From Geodermatophilus obscurus (GTDB lineage: Bacteria; Actinomycetota; Actinomycetes; Mycobacteriales; Geodermatophilaceae): 64,000 nt of DNA. This document shows, one piece after another, positions 1 through 64,000 of this stretch. The position numbers and the translations under genes are program-made. The stretch spans positions 62,001 to 126,000 of the forward strand of contig NZ_FRDM01000009.1 in the NCBI RefSeq assembly GCF_900143215.1, in the 5' to 3' direction. Under the pieces are notes generated by a model, which was not told the origin of the DNA, searched no databases, and worked only from the letters and a program-made list of their open reading frames with translations. Positions within the stretch are counted from its first letter, which is position 1. Each line of letters starts with the position of its first letter.

Positions 1-45
1 AGCGCGCACACCGAGCGGATGAAGGCCCTCGGCCTGAATCCCTAG
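1..45 (+). CDS. 3' end of a gene entering from the left
   Basis: An open frame runs from the first base to a TAG at 43-45 and encodes the tail SAHTERMKALGLNP. Only 14 residues are visible, so the product cannot be named. All codons except one end in G or C, as in the neighbouring genes, and a hairpin repeat array begins directly after the stop, as it does after other genes here. This supports a genuine gene terminus rather than a chance frame. Confidence 0.5.
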   Translation, partial: SAHTERMKALGLNP

Positions 46-231
46 AAGAAGGACCCCGGTGCTCCCCACGCCTCGCGAGCTCGGCGCGGGCCCCTGCACC
101 GGGGCCGTTGCAGCACCTCCCGGCCCCCACGCCTCGCGAGCTCGGCGCGGGCCCCTGCACCGGGACCGTTGCAGCACCTCCCGGCCCCCACGCCTCGCGA
201 GCTCGGCGCGAGCCCCTGCACCGGGGCCTCA
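46..231. repeat. Three tandem 61-bp copies of the CTCGCGAGCTC hairpin element
   Basis: A block containing CACGCCTCGCGAGCTCGGCG is repeated with an exact 61-bp period (the A of CACG falls at 68, 129 and 190). Within a copy, GGACCCCGGTGC can pair with GCACCGGGGCC around a GC-rich loop, so each unit folds as a terminator-like hairpin. The array lies between the stop at 45 and the converging receptor gene that ends at 242. Single copies of the same element occur at several other gene ends up to 35.2 kb. Confidence 0.85.
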
Positions 232-241
232 GCACCTCGCT

Positions 242-2185
242 CTACACCTTGAACTGGGAGACCAGGCGGGACAGCTCCGCGGTGATCCCCGCCAGTCCCT
301 CCGCCGCCGAGCGAGCCTGCGACGCCTCCTGCTCGGTCTCGCTGCTGACCGCCGAGACGGTCACCACGGCCGAGGCGATCGACCCGGTGCCCTGCGCCGC
401 CTCGGTGACCCCGCGCGACATCTCGCTGGTCGTCGCCGTCTGCTCCTCGACCGCGCTGGCGATGGTGGTCTGGTAGTCGCTGATCCGGGACACCACCTCG
501 TCGATGCGGGCGATGGCGGTCACGGCGCTGGTGGTGTCGGTCTGGATGGCGTCGATCCGGCGGGCGATGTCCTCGGTGGCCTTGGCGGTCTCCTGGGCCA
601 GGTCCTTCACCTCGGTGGCGACCACCGCGAAGCCCTTGCCCGCCTCCCCAGCCCGCGCCGCCTCGATCGTGGCGTTGAGGGCCAGCAGGTTGGTCTGCTC
701 GGCGATGCCGGTGATGACCCGCAGCACGTCCCCGATGGCCTTCGACGAGTCGCCGAGCTTCGCCACGGTCTGCTTGGTCGCCTGCGCGACGGTGACCGCC
801 TCCCCGGCGATCCGCGCCGCCTCGGAGGCGTTGGTGGCGATCTCGCGGATGCTCGCGCCCATCTCCTCCGCGCCGGCGGCGACGGTCTGCACGTTGCGCG
901 AGACCTGCTCAGCGACGGCGGACACCTCCTGCGTGCGCGCGCTCGTCTGCTCCACCGACTCGGCCAGCCGGCCGGACACACCCGACATGCCCGAGGAGAG
1001 CTCCACCAGCGATCCCGACGCCCGGCCGATGCCCATGACGGTGTCGGCGACCTTGACGACGAACCGGTTGAACGCCGCGCCCAGCCGGCCGATCTCGTCC
1101 TTGCGCGACTCGTCGACCCGCGCGGTCAGGTCGCCGTCGCCGTCGGCGATCTCCTCCATGCGGGCGCGCAGGGCGTCGAGGGGGCGCACCACCCGGCGGG
1201 CGACCACCAGCACCGCCAGGCCGGCGAGCAGCATGGTCACGAGCGCGCCCCCCAGGATCGTGGTCCGGAGGGCGGCGGCGTCGGCGAGGATCGCGTCCTC
1301 CGGGATCTCGACCACGAGGGCCCACTGCTGGCCGTCGGCCACGGGGAACGGCGTCGCCACGACCACGCGTCCGTCGACGGTGCGCTGCACCACCGAGTCC
1401 TCGGTGATGGCCTCGGTGGCCGCCGCGCCGGCCCCGCCCTGCGGCGTCTCGCCGACCACGTCGCCCGAGCGGTTGCTGGCGACCACCATGCCGGCGGTGG
1501 AGACCAGCGCCGCCCGGCCGACCTCGTACGGCCGGACGCCGGCGATCTGCTCCTGCACGGTGGACAGCGACACGTCGACGCCCGCCACACCCACGACCGT
1601 GCCGCCGACCCGGACCGGCGAGGTCAGCGAGGTCATCAGGACCTCCTCGCCGGCCACCTCGTACACGTACGGCTCGGTGGTCACGTCGACGCCGCGGTCC
1701 CGGGCGAGCAGGTAGAAGTCGCCGGTGCCCGGCTCGGTGTAGCCGGCGATCGGGGTCACCCCGATGCTGGCGCCGTCGCGATACCAGTAGGAGAGGTAGC
1801 GGCCGCTGGCGTCGCTGGGCGCCCGGCCGGCGTGGAGGGCGTCGGCGAGGTCAAAGGCGTTCGGCTCGAACACCGACCACGTGCCCAGCAGCGTCGGGTC
1901 GTCCTCGAGCAGCCGTCGCTCCACGGCGTCGGCCAGGGCGCGATCGGCCTTCCCGGTGGCCACCATCGCCGAGAGGCTGCCGGCGAGGACCTGCGCCGTC
2001 CCGAGCTGGCGGGTGAGGCCGACCTGCACCTCCTCGGCCTGCGCGGTGGCCAGGTTCTGCGCGTAGCGCAGCCCGTCCTCGCGTGCCTGCGCAGTCGTCA
2101 GCATGGTCACCACGGTGGCCAGTCCGGCGAGGACGACAGCCACGACGGCCACGGTGCTGACGACGAGGCGGGTCTTGACGCTCAT
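242..2185 (-). CDS. Methyl-accepting chemotaxis protein with double-Cache sensor
   Basis: Membrane chemoreceptor of 647 aa. The order is a first membrane helix (about 8-29), a periplasmic double-Cache-type ligand domain (about 45-305), a second helix (about 306-330), a HAMP linker beginning [14 protein letters not shown], and a long coiled-coil signalling domain whose hairpin tip reads [18 protein letters not shown] (around 490-510). That tip is the CheA/CheW contact in this family. I chose the ATG at 2185 because GGAG lies 7-8 nt upstream and the first helix follows directly; an in-frame start at 2233 would add 16 poorly conserved-looking residues. No other chemotaxis gene is in the window, so the receptor is an orphan here. 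Its ligand is unknown. Confidence 0.93.
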
Positions 2186-2304
2186 GGGGGCACTCCAGGC
2201 ACGAGGACGGCGAGAGGCTGGCACCGTCTGCATCGGTCGGCCCCGACGTGATGTTGACCTCAGTGCGGAACGGCGTCGGGCGGACCGTCCGGTTCCGTGC
2301 AGTG

Positions 2305-2342
2305 CGACGGGGCGCCCCCTCGGTAGAGGGGACGCCCCGTCG
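2305..2342. terminator. Hairpin terminator in the 2186-2515 gap
   Basis: CGACGGGGCG (2305-2314) pairs perfectly with CGCCCCGTCG (2333-2342), and the interior adds CCCCTC/GAGGGG around a GGTA loop. It lies downstream of the minus-strand DUF3107 gene and upstream of the chemoreceptor gene, so it probably ends the DUF3107 transcript. I see no gene in the rest of this 330-bp gap. Confidence 0.7.
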
Positions 2343-2515
2343 TGGACGTGCCGTCGGTCGTCAGATCCTGCTGTCGGCCCGACTCCGCGCCACGCTCCGA
2401 TCCTCGCCCGGAGCCGTGCACCGGCCCCGCGGACGCTCCGCTCCTCGCTGATTCCTCGCTGCGATGCTCGTGCCCTGTCGGCGGGGGCCTCGCTGTGGTG
2501 CTCCCGGGGCTGTCG

Positions 2516-2752
2516 TCATGCCCCCGCGATGAAGCCCACGCGCCGCTGGTCGGCCTGCGCGATCTCCACGTAGGCGATGCGGTCGACGGGGACGAGCACC
2601 CGGCGACCGCGGTCGTCGACCAGCGTCAGCAGGCCGTCCTTCGTCGCGCCGGACATGGCCTTCGCCACCTCGGCAGCGATCTCGTCGGGGGTCTTGGGGC
2701 TGTCGATGACCAGCTCCCGGGGGGAGTGTTGGACACCGATCTTGACTTCCAC
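2516..2752 (-). CDS. DUF3107 family protein
   Basis: A 78-aa protein beginning MEVKIGVQHSPRELVID and containing LLTLVDDRGRRVLVPVDRIAYVEI. This matches the small actinobacterial DUF3107 family (Rv3208A/TB9.4 in M. tuberculosis). Its biochemical role is unknown. It starts at GTG with GAGGAGG about 8 nt upstream. The neighbouring TetR gene on the same strand is the same partner seen in mycobacteria, which supports the assignment. There is no signal peptide or membrane segment, so it is predicted to be cytoplasmic. Confidence 0.9.
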   Translation of the reverse strand: MEVKIGVQHSPRELVIDSPKTPDEIAAEVAKAMSGATKDGLLTLVDDRGRRVLVPVDRIAYVEIAQADQRRVGFIAGA

Positions 2753-2845
2753 GGGGGATGCCTCCTCGAGTTGCGCGGCTGTTCCCCACGCTAGTGCAGC
2801 GGTCGATCCGCCGACCTGCCGTGCAGGTGCGCCGTCAGCGAACGC

Positions 2846-2903
2846 GGCCCCCTGCAGGGGCCCGCCGCGAGCTTGCGAGCGGTGGGGGGCAGGGGGTCCT
2901 TCT
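2846..2903. repeat. CTCGCGAGCTC-type hairpin element (minus orientation)
   Basis: GGCCCCCTGC at the left edge pairs with GCAGGGGGTCC at the right edge, around a GCGAGCTTGCGAGC core. It abuts the stop of the TetR gene (minus strand) and could act as its terminator. Confidence 0.75.
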
Positions 2904-3554
2904 TCAGCGCGCCGCGCCCTCGCCGCCCTCGACCCGGGGGAAGCCGGAGATGCCGCGCCAGGCCAGCGCGGTCAGCAGCGACACCGCCTCGTCGCGGGAC
3001 ACCGTGCCCTTGCGGGGCAGCCACCAGCGGGCGCTGGTCTCCGACAGCCCGGTCAGGCCCGAGGCGAGCAGCAGCGCCCGCTCCCGGTCCAGGCCGGTGT
3101 CGGCGGCGATGACCTCGCCGATCGCCTCCACGCAGGCCCGGTGACCGCGGTCGGCCAGCTCGCGGACGTCCTCGTCGTTGTTCAGGTCGGACTCGAAGAC
3201 CAGCCGGAACGCGGCGCCGTCGGCGTTGATGAAGTCGAAGTAGGCGCCGACGGCCCCGTTGACGCGGGTGCGGTTGTCGTCGGTGCCCTCCATCGCCTCG
3301 CGCACCCGGTCGGTGAGCAGGGTGACCTGCTGCTCGAGCAGCGCCAGGTAGAGCTCCCGCTTGCCCGGGAAGTGCTGGTACAGCACCGGCTTGCTGACCC
3401 CGGCCCGGTCGGCGATCTCGTCCATCGCCGCGGCGTGGTAGCCCTGGGCGACGAACACCTCCTGCGCGGCCTGCAGCAGCTGCGCGCGGCGGGCGCCCCG
3501 CGGCAGACGGGACGAGCGGCGGACGGGCGCGGGCGCTGACCGGGATACGTGCAT
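2904..3554 (-). CDS. TetR/AcrR family transcriptional regulator
   Basis: A 216-aa one-component repressor. The N-terminal helix-turn-helix is clear: RAQLLQAAQEVFVAQGY, then MDEIADRAGVSKPVLYQHF (about residues 24-68). The rest is an all-helical ligand-binding domain. The ATG at 3554 lies 9 nt after a TAACAT box (read on the minus strand), which suggests a nearly leaderless transcript. A palindromic site at 3567-3580 overlaps that promoter and faces the divergent hydrolase gene, so autoregulation and control of the hydrolase are likely. Gene order matches Rv3208 in M. tuberculosis. The ligand is unknown. Confidence 0.92.
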   Translation of the reverse strand: MHVSRSAPAPVRRSSRLPRGARRAQLLQAAQEVFVAQGYHAAAMDEIADRAGVSKPVLYQHFPGKRELYLALLEQQVTLLTDRVREAMEGTDDNRTRVNGAVGAYFDFINADGAAFRLVFESDLNNDEDVRELADRGHRACVEAIGEVIAADTGLDRERALLLASGLTGLSETSARWWLPRKGTVSRDEAVSLLTALAWRGISGFPRVEGGEGAAR

Positions 3555-3563
3555 GGCGGAGGG

Positions 3564-3580
3564 ATGTTACCGACCGGTCA
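3564..3580. promoter_or_regulatory. Probable TetR operator over the tetR -10 box
   Basis: TTACCGACCGGTCA (3567-3580) has an ACCG-AC-CGGT palindromic centre typical of TetR-family operators. It overlaps the TAACAT -10 box of the TetR gene (reverse complement of 3564-3569). It lies in the 69-bp divergent gap upstream of the hydrolase promoter (TAGCGT, 3611-3616). Confidence 0.55.
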
Positions 3581-3623
3581 CCCGCTCGCGCGCCGCCGTC
3601 CGCGCTGGCCTAGCGTCTGCCGG

Positions 3624-4676
3624 GTGTCCGACGGTCCCGACGCCCGCGCCGCCGCCGACGCACACCCGGCCCGCCTGTCGACGACCCCGCTGCCGAGCAC
3701 GGACCGCCTCCCGCCGCCGTGGCCCGGGGAGCAGGTCGCCGTCCGCGGAGGAGAGGTGTTCGTCCGGCGGACGCCGTGGACCGGCCCGGTGGACGGCGCG
3801 GCCGCGGGTGCACCGCGGGAGCGGGCGCTCTACGTGCACGGGCTCGGCGGCGCCTCGACCAACTGGACCGACCTCGCCGCGCTGCTCGCCGTCCGCTTCG
3901 ACGGCTGGGCCCTCGACCTGCCCGGCTTCGGCCGCTCGCGGCCGCCGGCGCGCACCTCCTACTCGGTGCGCGGGCACGTGGCGGCGGTCGTCGACGTCCT
4001 GGAGCGGGTCGTCGCCGAGCCCGGAGAGGCCGCCGGCCGGCCGGTGCACCTGCTGGGCAACTCCCTCGGCGGCCTGGTCTCGCTGTTCGTCGCCGCCAGC
4101 CGCCCCGACCTGGTCGCCACGCTGACCCTGGTGTCGCCGGCGATGCCGGTCCGCCGCGTGCCGGGCGCCTTCAGCCGCCTGCTCCTGCTGCTCTTGCTGC
4201 CCGGGATCCCGGCGCTGGCCGAGCGCCGGTTGTCCGGCGTGACGCCCGAGCAGCAGGTCCGCGGGATGGTGCAGGTGTGCTTCGGCGACCCGCGCCGTGT
4301 GCCGAGAGCACGGCTGGACCAGGCGCTGGAGGAGATGCGCGAGCGCGCCGGGCAACCGTGGGCGACGCGGGCGCTGACCCGCAGCATGCGCGGCCTGATC
4401 ACCTCCTACCTCCGCGTGGGCCCGCGCAACGCCTGGCGGCTGGCCCGGTCGCTGCGCCCGCCCACGCTGGTGGTGTGGGGCGACCGCGACCGGTTGGTCG
4501 ACCCCGCCCTCGGACCCCGGCTGGCCGCGGCCGTCCCCGACGCGCGGCTGCAGGTCCTCGAGGGCGTCGGGCACGTCGCCATGCTGGAGGCCCCCGAGCC
4601 GATGGCGCGGGCGGTGCTGGCACTGGCCGAGGACGCCGCCGCGGCGGCCCTGCACGACCCGGCGCACGCCTCCTGA
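3624..4676 (+). CDS. Alpha/beta-fold hydrolase
   Basis: A 350-aa alpha/beta hydrolase. Visible elements are the oxyanion motif HGLGGASTNW (about residue 72), the nucleophile elbow GNSLGG (Ser near 146), the acid in WGDRDRLVDP (about 287) and the base in GVGHVAMLE (about 317). The substrate is unknown; esterase or C-C hydrolase activity is possible. I chose the GTG at 3624 because TAGCGT (3611-3616) lies 7 nt before it, a leaderless arrangement; an in-frame ATG at 3549 would lie upstream of that promoter and inside the operator region. It is divergent from the TetR gene and probably under its control. Confidence 0.85.
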   Translation: MSDGPDARAAADAHPARLSTTPLPSTDRLPPPWPGEQVAVRGGEVFVRRTPWTGPVDGAAAGAPRERALYVHGLGGASTNWTDLAALLAVRFDGWALDLPGFGRSRPPARTSYSVRGHVAAVVDVLERVVAEPGEAAGRPVHLLGNSLGGLVSLFVAASRPDLVATLTLVSPAMPVRRVPGAFSRLLLLLLLPGIPALAERRLSGVTPEQQVRGMVQVCFGDPRRVPRARLDQALEEMRERAGQPWATRALTRSMRGLITSYLRVGPRNAWRLARSLRPPTLVVWGDRDRLVDPALGPRLAAAVPDARLQVLEGVGHVAMLEAPEPMARAVLALAEDAAAAALHDPAHAS

Positions 4677-4775
4677 CCTGCGGCGGGGCGACGCGAGGCC
4701 ACGGACCGTCGCCCGGCCACACGCCGTCGCCGCGCGGTCTGCACCGGAGCCGGGGGGCCGTGAGAGTCTGACGAG

Positions 4776-5936
4776 GTGAGTCCCGCGGACGCCTTCCCCG
4801 GCCGCGGGCCGAACGGGCGCACGCGACCGGCGCCGGACGCCGGCCCGCCCGGTCGTCCCGCTCGCGCCGAGGAGCCGGTCCGCGGCCTCCCGCGCGTGCC
4901 CCCGCCCGCCGCCCGCCGCGCCGCGCCGCAGCAGCCCCCGAGGTTCGCCGACACCAACCCGGTGGTGACCCGGTCGGACTCCCCGAGCCCGACGGAGCGC
5001 CCGCGGGTCCGCCGACCCGTCGCCACCGACCGCACACCCGGGCGGGTCCCCGCGGAGCGCCGCACCGGAGGCACCCGCGTCGTCGTCAGCGGCCGCACCC
5101 GGTCAGGGTCCACCGGCGGCGGAGGCGGCCGGTTCCACCGTTTCGTGACCCGGTGGGGCTGGCGCGCCTACGCGATCCCGCTGCTCGCTCTGGCGACCGT
5201 GGTCACCCTCGTGGACCTCGTGTCCGGCGGGGCCGGCACGAGCGGGTCGGCCACCGCCGCGCCGACGCCCTCGGCCGAGGCCGCGGCCCCTCGCACCGCC
5301 GAGGCGGTCGCCGAGCCCCCGGCGACGCCGACGGCGCCGGCCGAGATCGACGCCGCACCGACCGCGGCGCCCGAGACCGCCGCGGGCGCGCCCGGCTTCG
5401 TCCAGCAGGGCGCCGGGAGCGTGACCGTCGTCCCCGGCAGCTCGCAGATCTACGGCACCGGGCCGCTGCAGCGCTTCGTCGTCGAGGTCGAGGACGGCAT
5501 CGAGGTGGACGGGCCGTCGTTCGCCGCCGCGGTCGAGGAGACGCTGGGCGACCCGCGGTCGTGGGGCAACGGCGGGCGGATGTCGTTCCAGCGGGTCGGC
5601 CAGGAGGAGGCTGCGGCCGGCGACTACGCGTTCAAGGTGACGCTGATCAGCCCCGGCAACATGGAGCGCTACTGTCCCGGCGTCGGCACCGGCGGCTACA
5701 CCTCCTGCCGGTACGGCGATCGGGCCGTCATCAACCTGGCCCGCTGGGCGACCGCCGTTCCCGACTACGAGGGCGACGTCCCGACCTACCGGCACTACGT
5801 GGTGAACCACGAGGTCGGCCACGCGCTCGGCAATGGCCACCAGGCGTGCCCCGGTCCCGGCCGGCCCGCACCGGTCATGCAGCAGCAGACCCTCGGGCTC
5901 GAGGGCTGCGCCAAGAACGCCTGGCCCCATCCGTGA
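4776..5936 (+). CDS. DUF3152 membrane-anchored metzincin-like protein
   Basis: A 386-aa protein: a long disordered, basic and proline-rich cytoplasmic N-terminus (1-128), one membrane helix around 130-150 (AYAIPLLALATVVTLVDLV), an Ala/Pro/Thr linker, and a C-terminal DUF3152 domain outside the cell. The domain carries HEVGHALGNGH (about 345-355), an HExxHxxGxxH zinc motif, followed by PVMQQQ, which resembles a metzincin Met-turn. The four cysteines in this domain could form two disulfides. It corresponds to Rv3207c in position and family. The substrate is unknown and protease activity is inference. The GTG start at 4776 is a choice; the disordered N-terminus makes it uncertain. Confidence 0.85.
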   Translation: MSPADAFPGRGPNGRTRPAPDAGPPGRPARAEEPVRGLPRVPPPAARRAAPQQPPRFADTNPVVTRSDSPSPTERPRVRRPVATDRTPGRVPAERRTGGTRVVVSGRTRSGSTGGGGGRFHRFVTRWGWRAYAIPLLALATVVTLVDLVSGGAGTSGSATAAPTPSAEAAAPRTAEAVAEPPATPTAPAEIDAAPTAAPETAAGAPGFVQQGAGSVTVVPGSSQIYGTGPLQRFVVEVEDGIEVDGPSFAAAVEETLGDPRSWGNGGRMSFQRVGQEEAAAGDYAFKVTLISPGNMERYCPGVGTGGYTSCRYGDRAVINLARWATAVPDYEGDVPTYRHYVVNHEVGHALGNGHQACPGPGRPAPVMQQQTLGLEGCAKNAWPHP

Positions 5937-5940
5937 CACG

Positions 5941-5990
5941 GTCGGCCCGCGGGCCGACCCCGCCAGCACGTGCCGCCTCCCCTGCGCTGA
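5941..5990. terminator. GTCGGCC hairpin (second repeat family)
   Basis: GTCGGCC-CGCG-GGCCGAC (5941-5958) begins 5 nt after the DUF3152 stop. The same 7-bp stem with a different tetraloop follows the genes ending at 20111 and 33444. The downstream sequence ACGTGCCG...GCGCTGAG is also related among the three. Confidence 0.7.
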
Positions 5991-6153
5991 GCGGGTGTGG
6001 TCCCTCGCCAGTCCGCCAGCCGTCCGTCAACGACCAGGTGGGCGCGTGAGTCGGCGACGGTGTGCGCTGGTGTGCACGTCCGGTGGTCCGAACTGCGCGT
6101 CGGCGCACAGGATCCGGTGCTCGGCCGGTGGTACGACAGCCCGGCATGCCGTG

Positions 6154-6179
6154 GGAATCGTCCTGGGTGCCGGGCTGTT
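6154..6179 (+). promoter_or_regulatory. SigR/SigH-type promoter of moeZ
   Basis: GGAAT (6154-6158) and GTT (6177-6179) are separated by exactly 18 bp. This is the GGAAT-N18-GTT consensus of the thiol-stress sigma factors SigR (Streptomyces) and SigH (mycobacteria). Transcription would begin near 6187, giving a leader of about 48 nt with GAGGAG before the moeZ start. I recall moeZ homologues in the SigR and SigH regulons, which fits. Confidence 0.65.
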
Positions 6180-6234
6180 GACCCGATGAACGCCGGCCTG
6201 CGCTGGGCCGCTGTCGAGTACTGAGGAGCAGCTC

Positions 6235-7395
6235 GTGTCCCTGCCACCCCTGGTGGAGCCCGCCGCCGATCTCACGATCGACGAGGTCCGCCGGTACAGC
6301 CGTCACCTGATCATCCCGGACGTCGGGATGGACGGCCAGAAGCGGCTGAAGAACGCCAAGGTGCTCGCCGTCGGCGCCGGTGGCCTCGGTTCGCCCGTCC
6401 TGATGTACCTGGCCGCGGCCGGGGTCGGGACGCTCGGCATCGTCGAGTTCGACGTCGTCGACGAGTCGAACCTGCAGCGCCAGATCATCCACGGCGCGTC
6501 CGACGTCGGCCGGTCCAAGGCCGAGAGCGCGCGCGACTCGATCAAGGAGATCAACCCCTACGTCGACGTCCGCCTGCACGAGACGCGGCTGGACAGCGAC
6601 AACGTGATGGAGATCTTCGGTCAGTACGACCTCATCGTCGACGGCACCGACAACTTCGCCACCCGCTACCTGGTCAACGACGCCTGCGTGCTGCTGGGCA
6701 AGCCCTACGTCTGGGGCTCGATCTACCGGTTCGACGGCCAGGTCTCGGTCTTCTGGAACGAGCACGGCCCGAACTACCGCGACCTCTACCCGGTGCCGCC
6801 GCCCCCCGGCATGGTGCCCAGCTGCGCCGAAGGCGGCGTGCTCGGCGTCCTGTGCGCGACCGTCGGCGCCATCCAGGCCACGGAGGCGGTCAAGCTGATC
6901 ACCGGCATCGGCGAGACGCTGCTCGGCCGGCTGATGGTCTACGACGCCCTGGAGATGACCTTCCGCACCATCAAGGTGCGCAAGGACCCGGAGGCCGAGC
7001 CGATCACCGGCCTCATCGACTACGAGACCTTCTGCGGTGTGGTCTCCGACGAGGCCCAGCATGCGGCCGCAGGCTCGACGATCACCGTCGACGAGCTCAA
7101 GGACATGATGGACGCCGGCAAGGACTTCGAGCTGATCGACGTCCGGGAGCCCAACGAGTACGAGATCGTGTCCATCCCCGGTGCGACGCTCATCCCCAAG
7201 GACGAAATCCTCTCCGGCCGCGCGCTGTCGCAGCTGCCGCAGGACAAGCCGATCGTGCTGCACTGCAAGACCGGCGTCCGCTCGGCCGAGGTGCTCGCCG
7301 CGGTGAAGAACGCGGGCTTCTCCGACGCCGTGCACGTCCAGGGCGGCGTGACGGCCTGGGCGACGCGCATCGACAAGACGCTGCCGACCTATTAG
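6235..7395 (+). CDS. moeZ: Adenylyltransferase/sulfurtransferase MoeZ
   Basis: A 386-aa two-domain protein. The N-terminal ThiF/MoeB domain has the nucleotide loop GAGGLGSP (about 48-55), DNFATRY and PSCAEGG (Cys near 197). The C-terminal rhodanese domain carries the persulfide cysteine in LHCKTGVRSAE (about 344). MoeZ adenylates and thiocarboxylates ubiquitin-like sulfur carriers such as CysO and MoaD, feeding cysteine and molybdopterin synthesis. The MoeB-type CxxC zinc pairs are absent, as I recall for mycobacterial MoeZ. The start is GTG at 6235 with GAGGAG 6 nt upstream. A SigR/SigH-type promoter precedes it. It matches Rv3206c and its place beside DUF3152. Confidence 0.95.
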   Translation: MSLPPLVEPAADLTIDEVRRYSRHLIIPDVGMDGQKRLKNAKVLAVGAGGLGSPVLMYLAAAGVGTLGIVEFDVVDESNLQRQIIHGASDVGRSKAESARDSIKEINPYVDVRLHETRLDSDNVMEIFGQYDLIVDGTDNFATRYLVNDACVLLGKPYVWGSIYRFDGQVSVFWNEHGPNYRDLYPVPPPPGMVPSCAEGGVLGVLCATVGAIQATEAVKLITGIGETLLGRLMVYDALEMTFRTIKVRKDPEAEPITGLIDYETFCGVVSDEAQHAAAGSTITVDELKDMMDAGKDFELIDVREPNEYEIVSIPGATLIPKDEILSGRALSQLPQDKPIVLHCKTGVRSAEVLAAVKNAGFSDAVHVQGGVTAWATRIDKTLPTY

Positions 7396-7453
7396 AAGGA
7401 CCCCCGTCCTCCCCACCCTTCGCAAGCTCAGGGTGAGGCCCTGGACGGGGGCC
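7396..7453. repeat. CTCGCGAGCTC-type hairpin element (plus orientation)
   Basis: AAGGACCCCCGTCC pairs with GGACGGGGGCC across a TTCGCAAGCTCAGGG core. It starts directly after the moeZ stop and may terminate moeZ. Confidence 0.75.
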
Positions 7454-7470
7454 GGTTCCAGCACGTCACC

Positions 7471-7508
7471 GGGCCCGGTCCGCTCCCGTACGGGAGCGGA
7501 CCGGGCCC
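7471..7508. terminator. Perfect 38-bp palindromic terminator
   Basis: GGGCCCGGTCCGCTCCCGT (7471-7489) is followed immediately by its exact reverse complement (7490-7508), so a 17-bp stem with a GTAC loop forms. It stands between moeZ and the next gene, just before the latter's promoter, and insulates the two. Confidence 0.85.
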
Positions 7509-7528
7509 TCGCGCTGTCTACTGAGCGC

Positions 7529-8113
7529 ATGCCCGACTTCGCCCCCGCCGAGCTGATCGCGCTCTTCCAGCGCGCGCAGGCCGCGTTCACCGACCGCGTC
7601 GACGCGGTCGAGCCGGAGCAGTGGGACGACGAGGCACTGCCCGGCTGGACGGTCGCCGACCTCGTCGCGCACCTGGTGTCCGAGGCGCTCTGGGTGCCGC
7701 CGCTGCTGGCCGGGGAGCCGTTCGACCTCATCGACGGCCGCTTCCCCGACGACACCAGCGACCTGCTCGGCGACGACCCGCTGACCGGCTGGGAGTCCGC
7801 CGCCGACGGCGCGCTGACCGCCTTCGCGCAGGACCGGGCGCTGCTGCACACCGTCCACCTGTCCCGCGGGAAGGTGCCGGCCGGGGAGTACATCGAGGAG
7901 ATGACCGCCGACCTCACGGTGCACTCCTGGGACCTCGCCCGGGCCACCCACGGCGACACCGAGCTGGACCCGGCACTGGTCACGGCGGCGCTCGTCGTCG
8001 CCGACCGGCTCCCCGCAGACGGTGTGCCGGGCCTGTTCGACCCACCGCTCGACGTGCCGCGGACCGCCCCACCGCAGGCCCGGCTGCTGGGCAGGTACGG
8101 CCGCCGGGGCTGA
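7529..8113 (+). CDS. Maleylpyruvate isomerase/DinB-fold family protein
   Basis: A 194-aa protein starting MPDFAPAELIALFQRAQ. The helix PGWTVADLVAHLVSEALW and the later segment LTVHSWDLARAT are typical of the mycothiol-dependent maleylpyruvate isomerase-like DinB superfamily, in which such histidines bind a divalent metal. Many actinobacterial members use mycothiol as a co-substrate, but the reaction here is unknown. I place the start at ATG 7529: TCTACT (7517-7522) lies 6 nt upstream, a leaderless arrangement, and an in-frame upstream start would run through the palindromic terminator. The ATL gene follows after 19 bp. Confidence 0.8.
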   Translation: MPDFAPAELIALFQRAQAAFTDRVDAVEPEQWDDEALPGWTVADLVAHLVSEALWVPPLLAGEPFDLIDGRFPDDTSDLLGDDPLTGWESAADGALTAFAQDRALLHTVHLSRGKVPAGEYIEEMTADLTVHSWDLARATHGDTELDPALVTAALVVADRLPADGVPGLFDPPLDVPRTAPPQARLLGRYGRRG

Positions 8114-8132
8114 CCCCGGGAGGTCGGTGTGG

Positions 8133-8477
8133 GTGGTGGACGACGACCCGCGGACCCGTACGCACGGCCGCGGCGGGCAGCCCTCCCCGGACACCTCGCC
8201 GCTGGACGTGGACGAGGCGGTGTTCGACGTCGTGGAGCGCATCCCGCCCGGGCGGGTGAGCACCTACGGCGCGATCGGCCGGCTGGTCGGCGTCGGGCCG
8301 CGGCGGGTCGCCCGCGCGCTGTCCCAGGGCGGGGGAGCGGTGCCCTGGCACCGGGTGGTCCGCGCCGACGGGTCGGTCGCCGAGCCGGTCCGCGTCGAGC
8401 AGCTCGCCCGGCTCGCCGCCGAGGGCGTGCCGGTGCGCTCGGGCCGCGTCGACCTGACCGCCCTCGGCTGGCCCTGA
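8133..8477 (+). CDS. Alkyltransferase-like protein (ATL), MGMT DNA-binding fold
   Basis: About 114 aa. The domain from DVDEAVFDVVERIPPGRVSTYG to RALSQGGG is the DNA-binding domain of O6-alkylguanine alkyltransferases. The active site reads PWHRVV where MGMT has PCHRV, so the acceptor cysteine is replaced by tryptophan. Such ATL proteins bind O6-alkylguanine, flip it out and recruit nucleotide excision repair, but cannot remove the alkyl group. I chose the GTG at 8133, 9 nt after GGGAGG; GTGs at 8127 and 8136 are alternatives. The position between moeZ and adnA matches Rv3204. Confidence 0.85.
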   Translation: MVDDDPRTRTHGRGGQPSPDTSPLDVDEAVFDVVERIPPGRVSTYGAIGRLVGVGPRRVARALSQGGGAVPWHRVVRADGSVAEPVRVEQLARLAAEGVPVRSGRVDLTALGWP

Positions 8478-8635
8478 GCCGGCCGGACGGCGGGCCCGTG
8501 CTGCTGGTCACGTGGGCCCGGAAGCGGTGGACCGGCAGGCGCGCGGACCCCTGCACGGCAGCAGCCGCCGCGCTCCGGCCGCGCCGGTGGCCCGGCCCTC
8601 CCGAGAACGTCCGACGCTCGTGGTGTCATCGGAGT

Positions 8636-11600
8636 GTGGCACTGAGGGGGGACGAGTCGACGCCGGTCTACCGCCTCGTGCAGCCGGCCGGAGCGTCGGT
8701 GCCACGCCCCCGGCTCGACCCCACCCAGCAGGCCGTCGTCGACCATCAGGGCGGCCCGCTGCTGGTGCTCGCCGGCCCCGGCACGGGCAAGACGACGACG
8801 ATCGTCGAGGCGGTCGCCGCGCGTATCGACGGCGGCGTCGACCCCGAGCAGATCCTCGTCCTGACCTTCAGCCGCCGGGCTGCGGCCGAGCTGCGCGACC
8901 GCGTCACCGCGCGGGTGGCGCGCACCCTCCGGGAGCCGCTGGCCCGCACCTTCCACTCCTACGCCTACGGCGTGCTGCGACGGGCGGCGCTGCTGCGCGG
9001 GGAGGCGCCCCCGCGGCTGCTGACCGCCGCCGAGCAGGACGCCGTCGTCGCCGAGTTGCTGCGCGGTGACCTGGCCGGGGAGGGCGCGGTGCGCTGGCCG
9101 GAGTCGTTGCTGCCGGCGCTGACCACCGCCGGCTTCCGCGGCGAACTGCGAGAGCTGCTGCTGCGGGCCACCGAGCGGGGAGTCGACCCCGAGCTGCTGG
9201 CCGCCTGGAGCCGGGAGACCGGCAACGAGGCGTGGCTGCACGCCGCGGCCTTCCAGGAGCAGTACGAGGCGGTCACCGCCTTCTCCACCGCCGGCGGCGG
9301 TGACGCGTCGGGCTACGACTCCGCCGAGCTGGTCCGGGCCGCGATCGCCGAGCTCGAGGACGACCCCGCGCTGCTGCGGGCCGAGCGCGAGCGGGCCCGG
9401 TGGCTGTTCGTCGACGAGTACCAGGACACCGACCCCGCACAGGTGGAGCTGCTGCAGCTGCTCGCCGGTGGCGGGGGTGACCTGGTCGTCGTCGGCGACC
9501 CCGACCAGGCCGTCTACACCTTCCGCGGCGCCGAGCCGCGCGGCATCGTGGAGTTCCCCGAGCGGTTCCGCACCGTGAGCGGCCGACCCGCACCGCGGCT
9601 GTCGCTGGGCGTGTGCCGGCGCTCGGGCCCCGCGCTGCTGGAGGTCAGCCGGAGGGTCGCCGAGGCGCTGCCCGGCCCGTGGGAGCACCGCCGGCTGTCC
9701 GCGGTCGAAGGGGCCGAGGAGGGCAGCGCCGAGGTGCACGTCTTCGACTCGGCGTCGGTCGAGGCCGCCTACGTCGCCGACACCCTGCGCCGCGCGCACC
9801 TGGTCGACGGCGTCCCGTGGTCGGAGATGGCCGTCGTCATCCGCACCGCGCTGGCCATCGGGCCGCTGCGGCGCGCGCTCACCTCGGCCGGCGTCCCGGT
9901 CGAGGTCGGCACAGACGACCTGCCGCTGGCCGCCCAGCCGGCCGTCGCGCCGCTGCTGGCCGCGCTCGGCGCGCTGCTGCCGCGCCCGGGCGCCGAGCCG
10001 GGCACGCTGGCCCTCGACGAGCTCGGCGCCGAGGCGCTGCTGACCTCCGCACTGGGCGGCGCGACCGTGCTGGACCTGCGCCGGCTGCGCCGTGCCGTGC
10101 GGATCGCGCAGGCCCGGCGCGGGGTCGACGCCGACGAACGGGGCGCGCCGCTGGCCACCGCGCTCGTCGACGAGGGGCTGCTCGAGGAGCTGCCCGAGGC
10201 CGTCGCCCGCCCCGCGCGCCGGGTCGCGGACGTGCTGGCCGCCGGCCGGGTGGCGCTGGCCCGCGACGGGTCCGCCGAGGACGTGCTCTGGGCGATGTGG
10301 CAGCGCAGCGGGCTGGCCGGCCGGTGGGCGCGGGCCAGCGCCGCCGGCGGGGCGGCCGGAGCGGCCGCCGACCGCGACCTCGACGCCGTCGTCGCGCTGT
10401 TCGACGCCGCGGCCGGCTTCGTCGACCGGCTGCCCTCGGCCACCGTCGGCGCGTTCGTCGAGCACCTGTCGGCACAGGAGCTGCCCGGGGTCACCGGCGC
10501 CGGCCGGGAGTCGGCGACCGACGCCGTCCGGCTGCTCACCGCGCACGCCTCCAAGGGCCTGGAGTGGGACGTCGTCTGCGTGGCCGGCGTGCAGGAGGGC
10601 ATCTGGCCCGACCTCCGCGACCGCGGCACGCTGCTGGGCACCGAGCTGCTGGTCGAGCGGGTGGCGGGCATCGACGGCGCCGTTCTCGACCGGCGGGTGC
10701 AGATGCTGGCCGAGGAGCGGCGGCTGTTCTACGTCGCCTGCACCCGCGCCCGCCGGCGGCTGGTGGTCACCGCCGTCGAGGGTGCCCTGGACGGTCCCGA
10801 CGCCGGCGCCACCGCCTCCCGGTTCCTCGACCTCGTCGTCCCCCGGCCCGACGACGGCCGGCCGCTGACGCCGCTGCCGCGCTCGCTGACGCTGCCCGCG
10901 CTGGTCGCCGAGCTGCGGCGGGCGGTCAGCGACCCGCAGACCGAGCCGGCCCGGCGGTCTGCCGCCGCCGCGGTGCTGCGCCGGCTGGCCGACGAGGGCG
11001 TGCCCGGCGCCTCCCCGGCCGACTGGTGGGGCCTGGCGCCGCTGTCCGACGACGCTCCGCTGGTGCCCGACGGCGAGGCGGTGCGGGTGCGCCCGTCGGC
11101 GATCGAGACCTTCCAGCGCTGCCCGCTGAAGTGGGTGCTCGGCGCGGTCGGCGCCGAGGCCTCGCCCGACGCCACCCGCACCGTCGGCTCGGCGGTGCAC
11201 GCCGTCGCCCAGAAGGTGGCCGAGGGGCTGCCCGCCGCCGAGGCACCCGCCGCGCTGGCCGAGGAGCTCGACCAGCTCGACCTCGGTCCCGGCTGGGCCG
11301 ACCAGCGGCAGCAGACCGCCGCCCGCGACATGCTCGACCGGTTCCTGCGCTGGCACGCCGCCAACGGCCGCGAGCTGCTCGCCGCCGAGGCCGACTTCGA
11401 CGTCACCGTGGGGCGGGCCCGCATCCGCGGCCAGGTCGACCGGCTCGAGCGCGACGGCGCCGGCCGGCTGGTCGTCGTCGACCTCAAGACCGGCCGCACC
11501 GCCGCGCGCGACATCGACACCCACGGGCAGCTGGCCGCCTACCAGGTGGCCGTCGCCGCCGGCGCGTTCGGCGAGCACGGCGATGCCCCCGGCGGAGCGG

Positions 11601-11824
11601 CGCTGCTGCAGGTCGGCTCCGGGAGCAGGGCCAAGGAGCAGGCCCAGGACCCGCTGCCCGCCGGCGTCCCGGTGGGGCAGACCTGGGCCGGGGAGCTGGT
11701 GGCGCAGGTCGGCGACGGCATGGGCGCGGCCACCTTCGAGGTGCGGACCGGTAGCCACTGCTCCCGGTGCCCGGCCCGGCGCAGCTGCCCGCTGCACGAG
11801 CGCGGCCGGCAGGTCACGGCGTGA
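8636..11824 (+). CDS. adnA: AdnA: helicase-nuclease subunit of AdnAB
   Basis: About 1062 aa, close to the roughly 1055 aa of mycobacterial AdnA. Superfamily I motifs: Walker A GPGTGKTTTI (about 46-55), Walker B DEYQDTD (about 259), and HASKGLEWDVV. The C-terminal RecB-like nuclease has GQVDRL...VVVDLKTG (about 930-950). Cysteines in FQRCPLKW (about 827) and in HCSRCPARRSC (about 1041-1050) form the likely iron-sulfur set that pins the nuclease domain. AdnAB resects double-strand breaks in actinobacteria. The start is uncertain: GTG 8636 is preferred because the conserved region begins soon after. Upstream, 8478-8635 holds no gene. adnB follows after 16 bp. Confidence 0.93.
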   Translation: MALRGDESTPVYRLVQPAGASVPRPRLDPTQQAVVDHQGGPLLVLAGPGTGKTTTIVEAVAARIDGGVDPEQILVLTFSRRAAAELRDRVTARVARTLREPLARTFHSYAYGVLRRAALLRGEAPPRLLTAAEQDAVVAELLRGDLAGEGAVRWPESLLPALTTAGFRGELRELLLRATERGVDPELLAAWSRETGNEAWLHAAAFQEQYEAVTAFSTAGGGDASGYDSAELVRAAIAELEDDPALLRAERERARWLFVDEYQDTDPAQVELLQLLAGGGGDLVVVGDPDQAVYTFRGAEPRGIVEFPERFRTVSGRPAPRLSLGVCRRSGPALLEVSRRVAEALPGPWEHRRLSAVEGAEEGSAEVHVFDSASVEAAYVADTLRRAHLVDGVPWSEMAVVIRTALAIGPLRRALTSAGVPVEVGTDDLPLAAQPAVAPLLAALGALLPRPGAEPGTLALDELGAEALLTSALGGATVLDLRRLRRAVRIAQARRGVDADERGAPLATALVDEGLLEELPEAVARPARRVADVLAAGRVALARDGSAEDVLWAMWQRSGLAGRWARASAAGGAAGAAADRDLDAVVALFDAAAGFVDRLPSATVGAFVEHLSAQELPGVTGAGRESATDAVRLLTAHASKGLEWDVVCVAGVQEGIWPDLRDRGTLLGTELLVERVAGIDGAVLDRRVQMLAEERRLFYVACTRARRRLVVTAVEGALDGPDAGATASRFLDLVVPRPDDGRPLTPLPRSLTLPALVAELRRAVSDPQTEPARRSAAAAVLRRLADEGVPGASPADWWGLAPLSDDAPLVPDGEAVRVRPSAIETFQRCPLKWVLGAVGAEASPDATRTVGSAVHAVAQKVAEGLPAAEAPAALAEELDQLDLGPGWADQRQQTAARDMLDRFLRWHAANGRELLAAEADFDVTVGRARIRGQVDRLERDGAGRLVVVDLKTGRTAARDIDTHGQLAAYQVAVAAGAFGEHGDAPGGAALLQVGSGSRAKEQAQDPLPAGVPVGQTWAGELVAQVGDGMGAATFEVRTGSHCSRCPARRSCPLHERGRQVTA

Positions 11825-11840
11825 GCGTGGGGGAGTCCGC

Positions 11841-14800
11841 GTGAGCCGCCGGACACCAGCGCCGGTCGAGGAACAGCTCGCGTTCGACGACGCCCTGTTC
11901 GGGGCGGCGCCCGAGCCGGTGCGGCAGCGCCGGACGCTCACCCCCGCCGAGGTCGCCGCGCGCTGCGGCCTGGCCTACGCGCCCTCCGACGAGCAGACGC
12001 GGGTGGTGTCGGCGCCGGCCGACCGGCCGCTGGTCGTCGTCGCCGGGGCCGGGTCGGGCAAGACCGAGACGATGGCCGCCCGGGTCTGCTGGCTGGTGGC
12101 CAACGAGCTGGTCGCCCCCGACGCCGTCCTCGGGCTGACCTTCACCCGCAAGGCGGCCAGCGAGCTCAACGAGCGCATCCGCATCCGGCTGGGCGCGCTG
12201 TCCCGGCACCCGGAGACCGATCCGGAACTCCGGGAGCGGCTGGCCGTCGCGATGCCGACGGTGTCGACCTACCACGGTTACGCCGCCTCGCTGGTCAGCG
12301 AGCACGGGCTGCGGATCGGCGTCGAGCCCGGCGCCGGCGTGCTCGGCCCGGCGATGTGCTGGGGGCAGGCGGCGTCCGTCGTGTCCGGCTGGACCGGCGA
12401 CATGGACGACGTCCAGCTCACCCCGCTGACCACCGTCGAGGACGTGCTGGCGCTGGCCGGCGAGCTCGGCGAGCACGACATCCCCGCTGACCGGCTGCGC
12501 GCGTGGACCGCGCAGCTGGAGCGGCAGATCGCCGGCTATCCCGACGCGAGGGGCAAGCGCGGCCCCTACAGGCCGGTGCTGGAGATGCTGGCCCGCCAGC
12601 GCGCCCGCGTGGCGCTGCTGCCGCTGGTCGAGGCGTTCGAGGCACGCAAGCGGGCCGCCGGCGCGATCGACCACTCCGACCAGGTGGCGCTGGCCGCGCG
12701 GGTCGCCGTGAGCGCGCCCGAGGTCGGCCGCCGCGAGCGGGCCCGCTGGCGGATCGTGCTGCTCGACGAGTACCAGGACACCAGCGTCGGCCAGCTGCGG
12801 ATGCTCGAGGCGCTGTTCGGCGGCACCACCGGGCACCCGGTGCTCGCCGTCGGGGACCCGCGGCAGTCGATCTACGGCTGGCGCGGCGCGTCGGCGGGGA
12901 CGATCGAGCGCTTCGACCGCACCTTCCCCGGGGTCCGCGGCCGGGAGGCGCAGCGGCTCACCCTGGCCACCAGCTGGCGCAACGACGGCGCGGTGCTCGC
13001 CGTCGCCAACGACGTCGCCGGGTTGCTGCCGGCGCCCGAGGTGCCGCTGCCCGACCTCGCGCCGGCGCCCACCGCCGGGCACGGGCTGGTCACCGCCGGC
13101 CTCTACCCGACCGTGGCCGAGGAGACCGAGGCGCTCGCCGACCGGCTGGCCGCCAGCTGGCGCGGCGAGGACCCGGCGCTGCCGCCGCGCCCCGACGGGC
13201 GTTCCCCGACGACGGCGGTGCTGGTGCGCACGCGCAAGCAGCTGCCCGGCATCGCCGCCGCGCTGCGCGCCCGCGGCCTGCCGGTGACCGTCGTCGGCCT
13301 GGGCGGGCTGCTGGAGGTGCCCGAGGTCTCCGACGTCGTCGCGACGCTGACCGTGCTCGTCGACCCCACCGCCGGCGACGCGATGGGCCGGCTGCTCACC
13401 GGCGCCCGCTGGCGGATCGGCCCCCGCGACCTCGCCGCGCTCGAGTCCCGCGCCCGCGCGCTGGTGCACTCCCGGAAGCCCGACCGCGAGGACGGCGACG
13501 ACCCCAGGCCGTCCGAGCGCGGCAGCATCGTCGAGGCGCTCGACGACCTCGGGGACCCGTCGGCCTACTCGCCCGCGGCCCACCGGCGGCTGCGGCGGCT
13601 GGCCGCGGAGCTGGCGCACCTGCGCGGCCGGCTGGGGGAGTCGCTGCCCGATCTGGTCGACGACGTCGCGCGGGTGCTGGGCCTGGAGACCGAGCTGGCC
13701 AGCGCGCCCGGCGTGAGCCCCGGTTCGGCGCGGGCGCACCTCGACGCGCTGCACGCCGTCGCCGCGGAGTTCACCGAGCTGGCCGAGCTGCCCTCGCTGC
13801 CGGCCTTCCTCGGCTACCTGCGCGACGCCGAGGAGCGCGAGCGCGGCCTCGAGCCGGGCGAGGTCGCGGTCGACCCCGAGTCGATCCAGCTGCTCACCGG
13901 CCACTCGGCCAAGGGCCTGGAGTGGGACGTCGTCGCCGTGCCCGGCATGACGGCCGACCAGTTCCCGGCCCGCACCGACACCAGCGACTCGTGGGTCAAG
14001 GACCCCGGCGCGGTCCCGGTCGACCTGCGCACCACCGACCGCGCGGAGCTGCCGCAGCTGCGCCTGCCGGTGCCGGGCTCCGGCGACCAGGCCGCGGTGC
14101 GCGCCGCGCTCGAGGACTACGTCGAGGAGTGGAAGCGCTTCGGGGAGGCCGAGGAGATCCGGCTGGGCTACGTGGCGGTCACCCGCGCCAAGCACCTGCT
14201 GCTGTGCTCGGGCAGCTGGTGGCGCGAGGGCGTGAAGCCGAACGGCCCGTCGGTGCTGCTCGACGCCGTCCGCCGCGCGTGCTCGGCCGGTGCCGGCGTC
14301 GTCGTCGCGTGGGCCGAACGCCCCGAGGAGGGGGCCACGAACCCGGCGCTGGAGGAGTGGCCGGTGGGCGTGTGGCCGGCCGACCCGCTCTCGCCGCCGC
14401 GCCGCCGTGCGCTCACCGCCGCCGCCGAGCTGGTGGCCGGTGCCGCCCCGCACCCGCTGGACGCCGCCGCCGCCCTCGGCACCGGCGATCCGGAGGTGGA
14501 GCGCTGGGTGCGCGACGCCGACCTGCTGCTGCGCGAGCGACGGCGCACCGCCCGCCCGACCGTCGAGGTGCCACTGCCCAGCCACCTGTCGGTGTCCGAG
14601 CTGGTCACGCTGCGCCGCGACCCCGCCGAGCTCGCCCGGCGGCTGCGCCGGCCGATGCCCGCCGCGCCCGCGCCGCTGGCCCGCCGCGGCACCGCCTTCC
14701 ACGCCTGGCTGGAGGAGCGCTTCGGCGTCGCCCGGCTGCTCGACCTGGACGAGCTGCCCGGCTCCGGCGACGAGTCCGCCGCTCCCGACGGCGCGCTGGC

Positions 14801-15209
14801 CGCGCTGCAGGAGGCGTTCCTGGCCAGCCCCTGGGCCGACCGGCAACCGGTCGAGGTCGAGGTGCCCTTCGAGACGCCCCTGGGCCCGCTCACCCTGCGC
14901 GGGCGCATCGACGCGGTCTTCGACGACGGCGGTGGCGGCTTCGAGGTCGTCGACTGGAAGACCGGCCCGCCGCCGTCGGGCGCCGAGCTCGCCGCCGCGG
15001 CGGTGCAGCTGGCCGCCTACCGGCTGGGCTGGTCGCGGCTGACCGGCGTCCCGGTCGAACGGGTCAGCGCCGGCTTCCACCACGTCTCCGCCGGCGTCAC
15101 CGTGCGCCCGGTCGACCTGCTCGACGAGGCCGGCCTGCTCGCCCTGGTCACCGGGCAGGCGGCCGACGACGACGTGCTCCCCGACGAGCCCGAGCCGGAG
15201 GAGTGCTGA
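11841..15209 (+). CDS. adnB: AdnB: helicase-nuclease subunit of AdnAB
   Basis: 1122 aa (mycobacterial AdnB is about 1100). Motifs: Walker A GAGSGKTETM (about 69), TFTRKAASEL, Walker B DEYQDTS (about 308), GDPRQSIYGWRGA, HSAKGLEWDVVAVPG, VAVTRAKHLLL, and a C-terminal RecB-type nuclease with GRIDAVFDDG...EVVDWKTG (about 1020-1041). In the mycobacterial complex AdnB supplies the main ATP-driven motor and cuts one strand while AdnA cuts the other. Start GTG 11841 has GGGGGAG 6 nt upstream. Only 16 bp separate it from adnA, so the two are one operon and probably made in equal amounts. Unlike AdnA, the nuclease domain shows no cysteine cluster. Confidence 0.94.
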   Translation: MSRRTPAPVEEQLAFDDALFGAAPEPVRQRRTLTPAEVAARCGLAYAPSDEQTRVVSAPADRPLVVVAGAGSGKTETMAARVCWLVANELVAPDAVLGLTFTRKAASELNERIRIRLGALSRHPETDPELRERLAVAMPTVSTYHGYAASLVSEHGLRIGVEPGAGVLGPAMCWGQAASVVSGWTGDMDDVQLTPLTTVEDVLALAGELGEHDIPADRLRAWTAQLERQIAGYPDARGKRGPYRPVLEMLARQRARVALLPLVEAFEARKRAAGAIDHSDQVALAARVAVSAPEVGRRERARWRIVLLDEYQDTSVGQLRMLEALFGGTTGHPVLAVGDPRQSIYGWRGASAGTIERFDRTFPGVRGREAQRLTLATSWRNDGAVLAVANDVAGLLPAPEVPLPDLAPAPTAGHGLVTAGLYPTVAEETEALADRLAASWRGEDPALPPRPDGRSPTTAVLVRTRKQLPGIAAALRARGLPVTVVGLGGLLEVPEVSDVVATLTVLVDPTAGDAMGRLLTGARWRIGPRDLAALESRARALVHSRKPDREDGDDPRPSERGSIVEALDDLGDPSAYSPAAHRRLRRLAAELAHLRGRLGESLPDLVDDVARVLGLETELASAPGVSPGSARAHLDALHAVAAEFTELAELPSLPAFLGYLRDAEERERGLEPGEVAVDPESIQLLTGHSAKGLEWDVVAVPGMTADQFPARTDTSDSWVKDPGAVPVDLRTTDRAELPQLRLPVPGSGDQAAVRAALEDYVEEWKRFGEAEEIRLGYVAVTRAKHLLLCSGSWWREGVKPNGPSVLLDAVRRACSAGAGVVVAWAERPEEGATNPALEEWPVGVWPADPLSPPRRRALTAAAELVAGAAPHPLDAAAALGTGDPEVERWVRDADLLLRERRRTARPTVEVPLPSHLSVSELVTLRRDPAELARRLRRPMPAAPAPLARRGTAFHAWLEERFGVARLLDLDELPGSGDESAAPDGALAALQEAFLASPWADRQPVEVEVPFETPLGPLTLRGRIDAVFDDGGGGFEVVDWKTGPPPSGAELAAAAVQLAAYRLGWSRLTGVPVERVSAGFHHVSAGVTVRPVDLLDEAGLLALVTGQAADDDVLPDEPEPEEC

Positions 15210-15221
15210 CCTCCCGCGACG

Positions 15222-15326
15222 TGGCCCCCTGCAGGGGCTCGCCACTGGCCCCGTCCAGGGCACCGCCCCGAGCTCGCGAGGGGCGGGGAGGACGGGTTCT
15301 TCCATGGCGGGGGGCAGGGGTCCCGC
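15222..15326. repeat. Nested pair of CTCGCGAGCTC-type hairpin elements
   Basis: An inner element (about 15246-15304: TGGCCCCGTCC ... GGACGGGTTCTTCCA, core CGAGCTCGCGAG) sits inside the core of an outer one. The outer left half is GGCCCCCTGCAGGGGCTCGCC (from 15222) and its right half GGCGGGGGGCAGGGGTCC (from 15306). It lies between converging adnB and the hydrolase gene and probably terminates both. Confidence 0.75.
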
Positions 15327-15327
15327 T

Positions 15328-16164
15328 TCACGTGGAGGCGATGCGGTCCAGGATCGCGACGGCCAGCTGCTCGGGAGCCTGCTCGGGGATCCAGTGGCTC
15401 ACCCCGGCAAGCTCGACGAACCGGTAGTCGCCGGTGACGTACTCGGCGCAGCCCTCCGCGGCCCGCCGCCCGATGGCGACGTCCCCGTCGCTCCACACGT
15501 ACGCGGTCGGCACCGGGACGTCGTCGACCGGCGTGGACGAGCTCATCGCCCGGTACCAGTTGAGCGCGGCGGTCAGCGCGCCCGGCGCCGAGAGCACGGC
15601 CACGTACTCGTCGACGGCCTCGGCCGGGACGGCGTCCCCGAACATCCGCCGGAGCCGCCGGGCGTCGTCGGCCAGCAGCACCTCCTCGGCCTTGCCCTGC
15701 TGCCAGAAGAGGCGGATGTAGGCCGACCGCTCCTGCTGCTCGGGGTCCGAGCGCCACGCCGTGGTGAACGCCGTCGGATGCGGCACGGAGACCGCGGTCA
15801 GCGAACGCACCCGGTCCTCGTGCCAGGCGGCCAGCGCCCAGGCCACGTTGGCACCCCAGTCGTGCCCGACCACGTCGGCCACCGGCACGTCCATCGCCGT
15901 CATCAGGTCGGCGGTCACCTGCGCCAGGTTGGTCAGGGCGTAGGCCTCGACCTCGTCCGGTCGCGCGCCGGGGGAGTAGCCGAGCTGGTCGACGGCGTAG
16001 CTGCGCAGCCCCGCCTCGGCCAGCTGGGGGGTCACCGCCGCCCACGACGCCGATGTCTCCGGGAAGCCGTGCAGCAGCAGCACCGGACGGCCGTCGTCCG
16101 GCCCGTCGGCCCGGACGTCGAAGCTGAGGTCGCCGACGTCCACCCGCAGGAGCTGTCCCGACAT
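15328..16164 (-). CDS. Epoxide-hydrolase-like alpha/beta hydrolase
   Basis: A 278-aa protein with the epoxide hydrolase signatures HGFPETSASW (oxyanion) and GHDWGANVAW, in which the Asp of HDW is the nucleophile. Later motifs are FWQQGKAEE in the lid region and VSHWIPEQAP carrying the catalytic His. Haloalkane dehalogenases and other alpha/beta hydrolases share this layout, so the substrate is open. Start ATG 16164 lies 7 nt after a TAGCGT box on the minus strand, so it is predicted leaderless. Its -10 box overlaps that of the divergent M20 peptidase gene. Confidence 0.88.
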   Translation of the reverse strand: MSGQLLRVDVGDLSFDVRADGPDDGRPVLLLHGFPETSASWAAVTPQLAEAGLRSYAVDQLGYSPGARPDEVEAYALTNLAQVTADLMTAMDVPVADVVGHDWGANVAWALAAWHEDRVRSLTAVSVPHPTAFTTAWRSDPEQQERSAYIRLFWQQGKAEEVLLADDARRLRRMFGDAVPAEAVDEYVAVLSAPGALTAALNWYRAMSSSTPVDDVPVPTAYVWSDGDVAIGRRAAEGCAEYVTGDYRFVELAGVSHWIPEQAPEQLAVAILDRIAST

Positions 16165-16171
16165 GGCCGCG

Positions 16172-16181
16172 ACGCTACCGT
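16172..16181. promoter_or_regulatory. Overlapping divergent -10 boxes for two leaderless genes
   Basis: Minus-strand TAGCGT (16177-16172) and plus-strand TACCGT (16176-16181) share the two base pairs 16176-16177. Each box stands 7-8 nt from the start codon of its gene (ATG 16164, GTG 16190). The whole intergenic space is 25 bp. Confidence 0.65.
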
Positions 16182-16189
16182 CGGCAGTC

Positions 16190-17608
16190 GTGAGCAGCCC
16201 GGAACGCGACTTCGTCAGCGCGCACCTCGACGACCTGCACGCCGACCTCGACGCCTGGTTGCGGATCCCGTCGATCTCCGCCGACCCCGCGCACGCGCCG
16301 GCCATCGCCGCGAGCGCCGAGTGGCTGGCCGCCGCGCTGCGCCGCACGGGCTTCCCGGTCGTGGAGGTGTGGGAGACCGCCGGTGCCCCCGCCGTCTACG
16401 CCGAGTGGCCCTCGGCGGACGACGGCGCGCCGGTGGCCCTCGTCTACGGGCACCACGACGTCCAGCCGGTCGACCCGCTGGAGCTGTGGGCGCACCCCCC
16501 GTTCGAGCCCACCCGCGTCGAGGGCCCCGACGGCCCGGAGCTGCACGCCCGCGGCGCGATCGACGACAAGGGCAACGTCGCGATGCACCTGCTCGGCATG
16601 CGCGCGCACCTGGCCGCCACCGGCCGGGACACCCCGGCGGTCACCGTCAAGGTCCTGGTCGAGGGCGAGGAGGAATCCGGCTCGCCGCAGTTCGCCACCC
16701 TGCTGCGGGAGCGGGCCGAGCGGCTGCGGTGCGACGTCGTGGTGGTCAGCGACACCGGGATGGCCGCCCCCGACGTCCCCAGCGCCGTCGTGGCGATGCG
16801 CGGGCTGGCCGACGCCGAGATCACCCTGCGCGGGCCCGCCGTCGACCTGCACTCCGGCTCCTTCGGCGGCGGCGTCCCCAACCCGCTGCACGCCATGGCG
16901 ACCCTGCTGGCGAGCCTGCACGACGCCCACGGGCGGGTCACCCTGCCCGGCTTCTACGACCGGGTCCGCCCGCTCACCGACCGCGAGCGCGACCTCATGG
17001 CCCGCGTGCCCTTCGACGAGCAGGCCTGGCTGACCGGTCCCGCCGCCTCCCGGCTCGCCACCGGGGAGGACGGCTTCACCACCCTGGAGCGGATCGGTGC
17101 CCGGCCCACCGCCGAGGTCAACGGGATGTGGGGCGGCTACACCGGCCCCGGGCACAAGACGATCATCCCGGCCGAGGCGCACGCCAAGATCACCTTCCGG
17201 CTGGTCGCCGACCAGCGCCCTGCCGACCTCGCCGAGCAGGTGCGCGGCTGGGTGGCGGCCAACCTGCCGGCGGGCATCCAGGCCGACGTGCACGTCCCGG
17301 CCGGCGGGGTCTCCCCGTGCGCCAGCGACCTGGACTCCCCGGCGATGGCCGCCCTGCTCACCGCGATCGGTCAGGCCTTCGACCGGGACCCGGCCGACGT
17401 GCTGTTCACCCGCGAGGGCGGCAGCGGCCCGGAGGCCGACCTGGTCGACGTCCTCGGCGCGCCGCTGGTGTTCCTCGGCGCCGGGCTGCCCACCGACCGC
17501 ATCCACTCGCCGAACGAGCGGGTGCTGCTGCCGATGCTGTACCGCGGGGCCGAGGCCGCCGCGCACCTGTGGCGGGAACTCGCGACCGTGCCGCTGCGCC
17601 CGCGGTGA
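16190..17608 (+). CDS. M20-family dipeptidase/peptidase
   Basis: A 472-aa zinc-dependent exopeptidase of the M20 family. Ligand motifs in order: VYGHHDVQP (His near 88), AIDDKGN (Asp near 123), EGEEESGS (catalytic and bridging Glu near 157), VVSDTG, and a C-terminal TREGGSGPEAD/THR..HSPNE region with the last ligand. The dimerisation lid is present between. It probably trims di- or small peptides in the cytoplasm, as no signal peptide is seen. GTG 16190 is chosen from the TACCGT box 8 nt upstream (leaderless). Its TGA overlaps the GTG of the kinase gene, so the two are translationally coupled. Confidence 0.9.
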   Translation: MSSPERDFVSAHLDDLHADLDAWLRIPSISADPAHAPAIAASAEWLAAALRRTGFPVVEVWETAGAPAVYAEWPSADDGAPVALVYGHHDVQPVDPLELWAHPPFEPTRVEGPDGPELHARGAIDDKGNVAMHLLGMRAHLAATGRDTPAVTVKVLVEGEEESGSPQFATLLRERAERLRCDVVVVSDTGMAAPDVPSAVVAMRGLADAEITLRGPAVDLHSGSFGGGVPNPLHAMATLLASLHDAHGRVTLPGFYDRVRPLTDRERDLMARVPFDEQAWLTGPAASRLATGEDGFTTLERIGARPTAEVNGMWGGYTGPGHKTIIPAEAHAKITFRLVADQRPADLAEQVRGWVAANLPAGIQADVHVPAGGVSPCASDLDSPAMAALLTAIGQAFDRDPADVLFTREGGSGPEADLVDVLGAPLVFLGAGLPTDRIHSPNERVLLPMLYRGAEAAAHLWRELATVPLRPR

Positions 17609-19212
17609 CCGACCGCCAGGACGGCGGGCGTTTCGGCCCCTACCGGATCCTGGGCGTCCTCGGCCGTGGCGGCATGGGGCAGGTGCTCCGGGCGCACGAC
17701 GGCGAGCACGAACGGGACGTCGCCCTCAAGGTGCTGCACCCGCAGTGGGCCCAGGACGAGGGCTACCGCGACCGCTTCCGGCGTGAGGCCCGCATCGCCG
17801 CGCGCCTCACCGAGCCGCACGTCGTCCCCATCCACCGGTACGGCGAGATCGAGGGGCAGCTCTTCCTCGACATGCGCCTGGTCGACGGCGAGGACCTCGA
17901 CTCGCTGCTGCGGCGCACCGGCCCGATGGACCCCGCCCGCGCCGTCGACCTGGTCGGCCAGGTCGCCCGTGCCCTGGACGCCGCACACGCCGGGGGCCTG
18001 GTCCACCGGGACGTCAAACCGTCGAACGTGCTGCTCGTCGCCCGGGCCGACGGGCGGGACCTGGCCACCTCCGCCGCCGGAGAAGACTTCGCCTACCTGG
18101 CCGACTTCGGCGTCGCCCGCGGCGCCGACGACGGGCCCGGACCGGCGCTGACCGCCGTCGGCACCGCGGTCGGCAGCACCGAGTACATGGCCCCCGAGCG
18201 CTTCGGCGCGGCGCCGCCGGACGCCCGCGCCGACGTCTACTCCCTGGCCTGCCTGCTGTTCGAGCTGCTCACCGGGCGCCGTCCGTTCCCCCCGGGCGAT
18301 CCGGCGCGCACGATGGCCGCGCACCTGCACGAGGTGCCGCCGGCGCCGTCGTCCCTGCGTCCGGAACTGCCCGCCGCGCTGGACGAGGCCGTCCTGCGCG
18401 GGCTGGCCAAGGACCCCGAGCGGCGCTGGCAGCGCGCCGGGAACCTGGCCGACGCGGCGCGGTCGGCGCTGACCGGCAGCGGCGTCCCGGTGCCCCGCCC
18501 GGACGACGCCCCGACGGCAGCCGGGCCCCGGCCGGTGGACGGGGACCGCTCGACCACCCGGCAGGTGCCGGCAGCCGCCCCGGTCGCGCCCGCACCGACC
18601 CTCGTCGGCGATCCCCCGGCCGGTCGGTCCCGGCGCCGGCTCGGCTGGCTGCCGTGGCTGCTCGCCGCCGTCGCGACGGGAGCGGCGCTGGTGCTCGCCG
18701 GGCTGCTCGTCACCACCGACCGCCGCGCCGACGAGGCCGCCGGCGACGTCTCGGGGATCGCCCAGCGGCTGCTCGCCCTGGCGCTGCCCGAGGAGGTCGA
18801 CCCCGCCGACTGCACGGCCGCGCCCGTGGACGGGGCGCAACTGGGTCGGCTGGAGTGCCCGGCGGGGGACCTCGACGAGGGCGGCGCCCCGGCGGGGACG
18901 TACGCCCTGTACGCCGGGGACGGCGCGGCCACCGCCTTCGCCGAGCACGTGGCGGCCGCGGGGCTGCCCGTGCTCGACAGCGAGTACGGCTGCGGGAACG
19001 GCGACGACCCGGAGGGCTGGCTGCCGCTGGAGGACTCCGACGACCGGACCGTGGGCCGGCTGGCCTGCTCCCTCGATGCCGAGGGCGACGCGCAACTGCG
19101 CTGGACCTGGGACGACACCGGCACGCTCGCCGTCGCCGAGGTGCGCGGCGGCGGGGAGGACGAGTTGCGCGAGCTGGTCTCCTGGTGGGACGACGCCGCC
19201 GACCGTCGGTGA
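17605..19212 (+). CDS. Membrane-bound Ser/Thr protein kinase (PknB-like)
   Basis: A 535-aa Hanks-type kinase. Visible features: glycine loop GRGGMGQV (about 19-26), VALK lysine (about 41), HRDVKPSN catalytic loop (about 133), ADFGVA (about 166), and GSTEYMAPE in the activation segment. A Pro-rich juxtamembrane stretch leads to one membrane helix (about 346-368). The C-terminal extracellular part (369-535) contains cysteines in PADCTAAP, RLECPAG, YGCGNG and LACSLD, likely disulfides. It has no PASTA repeats, so the ectodomain senses something else. The GTGA overlap with the upstream M20 peptidase gene implies coupled expression. Confidence 0.93.
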   Translation: MTDRQDGGRFGPYRILGVLGRGGMGQVLRAHDGEHERDVALKVLHPQWAQDEGYRDRFRREARIAARLTEPHVVPIHRYGEIEGQLFLDMRLVDGEDLDSLLRRTGPMDPARAVDLVGQVARALDAAHAGGLVHRDVKPSNVLLVARADGRDLATSAAGEDFAYLADFGVARGADDGPGPALTAVGTAVGSTEYMAPERFGAAPPDARADVYSLACLLFELLTGRRPFPPGDPARTMAAHLHEVPPAPSSLRPELPAALDEAVLRGLAKDPERRWQRAGNLADAARSALTGSGVPVPRPDDAPTAAGPRPVDGDRSTTRQVPAAAPVAPAPTLVGDPPAGRSRRRLGWLPWLLAAVATGAALVLAGLLVTTDRRADEAAGDVSGIAQRLLALALPEEVDPADCTAAPVDGAQLGRLECPAGDLDEGGAPAGTYALYAGDGAATAFAEHVAAAGLPVLDSEYGCGNGDDPEGWLPLEDSDDRTVGRLACSLDAEGDAQLRWTWDDTGTLAVAEVRGGGEDELRELVSWWDDAADRR

Positions 19213-19247
19213 CCGGAGCACCCCGGCGGCGGTCCTAGGGTGATGCC

Positions 19248-20111
19248 GTGACCGGTCAGTCGAGCGCACCGCCGGGCTGGTACCCCGACCCCGACGGCAC
19301 ACCCGGGATGGTGCGCTGGTGGAGCGGCGCCGGCTGGTCCGACGTCACCACCCCTGCCGGTCCCGGCGTGGCCGTGCAGGCGCCGGTCGCGCCGCCGGCC
19401 GCGGCGCCCGGGATCCCCGAGCAGAACCCGTCGCCCGGCCCTGGACGGCCACCGCAGCGCACCGCCTGGGTGGTCGGGCTGTCCGTCCTCGGGCTGGTGC
19501 TCGTCGTCCTCATCGGCTTCCTCGTCGGGCGGCCCAGCGGTCCGGACGACGACCGGGGCACCGCCGCACCGCCCCCGCCGACCAGTTCGCCGTTCCCGCC
19601 CGGCACCGTGCGGATCGTCGACGAGGCCGCCGGCATCGCCTATCCGTACCTCGGCCAGGGCTGGCTGGAGTACGACCTGCAGGACGTGGTCGAGACGACG
19701 TCGGTGGCCGGGCAGTACCTCGTCACGCAGGAGGTGACGCCCGACGGCTTGTTCATCGCCCAGTGCACCTCGGGTCCGCTGCTGCCCGGCCTCTACCCCG
19801 GTGCGGGGGGTCTGCAGCCGGCTCTCACCCGGGTCGCCGACAGCGTGCGGCTGAACTACTACCCGAGCCCCAACGAGCGAGAGGTCCTGCGCGACGAGGC
19901 CCGGACCGTCGACGGCGTCCCGGCACACCTGCTCGAGTTCGACCTGTCCTGGGACGTCGACGGCTACGAGGCGTCGGGAGAGCGGGTCGCCCTGCTCCTC
20001 GTCGACGTCGGCCGCCCGGCCCCCGCGCTGCTGTACATCTCCATCCCCAACACCCACGCGGAGCTGTACGGGGTCATCGACCGGGTGGTCGACGGCGTCG
20101 ACGTGCTGTGA
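19248..20111 (+). CDS. DUF2510 membrane protein
   Basis: A 287-aa protein with an N-terminal DUF2510 motif, PPGWYPDPDGTPGMVRWW (about 8-25), a Pro/Ala linker, one membrane helix (about 70-94) and a beta-rich extracytoplasmic domain of about 180 residues with no recognised family. DUF2510 domains occur at the N-terminus of many actinobacterial membrane proteins; their role is unknown. Start GTG 19248 follows TAGGGT (19236-19241) by 6 nt, so it is predicted leaderless. It lies 35 bp after the kinase and could be a partner or substrate of it; that is only positional inference. Confidence 0.8.
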   Translation: MTGQSSAPPGWYPDPDGTPGMVRWWSGAGWSDVTTPAGPGVAVQAPVAPPAAAPGIPEQNPSPGPGRPPQRTAWVVGLSVLGLVLVVLIGFLVGRPSGPDDDRGTAAPPPPTSSPFPPGTVRIVDEAAGIAYPYLGQGWLEYDLQDVVETTSVAGQYLVTQEVTPDGLFIAQCTSGPLLPGLYPGAGGLQPALTRVADSVRLNYYPSPNEREVLRDEARTVDGVPAHLLEFDLSWDVDGYEASGERVALLLVDVGRPAPALLYISIPNTHAELYGVIDRVVDGVDVL

Positions 20112-20434
20112 CACCGTCGGCCTACCGGCCGACACGGGGCCACGTGCCGTCCCGGCCGCCGCTGAGGTCCGGACCACCGTCCCCGCTCGGGGGACCCTCC
20201 GGGCCGCCGCTCCCAGGTACCCGCACCGCGGCCACGTGCCGTCCCGGCCGCCTGCCGTCCCGGCGACGAGTGGTCCACCGGAACTCTCGCGCGGTCGCCC
20301 TCGCGTTCGCGCGGGCGCAGCGGCGCGGGAGCGGGTGCAACGGCGGAGGAGCGGGGGAGCCGCCGCGGGTGGCCGACGTCGCAGCCCCGGCGTCGCCCGG
20401 CGCGGCGTGCCCGGGCGCGGTTAGGGTCGGGCAC
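20112..20434. repeat. Gap with GTCGGCC hairpin and duplicated GGCCACGTGCCG units
   Basis: This 323-bp gap has no supportable gene. A terminator-like hairpin GTCGGCC-TACC-GGCCGAC (20116-20133) follows the DUF2510 stop. The unit GGCCACGTGCCGTCCCGGCC occurs twice (near 20137 and 20230). The promoter of the next gene, TAGGGT at 20422-20427, ends the gap. Confidence 0.6.
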
Positions 20435-21745
20435 GTGACTGCAGCTGGGGCCGACCTCACCCTCCGGCACCCGGTGGAGCGTTTCCGACTGGAGAACGGG
20501 CTGCGCGTCGTGCTGGCGCCGGACCGCAGCGTCCCGGTGGTCGCCGTGACCGTCTCCTACGACGTCGGGATGCGCAACGAGCCCCAGGGCCGCACCGGTT
20601 TCGCCCACCTCTTCGAGCACCTCATGTTCCAGGGCTCGGCCAACGTCCCGAAGATGGAGCACGCCCGGCTCGTCCAGGCCGCGGGCGGCACCTTCAACGG
20701 CTCGACCCACCAGGACTACACGAACTACTACGAAGCCCTCCCCGCCGAGGCCCTCGAACGCGCCCTCTTCCTCGAGGCGGACCGCATGGCGGCGCCGGCG
20801 ATCACCGAGGAGAACCTCCGCAACCAGATCGACGTGGTCAAGGAGGAGATCCGGGTCAACGTGCTCAACCGCCCGTACGGCGCCTTCCCGTGGCTGCAAC
20901 TGCCGTCGATCGCCTTCGAGAGCTTCGCCAACACCCACGACGGCTACGGCTCGTTCGTGGACCTGGAGTCCTCGACCGTCGACGACGCCACGGACTTCTT
21001 CCACCGCTACTACGCGCCGGGCAACGCCGTCCTGTGCCTGGGCGGCGACCTCGACGTCGAGGAGACCGAGCAACTGGTGCGCCGCTGGTTCGGGCCCATC
21101 GCCGCCCGCGAGGTGCCGCCGACGCCGCCCACCGGGGAGCCGTCGCCGACGAGCGTGCGCTCCGGCGTGGTCGAGGACCCGCTGGCCCCGGCGCCCGCGG
21201 TGGCCCTCGGCTGGCGCGTTCCGGACCCGGTCGGCGACCTCGACACCTACCTCGGCACGGTGCTGCTCGCCGAGCTGCTGAGCGAGGGCGACGCCTCCCG
21301 GCTGGAGCGCCGGCTGGTCCACGACGACCAGCTGGCCATCGCGCAGAGCAGCTACGTGGGCCTGTTCGGCGACCCGTTCGACGTCCGGGACGCCACGTTG
21401 CTCACCACCCAGGTGCACCACCCGGCGTCGGTCCCGGTCGAGAAGGTCGTCACCGCGGTGCACGAGGAGATCGGCCGGATCGCCCAGGACGGCGTCGGCG
21501 CCGACGAGCTGGCCCGCGTGCAGGCGCGCACCGAGGCCCAGCTGCTGCGTCAGGCCGACTCGGTGCTCGGCCGCACGCTGGCCTTCGCCACCGCCGAGCT
21601 GGTCCACGGCCGCGCGGAGCTGGCCGGCGAGCTCGCCGCCCGGCTGGCCGCCGTCGGCTCCGAGCAGGTGCAGGCCGCCGCCCGGGGGCTGGACCCCGGT
21701 ACCGTCGCGCTCCTCGAGCTGCGCGCCACGGGGGGACGTCGATGA
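20435..21745 (+). CDS. M16-family zinc metallopeptidase (active subunit)
   Basis: A 436-aa insulinase/MPP-like peptidase. The inverted zinc motif is FAHLFEHLMFQGS (HxxEH, near residue 58), with the distal glutamate in IDVVKEEIRVN. The C-terminal M16 half-domain is also present (SEGDASRLERRLVHDDQLA). Two-gene bacterial M16 peptidases pair an active and an inactive chain that form a clamshell around short peptides; here the second chain is encoded next. GTG 20435 follows TAGGGT by 7 nt (leaderless). There is no signal peptide. Its stop overlaps the ATG of a 26-codon ORF. Confidence 0.92.
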   Translation: MTAAGADLTLRHPVERFRLENGLRVVLAPDRSVPVVAVTVSYDVGMRNEPQGRTGFAHLFEHLMFQGSANVPKMEHARLVQAAGGTFNGSTHQDYTNYYEALPAEALERALFLEADRMAAPAITEENLRNQIDVVKEEIRVNVLNRPYGAFPWLQLPSIAFESFANTHDGYGSFVDLESSTVDDATDFFHRYYAPGNAVLCLGGDLDVEETEQLVRRWFGPIAAREVPPTPPTGEPSPTSVRSGVVEDPLAPAPAVALGWRVPDPVGDLDTYLGTVLLAELLSEGDASRLERRLVHDDQLAIAQSSYVGLFGDPFDVRDATLLTTQVHHPASVPVEKVVTAVHEEIGRIAQDGVGADELARVQARTEAQLLRQADSVLGRTLAFATAELVHGRAELAGELAARLAAVGSEQVQAAARGLDPGTVALLELRATGGRR

Positions 21746-21822
21746 GCGAGCTCGCGAGCTCGTCCGTGAACACAGCAGCGCCGCGAACGCGGCCGGCCGG
21801 CGACAGCGAGGAGGGCTCGTGA
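21742..21822 (+). CDS. 26-aa coupling micro-ORF between the two M16 genes
   Basis: ATG 21742 overlaps the TGA of the first M16 gene (ATGA), and its own TGA at 21820-21822 overlaps the GTG of the second (GTGA). It encodes a short hydrophilic peptide beginning MSELASSSVNT. The first codons contain GAGCTCGCGAGCTCG, the palindromic core of the intergenic hairpin family. An unbroken reading chain would let ribosomes pass from one M16 gene to the other. Whether the peptide itself matters is unknown. Confidence 0.5.
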   Translation: MSELASSSVNTAAPRTRPAGDSEEGS

Positions 21823-23174
21823 GCGCGCCCGTGCTGGTCCCGCCGCTGGGTGAGCCCCGGCCGCAGCCCGAGCTGGCCGTCACCGAGGCGACGCTCCCCA
21901 ACGGCCTCCGGCTGGTCGTCGTCCCGCGGCCGGGTGTCCCCCTCGTCGAGCTGCGGCTGCGGGTGCCCTTCGCCGCGGCGACCGCGCGCGCCGCCGCGCA
22001 GCACACCGCCCGCGCCTCGGTGCTGTCCGGTGCCGTTCTGCTGGGCACCGGCGGGCGCGACGCCACCGGCATCGCGGAGGCCGTCCAGGCCCACGGCGGG
22101 GAGCTGTCGGTCTCCACCGACCCCGACCGGCTGCTGTTCGCCACCACGCTGCTCGCCGAGGGGCTCGCTCCCGTGCTGGGCGTGCTGGCCGAGGTGCTGA
22201 CCGACGCGACCTACCCGGTCGACCGCGTGGAGGCCGAGCGCGCCCGGGTCGCCGAGCGGATCTCCATCGCCCGGTCCCAGCCCGGGATCATCGCGCGCAC
22301 CGCGCTGGCCGCCCGCCGCTACGGCGCCCACCCCTACGCCGAGCAGCTGCCCGCCGTGGAGCTGGTGGACGCGGTCCGCAGCCAGGCGCTGCGCAAGCTG
22401 CACCGGGACCGGGTGCTCCCCGCCGGCAGCACCCTGGTGCTGGTCGGCGACCTCGACCCGGCCGCGGCCGTCGACGCCGTCGGCACCGCGCTGGCCGGCT
22501 GGACCGGCGAGGGGACGGCGGTCGCCGCCCCGCCGGTGCCGCAGCCGGCACCCGGGGCGCTGCAGGTGGTCGACCGGCCCGGCGCGGTGCAGTCGAACCT
22601 GCGCCTCGGCGGCCCCGCGCCCAGCCGCACCGACCCCGACCTGCCCGCCGTGCGGCTGGCCAACATGGTCTACGGCGGCTACTTCTCCTCCCGCCTGGTG
22701 GAGAACATCCGCGAGCGGCGCGGCTACAGCTACAGCCCGCGCAGCTCGGTCGACCACCTGGCCGCCGCCTCCTCGTTCCTCGTCGAGGCCGACGTCGCCA
22801 CCGAGGTCACCGGGCCGGCGTTCCTCGAGACCTGGTACGAGCTCGGCCGCATGGCACTCGTGCCGGTGACCGAGGAGGAGCTGGACGCCGCCCGCCGCTA
22901 CGTGCTCGGCAGCATGGCGCTGTCCACCGCCACGCACGCGGGGCTGGCCAGCACGCTGTCGGCGCTCGCCGGTTCGGGCTTGCCGCCGCAGTGGCTGGCC
23001 GAGCACCAGCAGGCGCTGGCCCGGGTCACGGTCGAGGAGGTGCAGGAGGCGGCCCGCCGCGTCCTGCAGCCGGCCGCGCTGACGGCCGTCGTCGTCGGCG
23101 ACGCGGGGCAGGTCACCGACCCGTTGCGGACGTTCGGACCGGTCGAGGTCGTCTCCCCGGCGGATCAGGCATGA
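21819..23174 (+). CDS. M16-family peptidase-like protein (inactive partner)
   Basis: A 451-aa M16-fold protein. Where an active chain has HxxEH this one reads AAAQHTARASVL, so the zinc site is lost. The C-terminal half keeps the family substrate-binding segment YGGYFSSRLVENIRERRGYSYSPRS, the R/Y pair of the non-catalytic half. It is expected to form the second half of a heterodimer with the preceding gene product. Start GTG 21819 has GAGGAGGG 4-5 nt upstream and overlaps the micro-ORF stop. Its own stop overlaps the ATG of nudC, continuing the coupled operon. Confidence 0.9.
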   Translation: MSAPVLVPPLGEPRPQPELAVTEATLPNGLRLVVVPRPGVPLVELRLRVPFAAATARAAAQHTARASVLSGAVLLGTGGRDATGIAEAVQAHGGELSVSTDPDRLLFATTLLAEGLAPVLGVLAEVLTDATYPVDRVEAERARVAERISIARSQPGIIARTALAARRYGAHPYAEQLPAVELVDAVRSQALRKLHRDRVLPAGSTLVLVGDLDPAAAVDAVGTALAGWTGEGTAVAAPPVPQPAPGALQVVDRPGAVQSNLRLGGPAPSRTDPDLPAVRLANMVYGGYFSSRLVENIRERRGYSYSPRSSVDHLAAASSFLVEADVATEVTGPAFLETWYELGRMALVPVTEEELDAARRYVLGSMALSTATHAGLASTLSALAGSGLPPQWLAEHQQALARVTVEEVQEAARRVLQPAALTAVVVGDAGQVTDPLRTFGPVEVVSPADQA

Positions 23175-24136
23175 GCGTCCCGGACGGCGGCAGCACCCCC
23201 GCGGACAACCCGCCGCCGTCCGGCGACGGCGTCTCGTGGCCGGAGAGCAGCCCCTCGCCGGCCGGCGCGGTGCCGGTGCTGTCCCGGTCCGCGCACGACC
23301 GCAGCCACCTGGCCCGCCTGCTGCCCGACCCCACCGGCGGCCGCCCGGTGCGGGTGCTCACGGTGGACGGGCGGCGCACCGTGCCCGTCGAGGAGGCCGA
23401 GGGTGGTCCGCGGCTGCTCTGGGAGGAGCGGGCCGGGCTGCCGGAGGGCGCGGTCTACCTCGGTGAGGCCGGCAGCGTGTGCTACGCCGCCGTCCGCGGA
23501 GAGCGGCGGCTGACCATCGGCGGCCGCCCGGCCGACACCTGGGCGGGGCTCCGGGACCTCGGCGCGGACCTCGACGACCTGGACGCCGGCCTGCTCGCCG
23601 AGGCGGTCGCCATGGTGGAGTGGCACGAGCGCAACCGGTTCAGCCCGCTGTCCGGCGCGCGGACGACGATCGAGCGGGCCGGCTGGGTGCAACGGGACCC
23701 GGAGACCGGCGCGGAGCTGTTCCCCCGCACCGACCCGGCCGTGATCATGCTGGTCCACGACGGCGGCGACCGGTGCGTGCTGGGCCGCCAGGCGGTGTGG
23801 CCGCCGGGACGCTTCTCCATCCTCGCCGGCTTCGTCGAGCCGGGGGAGTCCGCGGAGGGCGCGGTGGCCCGGGAGGTCGCCGAGGAGGTCGGGCTGCGGG
23901 TCACCGACATCCGCTACGTGGGCAGCCAGCCGTGGCCGTTTCCGCAGTCGCTGATGCTGGGCTACACCGCGCGGGTCGAGGGCGACCCGACGCTGCACCT
24001 GGACCCCACCGAGATCGAGGAGGCCCGCTGGTTCACCCGCGACGAGCTGCGCTCCGGCGCCGGCCCGCGGGCGCTGCCACCGGCGGTCTCGATCGCCCGG
24101 CACATCATCGACCGCTGGGTCGACGGCGAGCTCTAG
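23171..24136 (+). CDS. nudC: NADH pyrophosphatase NudC
   Basis: A 321-aa Nudix hydrolase. The Nudix box GFVEPGESAEGAVAREVAEE (about 219-238) is followed by SQPWPFPQS (about 252-260), the motif that marks NADH-specific NudC enzymes. It should split NAD(H) into NMN(H) and AMP, and homologues remove NAD caps from RNA. The usual four-cysteine zinc ribbon before the Nudix domain is gone: the segment reads RFSPLSG ... AELFPRTDP with no cysteine. ATG 23171 overlaps the M16 stop (ATGA), making it the last gene of the M16 operon. Synteny with Rv3199c supports the name. Confidence 0.92.
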   Translation: MSVPDGGSTPADNPPPSGDGVSWPESSPSPAGAVPVLSRSAHDRSHLARLLPDPTGGRPVRVLTVDGRRTVPVEEAEGGPRLLWEERAGLPEGAVYLGEAGSVCYAAVRGERRLTIGGRPADTWAGLRDLGADLDDLDAGLLAEAVAMVEWHERNRFSPLSGARTTIERAGWVQRDPETGAELFPRTDPAVIMLVHDGGDRCVLGRQAVWPPGRFSILAGFVEPGESAEGAVAREVAEEVGLRVTDIRYVGSQPWPFPQSLMLGYTARVEGDPTLHLDPTEIEEARWFTRDELRSGAGPRALPPAVSIARHIIDRWVDGEL

Positions 24137-24151
24137 GCGAAACCGCGTGGC

Positions 24152-24237
24152 GATGATCAGGTCCCCTGATCGTGGAGCGTCCTCCCTCACGTTCTGCGGT
24201 GGGGGAGGACACGTTGTGATCAGGGACCCTGATCATC
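24152..24237. terminator. Composite inverted-repeat terminator between converging genes
   Basis: Outer arms GATGATCAGG...CCTGATCG (24152-24172) and TGATCAGGGACCCTGATCA (from 24217) are reverse complements with few mismatches, and each arm is itself a palindrome. Inside, GTCCTCCC pairs with GGGGAGGAC. It separates nudC (plus) from the kinase-like gene (minus) and can stop both. Confidence 0.75.
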
Positions 24238-24244
24238 GGAAGTC

Positions 24245-24895
24245 TCAGGTGAAGCGGCCCTGGAGCACGAGCGCGGGGTGGTCGGGGGAGTCGGTCAGCA
24301 CCACGGCGTCGGCCAGCGACACCGGCTCCACCTCGTCGTCGTAGCGGTCGAACGCCGGCAGCTCCCAGTCCCGCTCGGCGGGCGTGCGACGGCGACGGGC
24401 CGCCGGGGCCACCCGCAGGTGGACGACGACGTCGAAGGCCAGCCCGATCCCCTGCAGCAGCGCACCCGGGACGAGCAGCACCCCGCGGGGCGGCATCGGC
24501 CGGGGGACGGCGCGGGCGGCCCGGTCGCGCTCGACGTCCCACAGGACCGGCAGGTACTCCCCGGAGCCGCCGGGCCCCACCGGGTCGAGCACCTCGCGGG
24601 CCAGCGCGCCGGCGTCCAGCCAGTCGGTGTAGCGGGCGTCGGGGTCGGTGCGGCCGCGCTCGAGCCGCACCGACGCCGGGCGCAGGAACCCGCCGGCCGG
24701 GACGACGACAGCGGGGCGACCCAGCGGCGGGAGGCGTCCGGCGAGCGCGGTCGCCAGCTCGACGGGTCGCGCGACGTCGGGGCCGTCGACGGCGACCCGG
24801 AGTGCGGATGCCCCCGGGTCGGGCTCGGTACCGGCGAGCAGCGCGGCGAGCCGGTCGGCCAGCGCCCCGGGCGTCAGCGGCTCCGGACGGGTCAG
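24245..24895 (-). CDS. Uridine-kinase-like protein with degenerate P-loop
   Basis: About 216 aa. The pattern LRVAVDG...ELATALAGRL, PAGGFLRPASVRLERGRTDPDARYTDWLDAGALAREVLDPVG resembles the actinobacterial uridine/nucleoside kinase-like P-loop family. However, the Walker A stretch reads GPDVARPVE with no GK[ST], so ATP binding is doubtful. No ATG or GTG fits the 5' end; the frame can open at a CTG (24895) that overlaps the TGA of the upstream gene as CTGA, analogous to the ATGA/GTGA overlaps elsewhere here. The start is therefore uncertain. It is probably co-transcribed with the ANTAR-domain gene. Confidence 0.7.
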   Translation of the reverse strand: MTRPEPLTPGALADRLAALLAGTEPDPGASALRVAVDGPDVARPVELATALAGRLPPLGRPAVVVPAGGFLRPASVRLERGRTDPDARYTDWLDAGALAREVLDPVGPGGSGEYLPVLWDVERDRAARAVPRPMPPRGVLLVPGALLQGIGLAFDVVVHLRVAPAARRRRTPAERDWELPAFDRYDDEVEPVSLADAVVLTDSPDHPALVLQGRFT

Positions 24896-25494
24896 GACCG
24901 GCCCTCGGCGGGCCCGCGCCCGGTCCGCGAGCGGGTGCGGGGAGCGCGGCCGGCCTCGCGGAGCGGGGTGCGTGGTGCGGTCCTCGGCGTGGCGGGGACC
25001 TCGGCCTCCACCGTCGCGACGCGAGCGGCCTGACCGTCGAACACCTCGCGGGCCAGCTCGGGCACCGGCCGTCCCTGCGAGCGGGCGTCGCGGCGCAACT
25101 GCTCGAAGGCGGCCTGCGGCGTCGTGCCCTGCCGTTCGGCGAGCGCGCCGATGGCCCGCTCGGTGGTGACCCGGGCGGCCAGGGCGTGCTCGAGCTGGGC
25201 GACGGTGCGCTCCAGCGCAGCGATCCGGGCGTCCCGCGGATCGGCGTCCGGGCCGGGCTCGGCCGCCGCGCCCCGCGCCGCGCGGCGGGCTCCGCGGTCC
25301 GGTTCGACCGACGCGCCGAGCTCCTCGCTGACCAGGTCGGCGAGGCTCATGCCCTCCACGAGGTCGTCGACGTCCTCCGCGCGGCCAGGGGCGAACACCG
25401 ACCAGCCGCGCCCGGTGCGGGCCACCACCACGGTGGGCTGCTCCGTGCCGCACGGGTCGTCCGTCGCCGTCACGTCCTCCAGGCCCTGGCTCAC
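24892..25494 (-). CDS. ANTAR-domain protein
   Basis: About 200 aa. After a variable N-terminal part, a coiled coil RIAALERTVAQLEHALAAR leads into VTTERAIGALAERQGTTPQAAFEQLRRDARSQ, an ANTAR domain (RNA-binding antiterminator helices). ANTAR proteins bind tandem hairpins in mRNA to stop termination. No GAF or receiver domain is recognisable, so what controls it is unclear. The C-terminus is a basic, disordered tail. Start GTG 25494 is preferred; other GTGs are nearby. The gene overlaps the next (kinase-like) one by 4 bp. I see no feature in 25495-25671. Confidence 0.75.
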   Translation of the reverse strand: MSQGLEDVTATDDPCGTEQPTVVVARTGRGWSVFAPGRAEDVDDLVEGMSLADLVSEELGASVEPDRGARRAARGAAAEPGPDADPRDARIAALERTVAQLEHALAARVTTERAIGALAERQGTTPQAAFEQLRRDARSQGRPVPELAREVFDGQAARVATVEAEVPATPRTAPRTPLREAGRAPRTRSRTGRGPAEGRS

Positions 25495-25671
25495 CCGGAC
25501 GCCTCGGAACCGGCCGACGGCGACGGCGGCGGGCACTCCGCTGGGTGTGTGCGCTTCCTCACTGGGCGGCCTCCGCGAGGGACTGGGCCCGGCGGGCAGC
25601 CGGGCTACGGTGACGAGCCGGTCACCCCGACTATGCCCCCTCACGCGACGCTGCGGAGGGACCACCCGCCG

Positions 25672-25935
25672 TCATGCCCGTGTGGACTGCGCCAGCTGGG
25701 CCTTGACCTGGTCGATGGTGGGGTTGGTCAGGGCGCTGCCGTCGGGGAAGAGCAGCGTGGGGACGGTGCGGTTGCCCCCGTTGGCCTGCATGACCAGGTC
25801 GGCCGCGGCGGCGTCCTGCTCGATGTTCACCTCGGCGTACTCGATGCCCTCGCGCTGCATGAGCTTCTTCAGCCGCACGCAGTACCCGCACCAGCTGGTG
25901 GTGTACATGGTCACGGCGGCGGGGGCGGCGGTCAT
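25672..25935 (-). CDS. mrx1: Mycoredoxin 1 (glutaredoxin-fold)
   Basis: An 87-aa thioredoxin-fold protein with the active site WCGYC in MYTTSWCGYCVRLKKLM and the cis-proline segment RTVPTLLF. It matches mycoredoxin-1 (Rv3198A), which reduces mixed disulfides between proteins and mycothiol using the first cysteine. Start ATG 25935 has AGGAGG about 8 nt upstream. It is divergent from uvrD2, as in mycobacteria. A SigR/SigH-like promoter lies upstream (25997-26023). Confidence 0.94.
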   Translation of the reverse strand: MTAAPAAVTMYTTSWCGYCVRLKKLMQREGIEYAEVNIEQDAAAADLVMQANGGNRTVPTLLFPDGSALTNPTIDQVKAQLAQSTRA

Positions 25936-25996
25936 CGAGGCGTTCCTCCTGGTCGACGGGGAGCCGGGCACAGGGCGCCGGGCGGTCACGGGCCAC

Positions 25997-26023
25997 AACG
26001 CCGCGCCCCTGGGGATGCTTCCC
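25997..26023 (-). promoter_or_regulatory. SigR/SigH-like promoter of mrx1
   Basis: On the minus strand GGGAAG (26023-26018) and GTT (25999-25997) are 18 bp apart. This differs from GGAAT-N18-GTT only at the last -35 base. It lies in the 148-bp divergent gap with uvrD2. Confidence 0.45.
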
Positions 26024-26083
26024 CCGCCCGTCGGTGCCGGCTGGGAGGATGGGCCCGGCCATCGACGGGAGACGGGGAGGCCG

Positions 26084-28108
26084 ATGTCGCAGATCGCCGG
26101 TGCACCCGGGGACGTCCGGGTCGCGGGGGCCGAGGCGGTGCTCGCCCAGCTGGACGACGAGCAGCGCGCCGCCGCCCAGGCGGTGTCCGGGCCGGTCTGC
26201 ATCCTCGCCGGTGCGGGCACCGGCAAGACGCGCACCATCACCCACCGCATCGCCTACGGCGTGCACACCGGGGCCTTCGCGCCCGAGCGGGTCCTCGCCG
26301 TCACCTTCACCGCCCGCGCCGCGGGAGAGCTGCGGTCCCGCCTGGCCGCGCTCGGGGTGGGCGGGGTGCAGGCCCGCACCTTCCACGCCGCGGCCATGCG
26401 CCAGCTGCGCTACTTCGCCCCACGGGTGCTGGGCGGCCCGATGCCGCAGCTGGTCGAGAACAAGCTGCGGCTGGTGGCGGCCGCCGCCTCCCGCTCCCGG
26501 CTGTCGACCGACCGCACCAGCCTGCGCGACCTCGCCAGCGAGATCGAGTGGGCCAAGACCACGCTGGCCACGCCCGACGACTACCCGGCCCGGGCCCAGG
26601 CCGCCGGCCGCGAGCCGCCGTTCGAGCCGGCGGCGGTGGCCCGGGTCTACGCGAGTTACGAGTCGGCCAAGCAGCGGGACGGCGCGCTGGACTTCGAGGA
26701 CCTGCTGCTGGTCACCGCCTTCGCCCTCGAGGAGCACCCGGACGTCGCCCGGCAGGTGCGCGGGCAGTACCGGCACTTCGTCGTCGACGAGTACCAGGAC
26801 GTCAACCCGCTGCAGCAGCGGCTGCTCGACGCCTGGCTCGGCGGCCGGGCCGACGTCTGCGTGGTGGGTGACCCGAACCAGACGATCTACTCGTTCACCG
26901 GCGCCGACCCCGACTACCTGCTGGGCTTCGCCGACCGCTACCCGGACGCGGAGGTCGTCAAGCTGGAGCGGGACTACCGCTCCACGCCGCAGGTGGTAGC
27001 GCTGGCCAACAAGCTGATCGGCCAGGCGCCGCCGCGCAAGGGGCTGCCCGGGCTGCGGCTGCTGGGCCAGCGCGCCGAGGGGCCCGCGCCGCGCTTCTCC
27101 GAGCACCCCGACGAGCCGAGCGAGGCCGCGGCGGTCGCCCAGGCGTGCCGGGCGCTGGTCGACGCCGGGACCCCGGCCGCCGAGATCGCCGTCCTGTTCC
27201 GGATCAACGCCCAGTCCGAGGTCTACGAGAACGCGCTCGCCGCCGTCGGCGTGCCCTACGTGCTGCGTGGTGGCGAGCGCTTCTTCGAGCGGCCGGAGGT
27301 GCGCGAGGCGGTGCTGCTGCTGCGCGGCGCCGCGGCCGGCGGCACCGACCCGGGCGCACTGGTGCCGACCGTGCGCGACGTGCTGGCCTCCACCGGCTGG
27401 GTGGAGCACCGCCCGCCGCCCGGGGGAGCGGCCCGCGACCGCTGGCAGTCCCTCGCCGCGCTGGTCGACCTCGCCGTGGACCTCGTGGCCGAGGACCCGA
27501 CGTTGGACCTCGCCGGCTTCGTGTCCCACCTGGCCGCCCGCGCCGACGCCCAGCACGCCCCCACCGTGCAGGGCGTCACGCTGGCCTCGATGCACGCGGC
27601 CAAGGGCCTGGAGTGGGATGCCGTCTTCGTCGTCGGCCTGGTCGACGGCGTCCTCCCGATCTTCCAGTCGCTGTCCCGCCCGGACGCGGTCGAGGAGGAG
27701 CGACGGCTGCTCTACGTCGCCGTCACCCGGGCGCGCGAGCGGCTGACCCTCTCGTGGTCGCTGGTCCGCAACCCCGGTGGGCGCCGGTCCCGGCCGCGCA
27801 GTCGCTTCCTCGACGGGCTGGTTCCCGGGTCCACGCCGACGGCGGCGCCGCCGCAGCGCCGGCAGAAGCGTGCCAAGGTCGTCCTGGAGGGCGAGGCGGG
27901 GGAGCTGTTCGAGCGGCTGCGGGCCTGGCGCAGCGAGGCGGCGGCCTCGGCGTCGGTCCCCGCCTACGTCGTCTTCACCGACGCGACGCTGCAGGCGATC
28001 GCGGAGACCCGGCCGGCGTCGCTGCGCGAACTGGCCGCGCTGCCGGGCATCGGAGCCCGCAAGCTCGAGCTCTACGGCGAGGACGTGCTGAGCACTCTGG
28101 GCTCCTGA
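26084..28108 (+). CDS. uvrD2: ATP-dependent DNA helicase UvrD2
   Basis: A 674-aa superfamily I helicase. Motifs: Walker A GAGTGKTRTI (about 42), TFTARAAGELRSRL, DEYQDVNPLQQ (about 235), GDPNQTIYSFTGA, HAAKGLEWDAVF, VAVTRARERLTLSW. A C-terminal HRDC domain follows (YVVFTDATLQAIAE...LPGIGARKLELYG, about 620-670). Mycobacterial UvrD2 has a tetracysteine motif between the motor and HRDC; here that linker (PGSTPTAAPPQRRQKRAK) has no cysteine. ATG 26084 has GGGGAGG 3 nt upstream. Gene order (mrx1, uvrD2, whiB7) matches M. tuberculosis. Confidence 0.93.
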   Translation: MSQIAGAPGDVRVAGAEAVLAQLDDEQRAAAQAVSGPVCILAGAGTGKTRTITHRIAYGVHTGAFAPERVLAVTFTARAAGELRSRLAALGVGGVQARTFHAAAMRQLRYFAPRVLGGPMPQLVENKLRLVAAAASRSRLSTDRTSLRDLASEIEWAKTTLATPDDYPARAQAAGREPPFEPAAVARVYASYESAKQRDGALDFEDLLLVTAFALEEHPDVARQVRGQYRHFVVDEYQDVNPLQQRLLDAWLGGRADVCVVGDPNQTIYSFTGADPDYLLGFADRYPDAEVVKLERDYRSTPQVVALANKLIGQAPPRKGLPGLRLLGQRAEGPAPRFSEHPDEPSEAAAVAQACRALVDAGTPAAEIAVLFRINAQSEVYENALAAVGVPYVLRGGERFFERPEVREAVLLLRGAAAGGTDPGALVPTVRDVLASTGWVEHRPPPGGAARDRWQSLAALVDLAVDLVAEDPTLDLAGFVSHLAARADAQHAPTVQGVTLASMHAAKGLEWDAVFVVGLVDGVLPIFQSLSRPDAVEEERRLLYVAVTRARERLTLSWSLVRNPGGRRSRPRSRFLDGLVPGSTPTAAPPQRRQKRAKVVLEGEAGELFERLRAWRSEAAASASVPAYVVFTDATLQAIAETRPASLRELAALPGIGARKLELYGEDVLSTLGS

Positions 28109-28164
28109 CCCATCGCGATCGGTCACGGCGATCGGACCTGCTGAGCCACTCGGACACGGCCCGG

Positions 28165-28203
28165 TTAATTGCGTTGACCGTCTCCGCGGCGGCACCCTAC
28201 TGT
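28165..28203 (+). promoter_or_regulatory. whiB7 leader promoter with AT-rich upstream patch
   Basis: TTGACC (28174-28179) and TACTGT (28198-28203) are 18 bp apart, a SigA-type promoter. TTAATT (28165-28170), rare in this G+C-rich DNA, sits just upstream of the -35. In mycobacteria WhiB7 acts with SigA at promoters having AT-rich sequence at this position, so autoregulation is expected. The start near 28210 gives a leader of about 535 nt. Confidence 0.65.
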
Positions 28204-28289
28204 CCTGATCGCGCTCGGGAGCACGCGAGCGCGCCAGACCCGAGACCGGCCGCACGGCCGCGATCCGACCCCCGGAGGAGGTGGGCGAC

Positions 28290-28604
28290 GTGATCAGCAC
28301 GATGTGCACCTCCGCCCCCGCCGGGGCTCGTGGCCCGGTGGGCCTCGCCGTGCGCACGGCTGCCTGCGCCGTCGAGTCGCCCGTGACCGCGCGCCCGCGC
28401 GCCCTCCCGGTGACCCCCGTCGCCACCCCGCGCCCCGCCACCGGTGTCTTCGGCACCCGAGTCCCCGGCATCGACGTCTTCGCGACGCCGGCGACCGACG
28501 CCTCCGGCACCACCGGCTACGCCCAGCAGGTCAGCAAGCGCAGCACCACCGAGCACAACGGCACCACCCTCGGGATCCACTCCTCGAGGAGATCCTCGAG
28601 CTAG
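28290..28604 (+). CDS. Upstream ORF in the whiB7 leader
   Basis: A 104-codon ORF starting at GTG 28290 with GGAGGAG 9 nt upstream, beginning VISTMCTSAPAGARG. Third positions are strongly G/C, so it is likely translated. It is low-complexity, rich in Ala, Pro, Thr and Ser. It lies between the leader promoter and whiB7, and its last codons form the first segment of a set of mutually exclusive hairpins. In other actinobacteria, ribosome stalling on a leader ORF by antibiotics relieves attenuation of whiB7/wblC; this ORF probably has that sensing role rather than encoding a functional protein. Confidence 0.65.
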   Translation: MISTMCTSAPAGARGPVGLAVRTAACAVESPVTARPRALPVTPVATPRPATGVFGTRVPGIDVFATPATDASGTTGYAQQVSKRSTTEHNGTTLGIHSSRRSSS

Positions 28605-28659
28605 CGCTCGACAGGACCTCCTCGAGGCCGCGGAACCCGAACCCGGGATCCGCGGCCTC
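28581..28659 (+). promoter_or_regulatory. whiB7 attenuator: alternative hairpins and terminator
   Basis: The terminator is GAGGCCGCGGA (28624-28634) paired with TCCGCGGCCTC (28649-28659), an 11-bp stem followed by the pyrimidine run TCTCATCTCCCCC. Upstream, CTCGAGGA (28583-28590) and TCCTCGAG (28593-28600) overlap the end of the leader ORF. A third segment, CCTCGAGG (28620-28627), can pair with either and would then break the terminator stem. A ribosome stalled on the leader ORF would shift this balance. Confidence 0.6.
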
Positions 28660-28745
28660 TCTCATCTCCCCCGCGGTACCCGGCCCCGACTCCCCGGTCG
28701 GCGGGTTCCGCCGGTCGTAGACGACGAGTACGAGGAGGAGCGGCA

Positions 28746-29087
28746 GTGCAGTCGACGGCCGACCGTCCGACGTCCCACCGCCGAACCGGGCTGCCCCGGA
28801 TCGGTGGCCCCCTTCCCCGACGCCCGGCGCCCCAGGTGGCGCCGGCACCGGTACGGCGCCCGCTGCCGTGCCGGACCGACCCGGACCTGTGGTTCGCCGA
28901 GACCCCGGCAGGGCTGGAGGAGGCCAAGGTCCGCTGCACGGAGTGCCCCGTCCGCGACGCCTGCCTGGCCGGAGCACTGGACCGCGGCGAGCCGTGGGGC
29001 GTCTGGGGCGGGGAGATCTTCGAGCGGGGTGTGGTCATCCCGCGCAAGCGCCCGCGGGGTCGCCCCCGCAAGGTGGCGGTCGCCTGA
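28746..29087 (+). CDS. whiB7: WhiB7 transcriptional regulator
   Basis: A 113-aa WhiB-family protein. Four iron-sulfur cysteines lie in PCRTDPDLWF and VRCTECPVRDAC (C42, C64, C67, C73). The turn GVWGGEI follows, and a C-terminal AT-hook RPRGRPRK, which among WhiB proteins marks WhiB7. It binds region 4 of SigA and activates intrinsic antibiotic resistance genes. Start GTG 28746 has GGAGGAG 4-5 nt upstream. The long attenuator leader and the position after uvrD2 agree with Rv3197A and wblC. Confidence 0.95.
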   Translation: MQSTADRPTSHRRTGLPRIGGPLPRRPAPQVAPAPVRRPLPCRTDPDLWFAETPAGLEEAKVRCTECPVRDACLAGALDRGEPWGVWGGEIFERGVVIPRKRPRGRPRKVAVA

Positions 29088-29168
29088 GCGACCGGCACGC
29101 AGTCCCAGTCGACACGACACCACCGGTCCGCCGACGGCGGGCTGCCCACGACGACGTGAGGACCTGAC

Positions 29169-29333
29169 GTGTACAGCTACGAGTACGACCTGGCCGTCGA
29201 CCGGTTGCGCAGCCTGCGCGCCGAGGCCGACGCCGAGGCGCGCGCCCGCCGTCTGCGGGCCGCTCGCCGCTGGGCCCGCCGCGCCGAGTACGCCACGCGG
29301 CGTGCGGCGCGGGCCAGCGCTGCCGTCCGCTGA
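29169..29333 (+). CDS. Small basic helical protein downstream of whiB7
   Basis: A 54-aa ORF, GTG 29169 to TGA 29331, beginning VYSYEYDLAVDRLRSLRAEADAE and rich in Arg and Ala, predicted to be one long amphipathic helix. Third positions are G/C-biased. The ribosome-binding site (GTGAGGAC) is weak, 6-8 nt upstream. It lies 81 bp after whiB7 in the same direction and may share its transcript. I do not recognise the family. The basic charge suggests nucleic-acid or ribosome contact, which is only inference. Confidence 0.5.
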   Translation: MYSYEYDLAVDRLRSLRAEADAEARARRLRAARRWARRAEYATRRAARASAAVR

Positions 29334-29360
29334 AGATCGGCCCCGCTGCCCTCCACCACG

Positions 29361-29440
29361 GAAGGACCCCGTCCGCACGGCTCGCGAGCTCGGCGCGAGC
29401 CTCGGGACGGGGCCGGGCGGTGGGCCCCTGCAGCGGGGCC
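29361..29440. repeat. CTCGCGAGCTC-type hairpin element plus half element
   Basis: AAGGACCCCGTCC pairs with GGGACGGGGCC around GGCTCGCGAGCTCGGCG. A second short hairpin, GGCCCCTGCAGCGGGGCC, is attached. Confidence 0.7.
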
Positions 29441-29448
29441 ATCCGGCC

Positions 29449-29491
29449 GAGGCCGGGTCCGGACGCTCCCGGTGCGTCCGGACCCGGCCTC
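29449..29491. terminator. 18-bp perfect-stem terminator
   Basis: GAGGCCGGGTCCGGACGC (29449-29466) pairs perfectly with GCGTCCGGACCCGGCCTC (29474-29491) around a 7-nt loop. It separates the whiB7 unit (plus) from the converging ABC1 kinase gene (minus). Confidence 0.85.
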
Positions 29492-29529
29492 CTCTGCGCC
29501 GTGGCCCCGCCGCAGGGAGGAGGAGGTCC

Positions 29530-30852
29530 TCACTCGGTGAAGCCGGGCAGCCACTCCTCGACCACGCTGCGGTAGTCGTCCTCCGCGTCGAGCTGGCAGA
29601 GCACCCCGATGGACCCGATCGTCACCCGGTGGATGAGCAGGTACGCCGGCGGCAGGTTGAGCATCCGGCCCAGCCGGTTGGCCTCGGTCCGGGGATCGGC
29701 GATCCGGGTGGCCTGCTCCTGCATCCACGCCCGCGTGAAGTGGAAGCGCGACTGCCGGATCGGCTCCAGCAGCGGCAGCAGGTACTCCAGCACCCCCTGT
29801 GCGTCGACCTCCACGCCCGGGCGGACGAAGCCCTCGGTGCGCAGGTCGGCCAGCACGTCCTCGGCCCGGCCCTCCAGCGCCCAGCGCACCAGCCGCCCGA
29901 TCGGCTCGGGGTGCCCATCGGGCAGCCGCGCCGTGGCGCCGAAGTCGATGACCCCGAAGCGGCCGTCAGGGGTCAACCGGAAGTTCCCCGGGTGCGGGTC
30001 GGCGTGCAGCAGCCCGGCCCGCTGCGGACCGGAGAAGTGCAGCACCGCGAGCAGGTGCCCGGCGCGGTCGCGCTCCTCGCGGCTGCCCGAGGCGATCACC
30101 TTCGACAGCGGCGTCCCCTCGAGCCACTCGGAGACGATCACCTTGGGCGCGCTGGCGACCACCCGGGGGACGACGATCTGCGGGTCGCCGGCGTACGCGG
30201 CGGCGAAGGTCCGCTGCGCGTCGGCCTCCAGGCCGTAGTCCAGCTCCTCGACCACGCGGGCCTTGAGCTCGGTGATCAGCGGCTTGACGTCCAGGCCGGG
30301 GAACAGCGCGGCGAACAGCCGGGCGAAACGGGCCAGCTGGTTGAGGTCGGCCATGAGGGCGGTGGCCGCGCCCGGGTACTGGATCTTGACCGCGACGTCC
30401 CGGCCGTCCCGCCAGGTCGCCCGGTGCACCTGCCCGATGCTGGCCGCGGCCGCCGGGGTGTCGTCGAAGTCCCGGAAGCGCTCCCGCCACCGGCCGCCGA
30501 GCTGCTGGGCGAGCACCGCGTGCACGGTGCGCACCGGCATCGGCGGCGCCTCCTCCTGCAGCTTGACCAGCGCCTCGCGGTAGGGGGCGGCGACCTCCTC
30601 GGGCACGGCGGCCTCGAACACCGACAGGGTCTGCCCGAGCTTCATCGCCCCGCCCTTGAGCTGGCCCAGGACGGCGAAGAGCTGCTCGGCGGTGCGCTGC
30701 TGCAGCTCCGCGTTCACCGCGTCGGCGTCGCGGCCGGAGAGCCGCTTGCCGATGCCGAGCGTCGCGCGGCCGGCCGCGCCCAGCGGCAGCGAGGCCAGGC
30801 GTGCGGTCCGTGAGACCGAGCCTCGTGGGATCCCCCGGTCGGGCTCAGTCAC
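29530..30852 (-). CDS. ABC1/UbiB family atypical kinase
   Basis: A 440-aa protein. ABC1 hallmarks: the KxGQ motif in GAMKLGQTLSVF, the ExD region EEVAAPYREALVKLQEEAPP, the alanine-rich loop AAASIGQVHRA, VAVKIQYPG, the catalytic segment LHADPHPGNF and the metal site VIDFGATARLP. Family members are atypical kinases/ATPases linked to quinone or lipid metabolism. The substrate of this clade is unknown. It corresponds to Rv3197. GTG 30852 has GGAGG 4-5 nt upstream. No membrane helix is obvious at the C-terminus. Confidence 0.9.
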   Translation of the reverse strand: MTEPDRGIPRGSVSRTARLASLPLGAAGRATLGIGKRLSGRDADAVNAELQQRTAEQLFAVLGQLKGGAMKLGQTLSVFEAAVPEEVAAPYREALVKLQEEAPPMPVRTVHAVLAQQLGGRWRERFRDFDDTPAAAASIGQVHRATWRDGRDVAVKIQYPGAATALMADLNQLARFARLFAALFPGLDVKPLITELKARVVEELDYGLEADAQRTFAAAYAGDPQIVVPRVVASAPKVIVSEWLEGTPLSKVIASGSREERDRAGHLLAVLHFSGPQRAGLLHADPHPGNFRLTPDGRFGVIDFGATARLPDGHPEPIGRLVRWALEGRAEDVLADLRTEGFVRPGVEVDAQGVLEYLLPLLEPIRQSRFHFTRAWMQEQATRIADPRTEANRLGRMLNLPPAYLLIHRVTIGSIGVLCQLDAEDDYRSVVEEWLPGFTE

Positions 30853-30971
30853 GCATCCTCCTCGGCGGTCGGTCGGCCGCGGTCGCGGCGGCGCCGGCCC
30901 CGTCCGGGGCCCGGAGGCGCACTCGGCGACCATTGTCCCCCGATGTGCGGCAGCGCCGCTGACGGAGGAGC

Positions 30972-32042
30972 TCAGGCCCTGTCGCCGGCGCTGCGGGGCA
31001 TGCAGCCGCAGTCCCGGTGAGCCGTCCACCGGCGCGTGCGGGGGAGGAGGTCCGGCGGGCGGAGTTCCACCGTCGTCCCGAGGCTGACCGGGGCACCTGC
31101 GCCGTCGACCACGGCCAGGACCTGCACGGCAGCCGTCACCGCCGTCGCCAGGCAGGTCACCGTCGCCCCACCGGGCGGCGCCTCGCCCGAGGTCAACTGG
31201 GCGGCCAGCACCGGCCACCGCGGGTCGGCGTCCCGGCGGTGCAGGTCCGCGCAGCGCAGGCAACTGGTGGCGCCGGGCACCACCAGCGGCCCCACCACGC
31301 CGGTCTCCCCGCGGACGGTCGCCACCAGGTGCCGCACCCCGCGCCGCTGCAGGTCGGCCGCGAGCGGGTCCGAGGCGGCCCACGGCCGGGTGAGGACGAC
31401 GAGGTCGGCCGTGCTGCCGGCGGGGAGGGGGCGCAGGTCGGTCAGTGGACTGACCCGGCGGACGGCGTCGGCGGCCGCCAGCACCCGCGGACGGCCCTCG
31501 TCGTCGGCACCCAGCCCACCCACGACGGCGTCCCCGGCCGCGGTCAGCCCGTCGTCCCGGACGCTCACGCGGCCCACGCCGCTCGCGGCCAGCACCGCGG
31601 CGAGCGGCACGCCGACCCTCGTCGCACCGTCGACGACCACCGTCGCCGACCGACGGCCGCGCCAGCGCGACCCGGAGTCCCGGCTCGTGGCGGTCGGCAG
31701 CTCGGCCTGCGTGCGGGCGGCGGCGGCCGGCCCGCCGGCGGAGGCCAGCAGGTCGGCGGGGTCCAGGTCGACGAGCAGACCGGTGGAGCGCAGGGCGTCG
31801 AGCACCGCGGTCACCGCCGTGGGGTCGTGGCCGTCCCGGGCGGCCTCGGCGAGGACCGTGCGCTGCGGCCGGTGGCCGTCCAGTCCGCGTAGCAGGGTGC
31901 GCAGCCCGGCCGTACCGGGGGAGACGAGCAGCCCGTCGGCGGAGTCGGCGCCGCCGACCTGGAGGTCGTCGCTGCCGCCCGTCCCGGCCAGGCGCAGCAG
32001 CGGGACGCTCGCGGGTAGCAGGGGGTGCGCGGTGTCGGCCAC
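30972..32042 (-). CDS. ThiF/cyclodehydratase-like protein (Rv3196-like)
   Basis: About 356 aa. An N-terminal region is followed by a Rossmann-like ThiF/E1-type domain (VVVDGATRVGVPLAAVLAASGVGRVSVRDDG) and a structural zinc site from SCLRCADLH and RDCGCMP. Related domains bind leader peptides in TOMM peptide maturation, but no precursor peptide or YcaO gene is nearby. The family is conserved at this place in actinobacteria (Rv3196), so a housekeeping role is more likely. GTG 32042 is tentative because no clear ribosome-binding site is seen; an in-frame GTG lies slightly upstream. The gap of 119 bp to the ABC1 gene holds nothing obvious. Confidence 0.75.
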   Translation of the reverse strand: MADTAHPLLPASVPLLRLAGTGGSDDLQVGGADSADGLLVSPGTAGLRTLLRGLDGHRPQRTVLAEAARDGHDPTAVTAVLDALRSTGLLVDLDPADLLASAGGPAAAARTQAELPTATSRDSGSRWRGRRSATVVVDGATRVGVPLAAVLAASGVGRVSVRDDGLTAAGDAVVGGLGADDEGRPRVLAAADAVRRVSPLTDLRPLPAGSTADLVVLTRPWAASDPLAADLQRRGVRHLVATVRGETGVVGPLVVPGATSCLRCADLHRRDADPRWPVLAAQLTSGEAPPGGATVTCLATAVTAAVQVLAVVDGAGAPVSLGTTVELRPPDLLPRTRRWTAHRDCGCMPRSAGDRA

Positions 32043-32108
32043 CGGGGCAGGGTGCCAGCGCACGGCCCGGCGCGCTCCGTCCGTCCACAGGCACCCGGTG
32101 GGGCCGGA

Positions 32109-32155
32109 GACGGCGAACGGCGGTGCCCGCCGTGCGAGCACCGCCGTTCGCCGTC
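32109..32155. terminator. 18-bp perfect-stem terminator
   Basis: GACGGCGAACGGCGGTGC (32109-32126) pairs with GCACCGCCGTTCGCCGTC (32138-32155) around an 11-nt loop, downstream of the DUF5679 gene. Confidence 0.8.
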
Positions 32156-32169
32156 CCTCCCGGGCCGCG

Positions 32170-32224
32170 TCCCGGTTCCCGTCCCCGAGCCTGCGAGGGG
32201 TGGGGAGGACGGGGTCCGCTTCCG
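32170..32224. repeat. CTCGCGAGCTC-type hairpin element (minus orientation)
   Basis: CCGTCCCC...GGGGAGGACGG arms enclose GAGCCTGCGAG. It lies just after the DUF5679 stop, in front of the perfect-stem terminator. Confidence 0.6.
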
Positions 32225-32245
32225 AGGGGGAGGGGTCGTCCTTCG

Positions 32246-32398
32246 TCAGGCCTTGCCGAGGATCCGGTTCATCTTGGTGCCGCACACCGGGCAGGTGCCC
32301 TGCGCCATGCGGCGGCCGGACTCGCTGACCTTGACCTCGCCGTCGAAGTCGCGCTTCTCCTTGCACTTCACGCAGTAGCCGTTGTAGCTCTCCGCCAC
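32246..32398 (-). CDS. DUF5679 zinc-ribbon protein
   Basis: A 50-aa protein, VAESYNGYCVKCKEKRDF...GTCPVCGTKMNRILGKA. Two CxxC pairs (YCVKC and TCPVC) form a treble-clef or rubredoxin-like zinc ribbon. The family is widespread in actinobacteria, and its role is unknown. Start GTG 32398 has GAGGAGG 5-6 nt upstream. A TAGCGT box (32460-32455, minus strand) could be its promoter, with a leader of about 50 nt. Confidence 0.88.
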   Translation of the reverse strand: MAESYNGYCVKCKEKRDFDGEVKVSESGRRMAQGTCPVCGTKMNRILGKA

Positions 32399-32781
32399 GG
32401 TGCCTCCTCGTCTCGGTCCGCTCGGCGTCCCCGCGCGGGGCGCCGTCCTCCCGAACGCTACCCGGGGCGCACGCGGTTCCCGGAGCGGCGGCGGCCCCGG
32501 CCGCCCGCGCCGCCCACAGCCTGTGGACAGCCCTGTGGAGCACGTGGGGACCGGCGGCGTGTCGCTGTGCGCGGCCGGGGGACAGCCCTCCGAGCGGCGC
32601 GGGTGCGACACGACGCGACGCGCCTCCCCACCTGCGGGAACGTCTGGTGCGTCCTTGTGGACGGCCACCTGAGGGACCCGTCCCCGGACCGGGCGGGCTG
32701 TTGTCCACCGTCCGTGCGACATGGGACCGCCGCGGTGCGGCTGCCGGCGCGTGCCGCCGTCGTGGTGGCTACGGTTCCTCC
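32399..32781. other. 383-bp gap with four DnaA-box-like sequences
   Basis: No gene is supportable here. Sequences close to the DnaA box TTGTCCACA/TGTGGACAA occur at 32522-32530 (TGTGGACAG), 32534-32542 (TGTGGAGCA), 32656-32664 (TGTGGACGG) and 32701-32709 (TTGTCCACC). The gap also carries the divergent promoters of the DUF5679 and YgjP-like genes. Confidence 0.4.
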
Positions 32782-33444
32782 GTGCCAGGAACGTCTCCCG
32801 ACACCCAGCGCCGCCCCGGCCCCGACCCCTCGGTGCCAGGGGACGTGCGGGGCTCCCGCGCGGTCCCCGCCGACCGGTCGGCGGGGACGTCCGGCGCAAC
32901 GCCGCCCGGAGGGGACGTCGAGGTGCGGCGGAGCAGCAGACGGCGGCGGACGGTCACCGCCTACCGGGAGTCCGGGCGCACGGTCGTGCTCATCCCCGCG
33001 GCGTTCAGCCCGGCCGAGGAGCGGCGCTGGGTGGCGCAGATGGTCGCGAAGCTGCAGACCCGTGAGGAGCGGCGCCGCCGGTCCCTCGGTGGGGACGACG
33101 AACTGATGGCTCGGGCGCGGGCGCTCTCCGCGGCACACCTCGACGGGGCGCCGCAGCCGGCCAGCGTCCGCTGGGTGGACAACCAGAACCGGCGCTGGGG
33201 CTCGTGCACGCCGGCCGACCGCACCATCCGGCTCTCCAGCCGGCTGCGCGCCATGCCGGAGTACGTCGTGGACTACGTGCTGGTGCACGAGCTGGCGCAC
33301 CTGGTGGAGCCGAGCCACGACGCGCGCTTCTGGTCACTGGTGGCGCGCTACCCGCGAGCCGAGCGGGCGCGCGGCTTCCTCGAGGGCGTCGAGCTGGGCA
33401 GCGCGCACGGCACCTCGTCCGCCGGGGATGACGACGTCGACTGA
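32782..33444 (+). CDS. YgjP/SprT-like zinc metallopeptidase
   Basis: A 220-aa protein. After a disordered N-terminus (about 1-50), the conserved region NRRWGSCTPADRTIRLSSRL, then YVVDYVLVHELAHLVEPSHDARFW contains HExxH (HELAH) and the third ligand His in PSHD, as in the YgjP (DUF45) metal-dependent hydrolases. The substrate is unknown. Start GTG 32782 follows TACGGT (32770-32775) by 6 nt, so it is predicted leaderless. It has no signal peptide. Confidence 0.88.
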   Translation: MPGTSPDTQRRPGPDPSVPGDVRGSRAVPADRSAGTSGATPPGGDVEVRRSSRRRRTVTAYRESGRTVVLIPAAFSPAEERRWVAQMVAKLQTREERRRRSLGGDDELMARARALSAAHLDGAPQPASVRWVDNQNRRWGSCTPADRTIRLSSRLRAMPEYVVDYVLVHELAHLVEPSHDARFWSLVARYPRAERARGFLEGVELGSAHGTSSAGDDDVD

Positions 33445-33451
33445 GCACGTC

Positions 33452-33605
33452 GTCGGCCCACCGGCCGACCCCGCGGCGAGGAGCCGTCCCCGGTCGGCGC
33501 TGAGCCTCCCGTGGCACCCGGCGGGGACCCTCCGGGGCTCGCGAACGGGCGCGCCCCTCGCGGAGCGACTCCCGTCGGCCACCGCGGCCAGGAGTCGTCC
33601 CCGGC
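33452..33605. repeat. GTCGGCC hairpin element with a partial second copy
   Basis: GTCGGCC-CACC-GGCCGAC (33452-33469) follows the YgjP-like stop. A degenerate second copy, GTCGGCCACCGCGGCC then GGAGTCGTCCCCGGCTCAG, ends at 33605. Together they fill the gap between converging genes. Confidence 0.6.
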
Positions 33606-34991
33606 TCAGTCCTCGGTGTCGGGCTTCTGGGTGTGCGGCCTCTGGGCGTCGGGTTTCTGGGCGTCGGGTTTCTGGGCGTCGTCGGCGGTGAGGCTGCGCA
33701 GCTCGTCGTCCGCACCCTGGCGGGCGACGAAGTCCAGCGGCTCGTCCAGGTCGTCCGACGTCGGCAGCAGGTCCGGGTGCGACCACAGTCGGTCGCGCTC
33801 CGCGTTGCCGTGCCGCTGGCCCATGGCGCCCCAGACGGTGGCCGCGTCGCGCAGCCGCCGCGGCCGCAGCTCCAGGCCCACCAGGGTGGCGAAGGTCTGC
33901 TCGGCCGGTCCGCCGGAGGCGCGACGGCGGCGCATCGTCTCGGCCAGCGCCCCGTGCCCGGGCAGCCGGTCGCCGGCGGCCGCGGCCACCACGCTGTCGA
34001 CCCAGCCCTCGACGAGCGCGAGCAGCGTCTCCAGCCGGCGCAGCGCCGCCTGCTGCTCCGGGGTCTCCTCCGGCTCGAGCAGCCCACTGCCCAGCAGCGC
34101 CTGGATGCCCTCGGGGTTGGTCGGGTCGATCCCGCCCATGGAGCCCATCGCCTCGTTGATGCCGCGCTCGATCGCCTCGCGGTCGACGTGGATGCCGCGC
34201 GCGTACGCGTGGACGGCGTCGTGCAGCTGCTGGCGCAGCCACGGGACGTGCACGAAAAGCCGCTGCGAGGCCGCCTCACGCAGCGCGAGGAACAGTCGCA
34301 CCTCGTCGGCGGGGCGGTCGAGGCCGGCCGCGAACTCGGCGACGTTCTGCGGCAGCAGGACACCGGCGCCGGCCGGGGCCAGCGGGATGCCGATCTCGCT
34401 GCTGGTGAGGACCTCGCCGGACAGCCGGCCGAGGGCCTGGCCGACCTGGGCGCCGAACATCAGGCCGCCCATCCGGCCCATGATGCCGGCGAGCGGGCCG
34501 GCCATCGCGGCGGCCTCGGCGGGAAGGGCGCTGGTCATGGCGCCGACGACGCGCTCGGCGAGCGGGTCGATGAGGGTGCTCCAGGCGGGCAGCGTCTGCT
34601 CCACCCACTCCACGCGGGACCAGGCCAGCGGCCGGTCCACACCGGAGGGCAGCTCGGTGACCTGGTCGAGCCACAGGTCGGCCAGCCGGAGGGCGTCGGC
34701 GACGGCGGCGCGCTCGGCGTCGGAGGTCGGCTGCGACCCGGCGGCCAGCGAGCTGATCGCCCCCTGCCGGGCCAGGTCCCAGTTGACCGGGCCGCCGGAC
34801 CAGGTCATCAGCTTCTGGAGCTCGGCGAACAGCGGCATCTTGGCGAGCAGCTCCTCCGGAGTCCCGCCACCGGCGCCGCCGAAGAGCGCGCCGAACCCCC
34901 CGAAGGGATCGTTCCCGGGCCCTGACCCGGACTGGTCGCGACGCTCGGGGTCGCGGTCGGGCACACCGAAGCCGAACGGGACATCGCTCAT
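33606..34991 (-). CDS. Zinc-dependent metalloprotease family protein (Rv3195-like, DUF2342)
   Basis: A 461-aa protein beginning MSDVPFGFGVPDRDP, with a Gly-rich N-terminus and the family core from PVNWDLARQGA to the C-terminus. The presumed metal segment reads FLALREAASQRLFVHVPWLRQ; in the relatives I remember, a His stands where the Ser of REAAS is, so the zinc site may be altered. The C-terminus ends in a 15-bp tandem repeat (about four units) encoding DAQKP-type pentapeptides. ATG 34991 lies 6 nt after a TACCGT box (minus strand), so it is leaderless. It corresponds to Rv3195. Confidence 0.85.
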   Translation of the reverse strand: MSDVPFGFGVPDRDPERRDQSGSGPGNDPFGGFGALFGGAGGGTPEELLAKMPLFAELQKLMTWSGGPVNWDLARQGAISSLAAGSQPTSDAERAAVADALRLADLWLDQVTELPSGVDRPLAWSRVEWVEQTLPAWSTLIDPLAERVVGAMTSALPAEAAAMAGPLAGIMGRMGGLMFGAQVGQALGRLSGEVLTSSEIGIPLAPAGAGVLLPQNVAEFAAGLDRPADEVRLFLALREAASQRLFVHVPWLRQQLHDAVHAYARGIHVDREAIERGINEAMGSMGGIDPTNPEGIQALLGSGLLEPEETPEQQAALRRLETLLALVEGWVDSVVAAAAGDRLPGHGALAETMRRRRASGGPAEQTFATLVGLELRPRRLRDAATVWGAMGQRHGNAERDRLWSHPDLLPTSDDLDEPLDFVARQGADDELRSLTADDAQKPDAQKPDAQRPHTQKPDTED

Positions 34992-35050
34992 ACCCCCACG
35001 GTAGCCGCGTGATCTCCACCGGAGCGGGCCGCCGCTACGCCCTGCGCGGA

Positions 35051-35209
35051 CGGCCCTCCTGCAGGGCCCCGCCGCGAGCCTGCGAGCGGAGGGGGCAGGA
35101 GCGGCCTCCCTGCAGGGTCCCGCTGGCCCGTCCAGAGGCTCGCCGCGAGCTCGCGAGCGGTGAGGAGGACGGGGTCCTCTCACGAGGCGTGGGGGGCAGG
35201 TCGGTCCTT
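35051..35209. repeat. One intact and one nested CTCGCGAGCTC-type element
   Basis: A complete element (35051-35105) is followed by an outer element split by an inner copy: outer left CCTGCAGGGTCCCGC (from 35109), inner TGGCCCGTCC...GCGAGCTCGCGAGC...GGACGGGGTCC (about 35123-35177), outer right GAGGCGTGGGGGGCAGG (from 35184). Leaderless promoters flank the block on both sides. Confidence 0.75.
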
Positions 35210-35227
35210 TATCTAAGCTCGCCGGTC

Positions 35228-36286
35228 GTGACCCGTCGGATGGCCGTCCTCAGCGTCGGTGTCGTGCTGCTGGTGGTGTTCGGCGTCCTGGGTGCGGCCG
35301 TGCCGGTGCCCTACGTCGCGCAGGTGCCGGGGCCGACCTTCAACACGCTGGGCGACGTCGACGGTGAGCCGATCATCAGCGTCGAGGGCCGCGAGCGCAA
35401 CGAGACCGAGGGCGAGCTGACGCTGACCACCGTCGGCGTCAGCCGGGCCGGGCTGAGCCTGGTCGAGGCGGTCCAGGGCTGGTTCGACAGCGAGGTCAGC
35501 GTCGTCCCCGAGGAGACCGTCTACCCGCCGGGACGCACCGAGCAGCAGACCCGCGACGCCAACCGGGAGGCCTTCCTCACCTCCGAGGAGGCGGCCGAGG
35601 CCGCGGCGCTGGCCGAGCTCGGCTATCCGGTCAAGGTCGTCGTCCGTGAGCTGTCGGAGGACTCGCCGGCCGAGGGCAGGTTGCAGGAGGGTGACGCCAT
35701 CGAGACCGTCGCCGGCCGGCCGACGCCCGACCTCGCGACGCTGGACGCCGTCCTGCGGTCGATCCCCGGCAGCACGACGGTGAGCGTCGGGTACACCCGC
35801 CTCGGGCAGCCCGGGACCGCCACGATCACGACGCGCTCCGCCGCGGACGCCGAGCAGACCGACGGCCCGGCGGACGCCGAGGAGCGCGAGGGCTCGCTGC
35901 TCGGCGTGCTCGTCCGCGAGCAGCCCGCGGCACCCTTCGACGTCGACATCGCCGTCGAGGACGTCGGCGGCCCGTCGGCCGGGCTGATGCTGACCCTCGG
36001 CATCCTCGACCTGGTCGGCGACACCGACCTGACCGGCGGCGCCACGGTGGCCGGCACCGGCACGATCACCGCCACCGGCGAGGTCGGCCCGATCGGCGGC
36101 ATCCAGCTGAAGATGATCGCCGCCGAGGAGATCGGCGCCGAGCTCTTCCTCGTCCCGGCCGACAACTGCCCCGACGCCCTGGGCGCTCTGCAGCCGGGCC
36201 TCACCCTCGCCCGGGTGGGGAACCTGGACGAGGCCCTGACCGCGCTCGAGGACCTCCGCGCCGGCCGGACCCCGCGGTCCTGCTGA
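35228..36286 (+). CDS. Membrane-anchored PDZ/Lon-type (S16) protease
   Basis: A 352-aa protein: an N-terminal signal anchor (MAVLSVGVVLLVVFGVLGAAV), an extracytoplasmic domain, a PDZ region (VVVRELSEDSPAEGRLQEGDAIETVAG, about 140-170) and a C-terminal Lon-like S16 protease domain. The catalytic dyad is the Ser in DVGGPSAGLML and the Lys in GGIQLKMIAAEE. It corresponds to Rv3194c. Its targets are unknown; by location it acts on envelope proteins. GTG 35228 follows TAAGCT (35214-35219) by 8 nt (leaderless). Confidence 0.92.
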   Translation: MTRRMAVLSVGVVLLVVFGVLGAAVPVPYVAQVPGPTFNTLGDVDGEPIISVEGRERNETEGELTLTTVGVSRAGLSLVEAVQGWFDSEVSVVPEETVYPPGRTEQQTRDANREAFLTSEEAAEAAALAELGYPVKVVVRELSEDSPAEGRLQEGDAIETVAGRPTPDLATLDAVLRSIPGSTTVSVGYTRLGQPGTATITTRSAADAEQTDGPADAEEREGSLLGVLVREQPAAPFDVDIAVEDVGGPSAGLMLTLGILDLVGDTDLTGGATVAGTGTITATGEVGPIGGIQLKMIAAEEIGAELFLVPADNCPDALGALQPGLTLARVGNLDEALTALEDLRAGRTPRSC

Positions 36287-36349
36287 CGCCGCCCCGGCGA
36301 CACGGACGCCCCTCGTTGGGGGAAGCTGTCGGGCGGAGCGGGCGGTCGG

Positions 36350-36374
36350 GGAACCCCGCACGGCCCCGAGCGTT
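36350..36374 (+). promoter_or_regulatory. ECF-type (SigE-like) promoter upstream of the UPF0182 gene
   Basis: GGAAC (36350-36354) and CGTT (36371-36374) are separated by 16 bp. This is the layout of envelope-stress ECF sigma promoters in actinobacteria. The leader would be about 100 nt. Confidence 0.5.
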
Positions 36375-36485
36375 GGTCTGGGCGACCGGATCGGTGCCCG
36401 GGGGCCCGAGCCGGGGCCGACCCGACCGTCCGTGGCCGGCACCGTCCGTGGCGCTCCACCACGACCGCAACTGAAGGAGATCCTC

Positions 36486-39443
36486 GTGGCCATGCGGCCC
36501 CCCGTAGCCGTGCCGACCCTGTCGCGGCGCGCGAAGGTGGTCATCGGGGCCATCGCCGTCCTGCTGGTGCTGTTCACCGCCATCGGGACGCTGACCAACG
36601 TCTACGTCGACTACCTGTGGTTCGACGAGACCGGGTTCACCGAGGTCTTCTGGACCGAGCTGCAGACCCGCGCCCTGCTGTTCGCCGTGGCCGGCGTGGC
36701 CACCGGTGGGCTCACCGCGCTGGCCATCCACCTGGCCTACCGGTTCCGCCCGACGTTCCGGCCGATGTCGCTGGAGCAGCAGAACCTCGAGCGCTACCGG
36801 CAGTCGATCGAGCCGCGCCGCACCCTGGTGCTGACCTCGGTCGCCGTCGTGCTGGGCCTGTTCGCCGGGTTCACCGCGCAGGGCAGCTGGGAGACCTGGC
36901 TGCAGTTCCGCAACAGCACCGCCTTCGGCCGGGTCGACCCCGAGTTCGGCCTGGACATCTCGTTCTTCGTCTTCGACTACCCCTTCTACCGGCTGCTGCT
37001 GGGCTTCGGCTTCGCGATCGTGATCCTCGCGCTGATCGGCTCGCTGCTGACCCACTACGTGTTCGGTGGCCTGCGGCTGCAGACCCCGGGCCAGAAGCTC
37101 ACCGGCGCGGCGATGGTGCAGCTGTCGGTGCTGCTCGGGCTGTTCGTGGCGCTCAAGGCGGTCGCCTACTGGCTGGACCGCTACGCGCTGGTCTACTCCG
37201 ACCGCGGCGGCCTGTTCACCGGCGCCAGCTACACCGACGTCAACGCGCTGCTGCCGGCCAAGACGATCCTGGTCTTCGCCGCGGCCGTCTGCGCGGTCGC
37301 GTTCCTCGCCAACGTCGTCGTCCGGAACTTCCGGCTGCCGGCCGCGGCGCTGGTGCTGCTGTTGATCTCCAGCCTGGTGATCGGCGTGGCCTACCCGGCG
37401 ATCGTGCAGCAGTTCGTCGTCCGGCCCAGCGCCAACGAGCGCGAGGCCGACTTCATCGCCCGCGCGATCGAGTCGACCCGTCAGGCCTACGGCCTGGCCG
37501 ACGTGGAGTACGTCGACTACGCCCAGCAGGAGACCGGCGAGGAGGTCGACCCGGCCGCGGCCCTGGCCGAGCTGCGCAACGACACCGAGACGATCCCCAA
37601 CGCCCGGCTGCTGGACCCCAACGTCCTGTCCGACACGTTCACCGCGCGCCAGCAGATCCGGAACGTGTACGGCTTCCCCGAGAAGCTCGACATCGACCGC
37701 TACACGATCAACGGCGAGACGCAGGACTACGTGGTCGCGGTCCGCGAGCTCAACAGCCAGGGGCTCAGCGAGAACCAGGACACCTGGATCAACCGGCACA
37801 CCGTCTACACCCACGGCAACGGGTTCGTGGCCGCGCCGGCCAACGAGGTCGTCGCCGGTCAGGAGGGCGGCGAGCCGCGCTTCACCACCCGGGACCTGCC
37901 CACCCGCGGCACCATCGAGGTCAGCGACGACGGCGCGCGGGTCTACTACGGCGAACTGATGGAGGACTACTCGGTCGTGGGCGCCCCCGAGGGAGGTGTG
38001 CCGCGGGAGTTCGACCTGCCCGAGGGCAGCGACGGCGAGGGGCAGATCAACAACACCTACGACGGCCGGGGCGGCGTCGAGATCGGCAGCTTCTTCCGGC
38101 AGCTGACCTTCGCGATCTTCTACCGGGAGCGGAACTTCCTGCTCTCCAGCGCCGTCAACGACGCCTCCAAGGTGCTCTACGTCCGCGACCCGATGGACCG
38201 GGTGGAGAAGGCCGCGCCGTTCCTCACCGTGGACGGCGACCCGTACCCCGCGGTCATCGACGGCCGGGTCAACTGGATCCTCGACGGCTACACCACCTCG
38301 GGCTCCTACCCCTACTCCGAGCAGATGGAGCTGGGCGAGGCGGCCACCGACGCGCTCACCGGTACCGGGACGACGCCGCTGCCGAACGAGACGTTCAACT
38401 ACATCCGCAACTCGGTGAAGGCCACCGTCGACGCGTACGACGGCACGGTCACGCTCTACGAGTGGGACACCGAGGACCCGGTCCTGCAGACCTACATGAA
38501 GGCCTTCCCCGGCCTGGTCCAGCCGCGTGAGGAGATGGCGCCGGACCTGGTCGGCCACGTCCGCTACCCGGAGGACCTGTTCAAGGTCCAGCGGGACATC
38601 CTGACCCGCTACCACGTCAGCGACCCGGGCGACTTCTACAGCGGCAACGACCGCTGGGCGGTTCCGGCCGACCCGACGCAGGACACCCAGGAGCCGCAGC
38701 CGCCGTACTACATCCTGGCCCAGCGGCCGGGCGACCCGCAGGCCAGCTTCCAGCTGACCAGTGCGCTCAACGCCTTCCGCCGCGAGAACCTGTCGGCGTT
38801 CGTCTCGGCGTCCAGCGCGCCGGAGACGTACGGCGAGATCCAGGTGCTGACCCTGCCGGGCAACACGCCGTTCCGCGGCCCGCAGCAGGTGCAGCAGTCG
38901 TTCATCACCAATAACCAGGTGCGCCCGGACCTCACGCTGTTCAACAGCGCGGAGTCCCGAGCGGTGTTCGGCAACCTGCTCACCCTGCCGATCGGCGACA
39001 ACGGCCTGCTCTACGTCGAGCCGCTGTACGTCGAGGGCACGGGCGAGAACTCCTTCCCGCTGCTGCAGAAGGTGCTGGTCAACTACGGCGACCGGGTCGG
39101 GTACGCCAACACCCTCGCCGAGGCCCTCGACCAGGTGTTCGGCGCCGGGGCGGGACAGGCTGCCGTCGACAACGACAACGCCCCCGCACCCACCGATCAG
39201 CCCGATGCGCCGGCGACTCCGGCCCCGCCGGCCGACGGCGGGACGGCGGACACCCCGAGCACCCCGGAGATGCAGTCGGCGGTCCAGGCCATCAACAGCG
39301 CCCTGGCCGCGCTGGAGACCGCGCAGCGCAACGGCGACTTCGCCGGGCAGGGGCAGGCCCTCGAGGACCTGCAGGCCGCCGTCACCGCGTACCAGACCGC
39401 GCAGGCCCAGGCCGGCCAGGCGGCCACGACACCGGGGGGCTGA
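36486..39443 (+). CDS. UPF0182 family large membrane protein
   Basis: A 985-aa protein (Rv3193c is about 990). The N-terminal third holds about seven membrane helices (for example KVVIGAIAVLLVLFTAIGTL, FGFAIVILALIGSLLTHYVF, LVLLLISSLVIGVAYPAIV). The remainder is a large extracytoplasmic domain (about 320-900) with no known activity. It ends in an acidic Pro/Ala linker and a short coiled coil of about 50 residues. GTG 36486 has AAGGAGA 6 nt upstream; an ATG at 36492 is an alternative. An ECF-type promoter upstream suggests envelope-stress control. The C-terminal coiled coil could mediate oligomerisation. Confidence 0.93.
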   Translation: MAMRPPVAVPTLSRRAKVVIGAIAVLLVLFTAIGTLTNVYVDYLWFDETGFTEVFWTELQTRALLFAVAGVATGGLTALAIHLAYRFRPTFRPMSLEQQNLERYRQSIEPRRTLVLTSVAVVLGLFAGFTAQGSWETWLQFRNSTAFGRVDPEFGLDISFFVFDYPFYRLLLGFGFAIVILALIGSLLTHYVFGGLRLQTPGQKLTGAAMVQLSVLLGLFVALKAVAYWLDRYALVYSDRGGLFTGASYTDVNALLPAKTILVFAAAVCAVAFLANVVVRNFRLPAAALVLLLISSLVIGVAYPAIVQQFVVRPSANEREADFIARAIESTRQAYGLADVEYVDYAQQETGEEVDPAAALAELRNDTETIPNARLLDPNVLSDTFTARQQIRNVYGFPEKLDIDRYTINGETQDYVVAVRELNSQGLSENQDTWINRHTVYTHGNGFVAAPANEVVAGQEGGEPRFTTRDLPTRGTIEVSDDGARVYYGELMEDYSVVGAPEGGVPREFDLPEGSDGEGQINNTYDGRGGVEIGSFFRQLTFAIFYRERNFLLSSAVNDASKVLYVRDPMDRVEKAAPFLTVDGDPYPAVIDGRVNWILDGYTTSGSYPYSEQMELGEAATDALTGTGTTPLPNETFNYIRNSVKATVDAYDGTVTLYEWDTEDPVLQTYMKAFPGLVQPREEMAPDLVGHVRYPEDLFKVQRDILTRYHVSDPGDFYSGNDRWAVPADPTQDTQEPQPPYYILAQRPGDPQASFQLTSALNAFRRENLSAFVSASSAPETYGEIQVLTLPGNTPFRGPQQVQQSFITNNQVRPDLTLFNSAESRAVFGNLLTLPIGDNGLLYVEPLYVEGTGENSFPLLQKVLVNYGDRVGYANTLAEALDQVFGAGAGQAAVDNDNAPAPTDQPDAPATPAPPADGGTADTPSTPEMQSAVQAINSALAALETAQRNGDFAGQGQALEDLQAAVTAYQTAQAQAGQAATTPGG

Positions 39444-39536
39444 GCCCGGGCCCGGCGTGGGTCCCATCCTGTGGCGGGGCCCACGCCGGCCCGCGCTGCA
39501 CGCCCGGGTCGCGCGGGGGTATGGTGGTCTCACCGC

Positions 39537-39613
39537 CGCGGGGTGGAGCAGCTCGGTAGCTCGCTGGGCTCATAACCCAGAGGTCGCAGGTTCGAATCCT
39601 GCCCCCGCTACCA
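39537..39613 (+). tRNA. Initiator tRNA-fMet (CAT)
   Basis: A 77-nt cloverleaf can be drawn: acceptor CGCGGGG/CCCCGCT, D stem GAGC/GCTC, anticodon stem CTGGG/CCCAG around CTCATAA, T stem GCAGG/CCTGC around TTCGAAT, and an encoded CCA. The anticodon is CAT (39571-39573). Position 1-72 is an unpaired C-T, and the anticodon stem has three consecutive G-C pairs; both are initiator hallmarks. A strong terminator follows at once. Confidence 0.96.
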
Positions 39614-39617
39614 GGTA

Positions 39618-39650
39618 CAGAGGCCCTCACAGGAACTGTGAGGGCCTCTG
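39618..39650. terminator. Terminator of the tRNA gene
   Basis: CAGAGGCCCTCACAG (39618-39632) pairs perfectly with CTGTGAGGGCCTCTG (39636-39650) around GAA. It begins 5 nt after the tRNA. Confidence 0.9.
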
Positions 39651-39668
39651 TCATCTGCGCAAGGGTCC

Positions 39669-39694
39669 ACGCGCCTCTTGATGGAGAGGCGCGT
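39669..39694. terminator. Terminator for the minus-strand molybdopterin operon
   Basis: ACGCGCCTCT (39669-39678) pairs with AGAGGCGCGT (39685-39694) around TGATGG. It lies downstream of the minus-strand gene ending at 39778. Confidence 0.7.
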
Positions 39695-39777
39695 CACGCT
39701 GATCGGTACGGACGCCGGTCGGGGGCCGGCGAGGCTGGTCACCGTGGCTTATCGGGGATTGGGTCCGCCCGGCTCGG

Positions 39778-41361
39778 CTACTCGACCGATGCGCTGCCGT
39801 GTTGCCACGCGGCGATGCTGCGCGCCGCCCAGCTCAGGCGGGTGAAGCCCTCGTCGACCAGGCGGCGGATCGCCGGACCGGCGGGTCCGCCGCCGACGTG
39901 GACGGAAACGGCGTGGACGCCGCGCACACCGTGCGGGAACGGGGTCGAGGTCTGCTCCTCCTGCCACTGCCCGGCGGTGGTGCGGCAGCGGACCCGCAGC
40001 TCGTGCCGGCCGGGGGGAGCCGTCCAGCGGGCCGTCCACGGCCGCCAGGCGTCCGGGCCGAGGTCGAAGCCGAGCGCGGCGTCGACCCAGGGACCGCCGT
40101 CGACCTGCAGCTGCACCCGGTCGACGCCGACCGGCGGCGCCCAGGCGTAGCCGCGGACGGTGACCTCACCGGGCGCGAGGGAGCCGTGGGCGCCCGGGGT
40201 GTCGATGCGGGCGGCCGGGTGCACCGGGTAGGTGCCGTCGGCCCACCCGCGCGAGCCCCAGTACGACGGCGGCGGGGTCGCGGTGACGGTGAGCCGCCGC
40301 AGCCACTTGAGGTTGCCGTCCTGCCCGTGCCGGCCGGAGACCAGCAGCCGGGCGGGGCTGCCGTGCTCGCGGGGCAGCGGCTGCCCGGCCATGCCCACGG
40401 CGAGGAACCCGTGCGCGCGGGCGGCGGCCACCGGCAGCACGTTGGTGTAGCCGTCGACGGCCTCGGCGACCAGCCAGCCGTCGTCGTCGGGAACGCCGGC
40501 CCGGTCGAGCAGGTCGGCCAGGCCGATGCCGGTCCGGCGGGCGCAGCCCATCCGCGCGCCGCCGACCGGGTTGTGCACGCAGACCATGAGCAGGTCCCGC
40601 TCGGCCAGGGGCAGGGCGAGCAGCTCGGGCAGGGTCAGCGACAGCGGCTTCTCCACGTGCCCGCCCACCTCCAGCCGCCACGCGCCGAGGTCGGTGCGGG
40701 GCTCGGGCACGGTGACGTCGATGACGACCAGCTCGCCGGGCCGGGCGAGCAGCGGCGCGACGCCCTCCTGGGCTGCGGCCTCGGCGGCGGGGACCGGGGG
40801 CAGCGGCCGGGCGGGCGCCGGCAGCCGCACGCGGTCGCGCAGGGCGGCGGCGCCGCGGCGGCGGGCACGACGGTCGACGGCGACGACGGCGCCCGTGGCG
40901 GCGGCAGCGGCGGCCAGCACCGCCGGGGGCCGCACGGGCAGCGGGGCGACCGCGGCGGCGGCGACCAGCGTGCCGGCGGCCGTGGCGACGCCGGTGTCGC
41001 GGGCCGAGGCATCGCCGCGACGCAGCGCCAGGCAGCCGCCGAGGGCGTGCGGCAGCGCGGCCACGGCGGCGCCGAGGCCCGGGCGGCGGCCGGCCAGGGC
41101 ACCCCCCGTAGCGGCAGCCAGGCCGGCGGCGCCGGCGGCGAGCACGGCCAGGCCGGGCTTGTCGGCGCGGCCGACGAGGGCGACGCCGCCGTCGACGAGC
41201 ACCGCGGGGGCCGCGTCGACCAGGCCGCGCGCCAGCCCGGAGGACGGTGAGCGGCCGCGGCTGGTGGTGGAGGCGGTGATCTCGCCGGCCGCGGCGGCGA
41301 GCAGGCCGGCGAGCAGGCCGACCCGTCCGGGCCGGGGGCGGGCGATGCGTCGGGTGGTCAT
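39778..41361 (-). CDS. Membrane-associated molybdopterin-dependent oxidoreductase (sulfite oxidase fold)
   Basis: A 527-aa protein. The first about 190 residues contain several Ala/Leu-rich hydrophobic segments (probably four to five membrane helices). They are followed by a sulfite-oxidase/YedY-type Moco domain: PLSLTLPELLALP, then the Moco cysteine in MVCVHNPVGGARMGCARRTG, GDGYTNVLPV-like contacts and LLVSGRHGQDGNLKWLRRL. A C-terminal Mo-co dimerisation (Ig-like) domain completes it. The substrate is unknown; relatives act on sulfite or oxidised methionine. ATG 41361 has GAGGAG about 6-8 nt upstream. It follows the small membrane protein gene by 18 bp, so both come from the LuxR-type promoter at 41816. 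Confidence 0.88.
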   Translation of the reverse strand: MTTRRIARPRPGRVGLLAGLLAAAAGEITASTTSRGRSPSSGLARGLVDAAPAVLVDGGVALVGRADKPGLAVLAAGAAGLAAATGGALAGRRPGLGAAVAALPHALGGCLALRRGDASARDTGVATAAGTLVAAAAVAPLPVRPPAVLAAAAAATGAVVAVDRRARRRGAAALRDRVRLPAPARPLPPVPAAEAAAQEGVAPLLARPGELVVIDVTVPEPRTDLGAWRLEVGGHVEKPLSLTLPELLALPLAERDLLMVCVHNPVGGARMGCARRTGIGLADLLDRAGVPDDDGWLVAEAVDGYTNVLPVAAARAHGFLAVGMAGQPLPREHGSPARLLVSGRHGQDGNLKWLRRLTVTATPPPSYWGSRGWADGTYPVHPAARIDTPGAHGSLAPGEVTVRGYAWAPPVGVDRVQLQVDGGPWVDAALGFDLGPDAWRPWTARWTAPPGRHELRVRCRTTAGQWQEEQTSTPFPHGVRGVHAVSVHVGGGPAGPAIRRLVDEGFTRLSWAARSIAAWQHGSASVE

Positions 41362-41379
41362 CGGGACTCCTCGGGGCGG

Positions 41380-41808
41380 TCAGGCGCGGGCGGAGGTCGG
41401 GTCGGCGGTCATCGGCGGGAAGGCGGCCATCGCCAGCGCCGCGGCCAGCACCGTGCTCACCGGCCCCCACAGCACGACCCCGGCCGGGGTCAGCCAGCCG
41501 GCCGCGCCCGCCCCGGCGAGCACGGCCGCCGGGGCGGCGAGGACCGCGAGCACGGCGCCGGCCGCCCAGCCGCGGCAGTGCAGCCAGCCGGCGGTGGCCA
41601 GGGCCCAGCCGCTGACGACCGCGCCGGCGGCCGGCCAGGTGCCGGCGGCCGACGACGACCCGGCCAGTTCGAGGGCGACCATCGCGGCCACCAGCGGCAG
41701 CAGCGTGGCGCCGAAGGCGGTGACGAACCGGACCGCGGCGGAGGACCCGGACGCCGGCGGCCCGGGGACGTGGGTGTCGGTGGCCGGGAGCGGCGGCGCG
41801 GTGGACAT
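41380..41808 (-). CDS. Small integral membrane protein (four helices)
   Basis: A 142-aa protein with about four hydrophobic helices: FVTAFGATLLPLVAAMVALEL, AGAVVSGWALATAGWL, AAGAVLAVLAAPAAVLAGAG and GVVLWGPVSTVLAAALAMAAF. No family is recognised. It is the first gene of a two-gene operon with the molybdopterin oxidoreductase and may be its membrane partner. ATG 41808 lies 7 nt after a TAGCGT box (41821-41816, minus strand), so it is predicted leaderless. Confidence 0.75.
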   Translation of the reverse strand: MSTAPPLPATDTHVPGPPASGSSAAVRFVTAFGATLLPLVAAMVALELAGSSSAAGTWPAAGAVVSGWALATAGWLHCRGWAAGAVLAVLAAPAAVLAGAGAAGWLTPAGVVLWGPVSTVLAAALAMAAFPPMTADPTSARA

Positions 41809-41815
41809 GCGGCCG

Positions 41816-41861
41816 ACGCTAGGCAGGCGGCCGCGGGGTCACGCCGGCGAAACCGCCGGGG
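41816..41861 (-). promoter_or_regulatory. LuxR-regulon promoter A
   Basis: On the minus strand: palindrome CCGGCG-GTTT-CGCCGG (41859-41844), then GTGACC, 15 bp, TAGCGT (41821-41816) and the start near 41808. The palindrome centre is about 43 bp before the start. It overlaps the last codons and stop of the monooxygenase gene. The same block recurs at 43536 and 46414. Confidence 0.6.
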
Positions 41862-42966
41862 TCGCCGGCCCGCGACCGGGCACGTCGGTGGTCCCGGCTC
41901 CGGGAGTCAGCCGGGCGGCCAGCGCCTCGGCGTCGGCGCCGACGAACCCGAGCAGCGCCGACCCACGGCAGGTCTGCCAGGGCAGGCCGAGCACGTGCAG
42001 GCCGGGCACGTCGGTGGACCCGGCGGTGTGCCGGAGCTGCCCGTCGACGACGGCGCCGGGCACGTGCAGCCAGGAGTGGTCGGGGCGGTAGCCGGTGGCC
42101 CAGACGACCGCGTCGACGTCGACGGTGGTGCCGTCGGTGAAGGTGGCGGTGCGGTCGGCGAGGCCGGTCAGCCGGGGGCGGAGGTCCACCCCGCGGCGGC
42201 GCAGGTCGCGGGTGCGGGTGCCGATCACCAGGTCGCCGCGGGCGCGCAGCCGGCGGCCGACGCGGGTGTGCGCGGGCACGGTGAAGAACCCGACCGCGTC
42301 CAGCCAGGAGAACAGGTCGCGGCCGGCGATGCGCTGGGGCAGTTCGGTCGGCCGGGTGCCGACGGCGACGGTGACCGGCCGGGTGGCGGCCAGCTCCGCG
42401 GCGATCTGCAGGCCGGAGTTGGCGCCGCCGACCACCAGCACCCGGCCGCCGCCGGGCAGCTGGGTCGGGTTGCGGTACCGGGCGGTGTGCACCTGCGGGA
42501 CGTCCGGGTCCAGCGGGTCTGCGAAGGCCGGGATGTACGGGGTCTGGAAGGGGCCGGTGGCGACGACGACCTGCCGGGCGCGCAGCGTCCCGGTCGGGGT
42601 GGTGGCCTCGAAGGTGCCGTCGGTGTCGCGGTGCAGCCGGACCACCGGGGTGCCCAGCCGGACCGGCAGGGCGAAGTGGGCGGCGTAGGCGGCGAGGTAG
42701 TCGGCGACGTCGTCCTTGCCCGGGTGGGTGTCGGCCGGAGCGGGGAACGGCAGGCCGGGCAGCGAGTCGTACTGGGCGGGACTGAACAGCCGAAGCGAGT
42801 CCCACCGGGCCCGCCAGGAGGAGCCGATCTCCGGGCCGGCGTCGACCAGGAGGAAGTCCGCGCCGCGGCGGGCGAGGTGGTGACCGAGGGCGAGTCCGGC
42901 CTGGCCGGCACCGATGACGAGGACGTCGAGGAGCTCGCCGCGGTCGATGGGCGAGGTGGTCGGCAT
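41839..42966 (-). CDS. Flavin-containing monooxygenase-like NAD(P)/FAD oxidoreductase
   Basis: A 375-aa single-component flavoprotein. The FAD loop is VLVIGAGQAGLALGHHL (near residue 16), a flavin-monooxygenase-type segment is FATGPFQ-like (VVVATGPFQTPYIPAF), the NADPH loop is VLVVGGANSGLQIAAEL, and WATGYRPDHSWL closes the family signature. It matches the YhiM/CzcO-like class of actinobacterial monooxygenases. The substrate is unknown. ATG 42966 has GGAGAA 5-6 nt upstream. It is the second gene after the membrane protein ending at 43023 (56-bp gap), so it is probably read from promoter B. Confidence 0.9.
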   Translation of the reverse strand: MPTTSPIDRGELLDVLVIGAGQAGLALGHHLARRGADFLLVDAGPEIGSSWRARWDSLRLFSPAQYDSLPGLPFPAPADTHPGKDDVADYLAAYAAHFALPVRLGTPVVRLHRDTDGTFEATTPTGTLRARQVVVATGPFQTPYIPAFADPLDPDVPQVHTARYRNPTQLPGGGRVLVVGGANSGLQIAAELAATRPVTVAVGTRPTELPQRIAGRDLFSWLDAVGFFTVPAHTRVGRRLRARGDLVIGTRTRDLRRRGVDLRPRLTGLADRTATFTDGTTVDVDAVVWATGYRPDHSWLHVPGAVVDGQLRHTAGSTDVPGLHVLGLPWQTCRGSALLGFVGADAEALAARLTPGAGTTDVPGRGPATPAVSPA

Positions 42967-43022
42967 GGCTTCTCCAGGCAGAAGAGGAGTGGAGTGGGAG
43001 GGGGAGGGGGCCGGGTGAGCGG

Positions 43023-43502
43023 CTACACGAGGCCGACGGTGAGCAGCACGGTGGCGAGGCACAGGTCGGCGACCAGGCAGGTCTCGGCGTACCAGCGGGG
43101 CACCACGCGACCGAGACGGTGGTGGAGGGCGTCCCAGGCGGCGTGGGCCGTCCATCCGGCGGCGAGCACGTAGCGGGCCGCGTCGGGGTCGACGGCGACC
43201 GCGGTGATCGCGATGGCGCCGAAGGCGAGCACGCCGGTGGTCTGCGCGGTCAGCCGGCGTCGGGCGGCGAGCTCACCGCGCGCGGTGCCCCAGGTCAGGT
43301 AGATGACCGCGGCGAGCAGCACGCACCAGGCGCTGGTCCAGACCTGCACCTGTTCGGGCAGCGGAGAGAGGAGGGTCAGGCTGGCGGCGGTGGCGACGAA
43401 CGCGACGCCGGTGGGCCAACGTCGGGCCAGCACTGCGGGCAGGCCGGTCCGGCCGGTGCTGGGCGCGGCAGTTTCGGTAGGAGTGGTGACGGTGCTGGTC
43501 AA
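43023..43502 (-). CDS. Small integral membrane protein (about four helices)
   Basis: About 159 aa with hydrophobic segments GVAFVATAASLTLLSPL, VWTSAWCVLLAAVIYLTWGTA, TTGVLAFGAIAITAVAV and CLVADLCLATVLLTVGLV. Residues HAAWDALHHR in a loop could bind metal or haem, which is speculation. The TTG at 43502 is chosen as start: GAAGGAG lies 5 nt upstream, and the predicted promoter B would begin transcription near 43529, after the alternative GTG at 43532. No family is recognised. It heads an operon with the flavin monooxygenase. Confidence 0.72.
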   Translation of the reverse strand: MTSTVTTPTETAAPSTGRTGLPAVLARRWPTGVAFVATAASLTLLSPLPEQVQVWTSAWCVLLAAVIYLTWGTARGELAARRRLTAQTTGVLAFGAIAITAVAVDPDAARYVLAAGWTAHAAWDALHHRLGRVVPRWYAETCLVADLCLATVLLTVGLV

Positions 43503-43535
43503 CGGAGCTCCTTCGTCCGAGCGGGTCTGCACCGG

Positions 43536-43580
43536 ACGCTAGGAGCGAGCCGTCGGTGTCACGCCGGCAGAACCACCAGG
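43536..43580 (-). promoter_or_regulatory. LuxR-regulon promoter B
   Basis: On the minus strand: CTGGTG-GTTC-TGCCGG (43579-43564), GTGACA, 15 bp, then TAGCGT (43541-43536). Aligned with promoter A, 18 of 22 bases from the palindrome to GTGAC are identical and all spacings are the same. Confidence 0.6.
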
Positions 43581-43613
43581 TCGGTCGCCGGGACCTGACC
43601 GGGCTCCTCGGGG

Positions 43614-46397
43614 TCAGAGGTCCAGCGGGAGCGCGGTGAGTTCGGTGCGGGAGCTGACGCCGAGCTTGGTGAAGACGTTGCGCAGGTGGAAGTCGACGGT
43701 GCGGGGGCTGACGTAGAGCTGCGCGGCGGCGTCCCGGTTCGACAGCCCCTGCCGCACCAACTGGGCCACCTGGACCTCCTGCGGGGTGAGGTCCACCACG
43801 GTGGAGACGTTGCGGCGGCGGGTCGTCTCCCCGGACGCCCGCAGCTCCTGCCGGGCGCGGTCGGCCCACCGGCGCGCACCGAGGTCCTCGAACGTCTCCA
43901 GGGCGGCGCGCAGGTGGGGACGGGCGTCGACCCGGCGACGGGAGCGGCGCAGGAAGGCGCCGTAGGCCAGCTGGGTGCGGGCTCGGTCGGGTGGGCGGTC
44001 GGTCTTGGCGTGCGCGGCGAGGGCCTGCTCGAAGTGGCGCTCGGCCTCCGGTCCGTTCCTGAGCAGGGCCAGGCCGTGCTCGGCCACGGCCTGCGCCCAG
44101 GCAGAGCCGGTCGCCTCGGCAAAGCCGGCCAGCTCCTCCACCCAGGCGTGGGCCAGGTCCGGCCGCCCGGCCCGCACGGCGGCCTCGATGCGGTCGGTGG
44201 CGGCCAGCCGGCGAGTGATCGGGTGGCGTATCTGCTCCAGCTGGTGCAGCGCGCCGGCGGGCTCGGCGGCGTCGCGCACCCCGCGGACCCAGCGCAGGAC
44301 GTCGGGCACCACCTCGGCCAGGATGCCGAGCGGCTGCACGGCGCAGATCTGCTCCACGTCGGCGAGGTGCTGGTCGACGGTCTCGTCGCCACGCAGCGCG
44401 GCCAGCAACGCCAGCCACGCCGTCGGCAGGGCGGCCAACCCGCGGTGCCCGGACTGCTCGGCCAGCGGCAGCGCCTCGGCGGCCGCGGCGCGGGCAGTGG
44501 TCCACCGCCCGCTGGTCAGTTCGGCGAAGCCGAGCCGGGCCAGGGAGTAGAGGGTCATCAGCACGGCGCCGGTGCTCCGGGCCCGGGCCAGCAGCTGCTC
44601 GTGATACCGCCGGATCAGCGCGTCGTCGCCCAGGTACATCGCGGCGATGCCGAGGTTGGGGAGCAGGTCCTGGTCCTCCTCGGCCAGGTGCTCGGCGAGG
44701 GCGAAGGCCTCGTCGAGCGGACCCATCGCGGCCGGCCAGTCGCCGTGCACGGCGGCGTCGAGGCCGTGCAGCAGATCGGAGAAGCAGCGGGCGCGCAGCG
44801 GTGCTGCGGGCACCGGCGCGGGGACCAGAGCGGTGGGGTCGACGGCGCTGCCGGAACGTGCCCCGAACGCGGCGAGCGCCACGGCGAACATGGCCATCTC
44901 CCGCGCCCGCTGGTGGTCGTGGGGGGCGACCTCCGCGGCAGCCTCGAGCACCATGCGCTGCCCGGTGTGCAGCGAGCCGGTGTTCCACTCGATGCGGGCC
45001 CGCAGCCGCAGGACGTCAGCGCGCAGCAGCGGGTCCCGGGCCTGGGCCGCGGCGGCGTCGACCAGCGCCCGGGCCCGGGCCGGCTGAGCGGCCAGCCAGG
45101 CGGAGCGGGCTGCGGCGTAGAGCCGCTCGGCCTGGGCGTTCCCGGCCGGGGAGAGCTCGGCAGCGCGTTCCCAGGCGGACGCGGCTGCCTCCAGCCCCCC
45201 TCGCGCGCGGGCCCGCTCGGCGGCGGCGTCGAGCTCGGCGACGACGGCCTCGTCCGGCTCCTCGATGGAGGCTGCGAGGTGCCAGGCGCGCCGGTCGGCC
45301 TCCTCGGTGCCGGTCAGGACGGCGGCGAGGGCCCGGTGGGCCCGGCGGCGCTCGGTGCTGGTGACGGCGCCGTACACGGCCGAGCGCACCAGCGGGTGCC
45401 GGAGATCGACGGTGGCGTCGCGGATCCGGAGGAGGCCGGAGCGCTCGGCTGCCACCAGCGCGTCCTCGCCCGCCCCCAGGGCGGCGGCCGCCTGCCGCAC
45501 GACCCGCGTCCGACCGGAGTCGTCGGCAGCCGTGACCAGCAGCATCGTCCGGGCCGGCTCGGGCAGCCGCCGGTAGCGGTCGAGGAAGGCTCGTTCCACG
45601 CCCTCGGTCAGCGGCAGCCGGGCGGGCAACCGCACCCGGCCGGACAGCTGCTCGGACGTCAGGACCTCGGCGAGCTCCACGAGCGCCAGCGGGTTGCCCC
45701 CGGTGCTCGCGAGCAGCGCGTCGCGCACGACCGCGGGGACGGACACCCCGGCGCGGGCGCGGATCAGCTCACCGGCTGCCCCGGCGTCGATGCCTCCGAG
45801 GGAGAGGCGGGGCAGGTCGCCGCTGTCGAAGGTGCGCACGTCGGCGTCCCGGGCGGCGAACACGAGGGCGACCCGCTCGACCTGCAGTCGGCGAGCCACG
45901 AACAGGAGTGCTGCAGCGGAGGCGTCGTCGAGCCAGTGGGCGTCGTCGACGACGGCGAGCACCGGGCGGTGCTGTCCGGCGTCGGCGAGCACGCTCAGCG
46001 CCGCCAGGAAGACGAGGAAGCGGTCGCCGGGGCCGTCGTCGACCTCACCGAACGCCGCCCGCAGCGCCCGGGCCTGCGGCTGCGGCAGGTGCTGCACGCG
46101 GTCGTCCATGACCGGGCGCAGCAGCCGCTGCAGCGCGGCGAAGGCCAGCGGGGACTCCGACTCCACACCCTGGGTGCGCAGCACCGTCATGCCGTCGGCC
46201 CGCGCGATCGCGTCGGCCAGCAGCGCCGACTTGCCCACACCGGGCTGCCCCACCACCACCAGGGCCCCGCCCCGCCCGGCCCATGCTTCGTCCACCAACG
46301 CCGCGACGGCCTCGCGCTCGCGGTCCCGTCCGGACAACACGGCGAGACCGTAGTCCGAATCGGACGCGACCGAGTCGCTTCCCGGCGCAGGACCCAC
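43614..46397 (-). CDS. Large ATP-binding LuxR-family regulator (LAL) of the redox/export cluster
   Basis: A 927-aa LAL regulator. The N-terminal AAA-type ATPase has Walker A VVVGQPGVGKSALL (about 48-61) and Walker B VLAVVDDAHWLDD. The middle is a long helical TPR-like sensor region. The C-terminal LuxR helix-turn-helix is LTPQEVQVAQLVRQGLSNRDA ... RTVDFHLRNVFTKLGV. Such proteins respond to a small ligand with ATP-dependent activation. GTG 46397 is preferred because GAGGAG lies 7 nt upstream; an ATG at 46412 has no good site. It is flanked by operons whose promoters share one operator, so it is the likely regulator, and site C lies in its own divergent promoter region. Confidence 0.9.
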   Translation of the reverse strand: MGPAPGSDSVASDSDYGLAVLSGRDREREAVAALVDEAWAGRGGALVVVGQPGVGKSALLADAIARADGMTVLRTQGVESESPLAFAALQRLLRPVMDDRVQHLPQPQARALRAAFGEVDDGPGDRFLVFLAALSVLADAGQHRPVLAVVDDAHWLDDASAAALLFVARRLQVERVALVFAARDADVRTFDSGDLPRLSLGGIDAGAAGELIRARAGVSVPAVVRDALLASTGGNPLALVELAEVLTSEQLSGRVRLPARLPLTEGVERAFLDRYRRLPEPARTMLLVTAADDSGRTRVVRQAAAALGAGEDALVAAERSGLLRIRDATVDLRHPLVRSAVYGAVTSTERRRAHRALAAVLTGTEEADRRAWHLAASIEEPDEAVVAELDAAAERARARGGLEAAASAWERAAELSPAGNAQAERLYAAARSAWLAAQPARARALVDAAAAQARDPLLRADVLRLRARIEWNTGSLHTGQRMVLEAAAEVAPHDHQRAREMAMFAVALAAFGARSGSAVDPTALVPAPVPAAPLRARCFSDLLHGLDAAVHGDWPAAMGPLDEAFALAEHLAEEDQDLLPNLGIAAMYLGDDALIRRYHEQLLARARSTGAVLMTLYSLARLGFAELTSGRWTTARAAAAEALPLAEQSGHRGLAALPTAWLALLAALRGDETVDQHLADVEQICAVQPLGILAEVVPDVLRWVRGVRDAAEPAGALHQLEQIRHPITRRLAATDRIEAAVRAGRPDLAHAWVEELAGFAEATGSAWAQAVAEHGLALLRNGPEAERHFEQALAAHAKTDRPPDRARTQLAYGAFLRRSRRRVDARPHLRAALETFEDLGARRWADRARQELRASGETTRRRNVSTVVDLTPQEVQVAQLVRQGLSNRDAAAQLYVSPRTVDFHLRNVFTKLGVSSRTELTALPLDL

Positions 46398-46413
46398 ACG
46401 CCGGCTCCTCATC

Positions 46414-46458
46414 CCGGCGGAATCACCGGCGAGGCCCGGTCCCGCCGACGGCGACGGT
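46414..46458 (+). promoter_or_regulatory. LuxR-regulon promoter C (divergent LuxR/MFS region)
   Basis: CCGGCG-GAAT-CACCGG (46414-46429) followed by GAGGCC at the same spacing as GTGACC in site A. The -10 position holds only GACGGT, a weak box. It lies between the regulator and the exporter gene. Confidence 0.5.
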
Positions 46459-46495
46459 GGCAGGCACACCAAGACCTGCCACCGAGGAGACGACC

Positions 46496-47983
46496 ATGTC
46501 GATCCACTCCGCTGCCGAACCGGCGGCGCACGCCCACGCGCACCCCTCACCCCACCCGACCCCGGCAACCGTCGACGAGCCGCGGCGGCCGTGGACCGTC
46601 TTCGGTCTGATGATCGCCGCACAGTTCATGGTGATCCTGGACGTCTCGGTGGTGAACGTCGCGCTGCCGTCCATCAGCCGCGCCCTGCACCTGTCCGCCG
46701 CGGACTACCAGTGGACGATCAGCGCCTACGTACTGCTCTCCGGCGGCCTGCTACTGCTCGGCGGCCGCATCGCCGACCTGCTGAACCGGCGGGGAGCGTT
46801 TCTCACCGGGATCGGCCTGTTCACCGTGGCGTCGCTCCTCAGCGGCCTCGCCCAGGCGCCGTGGACGCTGATCCTCGCCCGCGCCGGACAGGGCGCCGGC
46901 GCCGCACTGCTCACCCCGGCCGCGATGTCGATCATCATGACGCACTACGCGGGTCGTCAGCGGCAGACCGCCCTCGGCGTTTGGGGCGCGATCGGCAGTC
47001 TGGGCATCGCCGCCGGCGTGCTGTTCGGCGGGGTGCTGACCAGCGCGGTCGACTGGCGGGCCGTGTTCTTCATCAACGTGCCGATCGGCGCGGTCGTGGT
47101 CCTCGGCACCCTCCGCACCGTCACCCGCGGCGAGCGGCAGCCGGCCGCGCTGCGACGGCTGGACGCACCCGGCGCGCTGACCCTGGTGGCCGGGCTGCTG
47201 GCGCTCGTCTGCGGCATCGAGGCCACCCGCTCGGCCGGCTGGACCTCGGCCCGGACCTGGATCGCCCTGGCCGCTGCCGCGATCCTGCTGACGACGTTCG
47301 CCCGGCTGGAGCGGCGCGCCGCTGACCCGCTGGTGCCGCCGGCCACCTGGCGGATCCGGTCGCTGGTCTCCGCCTCGGCGGTGATGGCCGGCGTGACCGG
47401 TGTCGTCGTCGGCGCGATCTTCCTGAGCTCGCTCTACCTGCAGGACGTCACCGGCGCCTCCCCGATCATCGCCGGGCTGGAGTTCCTGCCACTGGCCGCC
47501 GCCATCACCCTCGCCGCCACGGTCGCGTCGAAGGTCATCGACCGGATCGGTGCCCGCCTCCTCATCCTCGGCGGCCTGGTCGTCATGGCCGCGGGCGTGC
47601 TGCTGCTCGCGGCGAACGCCGGCGGCACCTCCTACGCCGCCGATGTGCTGCCCGGCTTCCTGCTCGTCGGTGCCGGCGTGGGCCCGATGTTCGTCGCCAT
47701 CGCGATCGCCGCGATGAGCGACGTGCCGGCCGACCGATCCGGCCTGGCCTCGGGGCTGATGATGACCGGCCACGAGATCGGAGCCGCCCTCGGTGTCGCC
47801 GCCCTGACCGCCATCGCCGGCGACCTCACCAGCCGGGCGGGGCTCATCACCGGCTACGGTCACGCCTTCGTTGCGACCGCCGGCATCCTCGCCGCACTGT
47901 TCCTGCTCACGGCCCTCGCCGTCCCCGGCGGCAGGGCCGCCGTGGGTGCGAGCGCCCACGGGCACGGCGGTCACGGCCACTGA
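46496..47983 (+). CDS. DHA2-family MFS drug exporter (14 helices)
   Basis: A 495-aa major facilitator with about 14 membrane helices. DHA2 markers include LDVSVVNVALPSI in helix 1, LLLGGRIADLLNRRGAFLTG in the loop 2-3 region, LARAGQGAGAALLTPAAMSII and GVWGAIGSLGIAAGVLFGG (motif C area). These are proton antiporters of drugs or metabolites. Both ends are histidine-rich (HAHAHPSPH at the N-terminus, HGHGGHGH at the C-terminus), which suggests metal binding. ATG 46496 has GAGGAGA 5 nt upstream. It is divergent from the LAL regulator and carries operator site C. Confidence 0.93.
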   Translation: MSIHSAAEPAAHAHAHPSPHPTPATVDEPRRPWTVFGLMIAAQFMVILDVSVVNVALPSISRALHLSAADYQWTISAYVLLSGGLLLLGGRIADLLNRRGAFLTGIGLFTVASLLSGLAQAPWTLILARAGQGAGAALLTPAAMSIIMTHYAGRQRQTALGVWGAIGSLGIAAGVLFGGVLTSAVDWRAVFFINVPIGAVVVLGTLRTVTRGERQPAALRRLDAPGALTLVAGLLALVCGIEATRSAGWTSARTWIALAAAAILLTTFARLERRAADPLVPPATWRIRSLVSASAVMAGVTGVVVGAIFLSSLYLQDVTGASPIIAGLEFLPLAAAITLAATVASKVIDRIGARLLILGGLVVMAAGVLLLAANAGGTSYAADVLPGFLLVGAGVGPMFVAIAIAAMSDVPADRSGLASGLMMTGHEIGAALGVAALTAIAGDLTSRAGLITGYGHAFVATAGILAALFLLTALAVPGGRAAVGASAHGHGGHGH

Positions 47984-47990
47984 CCCGATC

Positions 47991-48026
47991 CCGGGCGGTG
48001 CGGCGGGATCCCGTCGCACCGCCCGG
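47991..48026. terminator. Terminator of the MFS gene
   Basis: CCGGGCGGTGCG (47991-48002) pairs with CGCACCGCCCGG (48015-48026). The 12-nt loop includes GGGATCCC. Confidence 0.8.
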
Positions 48027-48384
48027 CGCAGCGCCGCCAGCGTCAGGTCCACCGCCGAACGGCCAGTAGCCCACGCCGGGTCCTCCTCCAGGAGCCCCCG
48101 CGACCTCCACCCAGGAGTACCTGGCGCGCTTCCGCGAGCAGGAGCTGATCGGTGGTGCGCATCGGGCCCGGCTCGCCCGGCACCTGCAGCCCTCCCGGCT
48201 GTGACGGCGGCGTCCCGCTGTCGCGGCGGCTGACTGGCACGCCGTCCATGCCGCCGGCCACACCGCACGGGCTGCGCCCTGCCCCGCCCGGTGGAGATCC
48301 CGGCGATTCACCCGGTGAGACGCCCCCGGCCTGGCGTCGACGCTTCTGCCGACCGCACCACCACCCGCACCCCGAGGAGTTCCC
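48027..48384. other. 358-bp gap, possibly with a decayed minus-strand gene
   Basis: No intact gene. On the minus strand a frame starting ATG 48162 (MRTTDQLLLAEARQVLLGG) looks coding for about 20 codons. After a shift near 48090-48110 a second frame, LLEEDPAWATGRSAVDLTLAALRRAV, has coding-like third positions. Together they may be a frameshifted remnant of an unrecognised gene. The copZ ribosome-binding site (GAGGAG) ends the gap. Confidence 0.3.
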
Positions 48385-48618
48385 ATGCTGTCCAGCACGC
48401 CGCGCACCTTCATCGGCTCGACCACCTTCACCGTCACCGGCATGACCTGCGGGCACTGCCAGCGCGCCGTCACCGAGGAGATCGCCGCCGTCGCCGGCGT
48501 CGAGACCGTCACCGTCGACCTGGCCAGCGGCACCGTCACCGTCACCGCCGAGCGCCCCGTGGACCGGGCCGACATCGCCGCCGCCGTCGACGAGGCCGGC
48601 TACGCCCTCGTCCCGTGA
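48385..48618 (+). CDS. copZ: CopZ-like copper chaperone (HMA domain)
   Basis: A 77-aa single heavy-metal-associated domain. The metal loop is GMTCGHCQRAV (CxxC), and the ferredoxin-like fold spans TTFTVTGM to AGYALVP. CopZ carries Cu(I) in the cytoplasm to P1B ATPases. ATG 48385 has GAGGAG 6 nt upstream. The copper ATPase lies three genes downstream in the same direction. No CsoR-type repressor gene is present in the window. Confidence 0.92.
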   Translation: MLSSTPRTFIGSTTFTVTGMTCGHCQRAVTEEIAAVAGVETVTVDLASGTVTVTAERPVDRADIAAAVDEAGYALVP

Positions 48619-48653
48619 CCTCCGCCCACCTCGATCCTCACCGGAGACCCGCC

Positions 48654-49106
48654 GTGCCCACCCCGACCCACACACCCAGCGCCGCCACGGCGCACGCCGA
48701 GACCGCGCACACCACGCATCACCTGAGCGCCAAGAATTTCACCCTCCACTTCCTCGAGATGGTCGTCGCGATGGCCGTCGGCATGGTGGCCCTGCACCCG
48801 GTGTGGACCCTCGTCCTCGACGCCGTCGGCGCCCCCGGCCTGATGCACAACCCCTACACGGGCGCGCTGATCATGGCCACGAACATGACCGTCGCCATGT
48901 CCGCGTGGATGAAGGTCCGCGGCCACCGCTGGCGGCCCATCGCCGAGATGGGCGCGGCCATGTACCTGCCCTTCCTGGTGCTCTTCGTCCCCCTCGCACT
49001 CGGCCTCATCGGCGAGAGCGCCCTGATGCTCTGGGGCCACGTGCTCATGCTCCCGGCGATGGCCGCGGCGATGCTGCTGCGCCCCCACGAGTACGCCTAC
49101 TGCTGA
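48654..49106 (+). CDS. Small His/Met-rich membrane protein of the copper cassette
   Basis: A 150-aa protein. A His/Thr-rich N-terminus (THTPSAATAHAETAHTTHH) precedes about four membrane helices: LHFLEMVVAMAVGMVALHPV, GALIMATNMTVAMSAWMKV, AAMYLPFLVLFVPLALGLI and LMLWGHVLMLPAMAAAMLL. The helices contain many Met and a few His, as in copper-handling membrane proteins. I do not recognise the family. GTG 48654 has CGGAGA about 7-8 nt upstream. It follows copZ by 35 bp and is closed by a strong terminator, so it is probably co-transcribed with copZ. Confidence 0.75.
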   Translation: MPTPTHTPSAATAHAETAHTTHHLSAKNFTLHFLEMVVAMAVGMVALHPVWTLVLDAVGAPGLMHNPYTGALIMATNMTVAMSAWMKVRGHRWRPIAEMGAAMYLPFLVLFVPLALGLIGESALMLWGHVLMLPAMAAAMLLRPHEYAYC

Positions 49107-49119
49107 CGCCAGGACGACC

Positions 49120-49150
49120 GGCGCGGCGGGAGCGGCCCTCCCGCCGCGCC
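49120..49150. terminator. 13-bp perfect-stem terminator
   Basis: GGCGCGGCGGGAG (49120-49132) pairs with CTCCCGCCGCGCC (49138-49150) around CGGCC. It ends the copZ-membrane protein transcript. Confidence 0.88.
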
Positions 49151-49178
49151 ACTGCCACGACCTCCACCGGAGCCCGCC

Positions 49179-49724
49179 ATGACCGCTTCCACCATCACGA
49201 TCCGCCGCGCGACCCCCGCGGACGCCGGGACCGTCACCGCGATGGTCCGCGAGATCGCCACCCACGAGGACCAGGCCGAGCACGTGCAGGTGACGGACGA
49301 GCACTGGCGCCAGCTGCTCGACCGACCCGAGGTCACAGTGCTGCTCGCCGAGCGCGACCGCGACGCGATCGGCTACGTCTCCGCCGTCCGCCAGCTGCAC
49401 CTGTGGACCGGTGGCGACGTGCTCAACCTCGACGACCTCTACGTCCGCCCTGGCCACCGCGACGCCGGCGCCGGCCGGCACCTCATGGCCGCCCTGGCCG
49501 CCGTCGCCGCACCCGAGCAGCTGCTCATCCGGTGGGGCATGGAGGTCGACAACGTCGACGCCCAGCGGTTCTACCGCCGCCTCGGCGCGACTCTCCGGCC
49601 CAAGATCCTCGCCGCCTGGACGCCCGCCGCGCACAGCGCGCTGGCCGTCGACCACGGACCTTCCCGAGAACCTGGTGGAAACGCCGGTTCGAGCCCGGTC
49701 CTCACCTCGAACGATCAGCTGTAG
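49179..49724 (+). CDS. GNAT-family N-acetyltransferase
   Basis: A 181-aa GNAT protein: [21 protein letters not shown] at the start, then [21 protein letters not shown] (acetyl-CoA loop, about 88-108) and the late segment [13 protein letters not shown]. The acceptor is unknown. The last about 25 residues (after [12 protein letters not shown]) do not look like GNAT sequence, and the DNA there contains a tRNA T-arm-like motif (49683-49699), so the natural C-terminus may have been replaced. It stands 31 bp before the copper ATPase. Confidence 0.85.
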
Positions 49725-49755
49725 CCGAACAGCCATCCGACCCCAGGAGCCCGGG

Positions 49756-53010
<3,255 letters not shown>

Positions 53011-53021
53011 CCGCGGGACCG

Positions 53022-53059
53022 GCGGCCCCCGCATGCGGCCATCAGCGTGCGGGGGCCGC
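53022..53059. terminator. Terminator after the copper ATPase
   Basis: GCGGCCCCCGCA (53022-53033) pairs with TGCGGGGGCCGC (53048-53059) around a 14-nt loop. Confidence 0.85.
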
Positions 53060-53115
53060 TGCTCGACCACCGGATCCGTCGGCCGTGGACGTCCCAAGAA
53101 CTGACCGAGGAACGA

Positions 53116-53772
53116 ATGACACTGCAGGTGCGCGCGGCGGCGCTCGACGACGTCCCCGCCGCCGCCGAGGCGCTCGCCGACGCCTTCGCCGACTACCCGT
53201 GGACCCGATGGACGGTCGACGCCGACGGCCACGGCGATCGGCTGCGGGCGCTGCACCACCTCTACCTGTCCGCCGTCGCAGTGCCCTTCGGCCACGTCGA
53301 CCTCGGGGAGGCGGGGCAGGAACTCGTGGGCATCGCGGTCTGGGTGCCCAGCACCGGGATCCCCGACGAAGTGTGGGCGCACGTCGGCCCAGCCGCCGCC
53401 GAGATGGCCGGGCACCGGGCGGCAGCCGCTGCCGAGGCCGAGGAGACGCTGGCCGACCGCCGACCGAGGGAGCCGCACCTGACCCTGGCCAGCCTGGGCG
53501 TCGTGTCACACAGGCAAGGGCAGGGTCTCGGTGCCGCGCTGCTGGCCCCCGGGCTCGATCGCGCCGACCGGGACGGATCGCCGGTGTGGCTGGAGACGAG
53601 CGCCGAGGCCAACGTGCGGTTCTACCGCCGCCTCGGCTTCGCGGTGACCGACGTCGTCGACCTGCCCCGCGGTGGCCCGCGCACCTGGTTGATGCTCCGC
53701 GAGCCGGGAGCGACGGCCGCCGACCGGACGGCGACCGCGGCGGCCGGGCGCCGGGCGGACAACGCCCCATGA
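53116..53772 (+). CDS. GNAT-family N-acetyltransferase
   Basis: A 218-aa GNAT protein. N-terminal LQVRAAALDDVPAAAEALADAFADYP, the acetyl-CoA loop LGVVSHRQGQGLGAALL, and the C-terminal SAEANVRFYRRLGF. An aminoglycoside- or small-molecule-acetylating role is possible but unproven. ATG 53116 follows GAGGAACGA. Its stop overlaps the ATG of the following broken membrane gene (ATGA). Confidence 0.87.
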   Translation: MTLQVRAAALDDVPAAAEALADAFADYPWTRWTVDADGHGDRLRALHHLYLSAVAVPFGHVDLGEAGQELVGIAVWVPSTGIPDEVWAHVGPAAAEMAGHRAAAAAEAEETLADRRPREPHLTLASLGVVSHRQGQGLGAALLAPGLDRADRDGSPVWLETSAEANVRFYRRLGFAVTDVVDLPRGGPRTWLMLREPGATAADRTATAAAGRRADNAP

Positions 53773-54175
53773 ATGCGGTCCTGATCACGGTCATCGTGGC
53801 CTGCGAGGTCGGTTCCTGCTGCCTGCTCGGCGCCGGCCTGGTGGCCCGGTACGTGATGCGCCTGTCCCGCACGAGCGCGGCCCTGCTGGCCAACGCCCCG
53901 GTCCTCGACCTCGTTCTCCTGATCGCCTCGGTCATGGACCTCCGCTCGGGGAGCACGGCCGGGGTCTCGCACGGGCTGGCCGCCGCCTACATCGGTTTCT
54001 CCGTGGCGTTCGGGTCGACCACCCTGCGACGGGCCGACCAGCGGTCAACGGCCTCACTGCCGGCGTGATCATCTGGGCGCTGGTCTGGCCCCTGCCCTAC
54101 ACCCTCTGGCCGAAGAGCCCCCCGACCACCGAGCCCCGACCCGTCGCGGCGGCGGAGCAGGAGACCAGCGCATGA
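53769..54175 (+). pseudogene. Broken small membrane protein gene (internal deletion/frameshift)
   Basis: The first frame (53769-54068, 99 aa) encodes two helices (VLITVIVACEVGSCCLLGAGLVA; LLANAPVLDLVLLIASVMDL), then GLAAAYIGFSVAFGSTTLRRADQR, and ends in an unrelated STASLPA. In another frame, from about 54038, a typical last helix appears: AVNGLTAGVIIWALVWPLPY, then TLWPKSPP, to the stop at 54175. Together they look like the two ends of a longer membrane protein joined out of frame, with a middle part missing. The 36-codon GTG ORF at 54065 is this remnant. The start overlaps the GNAT stop (ATGA). Confidence 0.65.
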
Positions 54176-54243
54176 CCACGACCATCGCCACGAACCGAAC
54201 GACGCATCGGCACGGGCTCGCACCGGGCCGGCCGCCGGTCGCC

Positions 54244-54963
54244 TCACCGCGACCGGGCGAGCCGGAACCCCAGATCGTCGATGCGGAAGGTCGGGTGGCT
54301 CTTGCGTCGGCACGACGCCCGGCAGGCTCGGGGGTGGTCCTGCCAACCGCCGCCCCGGAACACGCGGTAGGGCCCGTAGACGCCGGGATCGAAGACGTCC
54401 CAGCACCACTCCCACACGTTGCCGATCGTGTCGAAGAGGCCCCACGCATTCGGAGCCTTCGTCGCGACCTCGTGCACGGAGCTCCCGGAGTTGGCGCGGT
54501 ACCAGGCGATGTCGTCCAACGCTCCGTACCGGACGTCGGCGGAGCCGGCCCGGCACGCGTACTCCCACTCAGCCTCCGACGGGAGGCGGAACCCGTCCGC
54601 GTCCCGGTTCCACACCACGTCCAGCGCGTCGGGGTCGTCGCCCATCGAGTAGCAGGGGGTGAGCCCCGTCGCCTCAGACAGGAGGTTGCAGAACCGGACG
54701 GCGTCCTGCCAGGAGACGTCGGTCACCGGGGTCCGTGGCCCCATCGAGTCGGGGGGTGGCCCGCCCTGCACGGCGAGGTAGAGCTCACGGGTGACCGGAT
54801 GCGGCGCCAACCGGAAGGTGTCGACCTCGACCGTCCAGCTGGCTCTGGTGCCTTCGTCCCGCAGGACGATCTCCCCGGCAGGGATGTCGACCAGGTCGTC
54901 GACGACCGCATGGAGCAGCGGTGATCCGGGCTGCCTCGCAGAGCCGCAGCCTGCGTGTGTCAC
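54244..54963 (-). CDS. Formylglycine-generating-enzyme-like (SUMF1/EgtB-fold) protein
   Basis: A 239-aa protein with the SUMF1 core: IPAGEIVLRDE, TPVTDVSWQDAVRFCNLLSE, FRLPSEAEWEYACRAG, VHEVATKAPNAWGLFDTIGNVWEWCWD and VFRGGGWQDHPRACRASCR. In true formylglycine-generating enzymes two copper-binding cysteines stand in that last motif (W-x-C-H-x-x-x-C); here the first position is Asp and only the second Cys (about 213) remains. It may therefore bind a protein or other ligand rather than oxidise sulfatase cysteines. No sulfatase gene is nearby. GTG 54963 has GGAGG 7 nt upstream. Confidence 0.82.
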   Translation of the reverse strand: MTHAGCGSARQPGSPLLHAVVDDLVDIPAGEIVLRDEGTRASWTVEVDTFRLAPHPVTRELYLAVQGGPPPDSMGPRTPVTDVSWQDAVRFCNLLSEATGLTPCYSMGDDPDALDVVWNRDADGFRLPSEAEWEYACRAGSADVRYGALDDIAWYRANSGSSVHEVATKAPNAWGLFDTIGNVWEWCWDVFDPGVYGPYRVFRGGGWQDHPRACRASCRRKSHPTFRIDDLGFRLARSR

Positions 54964-55590
54964 CCGATCCCCTCCAGTTCCGACAGCGGGGAGTGACGGT
55001 ATCGGCGGGGCGGAGCGGTCGACGTCGAGCCCTGTCCTCCTGTCGCCGGTCGGTGAGGCGGGGAGCGCGCCGGGGAGCGCGCCCGCGATCAGAGGCAGCG
55101 GCGCCGGCGCAGCCACACCAGGGCGGCCATCGCCGTCGGCACCACCGGCGGCGGCCCCGACGCCCCCGGCCATCCGCAGATGCCGACCCAGACCTGGGAG
55201 GCTTTCTCCCGGAGCCAGCGCCGGGACGGTCGCCGCCGGTCCGCGTAGCCGTCCGAGGATCGGCGCTGACAGCGAGGCTGGCAGCGCGGTCGCCGGGCTG
55301 GTCATCCATCCACAGCCTCCCGGCCCTGGTCGGTGGCCGGCTCCGGGAACGGGCAGGCCCGCATCAGGGTGACCGGGCCCGGCCACTGGTGCACGCCCCC
55401 GCTGCCCGGCTGTTCGGCCCCGGTACTGGCACGGGTCCTCACCGCCCGGGGCTGCGAGCGGACGTCGTGCGGGATGCGCTGCTCGGCTCCGGGCGCTCTG
55501 GGCTCGGTTCCGCGGGACGCGGGCTGAGCGGGCATCCCACGGCCGGGGCAGCCTGCGGCACACTGCGCGGGCACCGGCGGGAGAGGAGCG
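54964..55590. other. 627-bp gap without a supportable gene
   Basis: Several frames are open on both strands, but third-position G/C bias is weak in all of them and none resembles a known family. The minus-strand frame continuous with the SUMF1-like gene could extend it to an ATG near 55304, yet the added part is low complexity. The region may be decayed. The ribosome-binding site of the next gene (GAGAGGAG) is at its right end. Confidence 0.4.
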
Positions 55591-57229
55591 ATGGGCAGGC
55601 CCGTGCTGATGGCGGTGGATGACGAGCCGGCCGTCCTGCGGCTGGTGCAGGAGGAGCTGCGCAAGCGCTACGGCAGCGACTACGACGTCCGCTGCCTGAC
55701 CTCGCCGGAGGACGCGCTTCGCGACCTGGCCGCAGTCCCCGCCGGAGGTGAGGTGGCGGTGGTGTTGGCCCACCAGTGGATGCCGGGCATGACCGGGGTG
55801 GAGTTCCTCGACCGGGTGCGGACGCTGCACCCGGAGGCGAAGCGGGCGGTGCTGATCACGTGGGGCGACCGGTCGACGGCCCCGGTGCTGTCCGCGTCGG
55901 TGCTACGGCGGATCGACTGGATTCCGAAGCCCTGGCGACCGGGTGACGAGCATTTCCACCAGGCCATCGGTCAGTGGCTGTACGAGTGGCCCTTGCCGCA
56001 CCGCCCGCGGTTCGTCGCCGCGCGGATCATGGGCGAGCGCTGGTCGGCGCTCGCACGAGCTGCGGGACCTGCTCAGCCGCAGCAGCGTGGCCTTCGATTT
56101 CCTCGACGTGAGCTCGGAGGAGGGCCGGGCCCTGTTGCGGGAGGTGGGCGCGGACGCGGGGGCGCTGCCGGTGGTGGTGGTCTTCGACGGCCGGGTGCTG
56201 CGGGATCCGTCCGGTGTGGAGATCGCCGGCGCGCTCGGGATTCGGACGCGGCCGGATCCGCGGCCGTACGACGTGACGGTCATGGGCGCCGGTCCTGCGG
56301 GTCCGGCCGCGGCGGTCTACGGCGTCTCGGAGGGGCTGCGCACGGCAGTGCTCGAGGCGGAGGCGATCGGCGGGCAGGCCGGCACCAGCTCATTGATCCG
56401 CAACTACCTGGGCTTTCCCCGTGGCATTGCCGGCGCCGATCTGGCGCAGCGGGCGTACGAGCAGGCCTGGCTGCTCGGGGCGGAGTTCGTCTACGGGCCG
56501 CGGGCGGTCGGTCTGCGGGCGGACGGCGAGATGCGGGTCGTCTCGCTCTCCGACGGGTCTGCCTCCATCAGCCGCGCGGTCGTCCTGGCCACCGGGGTGA
56601 CCTACCGCCGCATCGGCGTCCCGTCGCTGGACGCTCTGATCGGGGCCGGGGTGTTCTACGGGGCTGCGGCTCCGGAGGCGCAGGCGATGGCGGGGGAGGA
56701 GGTGTACGTCGTCGGTGGGGCCAACTCGGCCGGCCAGGCCGCGCTGCACCTGGCGCGCTATGCCCGGCAGGTGACGCTCCTGGTGCGGGGGTCCTCGCTG
56801 GCCGCGACGATGTCCGACTACCTGGTCCGTGAGGTAGACGCCGCGGCGGACATCGTCGTCCGCCACGGCACCGAGGCGGTGGGCGGCGGCGAGGGGCGGT
56901 TGACCCACCTGGTGGTCCGCGATCGCGGCCGCGGGCACACTGAGACGGTGCCGGCGGCGGGTCTGTTCGTGCTCATCGGCGCGGAGCCGCACACCCAGTG
57001 GTTGCCCGACGGAGTGGAGCGGGACGACGCGGGCTACGTCCTGACCGGCGCTGACCGGCGCGGCGGCGCAGCCTCCGCAAGCGGGGGAGCCCACCTGTTC
57101 GAGACCACCCTGCCCGGCGTCTTCGCCGTCGGCGACGTCCGGCACGGGTCGGTGAAGCGGGTGGCCTCCGCGGTCGGCGAGGGCGCAGTCGCTCTCCGCA
57201 TGGTCCACGACCACCTCGGCCAAGCGTGA
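55591..57229 (+). pseudogene. Fused response regulator / thioredoxin-reductase-like flavoprotein, frameshifted
   Basis: The first part (from ATG 55591) is a receiver domain, VLMAVDDEPAVLRLVQEEL ... RIDWIPKPWRP, which runs out of frame after IMGERWSA. The sequel continues in the +1 frame as RRSHELRDLLSRSSVAFDFLD, a glutaredoxin-like linker, then FAD (VMGAGPAGPAAAVYG) and NADPH (VYVVGGANSAGQAALHL) domains to the stop at 57229. Relatives are one chain of about 550 aa. Restoring two bases in the GCGC run at about 56049-56052 (WSARSHELRD) rejoins them. The phosphoacceptor Asp is His61 (LAHQWMPGM). It is either a pseudogene or a sequencing error. Confidence 0.82.
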
Positions 57230-57264
57230 GGTCGTCGCCCCGGCGGTCGCTGCAACGCTGTTCG

Positions 57265-58242
57265 TCAGGTGACGGTGATGACGACCTTGCCTCGCGCGTG
57301 CCCGTCCTCCACGTGCCGTAGGGCGGCCGCGGTGTCGGCCAGCGGATAGCTCCGGTCGAGGACGGGGGTGACCTGTCCGGTCTCGACGAGCTCGGTGACG
57401 ACGAGCAGGTGCTCCCGGGCCCAGGTGCTCGGCAGCGGCCGCAACCGCTGCCGGACGAGTCCGTCGAGCACCGCCACGCGGAGGATCGTCGCGATCGGGC
57501 CGAGCAGGTGGCCGGGCGAGCCGCCGGCGTTGAACACCAGGGTGCCGGTGGGGGTGAGCGCCCGACGCAGCCGGCCCAGCGGCTGGCTGCCGGCGTTGTC
57601 GAGGATCACGTCGTAGCGCGTGCGCCCGTCGGTGAAGTCCTCGGCGGTGTAGTCGATGACGTGCGCGGCGCCGATCGAGCCGACGAGCTCGACGTTGCGT
57701 GTGCTGCACACCCCGGTGACCTCCGCGCCCAGCGCGGCCGCGATCTGGACGGCGAAGCTGCCGACGCCACCGGCGGCGCCGTTGATCAGCACCCGCTGCC
57801 CGGCCTGAACCTGACCGGCGTCCCGGATCGCGCGCAGGGCGGTCTGCCCGGTCATCGGCACGGCCGCCGCCTGCTCGAAGGTCAGCCCGGCCGGCTTGGG
57901 CACCACCCGGTCCGCGTCGGCGCGCGCGTACTCGGCGAACGAGCCGTCGAACCAGCCGAGCACCTCGTCGCCGGGCGCCGGGCCGCGCACGCGTGAGCCG
58001 ACCGCCGCTACCTGCCCGGCCCCGTCGACTCCGGCCACCCGCTGCTTCGGCCGGGTCAGCCCGACACCGCCGATGAGCCGGGCGATGTAGGGGTCGCCGC
58101 GGACCATGTGCCAGTCGTAGGGGTTGACCGCGGCGGCGTGCACGCGCACGAGCACGTCGTCGGGGCCGATGTGGGGGAGGTCGGTGTCCACGAGCTGCAG
58201 GACGTCCGGGGGGCCGAACCGCTCCTGGACGATCGCCTTCAT
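57265..58242 (-). CDS. NADPH:quinone oxidoreductase-like (zinc-independent MDR)
   Basis: A 325-aa medium-chain reductase: MKAIVQERFGPPDVLQL at the start, GVDGAGQVAAVGSRV, the cofactor loop INGAAGGVGSFAVQIA (about 150-165), and the C-terminal PLADTAAALRHVEDGHARGKVVITV. No zinc ligands are seen, as in quinone oxidoreductases. It probably reduces quinones or other electrophiles with NADPH. It converges on the frameshifted flavoprotein gene with 35 bp between. It lies 88 bp after the DUF4386 gene and may belong to the same LuxR-controlled unit. Confidence 0.9.
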   Translation of the reverse strand: MKAIVQERFGPPDVLQLVDTDLPHIGPDDVLVRVHAAAVNPYDWHMVRGDPYIARLIGGVGLTRPKQRVAGVDGAGQVAAVGSRVRGPAPGDEVLGWFDGSFAEYARADADRVVPKPAGLTFEQAAAVPMTGQTALRAIRDAGQVQAGQRVLINGAAGGVGSFAVQIAAALGAEVTGVCSTRNVELVGSIGAAHVIDYTAEDFTDGRTRYDVILDNAGSQPLGRLRRALTPTGTLVFNAGGSPGHLLGPIATILRVAVLDGLVRQRLRPLPSTWAREHLLVVTELVETGQVTPVLDRSYPLADTAAALRHVEDGHARGKVVITVT

Positions 58243-58330
58243 CTCGGCTCCTTCGTTGCTCGCTGGATGGTGGTGTCGGAGCCGACCCCGGCTGTCCCGT
58301 GGGTGGGGCGGCCGGGGCCGGTGACAGCGC

Positions 58331-59092
58331 TCAGGCCGGTGACAGTTCGGAGTTCCGGTCCCGGGCGCCGGAGGGGAGTTCGGCCACGGCGGACGGCCGG
58401 AAGCCCTTGACGGTCAGGTAGACGCCGAGCGAGAACTCCCAGACGGCGATCGGGAGCGCGGCGAGCGCGATCGGGCCCGTCCGGTCGAAGACGCCGAAGA
58501 AGATCGCGATGTCGGCGGCCAGCAGCAGCGGGGCACCGACGAGCCCGATGGTGGGCAGGATGCGCGGCACCAGGCCGGACCGGTACAGGACGTAGCCCAG
58601 GCACAGCGCGTTGAAGACCGGCGCGAGGCTCTGGCTGAGCAGGAACGTCCAGTCGTAGACCGCGGCCAGGGTGTGGCCGGTGGTGGCCAGCGACGCCGGG
58701 TCCGCGTCTGCGGTGCCGGCGACGTCGTTCTTCAGGTTGACGAGAGAGAGGACGCTGACGACGCCGACGATGATGAGCGCGCCCTCCACCACGCGGGATG
58801 TGACGAACCCGAGGGCGGCGGTCTCGCTGACCCGCTTCGCCACCGGGAACAGCACCACGGCGGTGCCGATGCCGGCCAGGGCGACGACGACCTCGGAGAA
58901 GGCGCCCCACATCACGCCGGTGTCGCTGCCTGCGCCGAGAACGAAGTCGGCGCCGTTCCGCACCGGCTGGAACACGATGAGGGTGGGGATCGACACGAAG
59001 GTGATCAGGTACAGGATCCCGGCGGCCAGCGAGGTCCGGCGCATCGTGTCGGGCCGTCGTGGCGCTGCGGGGGTGTGCGCGGTGGTGGTCAT
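58331..59092 (-). CDS. DUF4386 family membrane protein
   Basis: A 253-aa protein with about six membrane helices. DUF4386 features: RRTSLAAGILYLITFVSIPTL, VVVALAGIGTAVVLFPVAKR, VEGALIIVGVVSVLSL, LSQSLAPVFNALCLGYVLYRSGLVPR and IGLVGAPLLLAADIAIFFG. Function is unknown. ATG 59092 overlaps the stop of the upstream small gene (ATGA), so the pair is translationally coupled and likely transcribed from the operator-bearing promoter near 59450. Confidence 0.88.
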   Translation of the reverse strand: MTTTAHTPAAPRRPDTMRRTSLAAGILYLITFVSIPTLIVFQPVRNGADFVLGAGSDTGVMWGAFSEVVVALAGIGTAVVLFPVAKRVSETAALGFVTSRVVEGALIIVGVVSVLSLVNLKNDVAGTADADPASLATTGHTLAAVYDWTFLLSQSLAPVFNALCLGYVLYRSGLVPRILPTIGLVGAPLLLAADIAIFFGVFDRTGPIALAALPIAVWEFSLGVYLTVKGFRPSAVAELPSGARDRNSELSPA

Positions 59093-59379
59093 GTCGCGTC
59101 CTTCGAGGGGTCGGCGGGCCGTCTGGTGGAGGTGTGCGGTGGGTCCGGGTCGATGTGCGTGACCGCGAGCAGCGGCAGGCCCAGGTCGCGGACCTTGCGC
59201 AGCAGGCCGTGCAGTGCGGCCTGGTCGAGCGCCGCGCCGGTGAGGACGGTGCTGCCGTCGTCGGCGCGGGTGAGGGTCATCCCGTCGAACCAGGCGGCCC
59301 AGCGGGAGTCCAGGTGGCCCGCGAGGCGGATCTCGTAGCGGCTCGAGTCGGAGGGGCCGACGGTGGGCTGCTTCGTCAT
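59089..59379 (-). CDS. Small conserved protein of the DUF4386 operon
   Basis: A 96-aa soluble protein: SRYEIRLAGHLDSRWAAWFDGMTL, then TVLTGAALDQAALHGLLRKVRDLGLPLLAV. The pattern is common in actinobacteria next to LuxR-type regulators and DUF4386 genes; its function is not known to me. ATG 59379 is preceded by weak GGGGA. It is the first gene after a promoter with TACGTT at 59456-59451 and a palindromic operator at 59478-59497. Confidence 0.8.
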   Translation of the reverse strand: MTKQPTVGPSDSSRYEIRLAGHLDSRWAAWFDGMTLTRADDGSTVLTGAALDQAALHGLLRKVRDLGLPLLAVTHIDPDPPHTSTRRPADPSKDAT

Positions 59380-59450
59380 CGAGTCCCCTGTCCACGTGCC
59401 GGCCGGGAGGGTCCTCGGCCGGGCGTTCCGGCGTTCGCCGGTGCACGGGG

Positions 59451-59497
59451 AACGTAGGAACGGGGGTGGTGAGCGCGGATCACCACGTGTGGTGATC
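59451..59497 (-). promoter_or_regulatory. Promoter with palindromic LuxR-type operator
   Basis: GATCACCAC-GT-GTGGTGATC (59478-59497) is a perfect 9-bp inverted repeat with a 2-bp spacer. On the minus strand TACGTT (59456-59451) is the -10, so the start is near 59444 and the operator centre is at about -43. This is a class-II activator position next to the -35. The upstream LuxR-type regulator gene ends at 59575. Confidence 0.6.
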
Positions 59498-59574
59498 TCG
59501 TTGGTGACCCGGGCCCGAGGAGGCGGTGCGGACCCGAACCAGCCGCGACGGCGAGCCGGACGGCCGCCGGTGGC

Positions 59575-62370
59575 CTACCGGTCGGGAGTGCCGGCGTGTT
59601 CGGGGCGGTGGTCGCGGGGCCGGGCCAGCAGGTCGAGCTCCTCGCCCCGGCGGACCGCCGCGCGCCGGTTGGTCACGCCGAGCTTGGCGTAGATGTTCTT
59701 GGTGTGGGTCCGGACGGTGTTGACCGACACGAACAGCTCGCGGGCGATGTCCGGGCCGTCGAGGTCGCTGCCGAGCAGCCGGAGCACGTCGAGCTCCCGC
59801 GCGCTCAGCGGCTCCACCAGGCCCACCAGGACCGGCGCGCTGTCCGCGCCCGGTGCCAGGGCCGCCAGGATCCGGCGGGCGTAGCCCGTGACGGTCCCCG
59901 CCGCGGCCGCTCGCAGCAGGACGGCCATCGGGCGGCCCTCGTCGGCGAACACCCGGACGTACCCCTGCGGTTCGGCCAGCGTCAGCGCGCGTCGCAGGGC
60001 CACGAGGGCAGCGGGCAGGTCGTGGCGCGCCTGCTCGGCGAGCGCCCGCACGACCAGCGCGTCGAGGACGCTGCCGGTCCTGCCGCCCTGCTCCGCCGCG
60101 GGCAGGAGGCGCTCCAGCAAGCGCACTGCCCCGGAGATGCAGCGCTCGTCACCCTCGGCCGCGAACCGGGCCACCAGCACCCGCACCAGCGTGAGGTGCT
60201 CGAACTCGCGCAGGTGGTCCAGGTCGTCCCCGGCCGACAGCCCCCGCTCCTCCGCCCAGGCGAGCGCGTCGGCCCACCGGCCCTGCCGGGCGTGCACCCG
60301 AGCCCGCAGCGCCGGGACCGGCCGCACCTGGGGGAAGTAGTCCCCGACGTACCGGCGCTCGGCCTCGTCGAGGAGGGCGAGCGCGCCGTCGACGTCGCCC
60401 TCGGCCTCCCGGAGGCGGGCCGTCGCCACCCGCCAGCGGTACGGGTTCTGCGGCATGCCGGCGTGCTCGCCCAGATCCGTGCTCGTGGCGAGGTGCCGGC
60501 GGGCGGCCTCGAGGTCACCGCGTTCCAGCAGCACCCCGGCGATGGCCACGTGCATGTCCGCCGCGCCGCGCCGCGCCGGGCCGGTCTCGGGGCTCACCAT
60601 CTGCAGCACCCGCTCGCAGGTGCTCATCGCCTCGCGGAGACGGCCCTGCGCGATCCGGATGTCGGCCAGCCCGAGCGCGCAGCCGGCCACGTCGGAGAGG
60701 TGCCCGGCCTTCTCCAGGCTCGCCGCGGCGTCGGCGTACCACCGGTGCCCGGCGTCGAGGTCGCCGCGCGCCCAGTACGCGAGGCCGAGCAGGCCGGCCG
60801 CCCCGCCGCGGCCGAGGTGGTCGTCGACGGCGGCCAGGTCCAGGGCCGCCCGGGCGTGCGAGATCGTGCCGGCCCCGTCGCCGGACAGCAGGGCCGCGCC
60901 GGCGCGGTACATGGCGATCGCGCTGGGCAGCCGGCGGAAGCCGGCCTGGTCGACGACCACCATCTCCGCCGGCGACGCCGGGGAGCGCTGGCCGCTGGCC
61001 GTGGTCGTGGTCGTGGTCAGCCAGCGCTCGGCGTCCCGCAGGCGTGCCTCGACCCCCTCGACCTCGCCCCGGACCATGAGCGCCCCGGCGTACCCGACGC
61101 TGAGCACCGGCCGGACCCGGATCACCTCGTCCGGCAGCGCCTCCAGCCAGCCGCGCAGGGTGGCCTCCTGCCTACCCTGCTGCAGCGCCGGCAGCGCCGA
61201 CTCGACCAGGTCCGCCGCTCGCGTGACGTCCCCGCCGGCCAGCGCGTGGTGGATCGCCTCGGCCGGGTCCCCGATCGCCTCGTACCAGTCGCCGGCCCGC
61301 TGGTGCAGGCCGCCCACGTCGTCGGGCTGCTCGGCCTGCAGGTGCACCCGCAGCACGTCGGCGAACAGGTGGTGGTAGCGGTACCAGCGGCGGTGGTCGT
61401 CGAGCGGGACCAGGAACAGGTTGCCCCGATCGAGCGTCGCCAGCATCGCCTGGCCGCCGTCCCGACCGGTGACCGCGTCGCACAGCGGGCCGGTCAGCCG
61501 GCTGAGGATGGACGTTCGCAGCAGGAAGTCGCGGACCTGAGCGGGCTGGCGCTGCAGCACCTCCTCGGTCAGGTAGTCGATGATGTAGCGGTCGTCCCCG
61601 GCGAAGCCGGCGAGGAAGTCGGCGGGGTCGTCGCGGCCCTGCATCGACAGCGCGGCCAGCTGCAGGGCGGCGATCCACCCCTCGGTGCGCTCTTCGAGCG
61701 CCGCGACGTCACCGGTGGTCAGCGTCAGCCCCATCGACCCGTTGAGGTATGCCGCGGCCTCGTCGGCCGTGAAGCGGAGGTCGGCGGCGCGGACCTCGAC
61801 CAGGTCACCGCGTCCGCGCAGCCGCGCCAGGGGCAGCGCCGGGTCGGCGCGGCCGGCGATCACCAGGTGGACCTGCGGAGGGAGGTGCTCCACCAGGAAC
61901 GCCATCCCGTCGTGCACCTCACGCGCCTCGATGACGTGGTAGTCGTCGAGCACCAGCACGAGATCGCCGGAGATGCCGGAGAGGTCGTTGGCCAGCGTCG
62001 TCAGCACCGCGTCCAGGGACGACGGCGTCGACTCCAGGAGTGCCAGCGTCCCCGCGCCCATCTCGGGCGCCGCCGTCCGCAGAGCGGCGACGAGGTAGGT
62101 CCAGAACAACGCAGGATCGTTGTCCCGCTGGTCGAGCGACAGCCACGCGACCGACCGCTGCTGAGCGGGGAGGGAGGCCAGCCACTCCGTCAGCAGCGTC
62201 GTCTTCCCGAACCCCGCCGGGGCCGACACCACGGCCAGCGACGACTCATCCAGACGGCCCAGGCGCTCGTGCAGCCGGGAACGCGGGACCACGCCGCGTC
62301 GCCTCCGGGGGACGTGGAGCTTCGTCGCCAGCAGTGGGCCCACCACGACCACCCCCTGACCGGTCAGCAT
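59575..62370 (-). CDS. MalT-type LuxR-family ATP-dependent regulator
   Basis: A 931-aa regulator. Start region LLATKLHVPRRRRGVVPRSRLHERL is typical of MalT-like proteins. Walker A SAPAGFGKTTLL (about 49-60) and Walker B LVLVLDDYHVI follow, then winged-helix and long TPR regions (LPALQQGRQEATLRGWLEALPDEV onward). The C-terminal LuxR helix-turn-helix is LSARELDVLRLLGSDLDGPDIARELFVSVNTVRTHTKNIYAKLGV. It needs ATP and an inducer to activate promoters. ATG 62370 is used; GTGs a few codons later are possible. Its most likely target is the operon directly downstream, with the operator at 59478. Confidence 0.93.
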   Translation of the reverse strand: MLTGQGVVVVGPLLATKLHVPRRRRGVVPRSRLHERLGRLDESSLAVVSAPAGFGKTTLLTEWLASLPAQQRSVAWLSLDQRDNDPALFWTYLVAALRTAAPEMGAGTLALLESTPSSLDAVLTTLANDLSGISGDLVLVLDDYHVIEAREVHDGMAFLVEHLPPQVHLVIAGRADPALPLARLRGRGDLVEVRAADLRFTADEAAAYLNGSMGLTLTTGDVAALEERTEGWIAALQLAALSMQGRDDPADFLAGFAGDDRYIIDYLTEEVLQRQPAQVRDFLLRTSILSRLTGPLCDAVTGRDGGQAMLATLDRGNLFLVPLDDHRRWYRYHHLFADVLRVHLQAEQPDDVGGLHQRAGDWYEAIGDPAEAIHHALAGGDVTRAADLVESALPALQQGRQEATLRGWLEALPDEVIRVRPVLSVGYAGALMVRGEVEGVEARLRDAERWLTTTTTTASGQRSPASPAEMVVVDQAGFRRLPSAIAMYRAGAALLSGDGAGTISHARAALDLAAVDDHLGRGGAAGLLGLAYWARGDLDAGHRWYADAAASLEKAGHLSDVAGCALGLADIRIAQGRLREAMSTCERVLQMVSPETGPARRGAADMHVAIAGVLLERGDLEAARRHLATSTDLGEHAGMPQNPYRWRVATARLREAEGDVDGALALLDEAERRYVGDYFPQVRPVPALRARVHARQGRWADALAWAEERGLSAGDDLDHLREFEHLTLVRVLVARFAAEGDERCISGAVRLLERLLPAAEQGGRTGSVLDALVVRALAEQARHDLPAALVALRRALTLAEPQGYVRVFADEGRPMAVLLRAAAAGTVTGYARRILAALAPGADSAPVLVGLVEPLSARELDVLRLLGSDLDGPDIARELFVSVNTVRTHTKNIYAKLGVTNRRAAVRRGEELDLLARPRDHRPEHAGTPDR

Positions 62371-62435
62371 GCCCGCGTCGTCGACACAGCAGGCGCTGCC
62401 CGGCCACCTCGGTGGGCCTCCGGGCGCACATCGTG

Positions 62436-62639
62436 TCAGCAGCGGCTCGTCGGTGTCGATGGACTCCGCCCCGGCGGGGGTCCGGGTTCTGCGGAGGCCG
62501 CCGCCTCGACGTCGTCGGGGACGCGGGCGGGTGCGGAGCGGTTGACCATCCGGGCGGTCCGGCCGCGGCGGTGCAGCGCGTCGAGGAGGGCCGGGCCGAT
62601 CGCGCCGCTGCCGGAGATGACGCGCCGCGGGGTGGTCAT
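62436..62639 (-). pseudogene. Truncated NAD(P)-binding epimerase/SDR fragment
   Basis: 67 codons. The first about 45, MTTPRRVISGSGAIG then PALLDALHRRGRTARMVNRS, are the Rossmann start of an NAD-dependent epimerase (GxGxxG loop), but the frame then runs into AASAEPGPPPGRS and stops. A complete protein would be about 300 aa, so only the N-terminus remains. The ATG overlaps the stop of the upstream membrane protein gene (ATGA), as expected for an operon member before truncation. Confidence 0.7.
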
Positions 62640-63238
62640 GCCCGTGCCTGAGCGGGGGTCGGCGCGGCGGGTGTGCCGGCCGCGGGGCGGTGGGGCAGGA
62701 GGAGGAGCAGGAGGATCCCGGAGAGAGCGGAGAAGGTCACTGCGCCGTAGGCGCCGAAGACCATGAACTGGTCGTCGACGGCGATCCCGCCGAGGGTCGT
62801 GGTGGTCCAGCCCAGCGCCCACAGGGCGGGCATCGCCGCCGCCCACGCCCAGCGCGGGCGCGTTCCCCGGGGCAGCGCCACCGCCTGCGCGGGTCCGAGG
62901 ACCAGGCCGGTGAGGGCGCCCATCAGCGCCAGGTCGGCGAGGGAGGTGTCGTAGCCGACCGCGACGGCCGCGAGGAGCAGACCCAGGCCCATGCCGAGGG
63001 CGGTGGCCGGTACCCACTTCCGGATGTCGAGCCGCCCGCGGCTGGCCAGGGCCTGTCCAGCGCCGATGACGAGGCCGGTGACTGCTCCGCCGACGAGCAC
63101 GGCCATCGGGTCGTCGGCGCGGCCGGCGACCGCCGTACCGGCGAGCCCCGCGACAGGAAAGGCGAGGAACCCGGCGGTCCAGATCAGCCAGGGACGGAGG
63201 GAGGGTGCTCGGGAACGAGGATGGGTCACGGGGGTCAT
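62636..63238 (-). CDS. Integral membrane protein (about six helices)
   Basis: A 200-aa membrane protein: WLIWTAGFLAFPVAGLAGTAV, MAVLVGGAVTGLVIGAGQALA, VPATALGMGLGLLLAAVAVGY, LADLALMGALTGLVLGPAQAVAL, AWAAAMPALWALGWTTTTLGG and FGAYGAVTFSALSGILLLLLL. No family is identified with confidence. ATG 63238 overlaps the stop of the frameshifted upstream gene, and its own stop overlaps the epimerase fragment, so the three form a coupled operon that has partly decayed. Confidence 0.78.
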   Translation of the reverse strand: MTPVTHPRSRAPSLRPWLIWTAGFLAFPVAGLAGTAVAGRADDPMAVLVGGAVTGLVIGAGQALASRGRLDIRKWVPATALGMGLGLLLAAVAVGYDTSLADLALMGALTGLVLGPAQAVALPRGTRPRWAWAAAMPALWALGWTTTTLGGIAVDDQFMVFGAYGAVTFSALSGILLLLLLPHRPAAGTPAAPTPAQARA

Positions 63239-64000
63239 CTCCTGACGTCGGCAGCCGCCGACTGCCGGGGCGACGGGACGGTCGCGGGGTCGGTGGGGTC
63301 TTCCGCGGACGTCGGGCTGTCGGCACGGACCGGCCGCAGCAGGACCGTTCCGCCCAGAGCGGCGACCCACAGTCCCCAGCCGGTGCTGCCGAGCAAGCCG
63401 GCGAGGCCCCAGATGGGGAATCCCGGAACGGCGGTGGCGAGGACGTCGCCCTGGTTGAGCAGGTAGATCGCGCTGACCGCGAGGCCGGTGGTGCCGAGCC
63501 AGCGGGGCAGGGCCCGGGTCCGCAGGATGATCACACTCAGGGTGACCGACCAGCCGATGGCCAGCAGCTGGCCGAGGTGTTCACCGAGCAGTGCGCCGCC
63601 GAACTGGTGCTGGGCCGTCCATGCCGCTTCGACTGCGGCCCGGGTGGTGGCGTCTCCGGCGAGGTAGGTGAGTCGGCCAGCGGTGGAACGACGAAGACCC
63701 AGCGCAGGAAGCCGATCAGCGCGAGCACCACCGAGGTGGCGCCCGCGCACGTGGCGGCCCACAGCACCGGGTCGTCGCGCCTGCTGAGCACCGCGGGGAG
63801 CAGGAGGATCGGGACGGCGAGGACCGCGTAGGTCCAGGCGGTGGCGAGCCAGGTCCACACCAGGCCCGTGCCACCGGCGGCGAAGGCGGGCAGCACCACC
63901 GCTGCCGGTTCCCGCAGGATGTCCGGCCAGTCGAAGGTCGACGACAGCATCGTGGCGGCCCCGGCGAACGCGAGCACGCCGCCGAGGAGGAGTCCGCCGG
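63235..64000 (-). pseudogene. DUF4386-like membrane protein, frameshifted and cut by the window edge
   Basis: The upstream frame (entering at 64000) encodes AFAGAATMLSSTFDWPDIL ... LIGFLRWVFVVPPLA. The downstream frame continues RLTYLAGDATTRAAVEAAWTAQHQFGGALLGEHLGQLLAIGWSV ... to the stop at 63235. Joining PPLA to RLTYLA needs one extra base at the GGCC run near 63675-63678, so a single C has been lost. The 5' end is outside the window. It resembles DUF4386-type proteins. It is a pseudogene unless the base is an assembly error. Confidence 0.75.

Follow-up and report, generated by a model that had tools for sequence, protein, structure and literature searches.

The window, a 64,000-nucleotide stretch of the Geodermatophilus obscurus genome, encodes a LAL-family regulator that is probably the activator of a copper-stress regulon comprising CopZ, CopA and a DHA2 exporter together with flavin- and molybdenum-dependent redox enzymes. 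The first-pass annotation had seen a shared operator tying together the operons of a flavin-dependent monooxygenase (FMO), a SUOX-fold molybdopterin enzyme and the DHA2 exporter, and had viewed these as a sulfur/metal redox module without a known match. The operator, its tie to the three operons and its conservation in relatives are borne out by our analysis, but the unmatched sulfur/metal redox module is not: the same operator also precedes the genes for CopZ and CopA, and 38 of 51 loci with a close LAL homologue have a linked CopZ or CopA gene, versus none of 28 with a distant one. Placement of the operator and linkage thus jointly point to copper homeostasis.

Operator sites in the window

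Three 16-mers had been described, CCGGCGGTTTCGCCGG (41859-41844), CTGGTGGTTCTGCCGG (43579-43564) and CCGGCGGAATCACCGG (46414-46429), and on re-reading the window all three palindromes are found at these positions. The first two sites, A and B, share 18 of 22 bases through GTGAC, as had been claimed, and the reported TAGCGT spacing is likewise correct for both, with the box lying 16 bases past GTGAC, that is, 15 past the hexamer GTGACN. Operator A (41843..41860, minus strand) stands before the MP142–SUOX genes and overlaps the FMO gene at its 3′ end; its promoter has a −10-like TAGCGT at 41816..41821 (minus strand), and the transcript may be leaderless, beginning with the ATG at 41808. Operator B (43563..43580, minus strand) precedes the MP159–FMO genes and is followed by a −10-like TAGCGT at 43536..43541 (minus strand), while operator C (46413..46430, plus strand) is situated between the start of the LAL gene and the MFS gene. 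Two further sites were absent from the first-pass annotation, namely operator D (48299..48316, plus strand) before the CopZ–MP150–GNAT genes, and operator E (49671..49688, plus strand) before the CopA gene and within the 3′-terminal part of the GNAT gene. Hence, there are five sites in 7.8 kb (41843-49688), one per operon, at 52–86 bp before the operon starts; placed from the −10-like box, the operator center would lie ~43 bp upstream of the expected transcription start.

Site C is the weakest of the three described earlier, with two departures from the family pattern and no clear −10; when the MFS upstream regions of the window and 15 relatives are aligned, variants of this site are visible, and 9 of the 16 regions have an operator at no more than one mismatch. 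In the window, site E differs from the family pattern at three positions; relatives have a TT-center form, and in ten family loci the site is exact or has a single mismatch. The spacing to TAGCGT at the FMO and SUOX promoters is 16, and 17 in two relatives (G049 and G058). For the MFS, CopZ, CopA, FMO and SUOX promoters we give the operator form CCYGGYG-RWWN-NVCCGGY as a proposed consensus.

Operators A and B run into the −35 region, and GTGAC-N16-TAGCGT could also be read as a promoter class. This would fit an alternative in which the operator is bound by some other, unlinked factor, either a sigma factor or another regulator, with the LAL being a mere neighbor. However, the −35-like bases vary by gene class (GTGAC, GAGAC, CCGAG and GCGAC) while the dyad is kept, and a sigma-factor promoter class was ranked low as a candidate on these grounds.

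Products of the operator-linked genes

The gene at 39778..41361 (minus strand) codes for the 527 aa SUOX-fold molybdopterin enzyme (PF00174, 113 bits), which has a hydrophobic N-terminal part and a second Ig-like domain (Big_7). It falls under the NCBIfam cut-offs for SoxC, SorA, SorT and MsrP (best score 80.5 versus 420); in alignment, the cysteine that we take to be the molybdenum ligand is present, and the arginines of the CAGNRR motif of sulfite oxidase, presumably substrate-binding, are not kept (VHNPVGG here), and the pocket is in this respect unlike that of sulfite oxidase. A sulfite-oxidation module was rejected as the enzyme lies below the sulfite-dehydrogenase cut-offs, the operator serves copper genes too, and no more than 5 of the 51 close-LAL loci have a linked SUOX gene. 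Its upstream neighbor MP142 (41380..41808, minus strand) is a small protein that is hydrophobic, and hence taken as a membrane protein, by reading, and has no family match in profile searches. The FMO (41839..42966, minus strand; 375 aa) is an ArsO-like flavin-dependent monooxygenase, with 115 bits to PF13738 and 167 bits to PDB 4usq. Its score of 230 bits against the ArsO model NF040505 is under the cut-off of 425, on which account an arsenic module was rejected. The membrane protein MP159 (43023..43502, minus strand) shows a weak match to DUF6010 (PF19473, 21.4 bits, under the cut-off).

On the plus strand, the MFS gene (46496..47983) encodes the DHA2-type exporter (PF07690, 158 bits), which has His-rich ends by reading and scores just under the cut-off of TIGR00711 (218 versus 230 bits). 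It is followed by a 77 aa HMA metallochaperone (48385..48618; PF00403, 62 bits) in which the sequence GMTCGHC, an instance of the GMTCxHC motif, can be read; we name it CopZ-like because it misses the CopZ equivalog NF047957 (68 bits versus a cut-off of 85). The same operon includes MP150 (48654..49106, plus strand), a Met/His-rich membrane protein by reading, without a family match in profile searches, and a GNAT acetyltransferase (49179..49724, plus strand; PF00583, 58 bits). The gene at 49756..53010 (plus strand) specifies a CopA-type Cu(I) P-type ATPase of 1084 aa with a C-terminal extension of ~320 aa. It scores 588 bits against TIGR01511, over the cut-off of 397, and 664 against the narrower E. 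coli-type model NF007952, under the cut-off of 1316; its best PDB match is the copper exporter 3j09 (602 bits, versus 303 for a Zn ATPase). Further, it has an N-terminal HMA domain (PF00403, 60 bits), and its translation contains the transmembrane motifs CPC and YN/MSSS, which we take as marks of Cu(I) P-type ATPases.

Specificity of the operator within the genome

The bare 16-bp palindrome was rejected as a motif for being non-specific, with 13,823 matches per strand at up to two mismatches as compared to 9,747 for the reversed control. Longer forms behave differently. The composite GCCGGCGTGAC-N16-TAGCGT has 34 matches at up to three mismatches; A and B are exact and each of the other 32 differs at three positions, so that at zero to two mismatches A and B are the only matches genome-wide. 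The extended 18-mer CCYGGYGRWWNNVCCGGY, a generalized form drawn up with the window sites in view, has ten exact matches in the 5.24-Mb genome, five of them being A–E, and none in the reversed control. Thus, the genome-wide search proposed earlier went against the 16-mer, with its many unrelated matches, and in favor of the longer operator, with its few. The remaining five matches of CCYGGYGRWWNNVCCGGY lie inside long high-GC3 frames, but this coding location is weak evidence, since A–E likewise fall within mechanical frames, with A and E overlapping gene 3′ ends. Similarly, under uniform scatter the occurrence of five of the ten matches within a 7.8-kb span has p ~2e-12, a figure that is flattered because the pattern was built from the same sites; the out-of-sample test described below is the better one.

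The thousands of near matches of the 16-bp palindrome do lend themselves to the view that the likeness of the sites is due to chance in a G+C-rich genome, or to recent promoter duplication, with no regulation being shared. Against this, the extended operator is conserved across many genera at corresponding promoters, and neither the distant-LAL loci nor the reversed control of the genome contain an exact match, which leaves this view with a negligible probability in our estimation.

The operator in the Geodermatophilaceae

Across the family, the exact 19-mer has 63 matches versus four for the reversed control. By manual count, 43 of the 63, from 20 genomes, belong to LAL loci if a single one at the G055 SUOX gene is included, and 20 are elsewhere. 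At up to one mismatch, the composite CGGCGTGAC-N16-TAGCGTC is matched 29 times, in 24 of the 112 genomes of the family, versus nine times for the reversed control; counted manually, all 11 exact matches are at LAL loci or the G055 SUOX gene, and the 18 one-mismatch matches divide into seven in LAL loci and 11 elsewhere.

We fetched 34 family loci and searched them with the proteins of the window, finding exact operators in 20. As in the window, the operator in these relatives precedes the MP159–FMO, MP142–SUOX and MFS genes. In G055, the SUOX gene is on a different contig from the LAL, yet an exact operator is found there (L081), with CopZ and CopA homologues in the same stretch. In three loci (L087–L089, from G052, G053 and the first G111 locus) every operator at up to one mismatch precedes CopZ or CopA. 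The other G111 locus (L090) also has CopZ and carries two sites with one mismatch each, of which one is upstream of CopZ and the other is without a matched gene. Other loci vary in content: L080 shows five sites with one mismatch, L110 a single such site together with an FMO match, L082 is a contig start with a partial LAL, and L101 has CopZ without an operator in the fetched stretch. Five loci with LALs at 54–57% (L102 and L104–L107) have no exact operator and no match to CopZ, CopA, MFS, FMO or SUOX in the fetched DNA, and exact operators and CopZ/CopA are also absent from the fetched DNA of the deeper LALs at 47–48% (L108, L109 and L111). The module is therefore not carried by every close LAL, and, going by these neighborhoods, there are sub-branches within the LAL group whose partners are different. 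The fetched stretch around a 42% LAL (L113) has neither an operator nor a homologue of a window gene.

Operators beside close and distant LAL homologues

We derived the pattern CCYGGYGRTTYHVCCGGY from the family and fixed it before fetching a set of 80 named LAL-homologue loci; one of these (L226, with a partial LAL at a contig end) was dropped before the counts. The rest were split at 47% identity into 51 loci with close and 28 with distant LALs, a line that was set after a first look and falls within the gap at 42.5–47.5. The close loci include those of Nocardioides, Georgenia, Intrasporangiaceae, Sphaerisporangium, Cryobacterium, Pseudonocardiaceae, Micromonospora and Streptomyces. Exact matches to CCYGGYGRTTYHVCCGGY occur in 40 of the 51 close-LAL loci (68 sites) and in 0 of the 28 distant-LAL loci; outside the Geodermatophilaceae they are present in 29 of 37 close-LAL loci (41 sites) and inside the family in 11 of 14. 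On the same 51 loci, 200 column-shuffled patterns returned a mean of 0.07 sites and a maximum of two, versus the 68 observed. At up to one mismatch, the pattern is found in 46 of the 51 close and three of the 28 distant loci, with six of the 11 close loci that miss the exact operator having a one-mismatch site. One locus (L238) was assigned to the 51 on its identity of 48%, which covers about half of the protein, although in the tree it falls outside the group, at a weakly supported position; both an operator and a copper gene are absent there, and it counts against the association.

Class-wide, the 22-base form is found in just two of 394 genomes, the window's own and G203. The latter codes for a close LAL (51–58%, in two pieces) on the same contig, ~1.6 kb from the 22-mer. 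In 29 other genomes of the class (from 30 hand-picked among the 394), LAL matches at E <= 1e-90 are found in 14, all at no more than 42%, and in none of the remaining 15. The co-occurrence of the operons with the regulator, proposed earlier as a check, is indeed found in other genomes.

These counts also bear on the proposal of an unlinked factor. It can appeal to those close LALs that have no operator nearby, and to the point that binding of the operator by the LAL is something we infer. In contrast, the operator tracks close LALs over many actinobacterial families, with no exact match beside the distant ones, and in a Pfam scan of the ten genes from 39778 to 53010 a DNA-binding domain is found in the LAL alone. 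We therefore consider it improbable that the LAL is a bystander, and retain it as the likely activator.

Genes linked to the operator across loci

Among the nine window genes checked, CopZ is the one most often linked to a close LAL (38 of 51 loci), followed by MFS (31), CopA (24), GNAT (20), FMO (18) and SUOX (5). Outside the Geodermatophilaceae, CopZ or CopA is linked in 25 of 37 close-LAL loci. Sorting the sites at up to one mismatch by their downstream gene gives 29 before CopZ, 27 before MFS (some of these being more distant MFS genes), 14 each before CopA and FMO, eight before MP159, three before MP142 and two before SUOX. The FMO (18/51) and SUOX (5/51) genes look like accessory members. 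A Nocardioides locus (L192) has in addition a CopM metallochaperone (91.7 versus a cut-off of 90).

Elsewhere, the operator is in some cases linked to non-copper genes, namely those for DJ-1/PfpI, a zinc-type alcohol dehydrogenase, an Asp/Glu racemase, an alpha/beta hydrolase and an ABC ATPase. It also precedes DUF6010 genes in distant loci, and an operator-linked protein of L211 has 66 bits to PF19473. Judged by this gene content, the regulon is different between lineages, and it may answer to both copper and oxidative or electrophile damage. One could go further and posit a LAL that responds to oxidants or electrophiles more broadly (hypochlorite, quinones, aldehydes), with the copper genes forming one part of the response; the reason offered for their inclusion is that such stress mobilizes copper or oxidizes copper carriers. 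The DJ-1/PfpI, alcohol dehydrogenase, hydrolase, racemase and ABC ATPase genes of the distant loci are in keeping with this, as are the FMO and SUOX genes in the window and the absence of CopZ/CopA from 13 of the 51 loci (of which five are on stretches of less than 13 kb). However, the prevalence of CopZ over the other window genes, the presence of CopA in nearly half of the loci (24/51), and the L087–L090 operators, which but for one L090 site without a matched gene all stand before CopZ or CopA, speak against copper being incidental, and we regard the wider stress as a rather unlikely primary signal. The preferred reading remains that of a copper-stress regulon.

The LAL regulator and the proposed mechanism

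The proposed activator (43614..46412, minus strand) is a 932 aa protein combining a STAND-type AAA ATPase, TPR and GerE domains. AAA_16 (PF13191, 73.8 bits) is matched over its cut-off and GerE (PF00196, 58.1 bits) at residues 875–926, while the TPR_12 match is under its cut-off. The AF2 model (pLDDT 90.3, pTM 0.85) shows helical repeats from ~340 to 860, and the best PDB fold is the STAND-TPR structure 6mfv (E 2.9e-11), with low TM-scores of 0.29/0.39.

For the LAL tree, 131 sequences were reduced to 101 by dropping frames of less than 700 aa and duplicates. Tandem LALs (LAL1 and LAL2) are present in G043, G047, G049 and G064, with G055 having a second, partial LAL at a contig end; G021, G022, G026, G028 and G107 have a LAL on the LAL2 side of the tree. 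The window's genome has a single close LAL, belonging to the LAL1 sub-branch, and its next matches are at 40% and 39% (among the seven of 59 candidates that were scored). The occurrence of a common operator beside either LAL1- or LAL2-type proteins suggests that they share DNA specificity.

Two histidines in the TPR region are specific to the clade, His779 (64/68 versus 0/30) and His801 (64/68 versus 3/30), with His723, His833, His604 and His793 being less strictly kept; these residue counts omit the deep-branching family LALs L108, L109 and L111. Histidine accounts for eight of the 86 clade-specific TPR positions (9.3% versus a 3.6% background), a moderate enrichment, and the window's LAL retains six of the eight. 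Tryptophan is also enriched at these positions (7/86 versus 2.0%), and Ala and Leu occur there too. In a search for cysteine metal sites, no cysteine proved to be widely conserved in the LALs (best 30/68).

We propose that copper, or damage caused by it, would be sensed through the TPR region of the LAL. MalT oligomerizes when ATP-bound, and the ATP-bound LAL might be expected to do likewise. Its GerE domains would then bind CCYGGYG-RWWN-NVCCGGY next to a degenerate −35, a position read from the sequence, and recruit RNA polymerase at five promoters, those of CopZ–MP150–GNAT, CopA, the DHA2 exporter, MP159–FMO and MP142–SUOX. The CopZ and CopA families move Cu(I) out, and their representatives here would presumably do so as well, while the DHA2 exporter, the FMO and the SUOX enzyme might export or repair copper-linked damage or waste. 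More tentatively, the LAL group from many actinobacterial families could constitute a new class of copper sensor-activators that bind copper directly via the clade-specific TPR histidines and place flavin and molybdenum repair enzymes under the CopZ/CopA operator; we see this as a possibility rather than as the expected outcome.

The known bacterial copper regulators belong to a few families. If our reading is correct, a large STAND-type LuxR activator of CopZ/CopA would represent a further class, the defined operator would predict the regulon in many actinobacteria, and the FMO, SUOX-fold and DUF6010-like genes would be placed in copper stress or the oxidative stress linked to it. In one open-access paper library, which mostly excludes subscription papers, no LAL or LuxR copper regulator was found by titles and the beginnings of abstracts. 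A report on the Kineococcus copper proteome notes peptides of two LuxR homologs (PMC2928746).

Comparison with known systems

The window's regulator resembles LAL/MalT-type LuxR proteins in its N-terminal AAA (STAND) ATPase, TPR and C-terminal GerE domains, and in having an operator at the activator position near the −35. LALs are known to serve maltose use or antibiotic clusters. The window's group differs from these in its own conserved TPR residues and its own operator.

CsoR, CueR, CopY and CusSR are bacterial copper regulators, and in their regulons, as in the one proposed here, the genes for a CopZ-like chaperone and a CopA Cu(I) ATPase are under the regulator. The candidate regulator here is instead a 932-aa STAND/LuxR protein, with no CsoR, MerR or two-component protein among the ten cluster genes scanned; two CsoR-family genes are present elsewhere in the genome, outside the cluster, which counts against the role proposed for the LAL.

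The FMO is similar in fold and length to ArsO and to the enzymes that we take to be of the SMFMO/CFMO type, its best PDB matches being 4usq, 4usr, 4c5o and 4a9w, but differs from ArsO in scoring below the model's cut-off of 425.

The MsrP protein of E. coli has the SUOX fold. E. coli MsrPQ is reported to be copper-induced through CusSR and to repair CusF (PMC9302797). Both systems would have a SUOX-fold molybdenum enzyme and a membrane partner gene under a copper regulator, the regulator in the window being the one proposed here. The window's enzyme departs from MsrP in lying under its cut-off and carrying Big_7, and its partner MP142 matches no family. MsrPQ is the nearest parallel for the molybdenum enzyme of the window.

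Gene content of the predicted LAL regulon

The predicted operator of LAL, the LuxR-type regulator proposed to activate a probable copper-stress regulon, stands before genes beyond the window's own set in the fetched relative loci. At L211 it is linked to a DUF6010 protein (12789-13265; 66 bits, over the cut-off), and on this sequence linkage the DUF6010 family is predicted to belong to the same regulon. The SUOX-fold enzyme gene of relative genome G055 is unlinked to LAL (L081, G055:C10:424000-442000); CopZ and CopA homologues are present in the same stretch and the operator stands only before SUOX.

MP150 (window 48654-49106), a Met/His-rich membrane protein flanked by CopZ and GNAT, matched no family. 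Its homologues occur in 10 of the 51 named loci with close LAL relatives, being preceded by an operator of their own in two Modestobacter loci (L183, L191). The last 320 or so residues of CopA (49756-53010) form a C-terminal extension that has no Pfam match and for which a PDB search returned nothing under E 0.2. As the CopA frames of six named relatives are 1080-1088 aa long, this extension appears to be conserved among them.

A tRNA-Met gene (39537-39613) directly adjoins the cluster end, and the module may have been inserted there.

LAL copies and sub-branches

The exact operator occurs in the whole window only as sites A-E. Further along, a QOR-like zinc-type alcohol dehydrogenase neighbors a second, MalT-like LAL of 931 aa (57265-62370; TPR_MalT, 197 bits). 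Among family relatives, the LAL sub-branch of L102 and L104-L107 shows 54-57% identity, with neither module genes nor an exact operator nearby.

Four Geodermatophilus relatives (L083, L084, L085, L086) encode two close LALs, LAL1 and LAL2, in tandem. The position beside operator B, which precedes MP159-FMO, is occupied by LAL2 in these relatives, whereas in the window's genome it is held by the sole close LAL, present as a single copy.
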